Of a stretch of 39,769 nt of DNA, positions 1-39,769 are shown one piece after another. The stretch is taken from NCBI GenBank assembly GCA_027451345.1, contig DAIDJO010000004.1, forward strand, positions 1 through 39,769, written 5' to 3'. Origin of the DNA: Solirubrobacterales bacterium. Lineage in GTDB: Bacteria > Actinomycetota > Thermoleophilia > Solirubrobacterales > Solirubrobacteraceae. The notes under the pieces were generated by a model. It made no database searches and was not told the origin of the DNA. It saw only the letters and a list, made by a program, of their open reading frames with translations. Made by a program: the position numbers and the translations under genes. How positions within the stretch are numbered: position 1 is the stretch's first letter; each line of letters begins with the position of its first letter.

Positions 1-1581
1 AAAGAGGGCGAAGCGGATCGCCGGCTGCAGCTGCGGATCGCCGTTGATCACGATGTCCGCGTCGTCCCAGCGGGCGGCCCAGCGGCTGCGGTGCTCGGCG
101 AGCAGCGCGTCGTGGCCCGCGTCGTGCGCGCGCCGGGCGCGCGCCGCGGCGCGTTCCCAGCTCGCGGTGTCGTCCGCGGCGCCCTCATACGCGGCCACCC
201 GATCCAGCCCCGCGCGTGCTCCGCGGCCGCGCCCCCGGGATGCGGCGGCCGCCGCGATGCTGCCCGGCGGTCCCGACACGACCATCCAGGTGATGCCCCG
301 CTCCTCGCCCTGATCCACGCGGGCCTGCGGAGGGGGCGTGAGCGGCGTCCGACGGTCGGCGTCGGCATGAGCACCCCGGGCCCGCAGCACCGCGAGGCCG
401 GGCTGCGCGAGCGACGAGAACAGCGCGGCCTGCACCGGCCCGTCCCGGCCGCTTCCCTCCTCATACAGCACGCCCGTGTGCAGATCCAGCACCCGGCGAG
501 TCGGGCCCGGACCGCCGCTGGCGAGCTCGTTCCACCGGGGTCCCGCCAACAGATGGGACTCGGCGCCGTCACCGCTGTAGACGCCGGCCATCAACACCGC
601 CGGGTTGCGACCCGAGTGACGCGAGAGCGCGCTGCCGCGGGTCCCGAGTCGGCCGTCCGCGAGCGTCAACAGCGCCTCGTGCACGCGCTGGAGGTGCCGA
701 TCCTCCGAGCAGATCGTCAGCGTCCACCCGGCGTCGCTCGTGGTGACCGGCAGCTCCCCACGCCGGCGCCGCGCGATCTGATCGCGCAGGAGGGCCAGCA
801 GGGAGCCGCCGCTCCCGCTCCAGACGGCGGCTCCGTCGCCATCCGGCTCCGAGGACCACGGGCCGGCGCCCGCCAGCAGCGTCTGCGCCGGCGCGATCCC
901 ACGGCCCCAGAGCCAGTCGCGGACCCAGGCGATCGAGTCCGACCTGTCGCTCAGACCGATCTCGACGCACGTCGCGCCGGCTGTGACCCGCACGTCGGCG
1001 AGGCCCGCCTCGAGCGCGGCCCCGCGAGCGATGCGCATCGCCTCAGACAGCCCACCGCCGCCCGCGTCGGCGAGTGGTGCCCCGGGAGCGGGGGGCTGGG
1101 GAGCGCTGACCGAACCGGACGGGTCGCCCGGCGCGGGGGCGGGAGGAAGCTCGATCGCGCGCCGGTCGCGGCGCGCGGAGATGACCGTGAGCTCCAGGCC
1201 ACGGGCGTCGAGACGCTCGGCGGTCAGCTGTGCCGCCCGGGACAGGGCGGCGTCCTCCGTGTCGCTGACCCCGCGCCGGAGGAGCGGCTGAGGTCCGTCC
1301 GGGCCGACCCGGTAGGCCTCCGAGCCGAGGTCCAGCGCCATCACCAGCGAGCCCGGGCCGTCCGGACGGGCCCGGAGCCGGTCGTCGACCGAGCCGATCG
1401 CCTCCGCGCTGACGATCGCCAGTTCCAGCCCCTGTCCGCAGGCCGACTCGATCAGCCGGCGCAGCGACGGGGTTCCCGCGCCCGTCTCGAGGATGTCGAG
1501 ACCGTCCGCGTCGAGCACGATCGCTTCGAAGCGGCGATCGGCAGTGCCCCGAGAGGCGATCGAGTGGGCGAGCGCGGACAT
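1..1581 (-). CDS. GH65-family glycoside phosphorylase/hydrolase with N-terminal HAD-like domain (partial, C-terminus beyond window)
   Basis: The reading frame is open from an ATG at 1581 to the left edge (527 codons, no stop), so the gene is truncated by the window. Residues about 15-270 look like a HAD-IIB fold. They begin with a DADG motif (LDADGLDILETG) and contain a serine motif (AIVSAE), but the usual lysine and GD motif of active phosphatases are not visible near SDSIAWVRDWL and LLAGAGPW. A GH65 N-terminal domain follows from about residue 310: LTICSEDRHLQRVHEALLTL, then ADGRLGTRGS, as in maltose, trehalose and kojibiose phosphorylases. The last visible residues, ARWDDADIVINGDPQLQPA then IRFALF, match the entry to the GH65 catalytic barrel. 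The catalytic Glu would lie outside the window, so phosphorolysis or hydrolysis of an alpha-glucoside is inferred from the family. It is divergent from the GT4 and debranching genes. No clear Shine-Dalgarno precedes the ATG. Confidence 0.85.
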   Translation of the reverse strand, partial: MSALAHSIASRGTADRRFEAIVLDADGLDILETGAGTPSLRRLIESACGQGLELAIVSAEAIGSVDDRLRARPDGPGSLVMALDLGSEAYRVGPDGPQPLLRRGVSDTEDAALSRAAQLTAERLDARGLELTVISARRDRRAIELPPAPAPGDPSGSVSAPQPPAPGAPLADAGGGGLSEAMRIARGAALEAGLADVRVTAGATCVEIGLSDRSDSIAWVRDWLWGRGIAPAQTLLAGAGPWSSEPDGDGAAVWSGSGGSLLALLRDQIARRRRGELPVTTSDAGWTLTICSEDRHLQRVHEALLTLADGRLGTRGSALSRHSGRNPAVLMAGVYSGDGAESHLLAGPRWNELASGGPGPTRRVLDLHTGVLYEEGSGRDGPVQAALFSSLAQPGLAVLRARGAHADADRRTPLTPPPQARVDQGEERGITWMVVSGPPGSIAAAAASRGRGRGARAGLDRVAAYEGAADDTASWERAAARARRAHDAGHDALLAEHRSRWAARWDDADIVINGDPQLQPAIRFALF

Positions 1582-1815
1582 CGCTGCTGCGCGCGGGCCG
1601 GCTTCGGTGGGTCGTTCCCGCGTGCGGACACAGTCTGCCGCGGGCGGGGAGCGACCGCCAGGGTAGTTCACCCCGGCCCGACTCGTGTGTTTCCCCGATC
1701 GGGCCGGCCACATCGAGACCTATCGTCGGAATCATGGTGCAGCCTCCCCTCAATTCAGGCCGCCGTGGGACTCGATCGGCCCCCTGAAGGGGCAGGTCCT
1801 CGCCGCGCGCCCCCC

Positions 1816-2922
1816 TTGCGCATCGCGCTGCTCGCGCCGCCCTGGCTGCCGGTGCCTCCGCATGGCTATGGCGGGATCGAGAGCGTCGTGGATCTGCTGG
1901 CCCGACAGCTCGTGGCGGAGGGGCATGACGTCACGCTGTTTGCGGCGCCGGGATCGCGCTCGACCGCTCGGCTGCGCACGCTGCTCGCCGAGACGCACCC
2001 GGACGAGATCGGTGCCTCCATGTACGAGTCCGACCACGTCGCCCGGGCGCGCGAGTGGGTGGAGGTCGCCCGGGCGATCGGGAGGCCGTTCGACGTCATC
2101 CACGACCACTCCGGGTTCACGGCGGTCGCCTTCGCGAATCTCTTCGGCGCCCCGGTCGTGCACACTCTCCACGGACCGTTCACCGCCCGGACGTCTGAGA
2201 TCTACGCGCGGCATGGCCACAAGGCGACGCTCGTGGCGATCAGCCAGGCTCAGGTGCGCAGCGCGCCGGCGCCCATCCGCATCGACGCGGTGGTGCCGAA
2301 CCCGGTCATGGTCGAGCACTGGCCGCTGCGCGTCAGGAAGGAGGACTACGTGCTGTGGATGGGGCGCATGGACCCGGTGAAGGGGCCCGATGTCGCCGTG
2401 GCCGCGGCCCGCCGCGCGGGACGGCGCCTGGTGCTCGCGGGACCGGTGCAACCCGGTCAGGAGACGTTCTTCCGCGAGCGGATCGCCCCGCACGTCGATG
2501 GTGACCGCGTGCGGTACGTCGGGGAGGTCGCCGGCACCCGCCGGATCGACCTGTTCGCCAACGCCGCGGCACTGCTGATGCCGGTTCGCTGGGCTGAGCC
2601 GTTCGGCATGGTGATGGTGGAGGCGCTGGCGTGCGGCACGCCGGTGGTCGCCTTCGCGCAGGGGGCCACGCAGGAGGTCGTGCTTCCCGGGGTGAACGGG
2701 TTCCTCGTCGCCGACGAGGTGGAGATGGCCGACGCGCTCGGGGGCCTCGATCAGCTGGATCCGCTGGCCTGTCGCGCGAGTGTCCAGGAGCGGTATGACG
2801 TCTCCGTGGTCACCTCCGCCTATGTCGACGTCTACCGGCGGGCGCGGGCGGCAGCGAGCCCGCCGGACCCGGACCCGGGGCCCGCCGCTGAGCTCATGCT
2901 CGCGCTCGGCCCCGAGGCGTAG
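1816..2922 (+). CDS. Family 4 glycosyltransferase (GT-B fold)
   Basis: A retaining GT4-type transferase of about 368 residues. The Rossmann start LRIALLAPPWLPVP with the glycine-rich GYGGIE loop opens the protein. The C-terminal nucleotide-sugar site shows the EX7E motif (EPFGMVMVEALACGTPVV). VLWMGRMDPVKG marks the start of the second GT-B lobe. Family members move glucose or mannose from a nucleotide sugar to an acceptor; the exact substrate cannot be read. The TTG at 1816 is chosen because it sits exactly at the conserved N-terminus. An in-frame GTG at 1765 would add 17 unconserved residues. The frame stays open far upstream, but that part is antisense to the GH65 gene. The stop lies 30 bases before the debranching-enzyme start, so the two probably form an operon that acts on alpha-glucan. 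Confidence 0.85.
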   Translation: MRIALLAPPWLPVPPHGYGGIESVVDLLARQLVAEGHDVTLFAAPGSRSTARLRTLLAETHPDEIGASMYESDHVARAREWVEVARAIGRPFDVIHDHSGFTAVAFANLFGAPVVHTLHGPFTARTSEIYARHGHKATLVAISQAQVRSAPAPIRIDAVVPNPVMVEHWPLRVRKEDYVLWMGRMDPVKGPDVAVAAARRAGRRLVLAGPVQPGQETFFRERIAPHVDGDRVRYVGEVAGTRRIDLFANAAALLMPVRWAEPFGMVMVEALACGTPVVAFAQGATQEVVLPGVNGFLVADEVEMADALGGLDQLDPLACRASVQERYDVSVVTSAYVDVYRRARAAASPPDPDPGPAAELMLALGPEA

Positions 2923-2952
2923 AGTCGGCGCTCGTGCGGTCCGGCGGTCGTC

Positions 2953-5244
2953 ATGGCTGAGGATGGGGCGCTCGGGCCCGAGGTGCGCGGGACGGAACCG
3001 GTTGAGGGTTCCGTGCGGAGCCCCCGGGGCGAGCGGTTCGCCATCGCCGGGCGGGCTGGGCCGGTCGAGCCCCAGCGGGCGCCGCCGGTCCCGGCCGAGG
3101 CACGCGAGGAGCTCCTGGTCATCAAGGACGGCCACCACTTCCTGTGCGCTCGCACGGACGGTGACATCGCTCCCGCGCAGGTCTCGGGTGAGGGCTTCTA
3201 CGCCTTCGACACCCGGTACCTCTCGGAGATGCGCCTCGAGGTGGGCGGCCTGCGGCCGGTCGCGCTCTCCTACTCGACCGCCCAGGAGCGGGCGATCGTC
3301 GATGCCACCAATGCGCAGCTGCGCCGTGGACCGCTGGAGCCGATCCCGCAGATGTCGCTGAGCATCACCCGCGAGCTCATGCTCGCCGCGGGACGTCTCT
3401 ACTGCCGGATCCGGCTGCGCAGCTACCGGCGAGAACCCTTCACCACGACGGTGACCCTTGCGGCGGCCGCGGACTTCGCGGACATGTTCGAGGTCCGGGG
3501 CGGGGTTCGCCGCGACCAGCGGGGGCATGCGCTGGCGCCGAAGCGTCGCCGTCGAGAGGTGGTCCTCGCCTATGTTGGCGAGGATGCGGCGTTCAGGGAG
3601 ACGGTGATTCGCGTCGATCCCACGCCGCTCGACGTCGACCTGCAGGCCGGGCGGGCACGCATGCGCTGGCGCGTCACTCTCGATCCGGGAGCGGACGTGG
3701 CGATCCTGGTGACCGTCGAGCCCTCGATCGGCGGGCGCCGCCGGGCGCCACGCCGCCTGGAGTCGGCGTCTGTCGCGCTCGACCAAGCACGCTCAGCCTG
3801 GGGGGAGGAGCGCACGCAGGTGCGCAGCGACAACCGCCGGTTCGAGGCGCTCATCGCGGCCTCAGCTCAGGATCTGCGGTCGCTCGTGATGCCGGCGCCC
3901 GGCGGGCGGATCCTGGCGGCCGGCATCCCCTGGTATGTCGCGCCCTTCGGACGCGACGCGCTGCTGAGCGCGGGGGAGGCGATGCTGTTGGGCGCGGACC
4001 TGTCGCTCGACGCCCTGCGGGTCCTGGCCGGACTGCAGGCGACCGAGGACGATCCGTGGCGGGATGCGGAGCCGGGCAAGATCCTCCATGAGCTGCGAGT
4101 GGGGGAGCTGGCCGGGGCCGGGATCATCCCGCACACTCCGTACTACGGCACCGTGGACGCCACGCCGCTCTTCCTCATGCGCGCCGCCGACTACCTCCGG
4201 TGGTCCGGGGACCTCGAGTCGGTGCGGGCGCTGCGCCCGGCTCTGGACGCCGCGCTCACCTGGATCGATGACTACGGTGACCTCGACGGTGACGGCTTCG
4301 TCGAGTACGAGCGCCGCTCCCCCGGCGGACTGCAGAACCAGGGATGGAAGGATTCGCAGGATTCCGTGGTCCACGCCGACGGGAGCCTTGCCGAGGGGCC
4401 GATCGCGCTCGTGGAGGTGCAGGCCTACGTGTATGCGGCCAAGCGAGCCATCGCTGAGGTGTACGAGGCGCTCGGCGCCTCGGACCGCGCGGCGCAGTTG
4501 CGCCAACAGGCGCAACTGCTGCGCGAGCGCTTCAACGACGCGTTCTGGGACGCCGAACAGGGAACGTTCGCCCTCGCGCTCGACGGCCGCAAGCGGAGGG
4601 TGGCAAGTGTCACCTCCAACGCCGGCCATGCTCTGTACGGAGGGATCGCCGACCGGGACAAGGCGGACGCCGTCGTGGAGCGGCTGATGGCCGCTGACAT
4701 GTTCTGCGGCTGGGGGATCCGAACGCTCTCGAGCGAGTCGCCCGCCTACAACCCGATGAGCTACCACAACGGCTCCGTCTGGCCGCATGACAACGCGATC
4801 ATCGCCGCCGGGATGAAGCGCTATGGCCACGATGACGCGGTGATCAGGATCGCCACGGCGCTGTTTGACGTGGCCACCACGATGCGCGACCTGCGCCTGC
4901 CGGAGCTGTACTGCGGGTTCGACCGGTCCCAGCGCACGTCGGTGGTGGCCTACCCCGTCGCCTGCAGCCCTCAGGCGTGGGCGGCGGCGGCGCCGGTGCT
5001 GCTGCTGCAGACGATGCTCGGCATCTCCGCCGACGCCCCGGCCCGGAGGCTCAACATCGAGCGACCGGTGCTGCCCGAGTGGCTCGATCAGGTTCGGCTC
5101 GAGGGGCTGCGGGTCGGCGACGCGAGCGTCACCCTCGCCTTCGAGCGCGAGGGTCGGGTCACCGGATTCGCCCTCCTGAGCCAGAGCGGGCAGGTGAACG
5201 TGACGATGGCCGCCGGTGACGGTGACCGGGCGGCGCCCGACTGA
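2953..5244 (+). CDS. Glycogen debranching enzyme family protein (amylo-alpha-1,6-glucosidase type)
   Basis: A protein of 763 residues with the two-part layout of bacterial amylo-alpha-1,6-glucosidases. The N-terminal GDE_N-type beta domain (about 50-270) has the typical GHHFLCARTDGDI then FYAFDTRYLSEMRLEVGG. The (alpha/alpha)6 barrel (about 300-740) has WYVAPFGRDALLSAGEA, DATPLFLMRAADYLRWSGD, DYGDLDGDGFVEY and GLQNQGWKDSQDSV. The PFGRD and WKDSQDS segments carry acidic residues expected near the active site. The family hydrolyses alpha-1,6 branches or related alpha-glucosidic bonds of cytoplasmic polymers; many actinobacterial members have untested specificity. The ATG follows the GT4 stop by 30 bases. 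A TAGAGT box at 2920-2925 overlaps the GT4 stop and could give a second promoter. Confidence 0.87.
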   Translation: MAEDGALGPEVRGTEPVEGSVRSPRGERFAIAGRAGPVEPQRAPPVPAEAREELLVIKDGHHFLCARTDGDIAPAQVSGEGFYAFDTRYLSEMRLEVGGLRPVALSYSTAQERAIVDATNAQLRRGPLEPIPQMSLSITRELMLAAGRLYCRIRLRSYRREPFTTTVTLAAAADFADMFEVRGGVRRDQRGHALAPKRRRREVVLAYVGEDAAFRETVIRVDPTPLDVDLQAGRARMRWRVTLDPGADVAILVTVEPSIGGRRRAPRRLESASVALDQARSAWGEERTQVRSDNRRFEALIAASAQDLRSLVMPAPGGRILAAGIPWYVAPFGRDALLSAGEAMLLGADLSLDALRVLAGLQATEDDPWRDAEPGKILHELRVGELAGAGIIPHTPYYGTVDATPLFLMRAADYLRWSGDLESVRALRPALDAALTWIDDYGDLDGDGFVEYERRSPGGLQNQGWKDSQDSVVHADGSLAEGPIALVEVQAYVYAAKRAIAEVYEALGASDRAAQLRQQAQLLRERFNDAFWDAEQGTFALALDGRKRRVASVTSNAGHALYGGIADRDKADAVVERLMAADMFCGWGIRTLSSESPAYNPMSYHNGSVWPHDNAIIAAGMKRYGHDDAVIRIATALFDVATTMRDLRLPELYCGFDRSQRTSVVAYPVACSPQAWAAAAPVLLLQTMLGISADAPARRLNIERPVLPEWLDQVRLEGLRVGDASVTLAFEREGRVTGFALLSQSGQVNVTMAAGDGDRAAPD

Positions 5245-5357
5245 AACGGCCCCGCCCGGATCGGTGGTCACGACGGGCCTGGTCCCCCGGCCGTGCGTCG
5301 AGACACCCTCGGGCGTCGCCCGGTTCCGGCGGTACCGCTGCTCGGGCCGACGCCCCC

Positions 5358-5627
5358 TCACCCGGCCGATGCTTCGCCCTCACCCCGGTGATCGACCGCG
5401 CTCTGCTGGAGGTGCAGGTCGCGCCCGCGACACAGCTCGCGCACCTCGCGGAGCTCCGAGACGGTGAGACTGCGTCGGCGCCTCCCGGCGATGGCGCTGA
5501 CGTCCACCGGCGTCGGTCCGAGTCGCATGATCGCCGCCGACGCCTGTGCGAGTGAGGCGAACACACGCGCCGTCTGGCCGTGCGGCTTCACGACGTAATA
5601 GGTGAACGGGGCGATGTTCGATCGCAT
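5358..5627 (-). CDS. Small hypothetical protein downstream of hsp20
   Basis: An 89-residue protein starting MRSNIAPFTYYVVKPHGQTA, with a basic middle (AGRRRRSLTVSELREVRELC) and no membrane segment. The ATG at 5627 is preferred over an upstream start at 5663 because a GGGAG Shine-Dalgarno lies about 9 bases before it. It is read in the same direction as hsp20, 70 bases downstream, so it may be cotranscribed as a stress-related gene. I do not recognise the family. The N-terminal pattern (YYVVKPHG...ARVFASLAQASAAIMRLG) is loosely like small DUF2188-type proteins, which would fit the neighbouring gene at 6269-6574. Confidence 0.6.
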   Translation of the reverse strand: MRSNIAPFTYYVVKPHGQTARVFASLAQASAAIMRLGPTPVDVSAIAGRRRRSLTVSELREVRELCRGRDLHLQQSAVDHRGEGEASAG

Positions 5628-5697
5628 GGTCGTGGGTCTCCCGCTCAGGATCGCGCCGGCCACGGGACGCGGCGGGTGGCCGGCGCGACGGAGGCCG

Positions 5698-6135
5698 TCA
5701 GGCGGGGGTCGGGGTGATCTCGACCGGCTCCGTCTGTGCCTCCTTGGGCAGCGGGATCGTCAGCTCGATGACGCCGTCCTTGGTGATCGCCTCGATCTTC
5801 TTGGGATCGACGCCGACCGGCAGGGATACCGAGCGGGAGAAGGATCCGTACCGGCGCTCGCGGCGCACATAGTCGCGGTCCTTCTCCTCCTTGCTCTCCC
5901 GGTGCTCGCCGGAGACGGTGATCATGTCGTCCTTGAACTCGATCTTGACCTCGTCGGGCTTGATCCCGGGCAGGTCGGCCCGCATCACCAGCCGGTCGTC
6001 CTCGCGCACCACGTCGATCGCGGGCGTCCACGGATGCCCGCGGCCGTCCGGCCACTCGTCGAACCTGCGATCGAGACGGGAGCGCCACTCACTGAGCTCG
6101 GTGAATGGGTCCCAGCGCATCAGTGCTCCAGCCAT
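5698..6135 (-). CDS. Hsp20/alpha-crystallin family small heat-shock protein
   Basis: A 145-residue small heat-shock protein. It begins MRWDPFTELSEWRSRLDRRF within the first 25 residues, as in actinobacterial Hsp20. The alpha-crystallin domain (about 40-130) has WTPAIDVVREDDRLVMRADL then PGIKPDEVKIEFKDDMITVSG. The closing strand has the conserved GVIELTIPLPK, and a short tail ends in PTPA. Members form oligomers that hold unfolding proteins in a soluble state without ATP. A GAAAGG Shine-Dalgarno lies 8 bases before the ATG. I looked for HspR (HAIR) and CIRCE repeats in 6136-6268 and saw none, so the control is unknown. Confidence 0.95.
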   Translation of the reverse strand: MAGALMRWDPFTELSEWRSRLDRRFDEWPDGRGHPWTPAIDVVREDDRLVMRADLPGIKPDEVKIEFKDDMITVSGEHRESKEEKDRDYVRRERRYGSFSRSVSLPVGVDPKKIEAITKDGVIELTIPLPKEAQTEPVEITPTPA

Positions 6136-6268
6136 GATTCATGCCTTTCGCTCGATGGACATGACAAGCTTGCCCGCCGGCGGCCGATCGCGGATCGTGG
6201 ACAGACGCGCGATGTGATCGGTAGTTACCACCCGATCCGGTGATGGGCGGCCGGGGCGGGGTTCGATC

Positions 6269-6574
6269 TCACCCGTTCCGGGGCCGCCGCGGATGAGCGC
6301 GCGTCGGCGCCGGGGCCGGGTTCGCCGCTTGAGGGCGGTCACCGTGGATCAGGCCGTGTTCAAGGACACGGTGGTACGCGTCGCGGACGATCAGCTCGCC
6401 GTCGTCACCGTCCCCGATCGCCAGGTGGGCGACCCGTCGGGCGTCCTCGAGCGTCTCGCACGGGATCCTGGAGCGCCCGTTGGGAGGCAGGACCTCCCAA
6501 CGCCCCAGGGGATGATGCACCACATGGACACGGATCCGGATCGACCGGCGAACGTCGTCGCTGCCCGGTCTCAT
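6269..6574 (-). CDS. DUF2188-like small protein
   Basis: A 101-residue protein with a core VVHHPLGRWEVLPPNGRS, then a helix EDARRVAHLAIGD and a strand GELIVRDAYHRVLEHGLIHG. This matches the DUF2188 pattern of a Trp-containing strand, a helix and a strand ending in a D-x-x-x-R/G turn; DUF2188 function is poorly known. A GGGAG Shine-Dalgarno stands 8 bases before the ATG at 6574. The C-terminal 25 residues are rich in Pro and Arg and probably disordered. It lies upstream of hsp20 on the same strand, with 133 bases between them. Confidence 0.65.
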   Translation of the reverse strand: MRPGSDDVRRSIRIRVHVVHHPLGRWEVLPPNGRSRIPCETLEDARRVAHLAIGDGDDGELIVRDAYHRVLEHGLIHGDRPQAANPAPAPTRAHPRRPRNG

Positions 6575-6772
6575 GGGAAAGGCTCCCGCGTGGCGGCGGC
6601 CATGTTAGCCGCCGCATCGCCGGGGCTGTGATCCGCGCGCTGCACCAGCATCGTTCCCGGATTCCCCGATCGTCGTGTCGAACCGTTCGGGCGAGTATCC
6701 CGTTCGGAGCCGCCGCGAACGTCCGGGCAACGCCGCATTCCGGCCTCGGCAATCAACGTACGCGGGCGCAGG

Positions 6773-6934
6773 TCAGCGACGCCGGTCGCTCGCCCGAGCG
6801 TGCGATCCCGCGAGATCGAGCGCGATCGCGAGGATCAGCGTGGCCGCCCACGCGTTGACGGGGTCCAGCAGCAGGGGCTGCTTGGCTCCGACGGAGTTCG
6901 CGACCAACCAGACGATGAACCAGACGAGGGTCAT
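6773..6934 (-). CDS. Putative small two-helix membrane protein
   Basis: A 53-codon frame starting MTLVWFIVWLVANSVGAK, with two hydrophobic stretches (residues 2-15 and about 25-42, VNAWAATLILAIALDLAG) and a charged tail ending SDRRR. The hydrophobic pattern is unlikely in a random frame of such GC-rich DNA, but no family is recognised. The Shine-Dalgarno is weak. The flanks, 6575-6772 and 6935-7165, hold no other gene I can support. Confidence 0.45.
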   Translation of the reverse strand: MTLVWFIVWLVANSVGAKQPLLLDPVNAWAATLILAIALDLAGSHARASDRRR

Positions 6935-7165
6935 GCCGACACGATCGCTCCGCCGGCGCCCCGGTGCGTCCGGCAAACACCACACTCGCACCGCGCGCAA
7001 ACGCTGAGGAACGTCGGCCCGGCCAGGGCGCGGCCGCCCCCGGCCTCCCCGACCCGTCGCGACCGCGAGCCGAGGTGCTCTTCGCGAGCTCCTACGACGT
7101 TCTTGCGCACCACTTACCGGGATTTCCGACGGTTGAGGTGACCATCCATCCCACAGGAGGGAAAC

Positions 7166-7687
7166 ATGCGCAACATCAGATCGGTGCTCGTCACCGCCGG
7201 GGCGATCGCGGGCGCCGGGGTCGGCGGCGCCGCGCTCGCCAGCGCGGCGACGACCTCGACCACGTCGACCACCACCACCCCCTCGACCCTGGCTCCACCC
7301 TCAGGCGCCGGGTCGGCCGGCGCCTACGGCCGGGCGCCGGCGAACCGGCCCCCACGCGGCGGCGCCGCGCACGAGAGCGCGGAGACGGCCGTCACCGGGG
7401 CGGCGGCGACCAAGGCCGAGGCGGCGGCCGTCGCCTCCCTCGGGGGCGGCACCGCCACCGGCGTGACGACCGACCTCAGCGGACAGGGCTACGAGGTCGT
7501 CGTGACGAAGGGCGGCCGGACCACGGAGGTCCACCTCGACAGCTCGTTCAGGGTCCGGCCGGGCTGCCCCGGCATGGGTCGTGGGCCCGAGGGCATGCAT
7601 GGTGGGCCCGCGGGCATGGGCCGCTGGCGCGGGGCCGCACCGACCGCGGCACCGAGCGGATCGGCCACACCGCCGGTCGCGGGCTGA
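7166..7687 (+). CDS. Secreted PepSY-like protein
   Basis: A 173-residue protein preceded by a strong Shine-Dalgarno (AGGAGGG, 6 bases before the ATG). A signal peptide covers residues 1-28 (VLVTAGAIAGAGVGGAALAS then AATT). A Thr/Ser/Pro linker follows. A single PepSY-like fold covers about residues 78-130: helix TKAEAAAVASLGGG, then strands with GYEVVVTKGGRTTEVHLD. PepSY domains are often found in secreted or membrane proteins and are thought to inhibit proteases or bind ligands. The tail is rich in Gly, Met and Pro (GMGRGPEGMHGGPAGMG), and a metal-binding role is possible. The gene ends in a long terminator hairpin that starts at its stop codon. Confidence 0.7.
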   Translation: MRNIRSVLVTAGAIAGAGVGGAALASAATTSTTSTTTTPSTLAPPSGAGSAGAYGRAPANRPPRGGAAHESAETAVTGAAATKAEAAAVASLGGGTATGVTTDLSGQGYEVVVTKGGRTTEVHLDSSFRVRPGCPGMGRGPEGMHGGPAGMGRWRGAAPTAAPSGSATPPVAG

Positions 7688-7740
7688 CGCCCGGCGGGCC
7701 GGGCCGGTCGCCATTCGGCGCCCGGCCCGGGGGGCGTCAG
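7684..7740 (+). terminator. Long GC-rich terminator hairpin after the PepSY-like gene
   Basis: The arms 7684-7704 and 7720-7740 pair over 21 bases with two mismatches (outer CTGACGCCC pairs with GGGCGTCAG). The stem overlaps the TGA stop codon at 7685-7687. No T-run follows, as is common in GC-rich actinobacteria. Confidence 0.75.
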
Positions 7741-7931
7741 CCCGCATGCCGCCCGCCGGTTCTCCGGCGTCGGCCACCGATGAATCGTGTTTCACAAACT
7801 CCCTGCAAATCCGGAACAAGTTTCAGCTCGTCACACCCTCCGCCGGCGGTTGCACGGGGTGTAAGGTTCGCGCCGTTCGGGCATCTCGCGCCCGGAGCGA
7901 CCGATCCGTCACCGTTCGGAAGGAGAGAATT

Positions 7932-9788
7932 GTGAAGTGGAGTAGAGCCGCCGCGGTGGTGGCGTGTCTGGCCCTGTGGGCCGTGCCGGCGGGAGCGTCG
8001 GCCGCGGCGTCCAATGCGCCGAGTGACGCGCAGACCCTGCACGTCGGGAACCCGTCGCTGGGACCCAACGTTCTCATCTTCAGCCCGTCGATGCCGCAGG
8101 CTTCGATTCAGGCGAAGCTCAACGCGATCGCCGCCCAGCAGGTGTCCAATCAGTTCGGCCCGCAGCGCTACGCCATCCTGTTCGAGCCCGGCACCTACGG
8201 CAGCGCGACCGACCCGCTCAACTTCCAGGTTGGCTACTACACCTCGGTCGCCGGCCTCGGCGCCACGCCCCAGGATGTGGTGATCAACGGCTCGATCGAT
8301 TCCTACAACCAGTGCATCGCCGGTTCCTGCACCGCGCTCGACAACTTCTGGCGGTCCATGTCGAACCTCACGATCAACGTGACGAAGCCGGGGGCGGGGT
8401 GCTACTCGAACGAGTTCTGGGCGGTGTCGCAGGCCTCACCGATGCGTCGCGTGGTGATCAACGGCAGCACGACGCTGATGGACTACTGCAGCGGCCCGTC
8501 CTTCGCCAGCGGCGGCTTCATCGCCGACTCGCAGTTCAACGGCGGCGTCGTCATCAACGGGTCCCAACAGCAGTGGCTTGTCCGCAACAGCTCGCTCAAC
8601 AACGGCTGGACCAATGGCGTGTGGAATCAGGTGTTCCTCGGTGACACCGGCGCCCCCGCGACCGACTTCGCCCCGGGCACCAACCAGTACACCAACGTGG
8701 CGAGCACACCGGTCTCGCAGGAGGAGCCCTTCCTCTACACCGACTCGAGTGGTGCCATGCGCGTGTTCGTGCCGTCGCTGCTGCACAACTCGGTCGGCCC
8801 GTCGTTCGCCTCAGGGCCGACGGCCGGCACCTCGCTGCCGATCTCGCAGTTCTTCGTCGCCGATCCGACGACGCCCGTCCCGACGATCAACGCCGCGCTG
8901 AGCCGTGGCCTCAACCTGATCCTCACGCCGGGCGTCTACGACCTGCCCCAGACGATCGTCGTCAGCCACCCGGACACGATCGTGCTCGGGCTCGGCTTCG
9001 CCACCCTCATCCCGCAGAACGGCAACGTCGCCCTGCGGACGGCCGACGTGCCGGGGATCAAGCTCTCGGGCCTGATCATCGACGCCGGGCCCCAGAACTC
9101 CCCGTCGCTGCTGCAGCTCGGCGGCCGCGCCGACGGCTCACCCCTCCCGGGGCTGGGAGGATCCTCTGACCCCAACGACCCGACGCTCGTCCAGGACGTC
9201 TTCCTCCGCGTCGGCGGTGCCGAGCCCGGCAGGACCACGACGGCGATGATCGTCGATGACAACAACACCATCCTCGACGACATCTGGGCCTGGCGCGCCG
9301 ACCACGGCTACGGCGTCGGCTGGACTCAGAACACCGCCGACACCGGCCTGATCGTCAACGGGAACGATGTCCACGCCTATGGGCTGGCCGTCGAGCATTT
9401 CCAGAAGAACGAGGTGATCTGGAACGGTCAGAACGGCGAGGACGTGTTCTTCCAGAACGAGATGCCCTACGACCCGCCCAGCCAGGCGGCCTGGATGGCG
9501 TCGCCGACCCAGCTCGGGTACCCGGCGTTCCTCGTCGGCAGTGGGGTGAAGACCTTCCAGGGCTACGGCATGGGGAGCTACTCGTTCTTCGACCAGGGCG
9601 TGCCGATCTACGCGAGCAACGCCTTCGAGGCCCCGGACACGCCGGGGGTCCAGTTCCACGACCTGTTGACGATCTTCCTCGACGCCGTGCACGGCCAGGG
9701 AGGGATCCTCAACGTGATCAACGGGACGGGCGGCTCCTCGACGGCGACCAACGCCGACACGCCGGTCGACGTCACGACCTACCCGTGA
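7932..9788 (+). CDS. Secreted beta-helix-like protein (pectate-lyase-like fold)
   Basis: A 618-residue exported protein. The GTG at 7932 is chosen because AGGAGAG stands 4-5 bases upstream and a signal peptide follows directly (AAAVVACLALWAVPAGASA). The frame is open further upstream, but that part is not protein-like. The mature part is rich in Asn, Gly and short beta repeats: VVINGSIDSYNQC, NLTINVTKPGAG, GVVINGSQQQWLVRNSSL and LIVNGNDVHAYGLAVEH. This is typical of right-handed parallel beta-helices. Similar actinobacterial secreted proteins carry uninformative names such as coagulation-factor-like. No catalytic site can be named with certainty, and a polysaccharide-binding or -cleaving role is inference. 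It ends in a perfect hairpin terminator. Confidence 0.75.
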   Translation: MKWSRAAAVVACLALWAVPAGASAAASNAPSDAQTLHVGNPSLGPNVLIFSPSMPQASIQAKLNAIAAQQVSNQFGPQRYAILFEPGTYGSATDPLNFQVGYYTSVAGLGATPQDVVINGSIDSYNQCIAGSCTALDNFWRSMSNLTINVTKPGAGCYSNEFWAVSQASPMRRVVINGSTTLMDYCSGPSFASGGFIADSQFNGGVVINGSQQQWLVRNSSLNNGWTNGVWNQVFLGDTGAPATDFAPGTNQYTNVASTPVSQEEPFLYTDSSGAMRVFVPSLLHNSVGPSFASGPTAGTSLPISQFFVADPTTPVPTINAALSRGLNLILTPGVYDLPQTIVVSHPDTIVLGLGFATLIPQNGNVALRTADVPGIKLSGLIIDAGPQNSPSLLQLGGRADGSPLPGLGGSSDPNDPTLVQDVFLRVGGAEPGRTTTAMIVDDNNTILDDIWAWRADHGYGVGWTQNTADTGLIVNGNDVHAYGLAVEHFQKNEVIWNGQNGEDVFFQNEMPYDPPSQAAWMASPTQLGYPAFLVGSGVKTFQGYGMGSYSFFDQGVPIYASNAFEAPDTPGVQFHDLLTIFLDAVHGQGGILNVINGTGGSSTATNADTPVDVTTYP

Positions 9789-9794
9789 CACGTG

Positions 9795-9826
9795 CGCCCG
9801 GGCGGTGCCACGGCACCGCCCGGGCG
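9795..9826 (+). terminator. Terminator of the secreted beta-helix gene
   Basis: A perfect 15-bp inverted repeat: CGCCCGGGCGGTGCC at 9795-9809 pairs with 9812-9826. It begins 7 bases after the stop codon and is followed by a G-run. Confidence 0.85.
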
Positions 9827-9837
9827 GGGGGGCTCAA

Positions 9838-9874
9838 CCGGTTCGGGTCACGGCCGGACCGTGACCCGAACCGG
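9838..9874 (-). terminator. Terminator of the YVTN propeller gene
   Basis: A perfect 16-bp stem: CCGGTTCGGGTCACGG at 9838-9853 pairs with 9859-9874, with a 5-base loop CCGGA. It lies directly behind the stop of the minus-strand gene that ends at 9876. Each of the two convergent genes therefore has its own hairpin. Confidence 0.85.
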
Positions 9875-9875
9875 C

Positions 9876-11027
9876 TCAGCGCATGATCCCGGTGTGCCCG
9901 ATCGAGTAGTTGCCCGGCTGCGGCCAGACGCACAGGCCGTGTGGGCCGGGGCCGACGGGGATCTCCGCCCGCAGCTTGCCGGTGATCGTGTTGATGGCGT
10001 AGACGACGCTGTTGTAGCGGCCGCTCAACCAGAGGGTTTTCCCGTCCGCGGAGACGCCGCCCATGTCGGGGCTGGCCGGCAGCGGCAGCTGCCAGGTCTT
10101 CACGACCTTGTTGGTGGCGAAGCTCACGACCGAGACCGCGCCCGCCTCCCGGTCCGACACGTACATGTACTTGAAGTTCCGGCTCGGGTAGAGCCCGTGC
10201 GCGCCCGCCGCGGTGTGGATGAAGCCGATCACCTTGAAGGTCGTGGGGTTGATCATCCACACGCCCGCGTTGTCCTGGTCGGCGGTGTAGAGCGTCCGGC
10301 CGTTCGGTGAGAGCTTGACGTCCTGGGGCGCCGAGGCGCCCTTGTTGATCACGAGGACGCGCATCAGCCGCATCGTCTTGGTGTCCACCTCGACCATGCG
10401 GCCGGCGAACTCGCAGCTGGCGTACATGTAGCGCCCGTTGACCGAGAAGTCGGCGTGATCGAGCCCGTCGCAGGGCGGGATCGTCAGTGTGTGGATCAGC
10501 GCCATCGTGTTCGGGTTGCGGAACTGGAGCTGGCGCAGCCGCTCGGCCACGACGATCGCGTACTTCCCGTTCGGGGTGAAGTAGAGGTTGTACGGGTCCT
10601 CGACCGGGATGGACTTCCCGGGCTTGGCCGTCCGCGGGTTGATCGGGGTGAGCGTGTTGCCGGCGTTGTTGTCGACCCACAGCGTCTTGAGGTTCCAGGC
10701 CGGCGTGACGTGCTGAGGGATCGCGCCGGTGACGAACTGGTCGATCACCTTGAACGTCTTCTGGCTGATGACGTCGACGGTGTTGCTGTCGCTGTTGGGG
10801 ACGTAGACGAGCGCCGGGTCGTGCCGGACGACCGGGCTGAAGTTGCCGGGCGTGTCGGCGGCGTAGATGTTGAGCGGCCCCTTGTGGGCCTGGCGGGCGG
10901 CGGTCTGACCCCCCTTCGTCGCCGAGCGCTTGGCCGTCGTCCCGGCCTGGCTCGAGGAGCCGCCTCCACATCCGGCGATGACAGCGGCCGCCGCGACCGC
11001 GGCGACGGTGACGATCGACTTGCGCAC
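9876..11027 (-). CDS. YVTN-type beta-propeller lipoprotein
   Basis: A 383-residue lipoprotein. The GTG at 11027 is chosen because it gives a compact signal peptide (VRKSIVTVAAVAAAAVIAGC) ending in a lipobox with Cys20; an upstream start would add about 60 unconserved residues. The mature part repeats blades of the YVTN/NHL type: LVYVPNSDSNTVDVISQKTF, LKTLWVDNNAGNTLTPIN, GRYMYASCEFAGRMVEVD, GRTLYTADQDNAGVWMIN and KYMYVSDREAGAVSVVSF. About seven blades can be counted. Such proteins sit on the outer face of the membrane, and their ligands are mostly unknown. It is divergent from a Kelch lipoprotein and convergent with the beta-helix gene. Confidence 0.85.
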   Translation of the reverse strand: MRKSIVTVAAVAAAAVIAGCGGGSSSQAGTTAKRSATKGGQTAARQAHKGPLNIYAADTPGNFSPVVRHDPALVYVPNSDSNTVDVISQKTFKVIDQFVTGAIPQHVTPAWNLKTLWVDNNAGNTLTPINPRTAKPGKSIPVEDPYNLYFTPNGKYAIVVAERLRQLQFRNPNTMALIHTLTIPPCDGLDHADFSVNGRYMYASCEFAGRMVEVDTKTMRLMRVLVINKGASAPQDVKLSPNGRTLYTADQDNAGVWMINPTTFKVIGFIHTAAGAHGLYPSRNFKYMYVSDREAGAVSVVSFATNKVVKTWQLPLPASPDMGGVSADGKTLWLSGRYNSVVYAINTITGKLRAEIPVGPGPHGLCVWPQPGNYSIGHTGIMR

Positions 11028-11116
11028 CGGGCGAGCCTGCCGAGGGCGGCTCAGCGGCGCATAACGTGACTCTGAAGATGCTCTTAGCCGCGGCGCCGTG
11101 ACGCGTTGCGGGCCGT

Positions 11117-11122
11117 TACCGT
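11117..11122 (+). promoter_or_regulatory. -10 box (TACCGT) for a near-leaderless Kelch lipoprotein transcript
   Basis: TACCGT fits TANNNT and lies 8 bases before the ATG at 11131. No Shine-Dalgarno lies between, so a leaderless or nearly leaderless mRNA is likely. Confidence 0.5.
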
Positions 11123-11130
11123 CTGGGTTC

Positions 11131-12150
11131 ATGCGTACGAGGGTTCCTTCGGTGATGGGGTTCGCGCTCGCGACCATCCTCGCTGGTTGCGGGGGCTCGG
11201 CGGCGGGCACGAGCGCGTCGGCGGGCCACGCGGCGGCGACCGGTCACGGACGGCGAACAGTACGCCAGCATGCGTCGGCGCGCCCCGCGCAGCTCCGCTA
11301 CCACCGCCTCTACGCGCTGCCCGCGCCGCTGCGCGATCCCGCCTACGCGACGCTCGGCCCGGGACGCTTCGTCCTGATCGGCGGCCTGTCGGCGGCCGAC
11401 ACCTCGACAAGCGAGGTGGACGTCGGCGACCTCACCCACGTCACCCAGGTGGCGACGCTCGCCACGGCGCAGCACGATGCGCAGGCCGCCAGGCTGGGGG
11501 GGCTCGTGTACGCGTTCGGGGGCGGGTCCTTCTCCGAGCTCGATCACATCCTCAGCTTCGACCCGGCGCGCGCCGCCCTCAGCACCGTCGGCGCGCTTCC
11601 CGCCGCCTCATCGGACTCGGCCGTCACCTCGATCGGGACCACCGCGTACATCGCTGGCGGCTTTGACGGCGTGAACTGGAAGAACACGATCCTCGCCTAC
11701 CACGCGGGCGCGTCGTCCGCCAGCGTCGCCGGGACGATCCCCGTGGGGCTCCGGTACGCGGCGGTCACCGCGATCGGCGGCCGCGTCCTGATCGCGGGCG
11801 GCTCGACCCCGACGGCGGCGAGCCGCGCGATCTACCGCTTCGATCCCCGCACCGGCCGGACCACCCGCATCGGCACCCTGCCGTCGCCCGTGACCCATGG
11901 CGAACTGGCCCCGCTTGGCCAGTTCGCCTACCTGGTGGGTGGTCGGGGGAACGGGGCGAGCTCCCAGACGGCGCGGATCTTCGCCATCGACCCGGCGACG
12001 GGTCGGGTCACCACGGCGGGCCGGCTGCCGGCCGGCCTCTCCGACGCGGCGCTCATCCCGAACGGCGCCCGCTCGCTCCTGCTCATCGGGGGCCTCGAGA
12101 GCTCGGGGAGCGTCTCCGCCGACGTGGGCGAGCTCACGCCCGCCCGCTGA
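11131..12150 (+). CDS. Kelch-repeat beta-propeller lipoprotein
   Basis: A 339-residue lipoprotein. The signal peptide VPSVMGFALATILAGC has a lipobox Cys at about residue 20. The mature part carries repeated Kelch blades with the double-glycine motif: FVLIGGLSAADTSTSEVDV, VYAFGGGSFSELDHILSFDP, AYIAGGFDGVNWKNTILAY, VLIAGGSTPTAASRAIYRF, AYLVGGRGNGASSQTARIFA and LLLIGGLESSG. Six blades are visible. Kelch propellers bind proteins or sugars; no catalytic motif is seen. The ATG at 11131 is preferred to the start at 11098 because the signal peptide and the -10 box fit it. It converges with the cytochrome gene, with only two bases between the stops. Confidence 0.85.
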   Translation: MRTRVPSVMGFALATILAGCGGSAAGTSASAGHAAATGHGRRTVRQHASARPAQLRYHRLYALPAPLRDPAYATLGPGRFVLIGGLSAADTSTSEVDVGDLTHVTQVATLATAQHDAQAARLGGLVYAFGGGSFSELDHILSFDPARAALSTVGALPAASSDSAVTSIGTTAYIAGGFDGVNWKNTILAYHAGASSASVAGTIPVGLRYAAVTAIGGRVLIAGGSTPTAASRAIYRFDPRTGRTTRIGTLPSPVTHGELAPLGQFAYLVGGRGNGASSQTARIFAIDPATGRVTTAGRLPAGLSDAALIPNGARSLLLIGGLESSGSVSADVGELTPAR

Positions 12151-12152
12151 GC

Positions 12153-12491
12153 TCACCGCGGCCGCAGCGACTGCAGGTAGGCGACCACCGCGCGGATCTC
12201 CGCGGAGGTGAGCGGGCCGTGGAGCTTCGGCATCCCCGCGGTCGACTGGATGAGCTCGGTGCGCGACATGGGCAGGCCGCGCAGATCACCACCCTGCTGC
12301 ACGGGCAGCGGGTGGCCGTTCACCGAATGGCAGAACTCGCAGTCCTGCGTGAAGACCCGTTGCCCCGACACGTGCGGCGCCACCGACCCGCAGCCGCCGA
12401 GCAGCGTGACCAGCGCGGTGCCCGCCGCCACGACCGCCGAGCGGACTCCTCGCCGGCGTCTCGCCTCGCCCGTCGTCTGCCGCTGATCCAT
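12153..12491 (-). CDS. c-type cytochrome lipoprotein
   Basis: A single-haem protein of about 112 residues. A lipoprotein signal (AVVAAGTALVTLLGGC) precedes a class I cytochrome c domain with the haem motif CEFCH (RVFTQDCEFCHSVNGH). The axial Met is probably in the STAGMPKLHGPLTSAEI segment, and the last helix is AVVAYLQSLRP. It would carry electrons on the outer side of the membrane. An in-frame ATG at 12524 would lengthen the N-terminus by 11 residues; neither start has a good Shine-Dalgarno. No oxidase or reductase gene lies nearby, so the partners are unknown. Confidence 0.82.
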   Translation of the reverse strand: MDQRQTTGEARRRRGVRSAVVAAGTALVTLLGGCGSVAPHVSGQRVFTQDCEFCHSVNGHPLPVQQGGDLRGLPMSRTELIQSTAGMPKLHGPLTSAEIRAVVAYLQSLRPR

Positions 12492-12578
12492 CGACCCGGA
12501 GTCAACCACCCGGTATCGAGCCATGTCGTCGAATGTTGCGACGGGTAGCCACCGGGGGAGACCACGAAAGGAGCAACC

Positions 12579-13085
12579 ATGTCACTGGCCACACTCGACG
12601 ACGTGTTCACCGAGCAGATCGAGGACCTGTACAGCGCGGAGACTCAGCTCGTCTCGGCCCTGCCGAAGATGGCCGGCGCCGCGAGCGACGAGAAGCTGCG
12701 ACAGGCGATCGAGACCCACCTCGAGCAGACCCGCGGCCATGTCGAGCGGCTCGAGCGGATCCGGGGGGATCTCGGGATCACCGGCTCCCAGCGCTGCAAG
12801 GGAATGGCCGGCCTGCTGGAGGAGGGGGAGGAGGTGCTCGGCGAGTCGGGCTCGGGGGCGCCGAAGGACGCCGCATTGATCGCCGCCGCCCAGCGCGTCG
12901 AGCACTACGAGATCGCCGCCTACGGGACGGCCTGGACGCTCGCCGATGAGCTCGGCTACGACGACGCGAAGCGTCTCCTCGGCGAGACCCTCGACGAGGA
13001 GAGCCAGGCCGACGAGCTGCTGACGAAGATCGCCACCGGCGGGCTGCTGCGCGGCGGCGTCAACCGGGAGGCGGCAGAGCGGTAG
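12579..13085 (+). CDS. DUF892 (YciF/YciE-type) ferritin-like protein
   Basis: A 168-residue four-helix protein with the DUF892 start LDDVFTEQIEDLYSAETQLV, then LPKMAGAASDEKLRQAI, THLEQTRGHVERLERI, RVEHYEIAAYGTAWTLADEL and LLGETLDEESQADELLTKI. The Glu and His residues in these helices form the predicted di-iron site. Family members are stress-induced and have an unclear role. AAAGGAG stands 5 bases before the ATG. Confidence 0.92.
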   Translation: MSLATLDDVFTEQIEDLYSAETQLVSALPKMAGAASDEKLRQAIETHLEQTRGHVERLERIRGDLGITGSQRCKGMAGLLEEGEEVLGESGSGAPKDAALIAAAQRVEHYEIAAYGTAWTLADELGYDDAKRLLGETLDEESQADELLTKIATGGLLRGGVNREAAER

Positions 13086-13097
13086 CCGCCACACGCC

Positions 13098-13140
13098 CAC
13101 CGCCCCCCGCTCAGGCCACCTGCCGCAGCGGGGGGCGGTG
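13098..13140 (-). terminator. Shared terminator between DUF892 gene and GT2/GpgS gene
   Basis: A perfect 14-bp stem: CACCGCCCCCCGCT at 13098-13111 pairs with 13127-13140. It lies between two convergent genes, overlaps the last codons of the minus-strand gene and can work for both. Confidence 0.75.
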
Positions 13141-14769
13141 ACGGGCGGGGCGGCCGGCGGCTCGGATCGGGGGCCGCTCCACCACGGGCACGGCCGCGGA
13201 CGAGCCGTCCCACGGGCGCAGGTACGCGCCCGGTTCGCTGCGTGCCGCCGGGTCGGCGACGACGCGTCGCTCCATCGCGGCGAGCACCGCGTAGGCCATC
13301 TCGCCGAGCGCCCGCAGCGGCTGGTGGCGGTTCTGGCGGGTGCCCAGGTCGCACTCGGCCAGCGCGTCGAGTCCGTGCCGGCGCAGCGCGTCGACGAGCA
13401 GCGCGATCTCGACCCCGTAGCCGGCCGGGAACGAGACCGTCTCGAGCAGGTCCCGCCGGGCCGCCATCTCGCCGGCGAGCGGCTGCCGGAAACCGGCCAG
13501 CCGCGGCTCGTGCAGGTTGAGCAGGGGACGGGCCATCAGCTCCGTGACCCGGCCCCCCTCGTCGGGGAGCGTCAGTCCCTCCGCCCGCAGGGGACGGGCG
13601 AACGCGCCCTTCACCAGGACGATCGACGGGTCGGTGAGGATCGGGCCGAGCAGGCCGACGAGGTGGTCGGGGTGCGGATCGGCGGTGTCGGCATCGAGGA
13701 AACAGATCACCTCTCCGCACGTCTCGGGCAGCGCGCGCCACATCGCGTCGCCCTTGCCGAGCGCCGGTCCGAGCTCGGGCCGCAACCGATCCTGCTGCAC
13801 CACGCGGGCGCCGTGCCGGCGGGCGGTGTCCGCCGTGCCGTCCCGGGAGTCGGCATCGACGACGAGGACCTCGTCGATCAGCCCGGCGGTCACGAGCGGG
13901 CCGACGGTCTGCGTGAGGACGCCCGCGATCGTCTCGGCGCACTCCCGCGCCGGCACGATCACCGACACGCTGGTCGCGCCCCGGCGGTGCACCAGGTCGG
14001 GGACGCTGAAGTCGGCGGCACGGTGGCGGCGCTCGTGCAGCCACCGCGACACGGCCAGATCGACCGACAGCCCGCGGGCGGCACGCCCGTCGGAGCGGGC
14101 TGAGGTGCGCACCCGCACGTCGGCCGGGCGCAGCAACGCGACGCCGTGCGCGGCGAGGCGCTCCGCGAAGGCGCTGTCCTCGAGCGCCCGGAGCGGCTCG
14201 ATGCCGCCGACGCGCCGGTAGGTCTCGGCGGTCACCGCGAGCGAGGCGCCCGCGGCATGGTGGTGCTGCGCCGTGGGGTCGGCCGCGCGCACCCGCTGCA
14301 ACCTGATCTCGGCATCGCGCCGGCGTGCCCGCAGCACCGCCCCGGGCAGCTGCGCGCGCTCCGTCGCGTCCAGCTCGATCATCCCGGCAATCGCCTCGGC
14401 GCCGGCCGCGACGTGTGCGAGCTGTCGCTCCAGCCAGTCGCGGGCCGGGCGGGAGTCGGCGTCGGTGCAGGCGATCAGGCCCCGGTGGGCTCCGGCGCGG
14501 AGCAGGCGGTCCGCCGCCGCATCCATGCCCAGCCGCCGCGCCGCGCCGACCCCCGTCCCGGGCCCCGGCAGGGCGGCCACATCGAGCCCGCCCTCGGCGG
14601 CGGTCGCCCTCACCACGGCGGCGGTGGCGTCGCGGCACCCGTCGAGCACCACGATCACCGCGAAGCGGTCGCGCGCCACCGTCTGTGACGCGAGCGCCCG
14701 CAGGCACCCCGCGATCCGCTCCGCCTCGTCCCGCGCGGGGACGACGATGACGGCCGCCAGCCGGGCCAT
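13111..14769 (-). CDS. Two-domain glycosyltransferase: GT2 domain fused to a glucosyl-3-phosphoglycerate synthase (GpgS)-like domain
   Basis: A 552-residue protein with two GT-A domains. The first (about 1-240) has VIVVPARDEAERIAGCL, VVLDGCRDAT and ACTDADSRPARDWLERQL. The second (about 260-510) matches GpgS: SVIVPARECAETIAGVL, DADSRDGTADTARRHGARVV, GKGDAMWRAL, the metal-binding FLDADTADPHP, and FRQPLAGEMAARRDLL followed by FPAGYGVEIALLVDAL. GpgS makes glucosyl-3-phosphoglycerate from an NDP-glucose, the first step towards glucosylglycerate and methylglucose lipopolysaccharides. Whether this fused form keeps that substrate is inference. The ATG at 14769 directly precedes the first domain; a GTG at 14802 is also possible and would reduce the gap to the upstream gene from 36 to 3 bases. 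It is the last gene of a four-gene operon. Confidence 0.85.
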   Translation of the reverse strand: MARLAAVIVVPARDEAERIAGCLRALASQTVARDRFAVIVVLDGCRDATAAVVRATAAEGGLDVAALPGPGTGVGAARRLGMDAAADRLLRAGAHRGLIACTDADSRPARDWLERQLAHVAAGAEAIAGMIELDATERAQLPGAVLRARRRDAEIRLQRVRAADPTAQHHHAAGASLAVTAETYRRVGGIEPLRALEDSAFAERLAAHGVALLRPADVRVRTSARSDGRAARGLSVDLAVSRWLHERRHRAADFSVPDLVHRRGATSVSVIVPARECAETIAGVLTQTVGPLVTAGLIDEVLVVDADSRDGTADTARRHGARVVQQDRLRPELGPALGKGDAMWRALPETCGEVICFLDADTADPHPDHLVGLLGPILTDPSIVLVKGAFARPLRAEGLTLPDEGGRVTELMARPLLNLHEPRLAGFRQPLAGEMAARRDLLETVSFPAGYGVEIALLVDALRRHGLDALAECDLGTRQNRHQPLRALGEMAYAVLAAMERRVVADPAARSEPGAYLRPWDGSSAAVPVVERPPIRAAGRPARHRPPLRQVA

Positions 14770-14805
14770 GCCATGCCCGCCCCGGTCAGCTCCCGCTCCC
14801 ACGGC

Positions 14806-15378
14806 TCAACGACGCTCCAGCACGTCAAGGAGGTATCCGGGCGCCCGCTCACCCCGCACCGAGCGCAGCCACGGGTCCTCGCGCAGCCGGGCGTGGACCT
14901 GCCCGCCGGTGAACGGTCGCTCCGGGCCGCCCGGCCGGAAGTGGACGGCGACGAGTCTGCCACCCCGGCGCAGCCGCCTGCGGATGACGGCGAGCGTCGC
15001 CTCGAGGGCCCCGCTGTCGAGGTAGTAGAGGATCTCGGAGGCGACCACGAGGTCGTACTCGCGGGACGGCACGTCACCGGGAATCGTCCCGCAGATCACC
15101 TCGACAGCGGGGAACGGGGCCAGACGCCGCCGTGCCATCGACGCGGCGGTTCTCGACACGTCGATCGTCGTCAGCCGCCCGCAACGGGGGGCGAGGAGCT
15201 CCGTGAAGACACCGATCGAGCCGCCGAGCTCGAGCGCGCTCGCGAACGGCCCGGGGCCGCACGCCTCGAGCGTCGCCTCGTACTTGGCGTGCTCGTAGGC
15301 GATGTCATCGTAGGACCACGGGTCGGGGTCGGCGCGATAGCGCTCCTCGAAGTCGTGCCCGGTCAGGTGATGGTTCAT
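14806..15378 (-). CDS. NodS-like SAM-dependent methyltransferase
   Basis: A 190-residue class I methyltransferase. The N-terminal FEERYRADPDPWSYDDIAYE is typical of the NodS-like family. SAM motif I is ALELGGSIGVFTELLAPRC (the first Gly-rich loop), followed by an acidic strand end (TTIDVSRTA). Motif post-II is EYDLVVASEILYYLD. NodS methylates the amino group of a deacetylated chitooligosaccharide. Here a NodB-type deacetylase is in the same operon, so N-methylation of an exposed amino sugar is an attractive inference. Its ATG overlaps the TGA of the upstream gene (ATGA at 15378-15375). Confidence 0.87.
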   Translation of the reverse strand: MNHHLTGHDFEERYRADPDPWSYDDIAYEHAKYEATLEACGPGPFASALELGGSIGVFTELLAPRCGRLTTIDVSRTAASMARRRLAPFPAVEVICGTIPGDVPSREYDLVVASEILYYLDSGALEATLAVIRRRLRRGGRLVAVHFRPGGPERPFTGGQVHARLREDPWLRSVRGERAPGYLLDVLERR

Positions 15379-16541
15379 GATGAGCCTCCGTCTCCTGTCG
15401 CGTGCTCGGTGGCCATCTCGTTCAGTACCCGGCCCCCCTCGCGGGCAAGCAGCGGCTCGAGCCGGTGCTGGAGCAGGAAGAGCTCGAGGTCGCGGCGGGC
15501 GCGGTCGAGCGCCTCCGCTCGCGCGAACGGCCCCGAGCCGCAGGCCCGTGCCGCCTCCGCCAGCAGCTCCCGGCAGGCGGCGGCAACGGCGGCTCGACCG
15601 TGGAGCGCCAGCGCGGGGAGGTTCGGGTCCGCGCCGTCCATCGCCCGGGCGGCCGACTCCAGCCAGGCATCGATCGTGTGCTGGGCGGTGAGGATCCGTC
15701 CCGCCGCGAGCGCCTCGAGCTCCCCTCGGGGTGACCGGCGCGCGAGCTCCGCGAGCGCGGCCGCCGTCGCGGCGTCGGCCATGCCGGCCCAGCTCGCGAC
15801 GGTGCGCAGGGCGTCGCGCGCGAACCAGGGCTGGGCCGAGATCGCCCCCGGCGCGCCGAATCGGGCGATCACCGCAGCGTCGTGGAAGATCACGCGATGG
15901 GACACGGAGGCGACGAGTCCGCGCCCCCGATACCAGGTCGCATCGATCTCCACGCGGTCCCGATCGGCGGCGTCGACCCAGACGAGCCACGGCGGCCCGT
16001 CGTCCGGTGCCCGGGCGAGCACGGCGGCACGGTCCACGCCGCCCGCCCCGGAGCAGAACGTCTTCACCCCCCGCACGACCGCCTGTGAGCCGGCGCGCCG
16101 CACGCGCGCCGGCTCTCCCTCGTCGCGCACCGGGACGCCGCCCCACACCCCGGCGAGCAGCGTGCCCGCGCGCGCCGCCGCGAGCTCGGCGTCACGCACC
16201 GCGGCGGGCGCCTGCACGGCGAGGCGCTCGACCGCGTTCAGGTGACCGTCGAAGATCCGCGCGACGGAGCCGTCAGCCTCCGCCACCCGCCGCACGAGCG
16301 CCAGCTCCTCGGCCGCCGGCGGTCGCACGGGCCCGGGCGTCGCGTTCCAGCCGAGCGCTCCCGCGTGCCGCAGCGCGTCGATCGCCTCCGCCGGGAACGC
16401 CGGCCGCGGCTCGCGGTCCCGGCCCGTTGCCCCGGCGGCGACCATGGCGAGCGCCGCCCCCAGTTCGGGGGGGAGCGCTGCAGCGCGGCGGCCGGTCAGC
16501 GGACCGGCCGCCGAGGCGCCACGCCGCTCGAGCGCGGTCAT
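15375..16541 (-). CDS. Acyl-CoA dehydrogenase-like flavoprotein
   Basis: A 388-residue protein with the acyl-CoA dehydrogenase layout. The N-terminal helices (PAFPAEAIDALRHAGALGWN and ELALVRRVAEADGSVARIFDG) lead to a middle beta domain (LLAGVWGGVPVRDEG, then GVKTFCSGAGGVDRAAVLAR). C-terminal helices follow (ARDALRTVASWAGMADAATA and AACRELLAEAARACG). KTFCSGA corresponds to the flavin-contact segment K-x-F-C/Y-S. The usual catalytic Glu is not obvious, so it may be a DszC/monooxygenase-like or divergent member. Overlaps of four bases (ATGA) link it to both neighbours. Homologues next to deacetylases, methyltransferases and glycosyltransferases are, as I recall, found in other bacteria. Confidence 0.8.
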   Translation of the reverse strand: MTALERRGASAAGPLTGRRAAALPPELGAALAMVAAGATGRDREPRPAFPAEAIDALRHAGALGWNATPGPVRPPAAEELALVRRVAEADGSVARIFDGHLNAVERLAVQAPAAVRDAELAAARAGTLLAGVWGGVPVRDEGEPARVRRAGSQAVVRGVKTFCSGAGGVDRAAVLARAPDDGPPWLVWVDAADRDRVEIDATWYRGRGLVASVSHRVIFHDAAVIARFGAPGAISAQPWFARDALRTVASWAGMADAATAAALAELARRSPRGELEALAAGRILTAQHTIDAWLESAARAMDGADPNLPALALHGRAAVAAACRELLAEAARACGSGPFARAEALDRARRDLELFLLQHRLEPLLAREGGRVLNEMATEHATGDGGSS

Positions 16542-17110
16542 CGCAGCGCCTCGAGCCGCAGCCCGCGCCGGGCCGCATGCCTCGCGACCAGATCGAGGTA
16601 GCGGACCGTCTCGGCGGCGTCGCGGCGCCGGGCGCCGGGTCCGATGCCGTCGTGGGCGAGCACCACCGCGCCCGGGACGAGTCCGTCGCGGGTGGCGGCG
16701 AACATCGCGGGGGCGCTGTCCCCGCGCCAGTCGTGGGTGTCGACCGTCCAGCGGACGACGCGCAGACCGTGGCGCTGCGCCACCGCCGCGGTCCAGGGTG
16801 CCGTGTCCCCCCAGGGGGTGCGCCAGAGCGACGGGACGACCCCGATGCGGCGCAGCCGCGTCAGCGCGCGCTCGGTGTCCGCCTCGACCCAGGCGCGGTC
16901 CCGGTGCGAGTGCCGGACATGGGCCTCGCAGTGCAGGCCGACGCTGTGGCCGTGGTCGAGCATCCGTCGGATCAACTGCGGCTGTGCCTCCGCACGCGGG
17001 CCGAGCACGAAGAAGGTGGCGGTGGCGGCGTGGCGCGCGAGCGCCTCGAGCAGGACCGCAGTCCAGCGCTCGTCGGGACCATCGTCGAAGGTCATCGCCA
17101 GCGCGCCCAT
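16538..17110 (-). CDS. Polysaccharide deacetylase (NodB homology, CE4)
   Basis: A 190-residue NodB-type deacetylase without a signal peptide. Motif 1 is MTFDDGPDERW (catalytic base and metal Asp). Motif 2 is HSVGLHCEAHVRHSH, containing the metal-binding histidines. Motif 3 is WRTPWGDTAPW, motif 4 is VRWTVDTHDWRGD, and motif 5 is VVLAHDGIGPGA. All family motifs are present, so it should be an active metal-dependent de-N-acetylase. It is predicted to act in the cytoplasm, on a soluble or lipid-linked sugar rather than on cell-wall polymer. It is the first gene of the operon, 103 bases from the divergent ilvD. Confidence 0.88.
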   Translation of the reverse strand: MGALAMTFDDGPDERWTAVLLEALARHAATATFFVLGPRAEAQPQLIRRMLDHGHSVGLHCEAHVRHSHRDRAWVEADTERALTRLRRIGVVPSLWRTPWGDTAPWTAAVAQRHGLRVVRWTVDTHDWRGDSAPAMFAATRDGLVPGAVVLAHDGIGPGARRRDAAETVRYLDLVARHAARRGLRLEALR

Positions 17111-17201
17111 TCGGCCAACTGCCTACCCGTTGCCCGGCCCGGCGTACCCGTGCCGCGCGTCGCGACCGACGAGCCGCGCGGTTCGGGGTGGCGGGTGCCG
17201 G

Positions 17202-17207
17202 TAGCCT
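17202..17207 (+). promoter_or_regulatory. -10 box (TAGCCT) for leaderless ilvD
   Basis: TAGCCT is followed by exactly six bases and then the ATG at 17214. This spacing places the transcription start at the start codon. No Shine-Dalgarno is present. Confidence 0.6.
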
Positions 17208-17213
17208 TAGGTC

Positions 17214-19103
17214 ATGCCAGAGCTCAGGTCCAACACCGTCACGCGCGGGCGGAACATGGCGGGGGCGCGGGCGCTGCTGCGCGCCGCCGGCGTCGCGCGC
17301 GAGGATTTCGGCAAGCCGATCATCGCGGTCGCCAACTCCTACACCCAGTTCGTCCCCGGTCACACCCACCTCGCACCGGTCGGCCGGATCGTGGCGGAAG
17401 CGATCCAGCGAGCGGGCGGGATCGCGCGGGAGTTCAACACGATCGCCGTCGACGATGGGATCGCCATGGGGCACGGCGGGATGCTCTATTCGCTGCCCTC
17501 GCGCGAGCTGATCGCCGACAGCGTCGAGTACATGGCCAACGCGCACTGTGCCGACGCGCTCGTCTGCATCTCCAACTGCGACAAGATCACCCCGGGGATG
17601 CTGAACGCGGCGCTGCGGCTCAACATCCCGGCCGTCTTCGTCTCCGGCGGTCCGATGGAGGGCGGCTCCGCCGTGCTCGTCGACGGCACCGTCCGCAAGC
17701 GGCTGAACCTGATCACCGCGATCGCCGAGGCGGTCGATGAGAGCATCTCCGACGAGGACATCGCCCGGATCGAGGAGAGCGCGTGTCCGACCTGCGGCTC
17801 CTGCTCGGGGATGTTCACCGCGAACTCGATGAACTGCCTGACGGAGGCGCTCGGCCTGTCGCTGCCCGGGAACGGCTCGACGCTCGCCACCCACACCGCC
17901 CGCCGCGACCTCTACGAGGACGCCGGGCGCCTGGCGGTCGAGCTCTGCCACCGCTACTACGACCAGGACGACCCGAGCGTGCTGCCGCGCTCGGTCGCCA
18001 CGCGCGCGGCGTTCGAGCACGCGATCGCCCTCGACATCGCGATGGGCGGTTCGACCAACACCGTGCTGCACGTCCTCGCGGCGGCGCAGGAGGCGGAGAT
18101 CGACTTCACGATGAGGGACATCGACGAGATCTCCCGGCGGGTGCCGTGCCTGTGCAAGGTCGCGCCGAACGGGTCCTACCTGATGGAGGACGTCCATCGC
18201 GCCGGCGGCATCCCGGCCATCCTGGGTGAGCTCTGGCGCGGCGGCCTGCTGAACGAGGACGTGCACACCGTCCACGCGGCGAGCCTGCCGGAGTGGCTCG
18301 AGGCGTGGGACATCCGCGGACGGCGCCCGAGCGAGCGCGCCGTCGAGCTATTTCACGCCGCGCCCGGCTGCCGGCGCTCGGCCGAGGCGTTCTCGCAGTC
18401 CGAACGGTGGGAGACGCTCGACACCGACGCCGCCGACGGCTGCATCCATGATGTCGCGCACGCCTACTCCACCGACGGTGGCCTCGCGATCCTCTACGGC
18501 AACCTCGCCGTGCGCGGAGCCGTCGTCAAGACGGCCGGTGTGGACGAGTCGATCTGGCGGTTCAGCGGCCCGGCGGTGGTCGTCGAGTCGCAGGAGGACG
18601 CCGTCGACGCGATCCTCGGGGGCGGGGTGAAGGAGGGGGACGTCGTCGTGATCCGCTACGAGGGCCCGCGCGGCGGTCCGGGGATGCAGGAGATGCTCTA
18701 CCCGACCTCCTACCTGAAGGGCAGAGGGCTCGGCAAAGCCTGCGCGCTGATCACCGACGGGCGCTTCTCCGGCGGCACCTCCGGGTTGTCGATCGGCCAC
18801 GTCTCGCCCGAGGCGGCGTCGGGCGGGACGATCGCGCTCGTGGAGAACGGCGACACGATCACGATCGACATCCCGGCCCGGCGGCTGACCCTCGAGGTCT
18901 CCGACGCGGAGCTGGCGCAGCGGCGCGAACGGCTCGAATCCGGCGCCGGATATGTGCCGAACCTCCGTGCCCGCGTCGTCTCCCCGGCGCTGCGGGCCTA
19001 CGCCGCGATGGCGACCTCGGCGGACACCGGCGCGGTGCGCGACGTCAACGCCGTGGAGCGCGCGGTGGCGATCGCCGCCGGGTCCCAGCCCGTCACCGCC
19101 TGA
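17214..19103 (+). CDS. ilvD: Dihydroxy-acid dehydratase
   Basis: A full-length 629-residue IlvD. It dehydrates 2,3-dihydroxy-isovalerate and 2,3-dihydroxy-3-methylvalerate in valine, leucine and isoleucine synthesis. The iron-sulfur cysteines are at Cys122 ([12 protein letters not shown], followed by Asp123 and the carbamylatable Lys124) and in [18 protein letters not shown] (Cys191, 194, 197). The C-terminal [19 protein letters not shown] holds the catalytic Ser. The start is fixed by the conserved N-terminus ([20 protein letters not shown]). No other ilv gene is in the window. It has its own terminator at 19116. Confidence 0.98.
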
Positions 19104-19115
19104 CCGCCGGTGCCG

Positions 19116-19150
19116 AGCAGGCGGGCGGGCGGTGGACGCCCGCCTGCTTT
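19116..19150 (+). terminator. Rho-independent terminator of ilvD
   Basis: A perfect 12-bp stem: AGCAGGCGGGCG at 19116-19127 pairs with 19137-19148. The loop has nine bases and the stem ends in a TTT run. It lies 12 bases after the stop codon. Confidence 0.85.
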
Positions 19151-19159
19151 GATGAACCC

Positions 19160-20356
19160 GTGGCCACTCACTATCGAGCCGTTCTCGCACGGCCCGGCAC
19201 GCTGCGCCTGCTCGGCACGGCGCTGCTCGGGCGACTGCCGCAGGGCATGTCCTCGCTGGCGGTGCTGCTGCTCGTCCGCCTGGCCACGCACTCCTACGCG
19301 GCGGCCGGGGCGGCCGTGGGCGCCGGCGCGCTCGCCGGCGCGCTCGGCGGGCCGCTGCTCGGGCGCCTGATCGACCGCGCCGGTCGTCGCCGCGTGGTCG
19401 GGCCGGCGGCGGCGCTGCAGTCCGGGTGCTACGTCGCCCTCGCGCTCGCCGCGCGCGGGCATGCCGCCGCCCCGGTCCTGATCGTCCTCGCCGGCGCGGC
19501 CGGCGGGCTCACCCCGCCGATCGCCCCGGTCGTGCGCACGCTGCTGCGCGACCTCTACGACGAGCGCGTCGTCCGCGAGACGGCGTACTCGCTCGAGGCG
19601 ATCGCCCAGGAGATGATCTGGATCGTCGGGCCGCTCGCCACCACGATCGTCGTCACCGTCGCCTCCCCGTCGGTGGCGGTCGCGGTCCTCGGGCTGGTCG
19701 GGCTGAGCGGCACCCTGCTCTTCCTGCGCTCACCCCTGCTCGACGTGCCGGCGGGGGAGGCGGACGGCGCGGCGGCGCGCGGATCCGCCCTGGTCAGTGT
19801 CGATCTGCGTCGTCTGCTCCTGCCGATCGCGCTGATGGGCGTGGCGCTCGGCGCGACGGAGGTCGGAATCCCGTCGCTGGCGCTGCACGACGGCTCGCGC
19901 CCGGCCTCTGGCCTGCTGCTCGCGCTCTGGAGCCTCGGAAGCATGGCCGGCGGCGTCCGCTACAGCGCGACGCGCTGGGGCGCGGCGCTCGGTTCGCGGT
20001 ACGTGCTCCTGCTCGTCCTCAACTGCGTGGTGACCGCGCCGCTGCTGTTCGCCGGGACGATCGCCGTCGCCGCCGTCTGCAGCTTCGTCGCCGGCCTCGC
20101 GGTCGCGCCCACCTTCTCCTGCCTCTACTCGCTGGTCGGCCACGTCGTCATCGCCGGCAGCGAGCATGAGGCGTTCGGCTGGACGCTCTCGGGCCTCGTG
20201 GGCGGTGTCGCTCTCGGGTCGGCGGTGGCGGGCGCGGCGATCGGCCCGGTCGGCGTCCGTGGCCCCTTCCTGCTCGCCGTCGCTGCAGCCGGGTTGGCCG
20301 CGCTCGGCGCTATCCGCTTCCACGGGCGGTTCGGCGTCGAGGTCGCTACCGCCTGA
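19160..20356 (+). CDS. MFS transporter
   Basis: A 398-residue protein with about 12 hydrophobic segments. The segment GRLIDRAGRRRVVGPAAALQ is the classic MFS loop 2-3 motif (G-x-x-x-D-R-x-G-R-R). The second half begins after a short cytoplasmic linker near residue 200 (DVPAGEADGAAARG). The substrate is not readable; the arrangement resembles small drug or sugar efflux permeases of actinobacteria. The GTG at 19160 lies 10 bases behind the ilvD terminator, so its promoter must overlap that hairpin or lie within ilvD. Confidence 0.88.
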   Translation: MATHYRAVLARPGTLRLLGTALLGRLPQGMSSLAVLLLVRLATHSYAAAGAAVGAGALAGALGGPLLGRLIDRAGRRRVVGPAAALQSGCYVALALAARGHAAAPVLIVLAGAAGGLTPPIAPVVRTLLRDLYDERVVRETAYSLEAIAQEMIWIVGPLATTIVVTVASPSVAVAVLGLVGLSGTLLFLRSPLLDVPAGEADGAAARGSALVSVDLRRLLLPIALMGVALGATEVGIPSLALHDGSRPASGLLLALWSLGSMAGGVRYSATRWGAALGSRYVLLLVLNCVVTAPLLFAGTIAVAAVCSFVAGLAVAPTFSCLYSLVGHVVIAGSEHEAFGWTLSGLVGGVALGSAVAGAAIGPVGVRGPFLLAVAAAGLAALGAIRFHGRFGVEVATA

Positions 20357-20384
20357 GGCTCGGTACAGTCCGCGCTGCCATGGC

Positions 20385-20402
20385 GTTCACATGGCGTTCA
20401 CA
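20385..20402 (+). promoter_or_regulatory. PHO box (two GTTCACA repeats) upstream of the DUF47 gene
   Basis: GTTCACA at 20385-20391 and again at 20396-20402 with 4 bases between, an 11-base period. This is the layout of the actinobacterial PhoP-binding PHO box (GTTCACC direct repeats). It lies about 63 bases before the DUF47 start. Confidence 0.7.
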
Positions 20403-20465
20403 AGTGCCCCCGGGGTCGGCTGACCGCAGGCGTCGCCCCCGTCGGCGGACGGGTAGGCGAGATCA

Positions 20466-21140
20466 ATGACAGAACATCGGCCAGAGACGGCCGGCCGGGT
20501 GCCGGAGCACGTCGAGCGGCTGCCGCAGGGCGGCCAGAGCGTCTTCTTCGACCTGCTCGAGCGGGCGGCCGCGAACATGGTCGAGGCCACCGAGCTGCTC
20601 CATGACCTGCTCGCGCACTTTCCGGAGGAGCGGGGCCGGACCACCGCGATCCGGGACTGCGAGCACCGCGGCGACCAGATCGCCCACGAGCTGATCGTTC
20701 GCCTCCACCGGGAGCACGCCGCCCCGATCGAGCACCGGGACCTGCTCGCTCTGATCTCGGCCCTGGACGACGTGGTCGATCTCGTCGACGAGGTGGCGGC
20801 CCTCCTGAGCGTCTACGCCGTCGAGGCGCCGATGGCGCAGTCCGAGTCCCTCGCGCTCGTCCTGCGCGACGCCGCTCGAGAGCTGTGCCACGCCGTGCCG
20901 CGCGTGGGGCGCTTCGAGGATGTCTCGGCTCACCTGATTGAGGTGCACCGCCTCGAGAATGAGGGGGATCGGCTCGTTCGCGGCGCGATCGCCTCCCTGT
21001 TCGAGGAGGGGATCGATCCGATGGTGGTGATCCGCTGGAAGGACATCTTCGAGCGCCTCGAGGACGCGATCGACGCGGCGGAGCGGGCTGCGGACGTGCT
21101 CGAGGGCGTGGTGATCAAGCACCGGCGAGCGTCGAGGTGA
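20466..21140 (+). CDS. DUF47/PhoU-like phosphate transport accessory protein
   Basis: A 224-residue, almost fully helical protein of the DUF47 (PhoU_div) family. Typical segments are FFDLLERAAANMVEATELLH, IRDCEHRGDQIAHELIVRLH, LDDVVDLVDEVAALLSVY, LIEVHRLENEGDRLVRGAIA and WKDIFERLEDAIDAAERAAD. The repeated E/D-x-x-x-D pairs form metal-binding clusters in PhoU-fold proteins. Members usually accompany a Pit-type phosphate permease and modulate it. No permease gene follows here. A PHO box upstream supports control by phosphate starvation. Confidence 0.88.
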   Translation: MTEHRPETAGRVPEHVERLPQGGQSVFFDLLERAAANMVEATELLHDLLAHFPEERGRTTAIRDCEHRGDQIAHELIVRLHREHAAPIEHRDLLALISALDDVVDLVDEVAALLSVYAVEAPMAQSESLALVLRDAARELCHAVPRVGRFEDVSAHLIEVHRLENEGDRLVRGAIASLFEEGIDPMVVIRWKDIFERLEDAIDAAERAADVLEGVVIKHRRASR

Positions 21141-21318
21141 CCTCGTCATCGTCGTCGTGACCGCGCTCGGATCCCGCCCAGGGATTCGTCGCCCGGACGG
21201 CCGGGGCGACGCTGCTCCCGCCCGCCGTCGTCGACGGGATCCTGCGGGTCGCCCGGAAGCGCTGCGACCGGGAGTGCCGGGGCCGATTCGTCCGACGCCC
21301 TGAGCAAACTTCGACGCG

Positions 21319-22170
21319 ATGCGCCGGCGAGGCAACGACCCCCGACCCCTCGGGGAATCGTCCGACGGCCGTGGGCCGGCCGCTCCGGCCCCGGTTCGCG
21401 TGGCCCTGCTCACGCTGCTCGCCGTGCTGATCGCTCGGCTGATGGGGGGCGCGAACGGCTTCTGGCTCGCCCTGCCCGCGGTGTTGCTCGCCGCCGAGCG
21501 CGGCGCCACCGCGGGCCGGGCGATGGTCTTTGGGGGAGTGGTCCTCCTCGCCACCGCGGCCGCCGCGGCGAGCACCGGTGAGGCGCTGCCGCCACTGTGG
21601 CTGATGCTGATCGTCCCCGGGGCCTCGGCCGCGATGCTGCACCGCCTCGCCGGGCGGCTGCGTCGCGAGCGCGACGCGATGGAGGAGGCCGCCCACCGCG
21701 ACCCGCTCACGGGCTTGGCGAACCGGCGGCAGCTGCTGCTGGTGGCTCGTCATGAGATCGCGCGCCACCGGCGCGCGGGGGAGCGCCTCGCCGTCGTGAT
21801 GCTCGATCTCGACGGCTTCAAGCGGCTGAACGATCGCTATGGCCACCCCGCGGGCGACCGGATGCTGTGCGACGTGGGGGAGGCGTTGCGGGCGGCTCTC
21901 CGCGCCCAGGACACGGTCGCTCGACTCGGTGGCGACGAGTTCTGCGTGATCGCACCGGCCACGGTGGACCCGCGCACGCTCGCGGCGAAGGTCGCCGCCG
22001 CCGTGGCGCAGGCCTCCCGGGGTCACGCCGAGATTCGCGCCAGCCTCGGTTTGGCGGTCTACCCGGAGGATGGGGTCACGATCGAGCAGCTGACGCGGGC
22101 GGCCGACGAGCGGTTGCTCTCGGCCAAGCGGCGGCGGCAGGGCGCCGGCCGGCGGCGGGTGGCCGCGTGA
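21319..22170 (+). CDS. Membrane-anchored GGDEF diguanylate cyclase
   Basis: A 283-residue protein. Three or four membrane segments fill residues 25-115 (VALLTLLAVLIARLMGG, MVFGGVVLLATAAAAAS and LWLMLIVPGASAAML). The GGDEF domain runs from DPLTGLANRRQLLL to the end. The active-site loop is intact (ARLGGDEF), and an allosteric I-site RxxD (RAQD) lies five residues before it. It should make c-di-GMP from two GTP and be feedback-inhibited. No EAL or PilZ protein is nearby. The 178 bases before the ATG hold no gene. Confidence 0.9.
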   Translation: MRRRGNDPRPLGESSDGRGPAAPAPVRVALLTLLAVLIARLMGGANGFWLALPAVLLAAERGATAGRAMVFGGVVLLATAAAAASTGEALPPLWLMLIVPGASAAMLHRLAGRLRRERDAMEEAAHRDPLTGLANRRQLLLVARHEIARHRRAGERLAVVMLDLDGFKRLNDRYGHPAGDRMLCDVGEALRAALRAQDTVARLGGDEFCVIAPATVDPRTLAAKVAAAVAQASRGHAEIRASLGLAVYPEDGVTIEQLTRAADERLLSAKRRRQGAGRRRVAA

Positions 22171-22208
22171 GCCGGCGGCACGCCCGGGGTGTGCCGGCCG
22201 CCAGGCGG

Positions 22209-22214
22209 TAGGCT
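22209..22214 (+). promoter_or_regulatory. -10 box (TAGGCT) for rpiA
   Basis: TAGGCT lies 11 bases before the GTG at 22226. The ten-base palindrome TGAACGTTCA (22214-22223) fills the space between them. A leader of only a few bases is expected. Confidence 0.45.
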
Positions 22215-22225
22215 GAACGTTCACC

Positions 22226-22936
22226 GTGGCGATGGGTAACGAGGAGCTCTCCGGCTGGTTCGCCTCCGCGGCGCTGCGCTGGCCCGAGCGGGTGACCAAT
22301 CTCGAGGAGAAGCGGGCGGTCGGGGAACGCATCGCCGCCCGGGTTCGCGACGGTGCGCTGGTGGGGATCGGCTCCGGTTCGGCGACCTACATGGCGCTCT
22401 GGGCGATCGGCCGCCGCGTGCAGCGCGAGTCGCTCGCCATCCGGATCGTCACCTCGTCCTACGAGACCGAGGTCGCGGCGCAGACGCTGGGGATCCCGAC
22501 GCTGCCGCTCGGGTCGGTGCAGCCGGAGTGGGGGGTGGACGGCGCCGACGAGGTGGACCCGGACGGCCGGCTGCTGAAGGGTCGCGGCGGCGCGATGTTC
22601 ATGGAGAAGATCCTCTGGGGCACCTGCGCGCGGATGTATCTGGCGATCGACCCGTCCAAGCATGTGGAGCGCCTCGGGCAGGGGTTTCCGGTCCCGGTCG
22701 AGGTCGACCGTCACGCGGTCGAGCTCACCGGCCGCGCGCTCGAGGCGCACGGCAGCGAGCGATGGGCGCTGCGCCTCGCCGGCGGCAAGGATGGTCCTGT
22801 GGTGACCGAGTCCGGCAACCTCATCATCGACGCCTGGTTCGACGAGATCCCGCGGGGCCTGCACGCCCAGCTGAAGGCGTTGCCGGGCGTGATCGAGACC
22901 GGGCTCTTCGAGGGCTACGCCTTCGAGATCATCTGA
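22226..22936 (+). CDS. rpiA: Ribose-5-phosphate isomerase A
   Basis: A 236-residue RpiA that interconverts ribose-5-phosphate and ribulose-5-phosphate in the pentose phosphate pathway. The phosphate loop is GIGSGSATYMALWAIG. The catalytic region has DGADEVDPDGRLLKGRGGAM with FMEKI following, which keeps the Asp, Lys and Glu of the E. coli enzyme. The C-terminal PGVIETGLFEGYAFEII is also conserved. The start is GTG 22226; an in-frame ATG at 22232 is possible. It converges with the gene at 22968-23363. Confidence 0.93.
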   Translation: MAMGNEELSGWFASAALRWPERVTNLEEKRAVGERIAARVRDGALVGIGSGSATYMALWAIGRRVQRESLAIRIVTSSYETEVAAQTLGIPTLPLGSVQPEWGVDGADEVDPDGRLLKGRGGAMFMEKILWGTCARMYLAIDPSKHVERLGQGFPVPVEVDRHAVELTGRALEAHGSERWALRLAGGKDGPVVTESGNLIIDAWFDEIPRGLHAQLKALPGVIETGLFEGYAFEII

Positions 22937-22967
22937 CCCCGTGGCGGCCACCCCGCCGGCTCGCCCG

Positions 22968-23363
22968 CTACTCGGATTGACGGCCGAGGATCGCGACGAA
23001 CCGGTCGATGCGCCGCCGCTCCTCGTCGTCGAGCGCGCCCGCCGCCTCGCTCAGGAGCGTCATCGGCCCGCGTTCGTGGGCCCAGAGGCGAACCCCCTCA
23101 CTGAACGCCGGCGCCACCCACACGAGCGGGAGGCCGGCCGCGAAGGCCATGACGGCGCCGTCCTGCTCCGCAGCCGTCGCCTCGCTGCGGACGAGCGTGA
23201 CCGCCGTCTGCCCCAGTTCGTGGGCCACCCGGTCGATCGCCTCGAGCCCCTCGGCGCCGAGCAGCGCCACCTCACCGCCGTCGAGCATGTCCCGGGCCCA
23301 GCCGGCGGGGCTCCCCACGAGCGCGGAGGGCAGGCAGACGAAGCGGAAGCGCGTCTCTGACAC
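22968..23363 (-). CDS. Conserved-looking hypothetical protein
   Basis: A 131-residue protein starting at GTG 23363 (VSETRFRFVCLPSALVGSPA), with alternating strands and helices (GLEAIDRVAHELGQTAVTLV, VMAFAAGLPLVWVAPAFSEG). The C-terminal helix is acidic and basic (GALDDEERRRIDRFVAIL). The fold looks alpha/beta, but I do not recognise the family. A TAGCGT box seven bases before the GTG suggests a leaderless transcript. Codon use is like that of its neighbours. Confidence 0.7.
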   Translation of the reverse strand: MSETRFRFVCLPSALVGSPAGWARDMLDGGEVALLGAEGLEAIDRVAHELGQTAVTLVRSEATAAEQDGAVMAFAAGLPLVWVAPAFSEGVRLWAHERGPMTLLSEAAGALDDEERRRIDRFVAILGRQSE

Positions 23364-23370
23364 GAGCGGT

Positions 23371-23376
23371 ACGCTA
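23371..23376 (-). promoter_or_regulatory. -10 box (TAGCGT) for the gene at 22968-23363
   Basis: On the minus strand TAGCGT is followed by seven bases and the GTG at 23363. The spacing fits a leaderless start. Confidence 0.5.
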
Positions 23377-23479
23377 CCGCGTCGCGGGTGTCAGACGCCG
23401 CCGGGGTCGGGGTCGGAGGCAGATGTGACCGTGCTGTGATCGACTCGGCGTCCGCCGCTTCGCCGGTCGTGGCGCTGCG

Positions 23480-23485
23480 TAGGAT
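23480..23485 (+). promoter_or_regulatory. -10 box (TAGGAT) for the MFS-cNMP fusion gene
   Basis: TAGGAT is followed by exactly six bases and the GTG at 23492, with no Shine-Dalgarno. A leaderless mRNA is likely. Confidence 0.55.
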
Positions 23486-23491
23486 GGCGCG

Positions 23492-25438
23492 GTGTTCTCC
23501 GGCCGGCCGATGTTGCGCAACGTCTCGCTCGTCCGCCTGCTTGGCGCCTTCGGGCTGCTGAACCTCTCCGAGTGGGGATTCATCGCCGCGCTCAGCGTGC
23601 ACGCCTTCCGGGTGGGCGGCACCGTTGCGGTCGGCCTGCTCGGCGTCAGGTTCGTCGTCGGCGCGCTGAGCAGCGCTGTGCTGGCCCCGCTCCTGTCCGC
23701 CCGTCGTGGTGTGCTCAGCCTGATCACCCTGCTGCGGGCGGCGCTGCTCGGCGGGGCGGCCACCGGCACGATCATCGGTGTCCCCTTCCTGCTCGTGCTC
23801 CTGTTCGTCGTGCTCGATGCGATGGTGGGGGCGGTCTACCGTCCGGCGCAATCGCGGCTGATGCCCACGCTCGCGCACTCACCCGAGGAGCTGACCGGTG
23901 CGGTGGCCGCGACGAGCATGGCCAAGACGCTCGGTCAGGCGGCCGGGGCGCTTGTCGGTGGCGCCGCGGTCTCGATCGTCTCGCCCGGCGCGGCGATGGC
24001 GGGCGAGGCTGGATTGATGCTGCTCGCGCTCGTCTGCACGCTCGGCGTGGGGGGGCGGCCGGCGGCGGTCGACGCTCAGTCCGTTCTGCGCCAGTTGCGT
24101 GGCGGGCTGAGCTCGTTTCCGAGCGTGCTCGGTGACGTGCATGCCTGGCCGCTCGTGCTGGCGAGCGTCCTGCGCACCCTCGTCCGAGGGCTCTGGGGCG
24201 CGCTGCTCGTCGTCGTCGCCCTCCGGCTCCTGCACGCCGGCAACTCGAGCGTCGGGCTCCTGCAGGCCGCGAGCGGTCTCGGCGTCCTGCTCGCCGTTCC
24301 CGTGACGGTGGCGCAGATCGGTCGAGCGCGGCTTGCGCTGCCGTGCCTGACGTCGTTCATCGCCGCCGGGATCGCCGTCGGTCTCGTCTCGACGACCACC
24401 GTGCTCCCGCTCATCGCCGCACTCGTGCTCGTCTGGGGTGGCGCGATGGCGGTGGCGGACGCGACGTCTCTGTCGCTGCTGCACCGACTGCTGCCAATCG
24501 ACGCCTTCGCTCGCACCGTGACGGTGATGGAGTCGCTGAAGCTCCTCACGGAGGGCGCCGGCGCGTTGCTGGCGCCGGCGCTCGTCACCCTCCTGGGCCT
24601 CCGTACCGCCCTGCTCGTCGGCGGGCTGCCGCTGCCGCTGGTGATGGTCGTCACCTGGGGTCGGGTGCGGGGTTCGGACGAGTACGCGGCGGGGCGCGGC
24701 ACGGTGGTGGCACGGCTGCATCGGGTGCCGCTGTTCCATGGGATGGACATGGCCTCGCTCGAGCAGCTGGCCGCCCTTGCCCGGCCACTCGTCGTCGCGC
24801 CCGGTGGTGAGCCGATCCGGCAGGGGGAGCCGGGTGACCGCTTCTACGTCATTCAGGCCGGCGTCGCCGAGGTGGTCATCGACGGCGTTGGTGTGAGGCA
24901 GCTCGGCCCCCAGGACGAGTTCGGCGATCGGGCCCTGCTGCGGGACACGCCGCGCACCGCGACCGTGCGGGCGAGGACGGAGATGCGCGTGCTCGGCATC
25001 GATCGCGACGCCTTCCTGCGGGCGGTCACCGGGGAGGCGGGGGTGAGGCTCGCGCCCCCGGATCTGGTGGGCGTCCCGGTCCCGCATGTGCTGCGGGAGC
25101 TCCCGCTCTTCGCGCGCGTCGAGGAGTCCGCTGTGCGGGCGCTGTCCCAGCGGGTCACGCGACGACAGCTGCCGGCCGGGACGGTCGTCTTCGACGCCAC
25201 CGAACCCAGCGATGGGGCCTACGTCATCCTGCGCGGCCGGATCGAGCTCGAACGGGACGGAGCGGTGAGCGCCGTGCTGCTCCCCGGGGAGATCTTCGGC
25301 GAGCTGAGCTCGATCAGGGGCATGCCGAGGGTCGGCCGGGCGGTCGCCACCGAGGCGAGCGTCGTGCTCTGGATGGCGGCGGACGACCTGCGCGAGGCGC
25401 TCGGCCGGCCCCGCGCGCTCACCGAGTCGACCGCCTAA
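23492..25438 (+). CDS. MFS permease fused to two cyclic-nucleotide-binding domains
   Basis: A 648-residue protein. Residues 1-390 carry about 12 membrane segments of MFS type (LLGAFGLLNLSEWGFIAAL, DAMVGAVYRPAQSRLMP, AATSMAKTLGQAAGALVGGA). Residues about 406-510 form a first cNMP-binding domain (VPLFHGMDMASLEQLAALA, PGDRFYVIQAGVAEVVIDG, EFGDRALLRDTPRTATV). Residues about 533-648 form a second one (LPLFARVEESAVRALSQR, DGAYVILRGRIELE, IFGELSSIRGMPRVGRAV). The phosphate cassette is FGD in domain 1 and FGE in domain 2; both keep an Arg. Ligand control of transport by cAMP or a related nucleotide is inference. The substrate is unknown. Confidence 0.88.
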   Translation: MFSGRPMLRNVSLVRLLGAFGLLNLSEWGFIAALSVHAFRVGGTVAVGLLGVRFVVGALSSAVLAPLLSARRGVLSLITLLRAALLGGAATGTIIGVPFLLVLLFVVLDAMVGAVYRPAQSRLMPTLAHSPEELTGAVAATSMAKTLGQAAGALVGGAAVSIVSPGAAMAGEAGLMLLALVCTLGVGGRPAAVDAQSVLRQLRGGLSSFPSVLGDVHAWPLVLASVLRTLVRGLWGALLVVVALRLLHAGNSSVGLLQAASGLGVLLAVPVTVAQIGRARLALPCLTSFIAAGIAVGLVSTTTVLPLIAALVLVWGGAMAVADATSLSLLHRLLPIDAFARTVTVMESLKLLTEGAGALLAPALVTLLGLRTALLVGGLPLPLVMVVTWGRVRGSDEYAAGRGTVVARLHRVPLFHGMDMASLEQLAALARPLVVAPGGEPIRQGEPGDRFYVIQAGVAEVVIDGVGVRQLGPQDEFGDRALLRDTPRTATVRARTEMRVLGIDRDAFLRAVTGEAGVRLAPPDLVGVPVPHVLRELPLFARVEESAVRALSQRVTRRQLPAGTVVFDATEPSDGAYVILRGRIELERDGAVSAVLLPGEIFGELSSIRGMPRVGRAVATEASVVLWMAADDLREALGRPRALTESTA

Positions 25439-25450
25439 AGTCGATAGAGC

Positions 25451-25473
25451 CACCAAAGACAATTGATTTGGTG
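25451..25473 (+). promoter_or_regulatory. Palindromic operator with -10 box before the TauE/SafE gene
   Basis: CACCAAA (25451-25457) and TTTGGTG (25467-25473) form a perfect 7-bp inverted repeat around a 9-base AT-rich centre. TAGTAT, a good -10 box, follows at 25474-25479. A repressor bound here would block the promoter. The stretch is strikingly AT-rich for this window. Confidence 0.6.
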
Positions 25474-25506
25474 TAGTATGCGGCGAGCGCTGATGACACC
25501 TGGGCT

Positions 25507-25534
25507 CGCGGCACGCGGTACGCGGCACGCGGCA
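25507..25534. repeat. Four tandem 7-bp repeats (CGCGGCA)
   Basis: CGCGGCA, CGCGGTA, CGCGGCA, CGCGGCA in direct tandem within the leader of the TauE/SafE gene. The copy number could vary by slippage. Confidence 0.7.
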
Positions 25535-25554
25535 CGATCGGAGCGCGAGACGGC

Positions 25555-26460
25555 ATGCACATCGACCCCTACATCGTCCTCGGCAGCGCCCTCATCGGCC
25601 TGCTCGTCGGCATGACGGGTGCGGGTGGGGGCGCCCTGATGACGCCGATGCTCATCCTGCTCTTCGGCGTGGCGCCGGCCGCGGCGATCTCAAGCGACCT
25701 GGTGGCCTCGGTCGTCATGCGCCCGATCGGCGCGGCGGTCCATCTCCGTGCCGGCACGGTGAACCGGCGGTTGGTGCTGCTGATGGCCTGCGGATCGGTG
25801 CCGGCCGCGATCCTCGGCTCGTTCCTCCTGCACCGGCTCGGGCACGCGAAGGGTGATGTCCGAGACATCGAGACGATCCTCGGCGGTGCGCTGCTCCTCG
25901 GCGCCACCGCCATGGCGCTGCGCTACGCCCTTGACCGCCGCTCGGGAGTGGCGCGCGAGGATCGGATCCACGCGATCGCTCCGCGCCCGCTCCTCACCGT
26001 GCTGATCGGCGCCCTCGGCGGCGTCATCGTCGGAATGACCTCCGTCGGAGCGGGCTCGCTGATGATCGTGCTGCTCATGTTCGCGTATCCGTCGATCAGT
26101 GCCCGGCGGCTCGTCGGGACCGATCTCGCCCAGGCGGTTCCGTTGACCCTCGCCGCCGCCATCGGCGCGTTGCTCTTCGGCCGGGTGGAGCTCGCGCTCA
26201 CCGTCTCCCTGATCGCCGGCTGCGTTCCCGCGGTCGTGATCGGCTCCCTGCTCTCCTCGAGGGTGCCGGACCGCCTCATCCGTCCGGTGATCGCCCTGGT
26301 GATCCTCGCCTCCGGACTCAGGTACATCGGGCTCAGCACGCCCACGCTCGGCTGGACCCTCGCGGCGCTGCTGCTCGCCGGCGTGACGTTCGTCCTCCAC
26401 GGGTGGTGGGCGGCTGGCCGGCTCGCTCGACCCGTCTCTTCGTCCACCGCGCTTGAGTAG
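25555..26460 (+). CDS. TauE/SafE family sulfite/sulfur-compound permease
   Basis: A 301-residue protein with about eight membrane segments and the duplicated TauE/SafE motif. The first half has GLLVGMTGAGGGALMTPMLI and SSDLVASVVMRPIGA; the second has GGVIVGMTSVGAGSLMIVLL and VGTDLAQAVPLTLAAAIG. Family members export or import sulfite, sulfoacetate, taurine-derived or other organic anions. No sulfur metabolism gene is nearby, so the substrate cannot be told. An AT-rich palindrome and a -10 box lie 80-100 bases upstream. A weak GGAG precedes the ATG. Confidence 0.92.
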   Translation: MHIDPYIVLGSALIGLLVGMTGAGGGALMTPMLILLFGVAPAAAISSDLVASVVMRPIGAAVHLRAGTVNRRLVLLMACGSVPAAILGSFLLHRLGHAKGDVRDIETILGGALLLGATAMALRYALDRRSGVAREDRIHAIAPRPLLTVLIGALGGVIVGMTSVGAGSLMIVLLMFAYPSISARRLVGTDLAQAVPLTLAAAIGALLFGRVELALTVSLIAGCVPAVVIGSLLSSRVPDRLIRPVIALVILASGLRYIGLSTPTLGWTLAALLLAGVTFVLHGWWAAGRLARPVSSSTALE

Positions 26461-26487
26461 CGCGGCACCGGGACCGAGAATGGCCAT

Positions 26488-26673
26488 ATGAGCGCACAGC
26501 CCATCGCCGGTTCGGTCAACCTCGCGGCCATCGCTGCGCTGCAGGTGCTCCAGGGGACGCAGGCCGGGTTCGCCGCCGTTCAGGCGGCCCTGACGCAGAC
26601 CCCGGGCGGCTCCGCGGCCCCGGTCGTCAGCTCGAGCGTGACGGCGCCCGGGTCACTCGAGCTCTTCGCCTGA
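26488..26673 (+). CDS. Small hypothetical protein
   Basis: A 61-codon frame starting at ATG 26488 (MSAQPIAGSVNLAAIAALQV). It has a helical, Ala/Gln-rich first half and a Ser/Pro-rich second half. Third positions are strongly G/C, as in real genes of this window. No Shine-Dalgarno or family is recognised. Confidence 0.5.
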   Translation: MSAQPIAGSVNLAAIAALQVLQGTQAGFAAVQAALTQTPGGSAAPVVSSSVTAPGSLELFA

Positions 26674-26733
26674 CGGTCGCCCGGCCGCTGGCCGCCTGGG
26701 AGCGGCGCGCCCGGCTTCCCGCGGCGCCCGGCT

Positions 26734-27243
26734 TCACGCCGGCGCGTGGGCGTCCAGGCCGGCGGCGATGACGAGTGCCGCCTCCTCCTGAGCGCGGTAG
26801 GCCTCCGCGAGCGCGCCGGCCGGATCCGCGGTGCTCGCGTGTCCCTGGGGCGCCGGCAGCGGATGGTCGATCAGCAGGCGCTGCACGCGCTCGAGGAGTC
26901 CAGGGTCACCCACTGCCTCGGCCAGGGTGAGCAGGGCGTCGGCCCGCACGCGGGCCCCGTCGATGAACGCGCCGATCACCGTCTCGGTGCTGAGGGGCGC
27001 GGCGCCGAACACCCGCGCGTGGAGCACGGCGGGGTTGACGGCGTGGGGACTGATGAGACGCCGGCGCTCGGTCGCCGACAGTCCGGCGACCACGGCGAGA
27101 TGGTCGATCGCCCGCGTGATCCCCTGGGCGTCGACCGGGAGCGACGCGGCGACCTCCGCCGGAACCGCGTCGAGCAGGGCCCGGTGGGCGGCCGCCGCTT
27201 CCCTGAGGAGCTCCTCCAAGCGGGCGCGGTGCGAAGCAGCCAT
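26734..27243 (-). CDS. Hypothetical helical protein
   Basis: A 169-residue, mainly helical protein. It begins ASHRARLEELLREAAAAHRA and continues with ITRAIDHLAVVAGLSATERR, VIGAFIDGARVRADALLTLA and LEAVQ-like amphipathic helices, ending in AYRAQEEAALVIAAGLDA. No catalytic motif or membrane segment is seen and the family is not recognised. A TACCTT -10 box lies six bases before the ATG at 27243, so the transcript is probably leaderless. Confidence 0.65.
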   Translation of the reverse strand: MAASHRARLEELLREAAAAHRALLDAVPAEVAASLPVDAQGITRAIDHLAVVAGLSATERRRLISPHAVNPAVLHARVFGAAPLSTETVIGAFIDGARVRADALLTLAEAVGDPGLLERVQRLLIDHPLPAPQGHASTADPAGALAEAYRAQEEAALVIAAGLDAHAPA

Positions 27244-27249
27244 GGCCTC

Positions 27250-27255
27250 AAGGTA
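27250..27255 (-). promoter_or_regulatory. -10 box (TACCTT) for the gene at 26734-27243
   Basis: On the minus strand TACCTT is followed by exactly six bases and the ATG at 27243. Confidence 0.5.
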
Positions 27256-27345
27256 GCGAGCGGTCGTGTGACGTGGGCCGCCCTCCCGGGGTTGACCGGC
27301 GCCTCGCCGGCACCGCCGATCGCTTCGGGCGGCGGCGCCGGGCGC

Positions 27346-27570
27346 TCAGACCGGGCGGTGCAGGCGCGAGGCCTCCGGGACCGGGTGGGCCGGCAGGAGC
27401 GAGACGGGCCCGCGCGCGATCGGGACGAGTGGAATCGGCAGCCGTGCGTGCGCGAGGCAGCGCGGACAATGCTCGACGGTCAGCCAGGGCCGCCGCGGCC
27501 TGATCGTCAGGCCGCAGCGGGGGCAGCTCATCGGCTCCGGATCGGTGGCCTTTGGGATGGTCTGCGTCAT
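27346..27570 (-). CDS. Small zinc-ribbon protein
   Basis: A 74-residue protein with two CPRC knuckles, MSCPRCGLTIRPRRPWLTVE and HCPRCLAHARLPIP. This is a four-cysteine zinc ribbon. The Pro-rich tail has no recognised fold. The ATG at 27570 overlaps the TGA of the upstream GAF gene (ATGA), so the two are translated together. An internal ATG just before the first CPRC is possible. Zinc ribbons of this size often bind nucleic acid or a partner protein. Confidence 0.7.
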   Translation of the reverse strand: MTQTIPKATDPEPMSCPRCGLTIRPRRPWLTVEHCPRCLAHARLPIPLVPIARGPVSLLPAHPVPEASRLHRPV

Positions 27571-28229
27571 CGAGTGTGCGCGACGGTGGCGGCCACGCTG
27601 AGGGCCAGCCCGGTGAGCGCGCGCTCGTCGGCGCGGGTGAACCAGCCGCTCTCCTTCTCGCCGAGGCAGAGGTTGCCGACGCCCTCACCGTCGATGACGA
27701 CCGAGACCCCGAGGAAGCTGCGCATCGGTGGGTGGCCGGGCGGGAAGCCGTACCGGGCTGGGTGATCGGCGGCGCGCATCAGCCGGACCGGGGCGCTGGG
27801 AGCGATCAGGGGCTGGGCGACCAGGCGGTCTCCCTCTCCGGGAAGGCCGTCGGGGCGGCGGGGGCCGGGCTCGATTCCCGCCGTCAGGTGATGCGTGACC
27901 CGCTGGCGCGGTCGGTCGACGATCAGCAGCGCACCGTAGCGGGCGCCGATGGTCTCGCGGGCGGTGTCGAGCATGGTCCGAAGCGTGTGTCCCTGGTCCG
28001 CGCGCTGCGCGAGCCGTGCCGACCAGTCCGCGCGTTTGGAGCGGTAGACGCCTGGCAGCTCATCGCCGATCGCTCCGATCACCGCGAGCCAGCTGAGGGC
28101 AGCTCCGAAATCCGCCTCGGACGCCGCCTGGTCGGCCATGCGGAGCGTGTTGGCCACCGCTCGGGCATGGCGGTCGCCGCCGAGGGGTGGGCGGGAAGGG
28201 CGACGCGGAAGCGTCGAATTCACCGGCAT
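27567..28229 (-). CDS. GAF-domain sensor protein
   Basis: A protein of about 220 residues. An N-terminal helical part (ADFGAALSWLAVIGAIGDEL) leads to a GAF domain over about residues 75-220: LRTMLDTARETIGARYGALL, RSFLGVSVVIDGEGVGNLCL and GWFTRADERALTGLALSVA. GAF domains bind small ligands, chromophores or cofactors. No output domain is attached, so it may act on a partner, for which the coupled zinc-ribbon protein is the obvious candidate. The ATG at 28229 has a GAGG about 8-11 bases upstream; an in-frame GTG at 28367 would add 46 unconvincing residues. Confidence 0.8.
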   Translation of the reverse strand: MPVNSTLPRRPSRPPLGGDRHARAVANTLRMADQAASEADFGAALSWLAVIGAIGDELPGVYRSKRADWSARLAQRADQGHTLRTMLDTARETIGARYGALLIVDRPRQRVTHHLTAGIEPGPRRPDGLPGEGDRLVAQPLIAPSAPVRLMRAADHPARYGFPPGHPPMRSFLGVSVVIDGEGVGNLCLGEKESGWFTRADERALTGLALSVAATVAHTR

Positions 28230-28388
28230 GAAACGGGCCTCGGGCACGAACGAACCTCCGGGTTGGTGGGAGGCGAACCACGGCCCGCAGCACCACCGGT
28301 GCCGCACACCGCTTGTCGTCCGGAGGTCAGCTCTGTCACCGAGTGAGGGTGACGTTGCCGACCCCAAGGCTACCAGTTGAGCGGCGCG

Positions 28389-28781
28389 TTATGTGATGGC
28401 CGTCTCGCCCGGAACGTGGCGATCGAGCACGAACAGTTCTGCGGCCATGTCCGGGTGGAGATGGCTGTCGCTCATGAAGGCGAGGACCCTGCAGCCGGTC
28501 AGCCGCTCGACCTCGGAGATCAGCTCGGCTTTCATCGTGGCCTGGAACGTGCGGCGCATCTCCATCACGATGCTCTCGTTGCCGGCCTCGATGAGCGTGT
28601 GCTCCGCCTTGGTCAGCATGTCCTCCATCACGACGACGACGACGTTGCCCCGGAAGAAGGCCTGCCCCTTCTCCGGGCCCCGCCCGACATAGCGGTTGTG
28701 CACGCTGACCACCGCCTTGACCAGCGCCGAGTTGAGGCGTCCGCCGGTCAATCGGTCCGCGTCAGCATCGGACCCGGTCAT
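28389..28781 (-). CDS. DUF2294-family protein
   Basis: A 130-residue protein that matches DUF2294. Conserved parts are LVKAVVSVHNRYVGRGPEKG, VVVVMEDMLTKAEHTLIEAG, VMEMRRTFQATMKAELISEV and ERLTGCRVLAFMSDSHLHPD, followed by AAELFVLD. The function of the family is unknown. The ATG at 28781 is preferred, but an in-frame ATG at 28811 lies in an upstream duplicate of the same start region and would give 140 residues. The sequence between 28812 and 29018 holds no convincing gene. Confidence 0.85.
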   Translation of the reverse strand: MTGSDADADRLTGGRLNSALVKAVVSVHNRYVGRGPEKGQAFFRGNVVVVVMEDMLTKAEHTLIEAGNESIVMEMRRTFQATMKAELISEVERLTGCRVLAFMSDSHLHPDMAAELFVLDRHVPGETAIT

Positions 28782-28826
28782 GTGGCGAAGTATGGCCCCA
28801 GACCTGGTCATCGGCGAAGTATCGTC
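28775..28826 (-). repeat. Tandem duplication of the DUF2294 start region
   Basis: On the minus strand ATACTTCGCC-ATGACC-GGTC occurs twice with a 30-32-base offset. Both copies include an ATG, in the same frame. Copy 1 covers about 28775-28795 and copy 2 about 28805-28826. Confidence 0.7.
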
Positions 28827-29018
28827 CTCCGACCCGCTCCGGACATCGGCGGTCGTCCGCAGCGCGGAGCGCCGCCTGAGCCGCGAGCCGGCTGACGTGC
28901 AGGCTGACGGCGCGGCGCGCGGTGTCCGGCAGCCGCCGCCGTCGGCGCTCCGGCGATGGACGACGCGCGGTCAATCGGCGGGCTCTCCCGCCCGGGAGCG
29001 GGGAGGACCCGGTCCGGG

Positions 29019-30350
29019 TCAGGACGGTCGGTCTGCATCGGTCGCGGACGTGGTCCAGCCCCCTGCGCGATCCTGCCCCGCGACGCTGTAGCCCATCCCG
29101 CCGGTTCGCTTCGCCTGGTACATCGCCGCATCGGCCCGACGGATGAGGGTGGCGAGGTCCTCGTCGGTCGAGGCGTCGGTGACGCCGATGCTGACGCGCG
29201 GGGCGAAGCGGCAATCGAACGGGTGCGCCAGGTCGGCGAGGATGCGCTCCGCGACGCGGACGCCGTCCTCTCGGTTCGCGTCGAACAGGACGGAGATGAA
29301 TTCATCTCCGCCGATCCGCGCGACCACGTCCCCAGCGCGCGAGGTCGCGCTGATCGCGGCGGCGACATGGAGGAGAAGCCGATCCCCGGCGCCATGTCCG
29401 TACGCGTCGTTGACGCCCTTGAGGTTGTCGATGTCGATCGCCAGCACGGTCAGCGGGCGGCGGCCCCGGCGGTCCGCGACCTCCTGTTCCAGTCCGCGAC
29501 GGTTCGACAGGGCTGTCAGCGGGTCGGAGTGCGCGGCGTGTTGGGTGTGCTCGTGCGCGAGCGCGTTCTCCAGAGCCATCTCCAGCATGCGGCCGATGGC
29601 GACGCAGCGCGCAATCTCCTGCTCGGAGACGGGCCGGTTGCGACCCGCTACGGCGAGCACGCCGTGCAGCTCACCGTTCACGGTGACCGGAACCCACGCT
29701 CCATGTCCGACCTGCTGCTCCCCGGCCAGCTGACGGACCCGGGGGCCGAGGGTCGCGGGGTCGAGCACGCCGGAGGTCGGCGTGCGCTCGCGCACGGCTC
29801 GTGCGAGGAGCGGGTGCTCTGACAGCGGCCACGTCGCGCCGATGTAATCGCCGTGGGCATCGAACTCCGCCTCCACGCGGACCGAGTCTCCGGACACCAG
29901 ACAGTAGTTCGCGCGCCGGGGCAGTGAGCCCGGTGGTGAGGCGATCTCGGCGGCAAGCCGGACGGCGGTCGCGAGGACCCTCCGGGGATCGAGCGTCGAG
30001 TTCAGTTCACGTGCGACGTCACCGAGCAGCTTCACCTGGCGGAGCGCCTCGTCGCGCTCGGCGGTCGCGGCGGCGGCGAGGTGAGTGAGCCTGCGGGTCC
30101 CGGTCACGATGATCGCGCTGACGACCCCGGTCGCCAGCAGGAGCAGCGCACGCACGGCTGGCGGCCCGGTCGCTGGGCTTCGCAGGACCAGGATCACCAC
30201 CAGCGCGACCAGTATCACCATGGCCACCACGGCGCCGACGAGCGATCGTCCGACTCGGGGACGCGCGGCCGCGTCCAGCGCGCGTTCTGCCCCGCTGGCG
30301 TCGTCGGCCCCGCCGGGAACCGAACCAGAGTCCCTTCTGCGCACGCTCAT
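29019..30350 (-). CDS. Membrane GAF-GGDEF diguanylate cyclase
   Basis: A 443-residue protein. Two membrane helices lie at about 35-58 (LVGAVVAMVILVALVVILVL) and 67-85 (RALLLLATGVVSAIIVTG). A GAF-like domain covers about 105-260 (LLGDVARELNSTLDPRRVLA, WVPVTVNGELHGVLAVAGR). The GGDEF domain runs from SDPLTALSNRRGLEQ to the end; its active loop is intact (ARIGGDEFISVLF) and an I-site RxxD (RAGD) lies five residues upstream. It should synthesise c-di-GMP in response to a ligand sensed by the GAF domain. The ATG at 30350 has no clear Shine-Dalgarno. Confidence 0.9.
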   Translation of the reverse strand: MSVRRRDSGSVPGGADDASGAERALDAAARPRVGRSLVGAVVAMVILVALVVILVLRSPATGPPAVRALLLLATGVVSAIIVTGTRRLTHLAAAATAERDEALRQVKLLGDVARELNSTLDPRRVLATAVRLAAEIASPPGSLPRRANYCLVSGDSVRVEAEFDAHGDYIGATWPLSEHPLLARAVRERTPTSGVLDPATLGPRVRQLAGEQQVGHGAWVPVTVNGELHGVLAVAGRNRPVSEQEIARCVAIGRMLEMALENALAHEHTQHAAHSDPLTALSNRRGLEQEVADRRGRRPLTVLAIDIDNLKGVNDAYGHGAGDRLLLHVAAAISATSRAGDVVARIGGDEFISVLFDANREDGVRVAERILADLAHPFDCRFAPRVSIGVTDASTDEDLATLIRRADAAMYQAKRTGGMGYSVAGQDRAGGWTTSATDADRPS

Positions 30351-30496
30351 GTCAGGACCAGGTGTTCGACGCGGGTCGGCTGAGACCCTCGCGTCCAGCT
30401 GGCAGCTGGCACGCTACCACCACGCGGCCAGCCGTCACGCTGGCGCTGGTGCGGTGTAGGAGGATCTGCTGGTATCGACCTGGGAGGCTCGGTCGT

Positions 30497-31603
30497 TTGA
30501 ATCGGAGTCGTCTGATCGCTTTGAGCGTTTGCGGCACGCTGATCGCTGGGTCGCTTGCGGCTGGTCTGGGCTCGGCTGCTGCGGCGCGGCCGCGGCAGGA
30601 TCCCTCGATGGCGAGCACCTTCGTGTCGCTGGTGCCCGCCTGCGGGTGCAGCGGGAGCGCCACGCTTGAGGCGTTCTCACTCTCGAGCGGCCGCCGGGTT
30701 CGCCGGGTCGTGCGCCTCTCCCTCGGCAGTTCGCTGGCGGCGACGCCGGCGGCGACGGCCGCCGGCCGCGTCTTCCTGACGCTGACGCGACCCGGGAGAT
30801 GCTCCAGGACGGGCTACATGGAGTGCCCCCACTGGCTCCCGGGCTCGTGTCGCAACGTCGTTCAGACGATCGCTCCCGGCCAGTCCGAACCGCAGGTCGC
30901 GTTCGACGTTCCCGGATCAGCAACGATCGGTGAGGTCGTACCCAGTCCGCACGGTCGCCGGGTCGCCTACGGGTTGCGCCCATGCGTCAGCGCGAGCGGA
31001 ACCTCCGGGATGTACATCCGGAGCCTTCGCTCCGGGAGCACCCGTGCGGTGATGAGCAGCCCGAACGTGTGCGACCACTACGGCCCTCCCGCATGGAACG
31101 CGAACGGCACGCGGATTGTGTTCCCCTACGCCCGAGCGGGAGGACGACCGCTGGCAATGGCCGGCGGATTCGGGTGCCCTGCGGGCCGTGACTACCTGGT
31201 GATCGCCCGGACGAACGGGCCGGGGCCTCGCGTTGAGGTGCCTGCGGGACGCGGGTGCGTCGTCGAGGCGACGGCGTTTGATGCGTCCGGTGTCCTGGCC
31301 GCGGAAGGGTGTGCCAGGGGTGCTCCCGCCGGCCAGGCCGCTCCGAACCTTGGGGATGCCGTGCTCCTCCAGTACTCGTTGACCGGCCGCCTCGAGCGGC
31401 GCATCGATCTCGTGCGCGGGCTGGAACAGGCCGTGCTCAGCACCGAGTCGCTCACCGGCAACGTGCTCGTCAGCCAGGACCGGCCGGCCAACGAGCCCTA
31501 CCCAGAGGAGGACGACGTCTGGGAGTTCAACGGCCGGCGGCTCCGCCTGATCGCGCGATACCCGGCCCACGACGCAGCGCAGGTTCTCGCCGTCGCCTGG
31601 TAG
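30497..31603 (+). CDS. Secreted hypothetical protein, possibly a beta-propeller
   Basis: A 368-residue exported protein. The TTG at 30497 is chosen because GGGAGG stands 9 bases upstream and a signal peptide follows at once (LIALSVCGTLIAGSLAAGLG, cleavage after AAA). The mature part has regularly spaced strand pairs such as RRVAYGLRPCVSASGTSGMY, AWNANGTRIVFPYARAGGRP and DAVLLQYSLTGRLERRIDLV, like TolB-type propellers. Cysteines (ACGCSG, RCSRTGYMECPHW, GSCRN) could form disulfides. No family is recognised with certainty. The stop lies 23 bases from the stop of a convergent VOC gene. Confidence 0.7.
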   Translation: MNRSRLIALSVCGTLIAGSLAAGLGSAAAARPRQDPSMASTFVSLVPACGCSGSATLEAFSLSSGRRVRRVVRLSLGSSLAATPAATAAGRVFLTLTRPGRCSRTGYMECPHWLPGSCRNVVQTIAPGQSEPQVAFDVPGSATIGEVVPSPHGRRVAYGLRPCVSASGTSGMYIRSLRSGSTRAVMSSPNVCDHYGPPAWNANGTRIVFPYARAGGRPLAMAGGFGCPAGRDYLVIARTNGPGPRVEVPAGRGCVVEATAFDASGVLAAEGCARGAPAGQAAPNLGDAVLLQYSLTGRLERRIDLVRGLEQAVLSTESLTGNVLVSQDRPANEPYPEEDDVWEFNGRRLRLIARYPAHDAAQVLAVAW

Positions 31604-31626
31604 GCGCTCGCCGCGCCGTGGCGGCC

Positions 31627-31962
31627 TCAGGCACGCCGTGTCGCGACCCGCAGCCGGTTGCCGTCAGGGTCGACGAGGGCACATTCTCGGCCGGCGAGCC
31701 CATCCTCGTCCACGGCCACCCCAAACTCGGCGGAGACGGCGTCGATGTCCTGCACGTAGAGATGAACCAGCGTGTCCGGTCGCGCGTCGCCGGCGTGTTC
31801 GGAGAGGTACAGGCGGGCGCGACCCCTGGCCACCGAGACGAACCACGGAAACCCCGGCTCGAACTGGTGCTCCCATTCCTTCCGAAAGCCGAGCCGCTCA
31901 TACCACTTGACCGCGATGTCGGCGTCGCGGACGCGCAGGACCGGGACGACCTCTTCCTCCAT
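31627..31962 (-). CDS. VOC-superfamily (glyoxalase/bleomycin-resistance-like) protein
   Basis: A 111-residue single-unit VOC protein. It begins VVPVLRVRDADIAVKWYERL with the expected strand-helix, then GFPWFVSVARGRARLYLSEH, DTLVHLYVQDIDAVSAEFG and ECALVDPDGNRLRVATRR. The size and the DPDGN turn resemble bleomycin-binding proteins, which sequester rather than modify a drug. The ligand is unknown. TAGCCT lies six bases before the ATG, which suggests a leaderless transcript. Confidence 0.88.
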   Translation of the reverse strand: MEEEVVPVLRVRDADIAVKWYERLGFRKEWEHQFEPGFPWFVSVARGRARLYLSEHAGDARPDTLVHLYVQDIDAVSAEFGVAVDEDGLAGRECALVDPDGNRLRVATRRA

Positions 31963-31968
31963 GCGCCC

Positions 31969-31974
31969 AGGCTA
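31969..31974 (-). promoter_or_regulatory. -10 box (TAGCCT) for the VOC gene
   Basis: On the minus strand TAGCCT is followed by exactly six bases and the ATG at 31962. Confidence 0.55.
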
Positions 31975-31999
31975 CCGCCGGTGCGAGGCACAGGTGGAC

Positions 32000-32026
32000 C
32001 ATCGGCTTGACGAGATCTCGCCGATG
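32000..32026. promoter_or_regulatory. Inverted repeat between the divergent VOC and GNAT genes
   Basis: CATCGGC (32000-32006) and GCCGATG (32020-32026) form a perfect 7-bp inverted repeat. A GAGATCTC palindrome lies within it. It could be an operator for one or both genes. Confidence 0.4.
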
Positions 32027-32111
32027 CGCCCGCTGCCCGTGAGGATTCGCCCGGTTCCGGGTCGATCAGTCAGGTCCTCGGCGGTGTCGGCCGACGGTCA
32101 ATACTGTCGCT

Positions 32112-32958
32112 GTGCGCGTGCGCCTGTACGACGACCCGGCCGCTGTGCTGCCGGCGGTGGATGGGTTCATCCGCGCCGATCCGTTCAGCACGAGCGTGAT
32201 CGGCGTCGTCACCAACCGGCTTCTCTCGAGCGGCGAGCGGTCACGACCCGGGAGCCTCTGGGCCTCCGTTGAGGGATGACACCGGACAGCTCTGCGGCGT
32301 GGCCATGCACACCCCGCCGCGTCCGCTGTTTCTCTCCCGCATGCCGCAGCTCGCTGCCGCGGCGCTCGCGGACGCCCTGGCAGCCCGTGGCCTGGAGCCG
32401 GAGGGTGTCATTGGGGAAGCCGAGTCGACCGCAGTGTTCGCGGAGGCGTGGTGCCGGAGAACGGGCCGGAGCTCCACGATCGCCACCGCGATGCGGATGT
32501 ACCGCCTCGTGCAGCTCGACCGTCCCAATGATGTCCCTGGTCGTGCAGCGCTCGCGCGCGATCCGGACGAGGCTGGCCTCGTCGCCGACTGGCTTGCCGC
32601 CTTCCATGATGAGGCGACGCCGCTGCACCCGACCGAGGACTGGGCGGCCTTCGCGGCGCGACGGATCGCGGCAGGCCAGGTCCACCTCTGGCATGACGGC
32701 GGCCGGCCGGTCAGCCTCGCCGCGGTCAGCGCTCCCGTTGCCGGTGTCGCCAGGATCGGCCCGGTCTACACGCCCGCTTCGCAGCGCCGAAATGGCTATG
32801 GCGCTGCGGTGACCGCCGCCGCCAGCGCCGCTGCCCTCGCCGCCGGCGCCGAGCATGTCGTGCTGTACACGGACCTCGCGAACCCAACGTCAAACTCGAT
32901 CTATCGAGCGATCGGGTTTCGCCCCGACCACGATGCCGAGGAGCGCATTCTCCACTGA
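32112..32958 (+). pseudogene. GNAT-family acetyltransferase with a frameshift
   Basis: The coding signal starts at GTG 32112 (or 32118) with VRLYDDPAAVLPAVDGFIRA and runs to SLWASVEG, then meets TGA at 32277. The same protein continues in the +1 frame from about 32275 (DDTGQLCGVAMHTPPRPLFL) to the stop at 32958. The second part contains a GNAT domain with the acetyl-CoA loop GPVYTPASQRRNGYGAAV and the final ANPTSNSIYRAIGFRPDHD. Actinobacterial homologues join these parts in one chain, with W-A-S-V leading into G-x-A-M-x-T-P-P-R. One extra base near 32271-32279 explains the break. It may be a real mutation or a sequence error. TACTGT at 32102-32107 is a likely -10 box. Confidence 0.7.
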
Positions 32959-33186
32959 CGGATGGGCCGAGGGCGGGCACACCGTCGCTGACACGGCGGC
33001 GGTCTCTCTGCCGAGAAAGCCTGTTGCGGCTCACCGCGGACGGAACCGGATGGGACCACCACCGACCCTTCAAGCCAACCAGTCGCCGTCTCCGTCTGAG
33101 CCCCGGGCAGGTCAGCCCGGGTCCGAGCCATTTGCGTGCGGCCGGCAGGATCACTAGGGTTGCGTCATCGTGGGGCGGGACGCTCG

Positions 33187-34854
33187 GTGACAGGCGGGTT
33201 CAGGCGTGGGGCGGCGGGACTGCTGCTGAGTGCCGCGGTACTCGGGCTGAGCGTGAGCCCCGCCCTCGCCAGCGGCCGGAGGGCCGGGCCGCGCGTCAGT
33301 GCCCCCGCCCACGTTCGGACGGGTCATCTCTTCACGATCGTCGCCCGCACCCATGCGCGAGGCAGAGGCGTCATGAGCGTCTGGTACGACGCATACGGCA
33401 AATGGCACGAGGCGGCAGCGCGAGCGACATGCTCGAACTGCACCGTGCGGTTCCGCCTGCGGGCCGCCGGAGCAGGTGAGATGACCATGGTCGCGGTTCT
33501 GTCGAGGGGCAGGCGCCGGATATGGGAGTCACGACCGATGACCATCGATGTCATCGGGGGCGCCAACTCCACCAACACGGGCGCCCCGGCGACCCCGGTC
33601 GGGGGTGCCGGGGCCGGCGCCCCGACGAGCCCCGTTGGGGGGACCCCGACCACCACCGCCACGACCCCCATCACCACCAACGTCAACACCGCGCCGGCCG
33701 CGGGCGGCGCAGCCCCGCCCCCGCCGGCCGTGCCGAATCCGGACCTCGGAACCGAACTGACGGGCTCGCAGACCCTCGGCATCGGCCAGTACATCACCTC
33801 GCCCGACGGCCAGTACGAGCTGGTCATGCAGGGCGACGGGAATCTCGTGGAGTACCAGAACGGAACGGCGCTGTGGAGCTCACAGACCGGTGGGGAGAGC
33901 GGCGCGACCGCGACCATGCAGGCCGACGGCAACCTCGTGCTCTACCGCAGCGGCTCGGCCATCTGGAACTCGCAGACGCAGGGCTTCCCCGGTGCGTACC
34001 TCAGCCTGCAAAACGACTCGAACCTTGTCCTCTACCAGGATGGCCATCCGATCTGGGATCGGGGAAGCGGTTATCTCGGCGATGAATTGCAGGGCTGGAC
34101 GCTCGGGGTGGGCGCCTACCTGCTCTCAGCGAACCGCGCCTACGAGCTGATCATGCAGGGCGACGGGAACCTCGTCGAATACCAGAGCGGAACGGCGCTG
34201 TGGAGCACACAGACCGGTGGGGACAGCGGCGCGACCGCGACCATGCAGGCCGACGGCAACCTCGTCCTCTACCGCAACGGCGCCGCGGTCTGGAACTCGC
34301 AGACGGGAGGACACACGAACGCCGACGTGATCCTGCAGAACGACTCGAATCTGGTCATCTACCAGAACGGCACCGCGATCTGGGACCGCTCGAGTGGGTT
34401 GCTGACCGGCGGGGGTTCATCCGCGGGGCCCACGGCCGCCGAGCAACAGGCTGTCGCATGGGCCGTGAGCCGGCTCGGCTCGACCGCCTTCAACGGGCTG
34501 TGCCTCACCTTCGTCTATGACGCCTACCTTGACGGCGCGGGGATCAACCTGGAGGGCTACACCTCGGGCGTCACCTACAGCAGTTCCACCTATCCGCAGG
34601 ATGTGTGGGGGCACTTCACCCACGGCACCACCGGCACGGGCACACCGCCCTACGGCGCGCTCGTCTTCTTCAACTCGAAGCCCGGCTACAGCATCGAATA
34701 CAGCCATGTGATGATCATGGGCTCCGGCGGCGAGATGATCTCCACGACGGACGCGTTCAACGAGTCGGACGTGCATTACGAGACGCTCGCCCAGCAGGCT
34801 GCGTCCGGCGCCTACGCGAGCTATGTCGGATGGTGGCTTCCGGACGGAAGCTGA
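33187..34854 (+). CDS. Secreted protein with two B-type lectin domains and a C-terminal NlpC/P60- or CHAP-like domain
   Basis: A 555-residue exported protein. The signal peptide is GAAGLLLSAAVLGLSVSPAL then ASG. A beta domain (about 35-120) and a Thr/Pro linker (about 120-185) precede two bulb-type mannose-binding lectin domains (about 187-297 and 297-404). Each has three QxDxNxVxY-type sites: MQGDGNLVEY, MQADGNLVLY, LQNDSNLVLY or VIY. The C-terminal domain (about 418-555) resembles an NlpC/P60 or CHAP amidase, with candidate catalytic Cys439 (NGLCLTFVYDAYL) and His507 (EYSHVMIM). The lectin part should bind mannose-type sugars, and the end may cut peptidoglycan. The GTG at 33187 fits the signal peptide and a GGGCGGGA upstream. 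Confidence 0.85.
   Translation: MTGGFRRGAAGLLLSAAVLGLSVSPALASGRRAGPRVSAPAHVRTGHLFTIVARTHARGRGVMSVWYDAYGKWHEAAARATCSNCTVRFRLRAAGAGEMTMVAVLSRGRRRIWESRPMTIDVIGGANSTNTGAPATPVGGAGAGAPTSPVGGTPTTTATTPITTNVNTAPAAGGAAPPPPAVPNPDLGTELTGSQTLGIGQYITSPDGQYELVMQGDGNLVEYQNGTALWSSQTGGESGATATMQADGNLVLYRSGSAIWNSQTQGFPGAYLSLQNDSNLVLYQDGHPIWDRGSGYLGDELQGWTLGVGAYLLSANRAYELIMQGDGNLVEYQSGTALWSTQTGGDSGATATMQADGNLVLYRNGAAVWNSQTGGHTNADVILQNDSNLVIYQNGTAIWDRSSGLLTGGGSSAGPTAAEQQAVAWAVSRLGSTAFNGLCLTFVYDAYLDGAGINLEGYTSGVTYSSSTYPQDVWGHFTHGTTGTGTPPYGALVFFNSKPGYSIEYSHVMIMGSGGEMISTTDAFNESDVHYETLAQQAASGAYASYVGWWLPDGS
33748..34401 (+). repeat. 327-bp tandem duplication of the lectin domain
   Basis: Matching segments lie exactly 327 bases (109 codons) apart, for example CATGCAGGGCGACGGG at 33825 and 34152, and GGCGCGACCG at 33901 and 34228. 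Long stretches are nearly identical at the DNA level, so the duplication is recent or kept alike by gene conversion. Confidence 0.85.
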
Positions 34855-35302
34855 GCCTCGACGCAGCGGAGCTCCCGGTACTCGACGCTCGCAGGCGGGC
34901 CGACGGGTGGCAACGGTGTCCAACCCGTCCCACCCCGGGCCGACGACATCCTCGGGATCCACCATCCCGATACGTGCCCGTGATCGAGCACCCGCACGAC
35001 GAGGACTCGTTCACCGCCGCCATCCGCCACATCGACGCGCGGCTCCGTGTCGAGGGCCCGCCGCCAGCTGCGCGAGCTCCCCGAACCGCGGTTGCACACC
35101 TACCGGACGACGGGCAGCGGCAGGACTCGGGACCGCACGCGAGCGTTACCCATGGCCCGACTGGTCCGGCGGGGAGCCAGACGCGCCGATGCCCACGTCG
35201 GCCTGTGGGGGTTGTCGCGTGGCGCTGGACAGGCGTACATTGCTCGGTGCCCCGCACCGGGGCGGGGGAGCCTGGACTGGGTTCGATGAGAGGGAGTGGG
35301 AG
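34855..35302 (+). other. 448-base stretch without a convincing gene
   Basis: Three frames show short protein-like pieces on the plus strand: VIEHPHDEDSFTAAIRHIDA at about 34980-35040, RRQLRELPEPRLHTYRTTG near 35060-35115, and RYPWPDWSGGEPDAPM followed by CGGCRVALDRR near 35140-35245. No single frame joins them. A decayed gene is possible. The right end carries a promoter candidate. Confidence 0.4.
35212..35241 (+). promoter_or_regulatory. Promoter candidate for the split phosphotransfer operon
   Basis: TTGTCG (35212-35217) and TACATT (35236-35241) are separated by 18 bases, close to sigma-70-type spacing. The predicted leader to the ATG at 35303 is about 55 bases. Confidence 0.4.
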
Positions 35303-36949
35303 ATGACCGTACGTGAGCCAATCGCCGAGCTGGCGTTCGAGCCGCCGGGGCCGGGGTCATGGGAACTGGACGCCGTGCACTTCCCACGGCCCGCCACCCG
35401 CTACTGGTGCGAGATGCATCCGGAGGCGTTGGTCCGCGGTTTCCGGGCGTTCACGAGCTACTACGGGATGCTGCTCGACTCGCTCGACTACGCGTACCTC
35501 AACGGCTTCGCATACACCTCGCCCAGACCCGTGACACCCGAGCAGGCCCCCGAGCGCTTCCAGCGCTCCGAGGAGGTGTTCGCCAGGAAGCTCTGGCGTG
35601 AGCAACTGCGCAACTGGGACGAGAAGCTCAAGCCGGCCTCGATCCGCACGCACAGGGAGCTGCAGTCGGTCGAGCTGGAGCAGCTCTCCGACGAGGAGCT
35701 CGGCGCCCATCTGGTGCGCTGCCATGAGCACCACCGGGAGATGGTCTACCAGCACATGGCGCACACGGGCGCGGCGATGGTGCCGATCGGCGACCTGCTC
35801 GTTCACGCGAGCGCGTGGACCGGCGTCCCCCACGCGGAGCTGCTCGGGATGATGCGCGGAGCGGCGCCCGTGTCGGCCGGCGCCTCCGGGGAGCTCGCCG
35901 CGATGGTCGCAGCGATCCGGAGTGATCCCGGCGCGCAGGATCTTCTCAACGCGGAGGGTGACGCGGGGGGGACGCTCGACCGGCTGCGGAACCTTGACAG
36001 CGAGGCCGGTCGGGCCGTCTCGGCCTACCTCGACCTCGTCGGCTACCGACTGCTCGACGGGTTCGACATCTCGGGGCGCTACGCGCTCGAGATGCCCGAC
36101 GCGCTGCTGCGCGCGATCCGCGCCCAGGTGGCCGGCAGCGGCGAGACGGACGCCGGCGCGGCCGCGGAGCAGCGGATCGCCGAGATTCGCGAGAAGGTTC
36201 CCGAGGAACACCGGGACCAGTTCGACGAGCTGCTCGGCGAGGCGCGGTTGATGTACCGCATCCGCGACGAGCGCGGCGTCTACAGCGACATCTGGGCTTC
36301 GGGGATCATGCGTCGCGCCGCGCTGGCCGCCGGCCGGCGCCTCGCTGACCGGGGACGCCTGCAGGACCCGGAGCATTTCATCGAGGCGTCGATCGGCGAG
36401 ATGCAGGCTCTGCTGACAGGCGCCGAGGAACCCGCCGCCGACGAGCTCGCGGCGCGCCACCGGTGGCGCACGACGCACACGGCCAAGGATGCGCCCGCGC
36501 ATCTGGGGCCGCCGGCGCCACCGCCGCCGGATCCCTCGGGCCTACCGCCCGCTGCGGCCCGGATGATGCGAGCAACCGGGATCACGATGCAGTCGATGTT
36601 CGCTCCGTCGCAGGCGGCGCACGAGCCGGACCTGCTCCACGGTCTCCCCGCCAGCGCGGGCGTCTATGAGGGCCCGGCGCGCCGGGTGTCCGGTCCGGCC
36701 GACTTCGACCGCATCCGCCAGGGCGACGTCCTCGTCACGGAGAGCACGTCGGAGGCGTTCAACATCCTCCTGCCGCTGCTCGGCGCGATCGTCACCGACG
36801 CCGGCGGTCTGTTGTCCCACCCGGCGATCGTCAGCCGGGAATACGGAATCCCGGGCGTGGTCGGGACGCGTGACGCCACAAGTCGGATCGCCGACGGGGT
36901 GCGGGTGCGGGTCGACGGCACGGCGGGTGAAGTGGCAGTCCTCGGGTGA
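35303..36949 (+). CDS. PEP-utilising-enzyme-like protein: helical substrate domain plus phosphohistidine swivel domain
   Basis: A 548-residue protein. Residues 1-450 are mostly helical and resemble the middle (substrate-binding) part of rifampicin phosphotransferases and PEP-synthase-like enzymes: FARKLWREQLRNWDEKLKPA, MVYQHMAHTGAAMVPIGDLL, FDELLGEARLMYRIRDERGV and YSDIWASGIMRRAALAAGRR. Residues about 450-548 are the swivel domain, with the phosphoacceptor His in GGLLSHPAIVSREYGIPGVV and the closing IADGVRVRVDGTAGEVAVL. It lacks an ATP-grasp domain, which the next gene supplies. The ATG at 35303 has a GGGAG-type Shine-Dalgarno. It would transfer a phosphoryl group from the phospho-His to an unknown substrate. 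Confidence 0.85.
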   Translation: MTVREPIAELAFEPPGPGSWELDAVHFPRPATRYWCEMHPEALVRGFRAFTSYYGMLLDSLDYAYLNGFAYTSPRPVTPEQAPERFQRSEEVFARKLWREQLRNWDEKLKPASIRTHRELQSVELEQLSDEELGAHLVRCHEHHREMVYQHMAHTGAAMVPIGDLLVHASAWTGVPHAELLGMMRGAAPVSAGASGELAAMVAAIRSDPGAQDLLNAEGDAGGTLDRLRNLDSEAGRAVSAYLDLVGYRLLDGFDISGRYALEMPDALLRAIRAQVAGSGETDAGAAAEQRIAEIREKVPEEHRDQFDELLGEARLMYRIRDERGVYSDIWASGIMRRAALAAGRRLADRGRLQDPEHFIEASIGEMQALLTGAEEPAADELAARHRWRTTHTAKDAPAHLGPPAPPPPDPSGLPPAAARMMRATGITMQSMFAPSQAAHEPDLLHGLPASAGVYEGPARRVSGPADFDRIRQGDVLVTESTSEAFNILLPLLGAIVTDAGGLLSHPAIVSREYGIPGVVGTRDATSRIADGVRVRVDGTAGEVAVLG

Positions 36950-37764
36950 GCCAGGTTGTCCCGCTCGCGGAGGCGCACGAGGAATCCGTCTTCGGCTCGA
37001 AGGCGGTGGGCCTTGGGGCGGCGGCCCGTGGCGGCCTTCCCCTCCCGCCGGGCATCGCGCTGGCCGAGTCGATCGTCGAGGACGTCGCCTCCGGTGAGGA
37101 GGCGGCGATCCGCGAGGTCACCGACGCCGCTTCCGCCCTGCCGGTCCCGCTCGCCGTGCGTTCCTCGGCCGTCGACGAGGACGGCGCGAGCGCGAGCTTC
37201 GCCGGGCAGCACATCACGCTCCTGAACATCCGCACGGCCGAGGAGGTGAGCGACGCGGTGCGGGAGGTCTGGTGGTCGGCCAACTCTGACTCCGCGATCA
37301 CCTACCGGCAGCGGGTTGGTCTGCTGCACCGCCCGAGCGTGGGAGTCGTCGTCCAGTCGCTGCTCGCCCCGACCGTGGCCGGCGTGATGTTCACCCGGAA
37401 CCCCATCAGCGGCGCGGACGAACGGATCATCGAGGCGAGCTGGGGACTCGGGGAGGCGGTGGTGGCCGCTCAGGTGATCCCCGACACCTACCGCGTCGAT
37501 CGAAGCGGCCAGATCATTGAACGGACTGCCGGATACAAGAAGATCGCCATCCGAGCGCTCCCGACCGGAGGGACCTTCGAGGAACCGGTCGCCTCCGAGC
37601 TCACCGAGGCGCTCTGCCTGACCGACGACGATCTGGGTGAGCTGCACATGCTCGCCACCCGGTGCGAAACGCTCTACGGGCCCGCCCGTGACATCGAGTG
37701 GGCGATCGCCGACGGCCGCCTGTACCTACTTCAGTGCCGCGCCATCACGCGGACCGGCCACTGA
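36946..37764 (+). CDS. Stand-alone PEP-synthase/PPDK-type ATP-grasp (ATP-binding) protein
   Basis: A compact 272-residue ATP-grasp protein of the pyruvate phosphate dikinase N-terminal family. All main motifs are visible: FGSKAVGLGAAARGGLPLPP, LAVRSSAVDEDGASASFAGQ, VAGVMFTRNPISGADERIIE, ASWGLGEAVVAAQVIPD and ARDIEWAIADGRLYLLQCRA. In PEP synthases and rifampicin phosphotransferases this domain phosphorylates the swivel His with ATP. Its GTG overlaps the TGA of the swivel gene (GTGA at 36946-36949), so the two chains are made together and should form a complex. The domain order is the reverse of fused enzymes, where ATP-grasp comes first. Confidence 0.88.
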   Translation: MSQVVPLAEAHEESVFGSKAVGLGAAARGGLPLPPGIALAESIVEDVASGEEAAIREVTDAASALPVPLAVRSSAVDEDGASASFAGQHITLLNIRTAEEVSDAVREVWWSANSDSAITYRQRVGLLHRPSVGVVVQSLLAPTVAGVMFTRNPISGADERIIEASWGLGEAVVAAQVIPDTYRVDRSGQIIERTAGYKKIAIRALPTGGTFEEPVASELTEALCLTDDDLGELHMLATRCETLYGPARDIEWAIADGRLYLLQCRAITRTGH

Positions 37765-37783
37765 CGAGGAACGAGGAGAACCC

Positions 37784-38194
37784 ATGAGCGGCGCACCGGT
37801 CGAAGTGCTCCAGCAGGTCCCCTTGTTTGCGGAGCTCCGCCCCGAGGATCTCGCCCAGGTGGCTCGGGTGTTCAAGAAGCGTCAGTTCGCCGCCGGTGAG
37901 ACGGTCACGAAGGAGGGATCTGGCGGCGCGGCGTTCTTCCTGATCGAGTCCGGCGAGGCGCAGGTGAGCGTCCGGGGTCACAGCCGTCCACCGCTCGGCC
38001 CCGGGGATCACTTCGGGGAGGTGGCGCTGATCGACGGCCAGGAGCGCTCAGCGACGATCACGGCCAACACCGATCTGGTCTGCTACGGGCTCACCTACTG
38101 GGACTTCCAGCCGCTCGTGCACGGCAACGCGGCGATCGCCTGGGGCCTCCTGCTCGCGCTGGCCAGGCTGCTCCGGGCCGCGCAGAACGACTGA
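37784..38194 (+). CDS. Single-domain cyclic-nucleotide-binding protein
   Basis: A 136-residue cNMP-binding domain with no DNA-binding part. It starts LQQVPLFAELRPEDLAQVA and has GGAAFFLIESGEAQVSV. The phosphate cassette is intact: FGEVALIDGQERSATITA, with Glu for the ribose and Arg for the phosphate, as in cAMP receptors. The end is a helix (AIAWGLLLALARLLRAAQN). An AGGAG lies 6-8 bases before the ATG, 19 bases after the ATP-grasp stop, so it belongs to the same operon. It may regulate the phosphotransfer pair in response to cAMP or another cyclic nucleotide. Confidence 0.88.
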   Translation: MSGAPVEVLQQVPLFAELRPEDLAQVARVFKKRQFAAGETVTKEGSGGAAFFLIESGEAQVSVRGHSRPPLGPGDHFGEVALIDGQERSATITANTDLVCYGLTYWDFQPLVHGNAAIAWGLLLALARLLRAAQND

Positions 38195-38280
38195 CCCGGC
38201 CGCCGATCGATCGTCTCGCGTTCCGCGGAGCGCCGCCGCACCCGGGTCGACGGGGGCGGGCGGAGGCGACCTCAGGGTTC

Positions 38281-38315
38281 GGGGGTTGACCACCGGTGGC
38301 GTGTGGTCAACCCCC
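38281..38315. terminator. Bidirectional terminator between convergent genes
   Basis: A perfect 13-bp stem: GGGGGTTGACCAC at 38281-38293 pairs with 38303-38315, with a 9-base loop. It lies between the stops at 38194 (plus) and 38353 (minus). Confidence 0.85.
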
Positions 38316-38352
38316 GTGAGGCGGCCCGGCCGCCCCGGTGGCGCTGTAGCTG

Positions 38353-39492
38353 TCAGCTGATCGTGATCTGTTGCCGGGTGGCTGTGATGTGGTGTCCTCG
38401 GCCGCGGGTGAGGGTGAGGGTGTAGCGTCCGCGGCGTATGGTCCGGCCGGTGCGGGTGCGCAGCAGCAGTGTGCCGCGGCGAGTGGTGCCGGTCGCGTAG
38501 GTCACGCCATGACGGGTGAGCGTTGCGCGCCTGGCGCGTGTCGCGGCCCTGAACTTGACCGGGTGGGTCAGGAGCTTGGTCCTGCACACTCGTCTGGTCC
38601 GGTGGCGCCGCTTGACCGTGCTGCAGGTGACCAGCTCGACCTTACCGGCCCCGCCTCGCTTGCCGGCCCGGCCCCGCTTGCCGGCCGGGCCTGCTGGCCC
38701 GGTTACGCCCGCTGGACCGGTTACGCCCGCTGGACCGGTCGCGCCCGCTGGACCGGTCGGGCCGGTCGGGCCGCTGTTGGCCGCCACCCCGGTTCCCTGC
38801 AGCGTGATGCTCGTCGGCGTGGGCTCGTTATCGGTGAGCGTCAGTGTTGCGGTTCGTGTGCCCGCCGCCTGTGGGGTGAACCGCACGGCGATCGTGCATG
38901 ACTGCGCGAACGCCAGGCTCCGTCCCGCGCACCCGTCGGTGGTGATCGTGAAGTCGCCGGTATCGCTGCCGCCAAGCGTGGCTTCGGACAGCCGCAGCGC
39001 CTGCGCGCCCAAGTTGCTGACCACGAGTGACACCTCGGCTGACGGCTCAGCGACGGTCTGGTCGCCGAAGTCACCGCCCGCAAACGTCGCCTCCGGTGCG
39101 GACTCAAACACCTCCGCGTTCGGGGAACTGGTGCCGCCGGCGATCAGCACCTCCCCGTCCGGCAGCGGCGCCGCCACCGCGTACACGCGCGGGGTGGTCA
39201 TCGACCCGGTCGCGGTGAACGTGCCGGTCGCCGGGTCATACAGCTCCGCGCTCTGCAGATAGGAGCCGCCGCTGGTCTGGCCACCGGCGATCAGCACATC
39301 GCCGTTCGGCAACGGCGCCGCCACCGCTCCTAAACGCACGGTGGTCATCGATCCGACCCCCACGCCGGTGAAGTACGACGCTGATGACGCCCACGCGCCC
39401 GACGCGCCCACCAACCCCACCACCACAGCACATACCAACACCAACCACGTCCGCCGCACACAACCCCAACCAGCACACGTGAAGTCACGCAC
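38353..39492 (-). CDS. Surface protein: Kelch-type repeats, choice-of-anchor-D-like domain, collagen-like repeats
   Basis: A 379-residue exported protein. The GTG at 39492 is chosen because a perfect AGGAGGT stands 5 bases upstream. A signal peptide follows (RTWLVLVCAVVVGLVGASGA). Two or three Kelch-type repeats come next (APLPNGDVLIAGGQTSGGSY, APLPDGEVLIAGGTSSPNAE). A choice-of-anchor-D/HYDIN-like beta domain covers about residues 130-240 (TFAGGDFGDQTVAEPSAEVS, CTIAVRFTPQAAGTRTATLT). A collagen-like stretch of G-P-T/G-P-A triplets and a very basic C-terminus (RAGKRGGAGKVELV, then RRHRTRRVCRTK) end the protein. It probably sits at the cell surface. Confidence 0.82.
   Translation of the reverse strand: MRDFTCAGWGCVRRTWLVLVCAVVVGLVGASGAWASSASYFTGVGVGSMTTVRLGAVAAPLPNGDVLIAGGQTSGGSYLQSAELYDPATGTFTATGSMTTPRVYAVAAPLPDGEVLIAGGTSSPNAEVFESAPEATFAGGDFGDQTVAEPSAEVSLVVSNLGAQALRLSEATLGGSDTGDFTITTDGCAGRSLAFAQSCTIAVRFTPQAAGTRTATLTLTDNEPTPTSITLQGTGVAANSGPTGPTGPAGATGPAGVTGPAGVTGPAGPAGKRGRAGKRGGAGKVELVTCSTVKRRHRTRRVCRTKLLTHPVKFRAATRARRATLTRHGVTYATGTTRRGTLLLRTRTGRTIRRGRYTLTLTRGRGHHITATRQQITIS
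38701..38772 (-). repeat. 18-bp tandem repeats encoding collagen-like triplets
   Basis: GGTTACGCCCGCTGGACC occurs at 38701 and 38719. A one-step variant lies at 38737, followed by two 9-bp units GGTCGGGCC at 38755-38772. They encode the G-x-y triplets of the minus-strand protein. Confidence 0.85.
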
Positions 39493-39718
39493 CCGACACC
39501 TCCTGACACGTTCAAGATTGACGCTCACACCAATCACCGGTCCGGCTCACAACCACCCGACGCAGAGGAACGCCCAACTCGGACTCTTCGCCAGCCCCCA
39601 AAGCGATCATCCCATACATCAAGCTCCTCCTGGTTTGCGTCTGAGTCAATGACACAGATCCGGGTTTTGATTAGCCCACATCTGCGAGGCTTCCGGGACG
39701 ATCAGCAGGAGGGTCTTG

Positions 39719-39769
39719 ATGACCGAGCCGGGACGTTCAGCAGGCAGTAATGGGGGTCGTCGACGGAAG
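39719..39769 (+). CDS. Start of an unidentified gene at the right edge (partial)
   Basis: An ATG at 39719 has a strong AGGAGGG Shine-Dalgarno 5 bases upstream. Seventeen codons (MTEPGRSAGSNGGRRRK) remain before the window ends. The product cannot be identified. The 220 bases before it are less GC-rich than the rest and hold no other gene. Confidence 0.5.
   Translation, partial: MTEPGRSAGSNGGRRRK

Follow-up and report, generated by a model that had tools for sequence, protein, structure and literature searches.

A three-gene cassette from a Solirubrobacterales bacterium encoding a putative two-chain dikinase and a cyclic-nucleotide-binding domain

Three adjacent genes of a Solirubrobacterales bacterium, here called A, B and C, probably encode a two-chain small-molecule dikinase of the RPH/phenylphosphate-synthase type, in which the ATP half would be under direct cyclic-nucleotide control and the acceptor would be a hydroxylated xenobiotic or natural product. 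The genes lie in a stretch of 39,769 nucleotides (contig DAIDJO010000004.1), which as a whole we refer to as the window. A preliminary description of this DNA had drawn attention to the split, reordered layout with the ATP-grasp encoded second; the layout is indeed present, but it is not novel, as it is already known from HpeHI, CreHI and PpsAB (PMC12167813 and the operon at locus L067). The cyclic-nucleotide sensor appears to be the new part of the system, and a literature search gave, among the titles of the matches listed, none in which a cyclic-nucleotide-binding domain is paired with such a dikinase or PEP-utilizing enzyme. If the reading is true, the cassette encodes a second-messenger-controlled small-molecule kinase.

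Gene organisation and domain content

All three genes were confirmed as real at the coordinates in Table 1 (window positions 35303-38194), and the head-to-tail order on the plus strand that had been described stands, with a GTGA overlap in which GTG (36946) is the start of B, and 19 bases between the stop of B and the start of C at 37784. A G-rich ribosome-binding-like stretch precedes the ATG of A at 35303. The reading frame of A is open upstream as far as 34823, and homology to relatives begins near residue 7 counted from this ATG, hence 35303 is the better start. A consensus scan of the locus found no promoter or terminator.

Table 1 Features of the A-B-C locus, in window positions
Feature	Position	Strand	Details
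Gene A	35303..36949	+	548 aa; acceptor (substrate) and swivel phosphohistidine subunit; 10 further genomes carry full-length relatives, at approximately 62-68% identity
Helical, presumed acceptor-binding part of A	35303..36619	+	residues 1-439; PpsA-type profile match
R321-D322-E323, candidate second-step catalytic residues	36263..36271	+	place of RPH Arg666-Glu667
Swivel (mobile) domain of A	36716..36928	+	residues 472-542; PEP-utilizers PF00391, E 3.8e-19
Swivel His506, presumed phosphate carrier	36818..36820	+	identical in 33/33 A rows counted
Gene B	36946..37764	+	272 aa; short ATP-grasp subunit; PF01326, E 2.7e-61; GTGA overlap with A
Gene C	37784..38194	+	136 aa; single cNMP-binding domain; PF00027, E 1.8e-15; fused to B in 6/11 clade members
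Phosphate-binding cassette of C	38012..38065	+	F77-A94, with E79 and R88

The ATP-grasp chain B is short: its match to PPDK_N (PF01326) begins at profile position 76, and approximately 45 residues that are present in PpsB and RPH between the PPG and RSSA motifs are missing. In B, Lys19, Arg72, Glu251, Gln263 and Arg265 do not vary among the rows compared (16 of 25 aligned). The ATP-grasp motifs, the swivel histidine and the cNMP cassette had all been described as intact, and they are conserved in the rows compared and in 11 of 11 cassettes; the missing N-lobe residues of B nevertheless mean that activity is not certain. Among the matches of B is PDB entry 9goj, which may be HpeI.

In gene A, the swivel histidine lies in a GG..(S/T/C)H context (GGLLSHPAIVSRE in the window) and lacks the Thr that is regulatory in PEP synthase, a comparison taken from PMC12167813. 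The 33 rows counted for this histidine leave out a 34th, an outlier, which also carries it. N-terminal of the swivel domain (residue 472), A has no Pfam family above cut-off. By hhalign, with 18 rows of the window family set against 6 of the PpsA type, this N-part matches that of PpsA-type proteins with a probability of 98.8 (E 5.5e-17, 383 columns, 19% identity). Every one of the 21 window-superfamily A proteins has, at the R321-D322-E323 site, an Arg followed by two acidic residues, compared with V-E-N in PpsA; excerpts of PMC4844700 give the corresponding Arg666-Glu667 of RPH a catalytic role in the second step. The active-site residues of A differ from those of PpsA and from those of rifampicin kinase.

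Known relatives and the probable acceptor

PEP synthase (pyruvate, water dikinase) shares the ATP-grasp and swivel-His domains with A-B. However, the PEP-binding domain PF02896 (PEP-utilizers_C) is absent from A, B and C in Pfam searches, and the window genome has an ordinary three-domain PEP synthase, PF02896 included, elsewhere (G000:C108), hence A-B-C is not an ordinary PEP synthase. This bears out the earlier view of an enzyme other than the PEP/pyruvate type; homologues fused as ordinary PEP synthases, named at that time as contrary evidence, were looked for, and this is not the case. The other small-molecule acceptor then proposed is rated probable.

HpeHI from Rhodococcus rhodochrous GD02 and its homologue CreHI from Corynebacterium glutamicum have the closest biochemically studied architecture (PMC12167813). 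Compared by description, they are like A-B in having one helical chain with a C-terminal swivel histidine and a separate ATP-grasp chain, without a PEP-binding domain; HpeHI turns ATP to AMP (PMC12167813), and both enzymes act in aromatic catabolism. In contrast to the window, a cNMP subunit is absent from the main text of PMC12167813, which has no mention of cyclic, CBS or third, and B is at least approximately 70 residues shorter than HpeI, whose lobes are described to residue 340. PpsABC of Thauera, represented here by the operon of Azoarcus sp. KH32C (L067), whose PpsA was the stand-in for phenolic kinases in sequence comparisons, is like A-B-C in having a swivel chain, an ATP-grasp chain and a small third subunit, in identical gene order and with 21% (A) and 34% (B) identity to the window. 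The third subunit consists of two CBS stretches in PpsABC, whereas it is a cNMP domain in the window.

These architectures, the gene order and the PpsA-type match of the N-part of A would all fit an enzyme that, like PpsAB, CreHI and HpeHI, opens an aromatic catabolic pathway by phosphorylating a phenolic growth substrate, in which case C would switch it according to metabolic state. We consider this unlikely. The PpsABC genes of L067 are followed by ppcB, D, A and G, whereas the window is without phenylphosphate carboxylase operon genes, and a search at E 1e-3 found no relative of PpcA, PpcB, PpcD, PpcG, UbiD or UbiX in 20 loci, window included (L058 and L076 were left out, and the source locus L067 returned all six). 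An all-against-all BLAST of called neighbours from 19 loci found no catabolic or biosynthetic neighbourhood common to most of clade 1, and the active-site segment reads R-D-E-R in A compared with V-E-N-H in PpsA.

RPH (PMC4844700; row from Streptomyces sp. MMBL 11-1, L071) also has an ATP-grasp, an acceptor domain and a C-terminal swivel, at 25% (A part) and 34% (B part) identity to the window, but in one chain with the ATP-grasp first, and the excerpts of PMC4844700 describe no sensor domain. The shared domains and the Arg-acid pair at the second-step site, as well as TetR, efflux-like and glycosyltransferase neighbours at sister loci, could point to a dedicated antibiotic-inactivating kinase, for rifamycin or another drug, under second-messenger control. 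This is quite improbable, given that the helical part gives no more than a weak match to the one RPH sequence used (hhalign probability 68, E 4.7e-5, 170 columns) and that the acceptor-site Gln337 of RPH (block 1) has no counterpart in A by eye. For the block-9 Arg-Glu...Lys of RPH, Arg-Asp-Glu is present in A and the Lys is without a match. The curated rph model NF041857 gives 106.6 bits for A and 175.7 for B, far below its cut-off of 999, although such a full-chain threshold is hardly within reach of a split gene.

For the two-chain dikinase reading, the probable acceptor is not pyruvate but a hydroxylated xenobiotic or natural product, which is favoured by the neighbours at sister loci. A TetR-like gene immediately precedes A in L051, L061, L062 and L065, and by eye in L060 (Pfam-checked in L051 only), a UGT/EryCIII-like glycosyltransferase gene lies a few bases 3' of B in L061, and efflux-like genes also adjoin sister loci. 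This xenobiotic-type context is found mostly in sister loci without C; of the clade 1 loci, only 4 have a recognised regulator in the neighbourhood, and these regulators are of different families. Apart from A, B and cNMP genes, the BLAST grouped neighbours into ABC-type ATPases (L018, L020, L059), MMPL-like proteins (L018, L020, L054), TetR (L051, L061, L062, L065), LuxR/AAA regulators (L055, L056, L063), a GGDEF-like-containing cluster (L053, L065, window) and two pairs, none of them common to most of clade 1.

Conservation of the cyclic-nucleotide sensor

C scores 57.1 bits against a cut-off of 27.5 for PF00027 (cNMP_binding), and in the PDB its matches are to domains of PKA regulatory subunits, PKG, CNG channels and CRP-type proteins. 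All 11 clade members (window and L076 counted) have an intact cassette FGE[VIM]AL...R.AT, with its Glu and Arg, presumably the cyclic-nucleotide contact residues, kept in each. The residue next to the cassette Arg varies among clade members (S, A, L, I, T, M), so that either cAMP or cGMP may be the ligand.

Gene A at an identity of at least approximately 62% is found in 11 genomes, window included. In all 11 the cNMP domain is directly 3' of the ATP-grasp and the A-B-C order is kept, a recurrence far above chance, and in six of them ATP-grasp and cNMP domain form a single fused chain; together, the conservation and the six fusions rule out chance adjacency of C. Clade members carrying the cNMP domain form one group with 99/100 support (tree with 10 of the 11 members), and A-B is kept without C in the 4 sister loci that could be scored. 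Distances of C track those of A (Mantel r 0.55, reached in 1 of 5000 permutations) and of B (r 0.51, reached in none of 5000). The preliminary description had drawn the cNMP link from operon structure, and had named absence of the cNMP gene from the conserved neighbourhood as evidence to the contrary; such absence is not the case, and the link is much strengthened by the presence of C in all 11 close relatives (window included), the fusions and the shared divergence. The sensor-enzyme fusion in some relatives is suggestive of direct control of A-B chemistry by a cell signal.

The CRP family includes cNMP folds that do not bind nucleotides, and the variable residue after the cassette Arg would be in line with C having kept the fold for docking or oligomerisation, as a structural domain that binds no cyclic nucleotide. 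To this we assign a low probability, given that the cassette Glu and Arg are invariant and that PF00211 cyclases are encoded in 10/10 clade genomes searched (5/14 control genomes). In L059 a PF00211 cyclase lies approximately 125 bp from A, in divergent orientation, and in L021 another is approximately 1.3 kb off. This proximity was spotted post hoc (1 case within 0.6 kb, 2 within 1.5 kb), and a simple Poisson count gives a chance of 0.054 for at least one within 0.6 kb and 0.006 for at least two within 1.5 kb. No cyclase is near the cassette in 8/10 clade loci, and the cyclase as a general neighbour, true of 2/10 loci, was dropped.

Proposed catalytic cycle and its control

By homology with the known relatives, ATP would be bound by B, and the swivel His506 of A would dock on B and pick up the beta-phosphate, leaving AMP and then Pi. 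The phosphorylated His506 would then return to the helical part, in which R321-D322-E323 of A may aid phosphate transfer to the hydroxyl of a small organic acceptor. Binding of cAMP or another cNMP to the intact cassette of C, tethered to or docked by the ATP-grasp, would open or close the ATP half-reaction. More tentatively, and with slightly less than even confidence, we propose a cyclic-nucleotide-gated phosphohistidine-swivel dikinase, in which cAMP, or a cognate cNMP from one of the cell's own class III cyclases, would bind a sensor docked on or fused to the ATP-grasp and thereby switch xenobiotic or natural-product phosphorylation on or off allosterically.

The cNMP sensor parallels the CBS subunit of phenylphosphate synthase, which, in excerpts of PMC6114531, stimulates the reaction by an exact function that is left unexplained. 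Related enzymes carry unrelated sensor domains in the same place, CBS in PpsABC and cNMP here, which together with the ATP-grasp fusion in 6/11 genomes suggests that control in this enzyme family acts on the ATP half-reaction.

The nearest NCBIfam profile to C is that of the mycobacterial Pat acetyltransferase, with a score below cut-off. According to excerpts of PMC8556138, Pat is like the B-C fusion an enzyme with a fused cAMP-binding domain, which there relieves autoinhibition, but, unlike a dikinase, it has a GNAT catalytic domain and protein lysine as substrate.

Gene layout and its precedents

In the preliminary description the three plus-strand genes lie head to tail, the second (B) overlapping the first (A) and the third (C) following closely, and this layout held when the coordinates were re-established (table). 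Pfam places a swivel domain at residues 472–542 of A (PEP-utilizers, 3.8e-19), PPDK_N in B (2.7e-61) and cNMP_binding in C (1.8e-15); no Pfam family reaches its cut-off in residues 1–440 of A. NCBIfam matches are sub-cut-off only. The best for A is PRK08296 'hypothetical protein', ahead of models for PEP synthase and rph; B matches these two kinds of model and RedH, and C matches mycobacterial Pat. B is without approximately 45 residues between its PPG and RSSA motifs that are present in PpsB of phenylphosphate synthase and in rifampicin phosphotransferase (RPH).

Coordinates of the cassette genes and of other genes seen in the window and in related loci of other genomes (L numbers)
Sequence	Feature	Positions	Strand	Remarks
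Window	gene A	35303-36949	+	548 aa
Window	gene B	36946-37764	+	272 aa; GTG start within GTGA overlap with A
Window	gene C	37784-38194	+	136 aa; begins 19 bases after B
Window	cNMP protein	23492-25438	+	two cNMP-binding stretches (PF00027, 5.3e-33); sub-cut-off MFS match
Window	secreted-looking protein	33136-34854	+	B_lectin match (7.3e-10); C-terminal part CHAP/NlpC-type hydrolase-like (by eye)
Window	collagen-like protein	38353-39537	-	GPTGP-type repeat stretch; Kelch-like N-part (by eye)
L019	cNMP protein	3865-5604	-	make-up similar to window 23492-25438
L019	injection-system-like genes	9195-13620		3' of cassette
L032	gene B	3228-4142		shortened ATP-grasp N-lobe as in window-family B; ~45 residues missing between PPG and RSSA motifs
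L054	cNMP protein	4533-5615	-
L061	TetR-like gene to glycosyltransferase	3469-7984		all genes in same direction

A and B resemble the published description of HpeHI, a two-component dikinase in which the ATP-grasp chain (HpeI) is separate from the acceptor and swivel chain (HpeH), and whose homologues are stated to include CreHI and PpsAB (PMC12167813). The plasmid locus L067 of Azoarcus sp. KH32C has genes for a PEP-utilizing protein, a PEP/pyruvate-binding protein and a CBS protein ahead of ppcB, D, A and G; Pfam assigns a swivel domain to the first, PPDK_N to the second and two CBS stretches to the third, so the order of swivel chain, ATP-grasp chain and small third subunit has precedent. 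The third part is a cNMP domain in the window, whereas it is CBS in this PpsABC; the gamma subunit of phenylphosphate synthase is described as stimulating the reaction, with its exact function unexplained (PMC6114531). The split layout with the ATP-grasp encoded second is precedented, and the cNMP domain as third part is what sets the window apart.

Distribution of the cassette and association of C with A and B

Gene A was searched in overlapping samples, scoring the best few candidates per genome and with the window's own genome among the matches of each: 14 of 151 genomes match at 1e-30 (four at 65–100% identity, window included), 10 of 399 class genomes at 1e-80, 10 of 396 phylum genomes at 1e-60 and 7 of 232 genomes of the order at 1e-100. 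The cassette is thus patchy in the order, many of the 232 genomes being incomplete. A search of genome contigs gave two loci, both from metagenome-assembled genomes. A at approximately 62% identity or more is found in 11 distinct genomes, the window's included (clade 1). The Acidimicrobiaceae label of one member, L018, could reflect transfer or binning.

The putative sensor C belongs with the A–B enzyme. A search for genomes with the same three-part order, suggested as a check in the preliminary description, found the cNMP domain next to B in all 11 clade members. B and C form one open chain of about 414–431 residues in six (L018, L019, L020, L054, L059 and L076) and are separate neighbours in five (window, L021, L052, L053 and L055); the fused L019 chain carries both PPDK_N and cNMP_binding (Pfam). 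In a 34-row tree, which excludes L076, the C-bearing rows form one group (support 99/100) with a single change needed, and the fused and separate states require three changes each. Among the 11 members, distances in C track distances in A (r 0.55) and in B (r 0.51), values reached by 1 and 0 of 5,000 permutations, respectively. The sister loci L051, L056, L061 and L062 (A at 45–54%) keep B and have no C match at E 1e-3; L060 was left out of C scoring because its sequence stops inside B. In six loci with A at 33–44% (L057, L058 and L063–L066; the L058 contig is short) the stretch examined has no match to B or to C, and no ATP-grasp partner of these A-type genes could be recognised there.

Acceptor site and neighbouring genes

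In profile comparisons, the helical part of window-family A matches the PpsA group over most of its length (probability 98.8, E 5.5e-17, 383 columns, 19% identity), and its match to one single RPH sequence is weaker (probability 68, E 4.7e-5, 170 columns). Window A is 21% identical to PpsA and 25% to the RPH part; B is 34% identical to both PpsB and the RPH part. RPH is reported to need Arg666-Glu667 for the second transfer, and even distant clade Q to retain the pair along with a Lys (PMC4844700). At this position all 21 window-superfamily sequences carry Arg and then an acidic pair, PpsA has V-E-N-H and RPH has R-E-Y-P-K. Judged by these residues, the acceptor site of the window group is predicted to be neither PpsA-like nor RIF-kinase-like. 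Around residue 26 of window A, the alignment with RPH is a by-eye judgement.

Beyond A, B and C, no neighbour is common to most clade 1 loci, and no phenylphosphate-pathway carboxylase/decarboxylase matched in the 20 loci tested. An ABC-type ATPase (L018, L020 and L059) and an MMPL-like protein (L018, L020 and L054) group across loci, both from large families and variably placed. A is adjoined by an XRE-cupin gene in L020, a divergent TetR in L054, a PucR-type regulator in L052 and an ArsR-like gene in L055 (by eye); none was recognised in the window, L018, L019, L021 or L053 (L076 lay outside this look). In sister loci, a related TetR-like gene lies directly upstream of A in L051, L061, L062 and L065; L060 has one as well, judged by eye, and past it an efflux-like MFS. 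In L061 a UGT/EryCIII-like glycosyltransferase follows B, and the run from the TetR-like gene through A and B to this gene may be an operon in which two enzymes that modify hydroxyls are paired. From this accessory, separately regulated pattern we infer that a role in modifying a hydroxylated xenobiotic or natural product is a better fit than one in central metabolism.

Proposed mechanism and putative cyclic-nucleotide sensing

By homology, B would present ATP, and His506 of A would take the beta-phosphate and carry it to the acceptor site; HpeHI is reported to yield mainly AMP, with no detectable activity in the His mutant (PMC12167813). Given that C adjoins or is fused to the ATP-grasp chain, the simplest reading is that C controls the ATP half-reaction. 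MsPat, in which cAMP is described as relieving autoinhibition, is an actinobacterial precedent for cAMP gating of this kind (PMC8556138).

The phosphate-binding motif of C, already noted as intact, proved so across the clade: F-G-E...R-x-A-T is kept in the L076 chain and in each of the 10 other C domains read, that of the window among them. PKA regulatory subunits, PKG, CRP-type regulators and a bacterial CNG channel are among the PDB relatives of C. PF00211 cyclases, with 1 to 26 matches per genome, occur in all 10 clade genomes searched (all but G789, from which L076 comes) and also in 5 of 14 control genomes. In L059 one is encoded divergently from A, about 125 bp off, and in L021 another is ~1.3 kb away, beyond other open frames; no other match lies <3 kb from a cassette in the 10 genomes, as far as contig numbers allow (that of L018 is unassigned). 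A simple Poisson count, made after the data had been seen, gives a chance of 0.054 for at least one within 0.6 kb, and of 0.006 and 0.019 for at least two within 1.5 kb and 3 kb; cyclase proximity is treated as no more than suggestive.

Other cNMP proteins were seen in the window, L019 and L054 (table), that of L019 lying beside the cassette with its cNMP part 35% identical to C. The same L019 locus, from a Solirubrobacteraceae MAG, carries contractile-injection-system-like genes: an AAA ATPase, a DUF4255-like gene and a tail-sheath-like gene (by eye).
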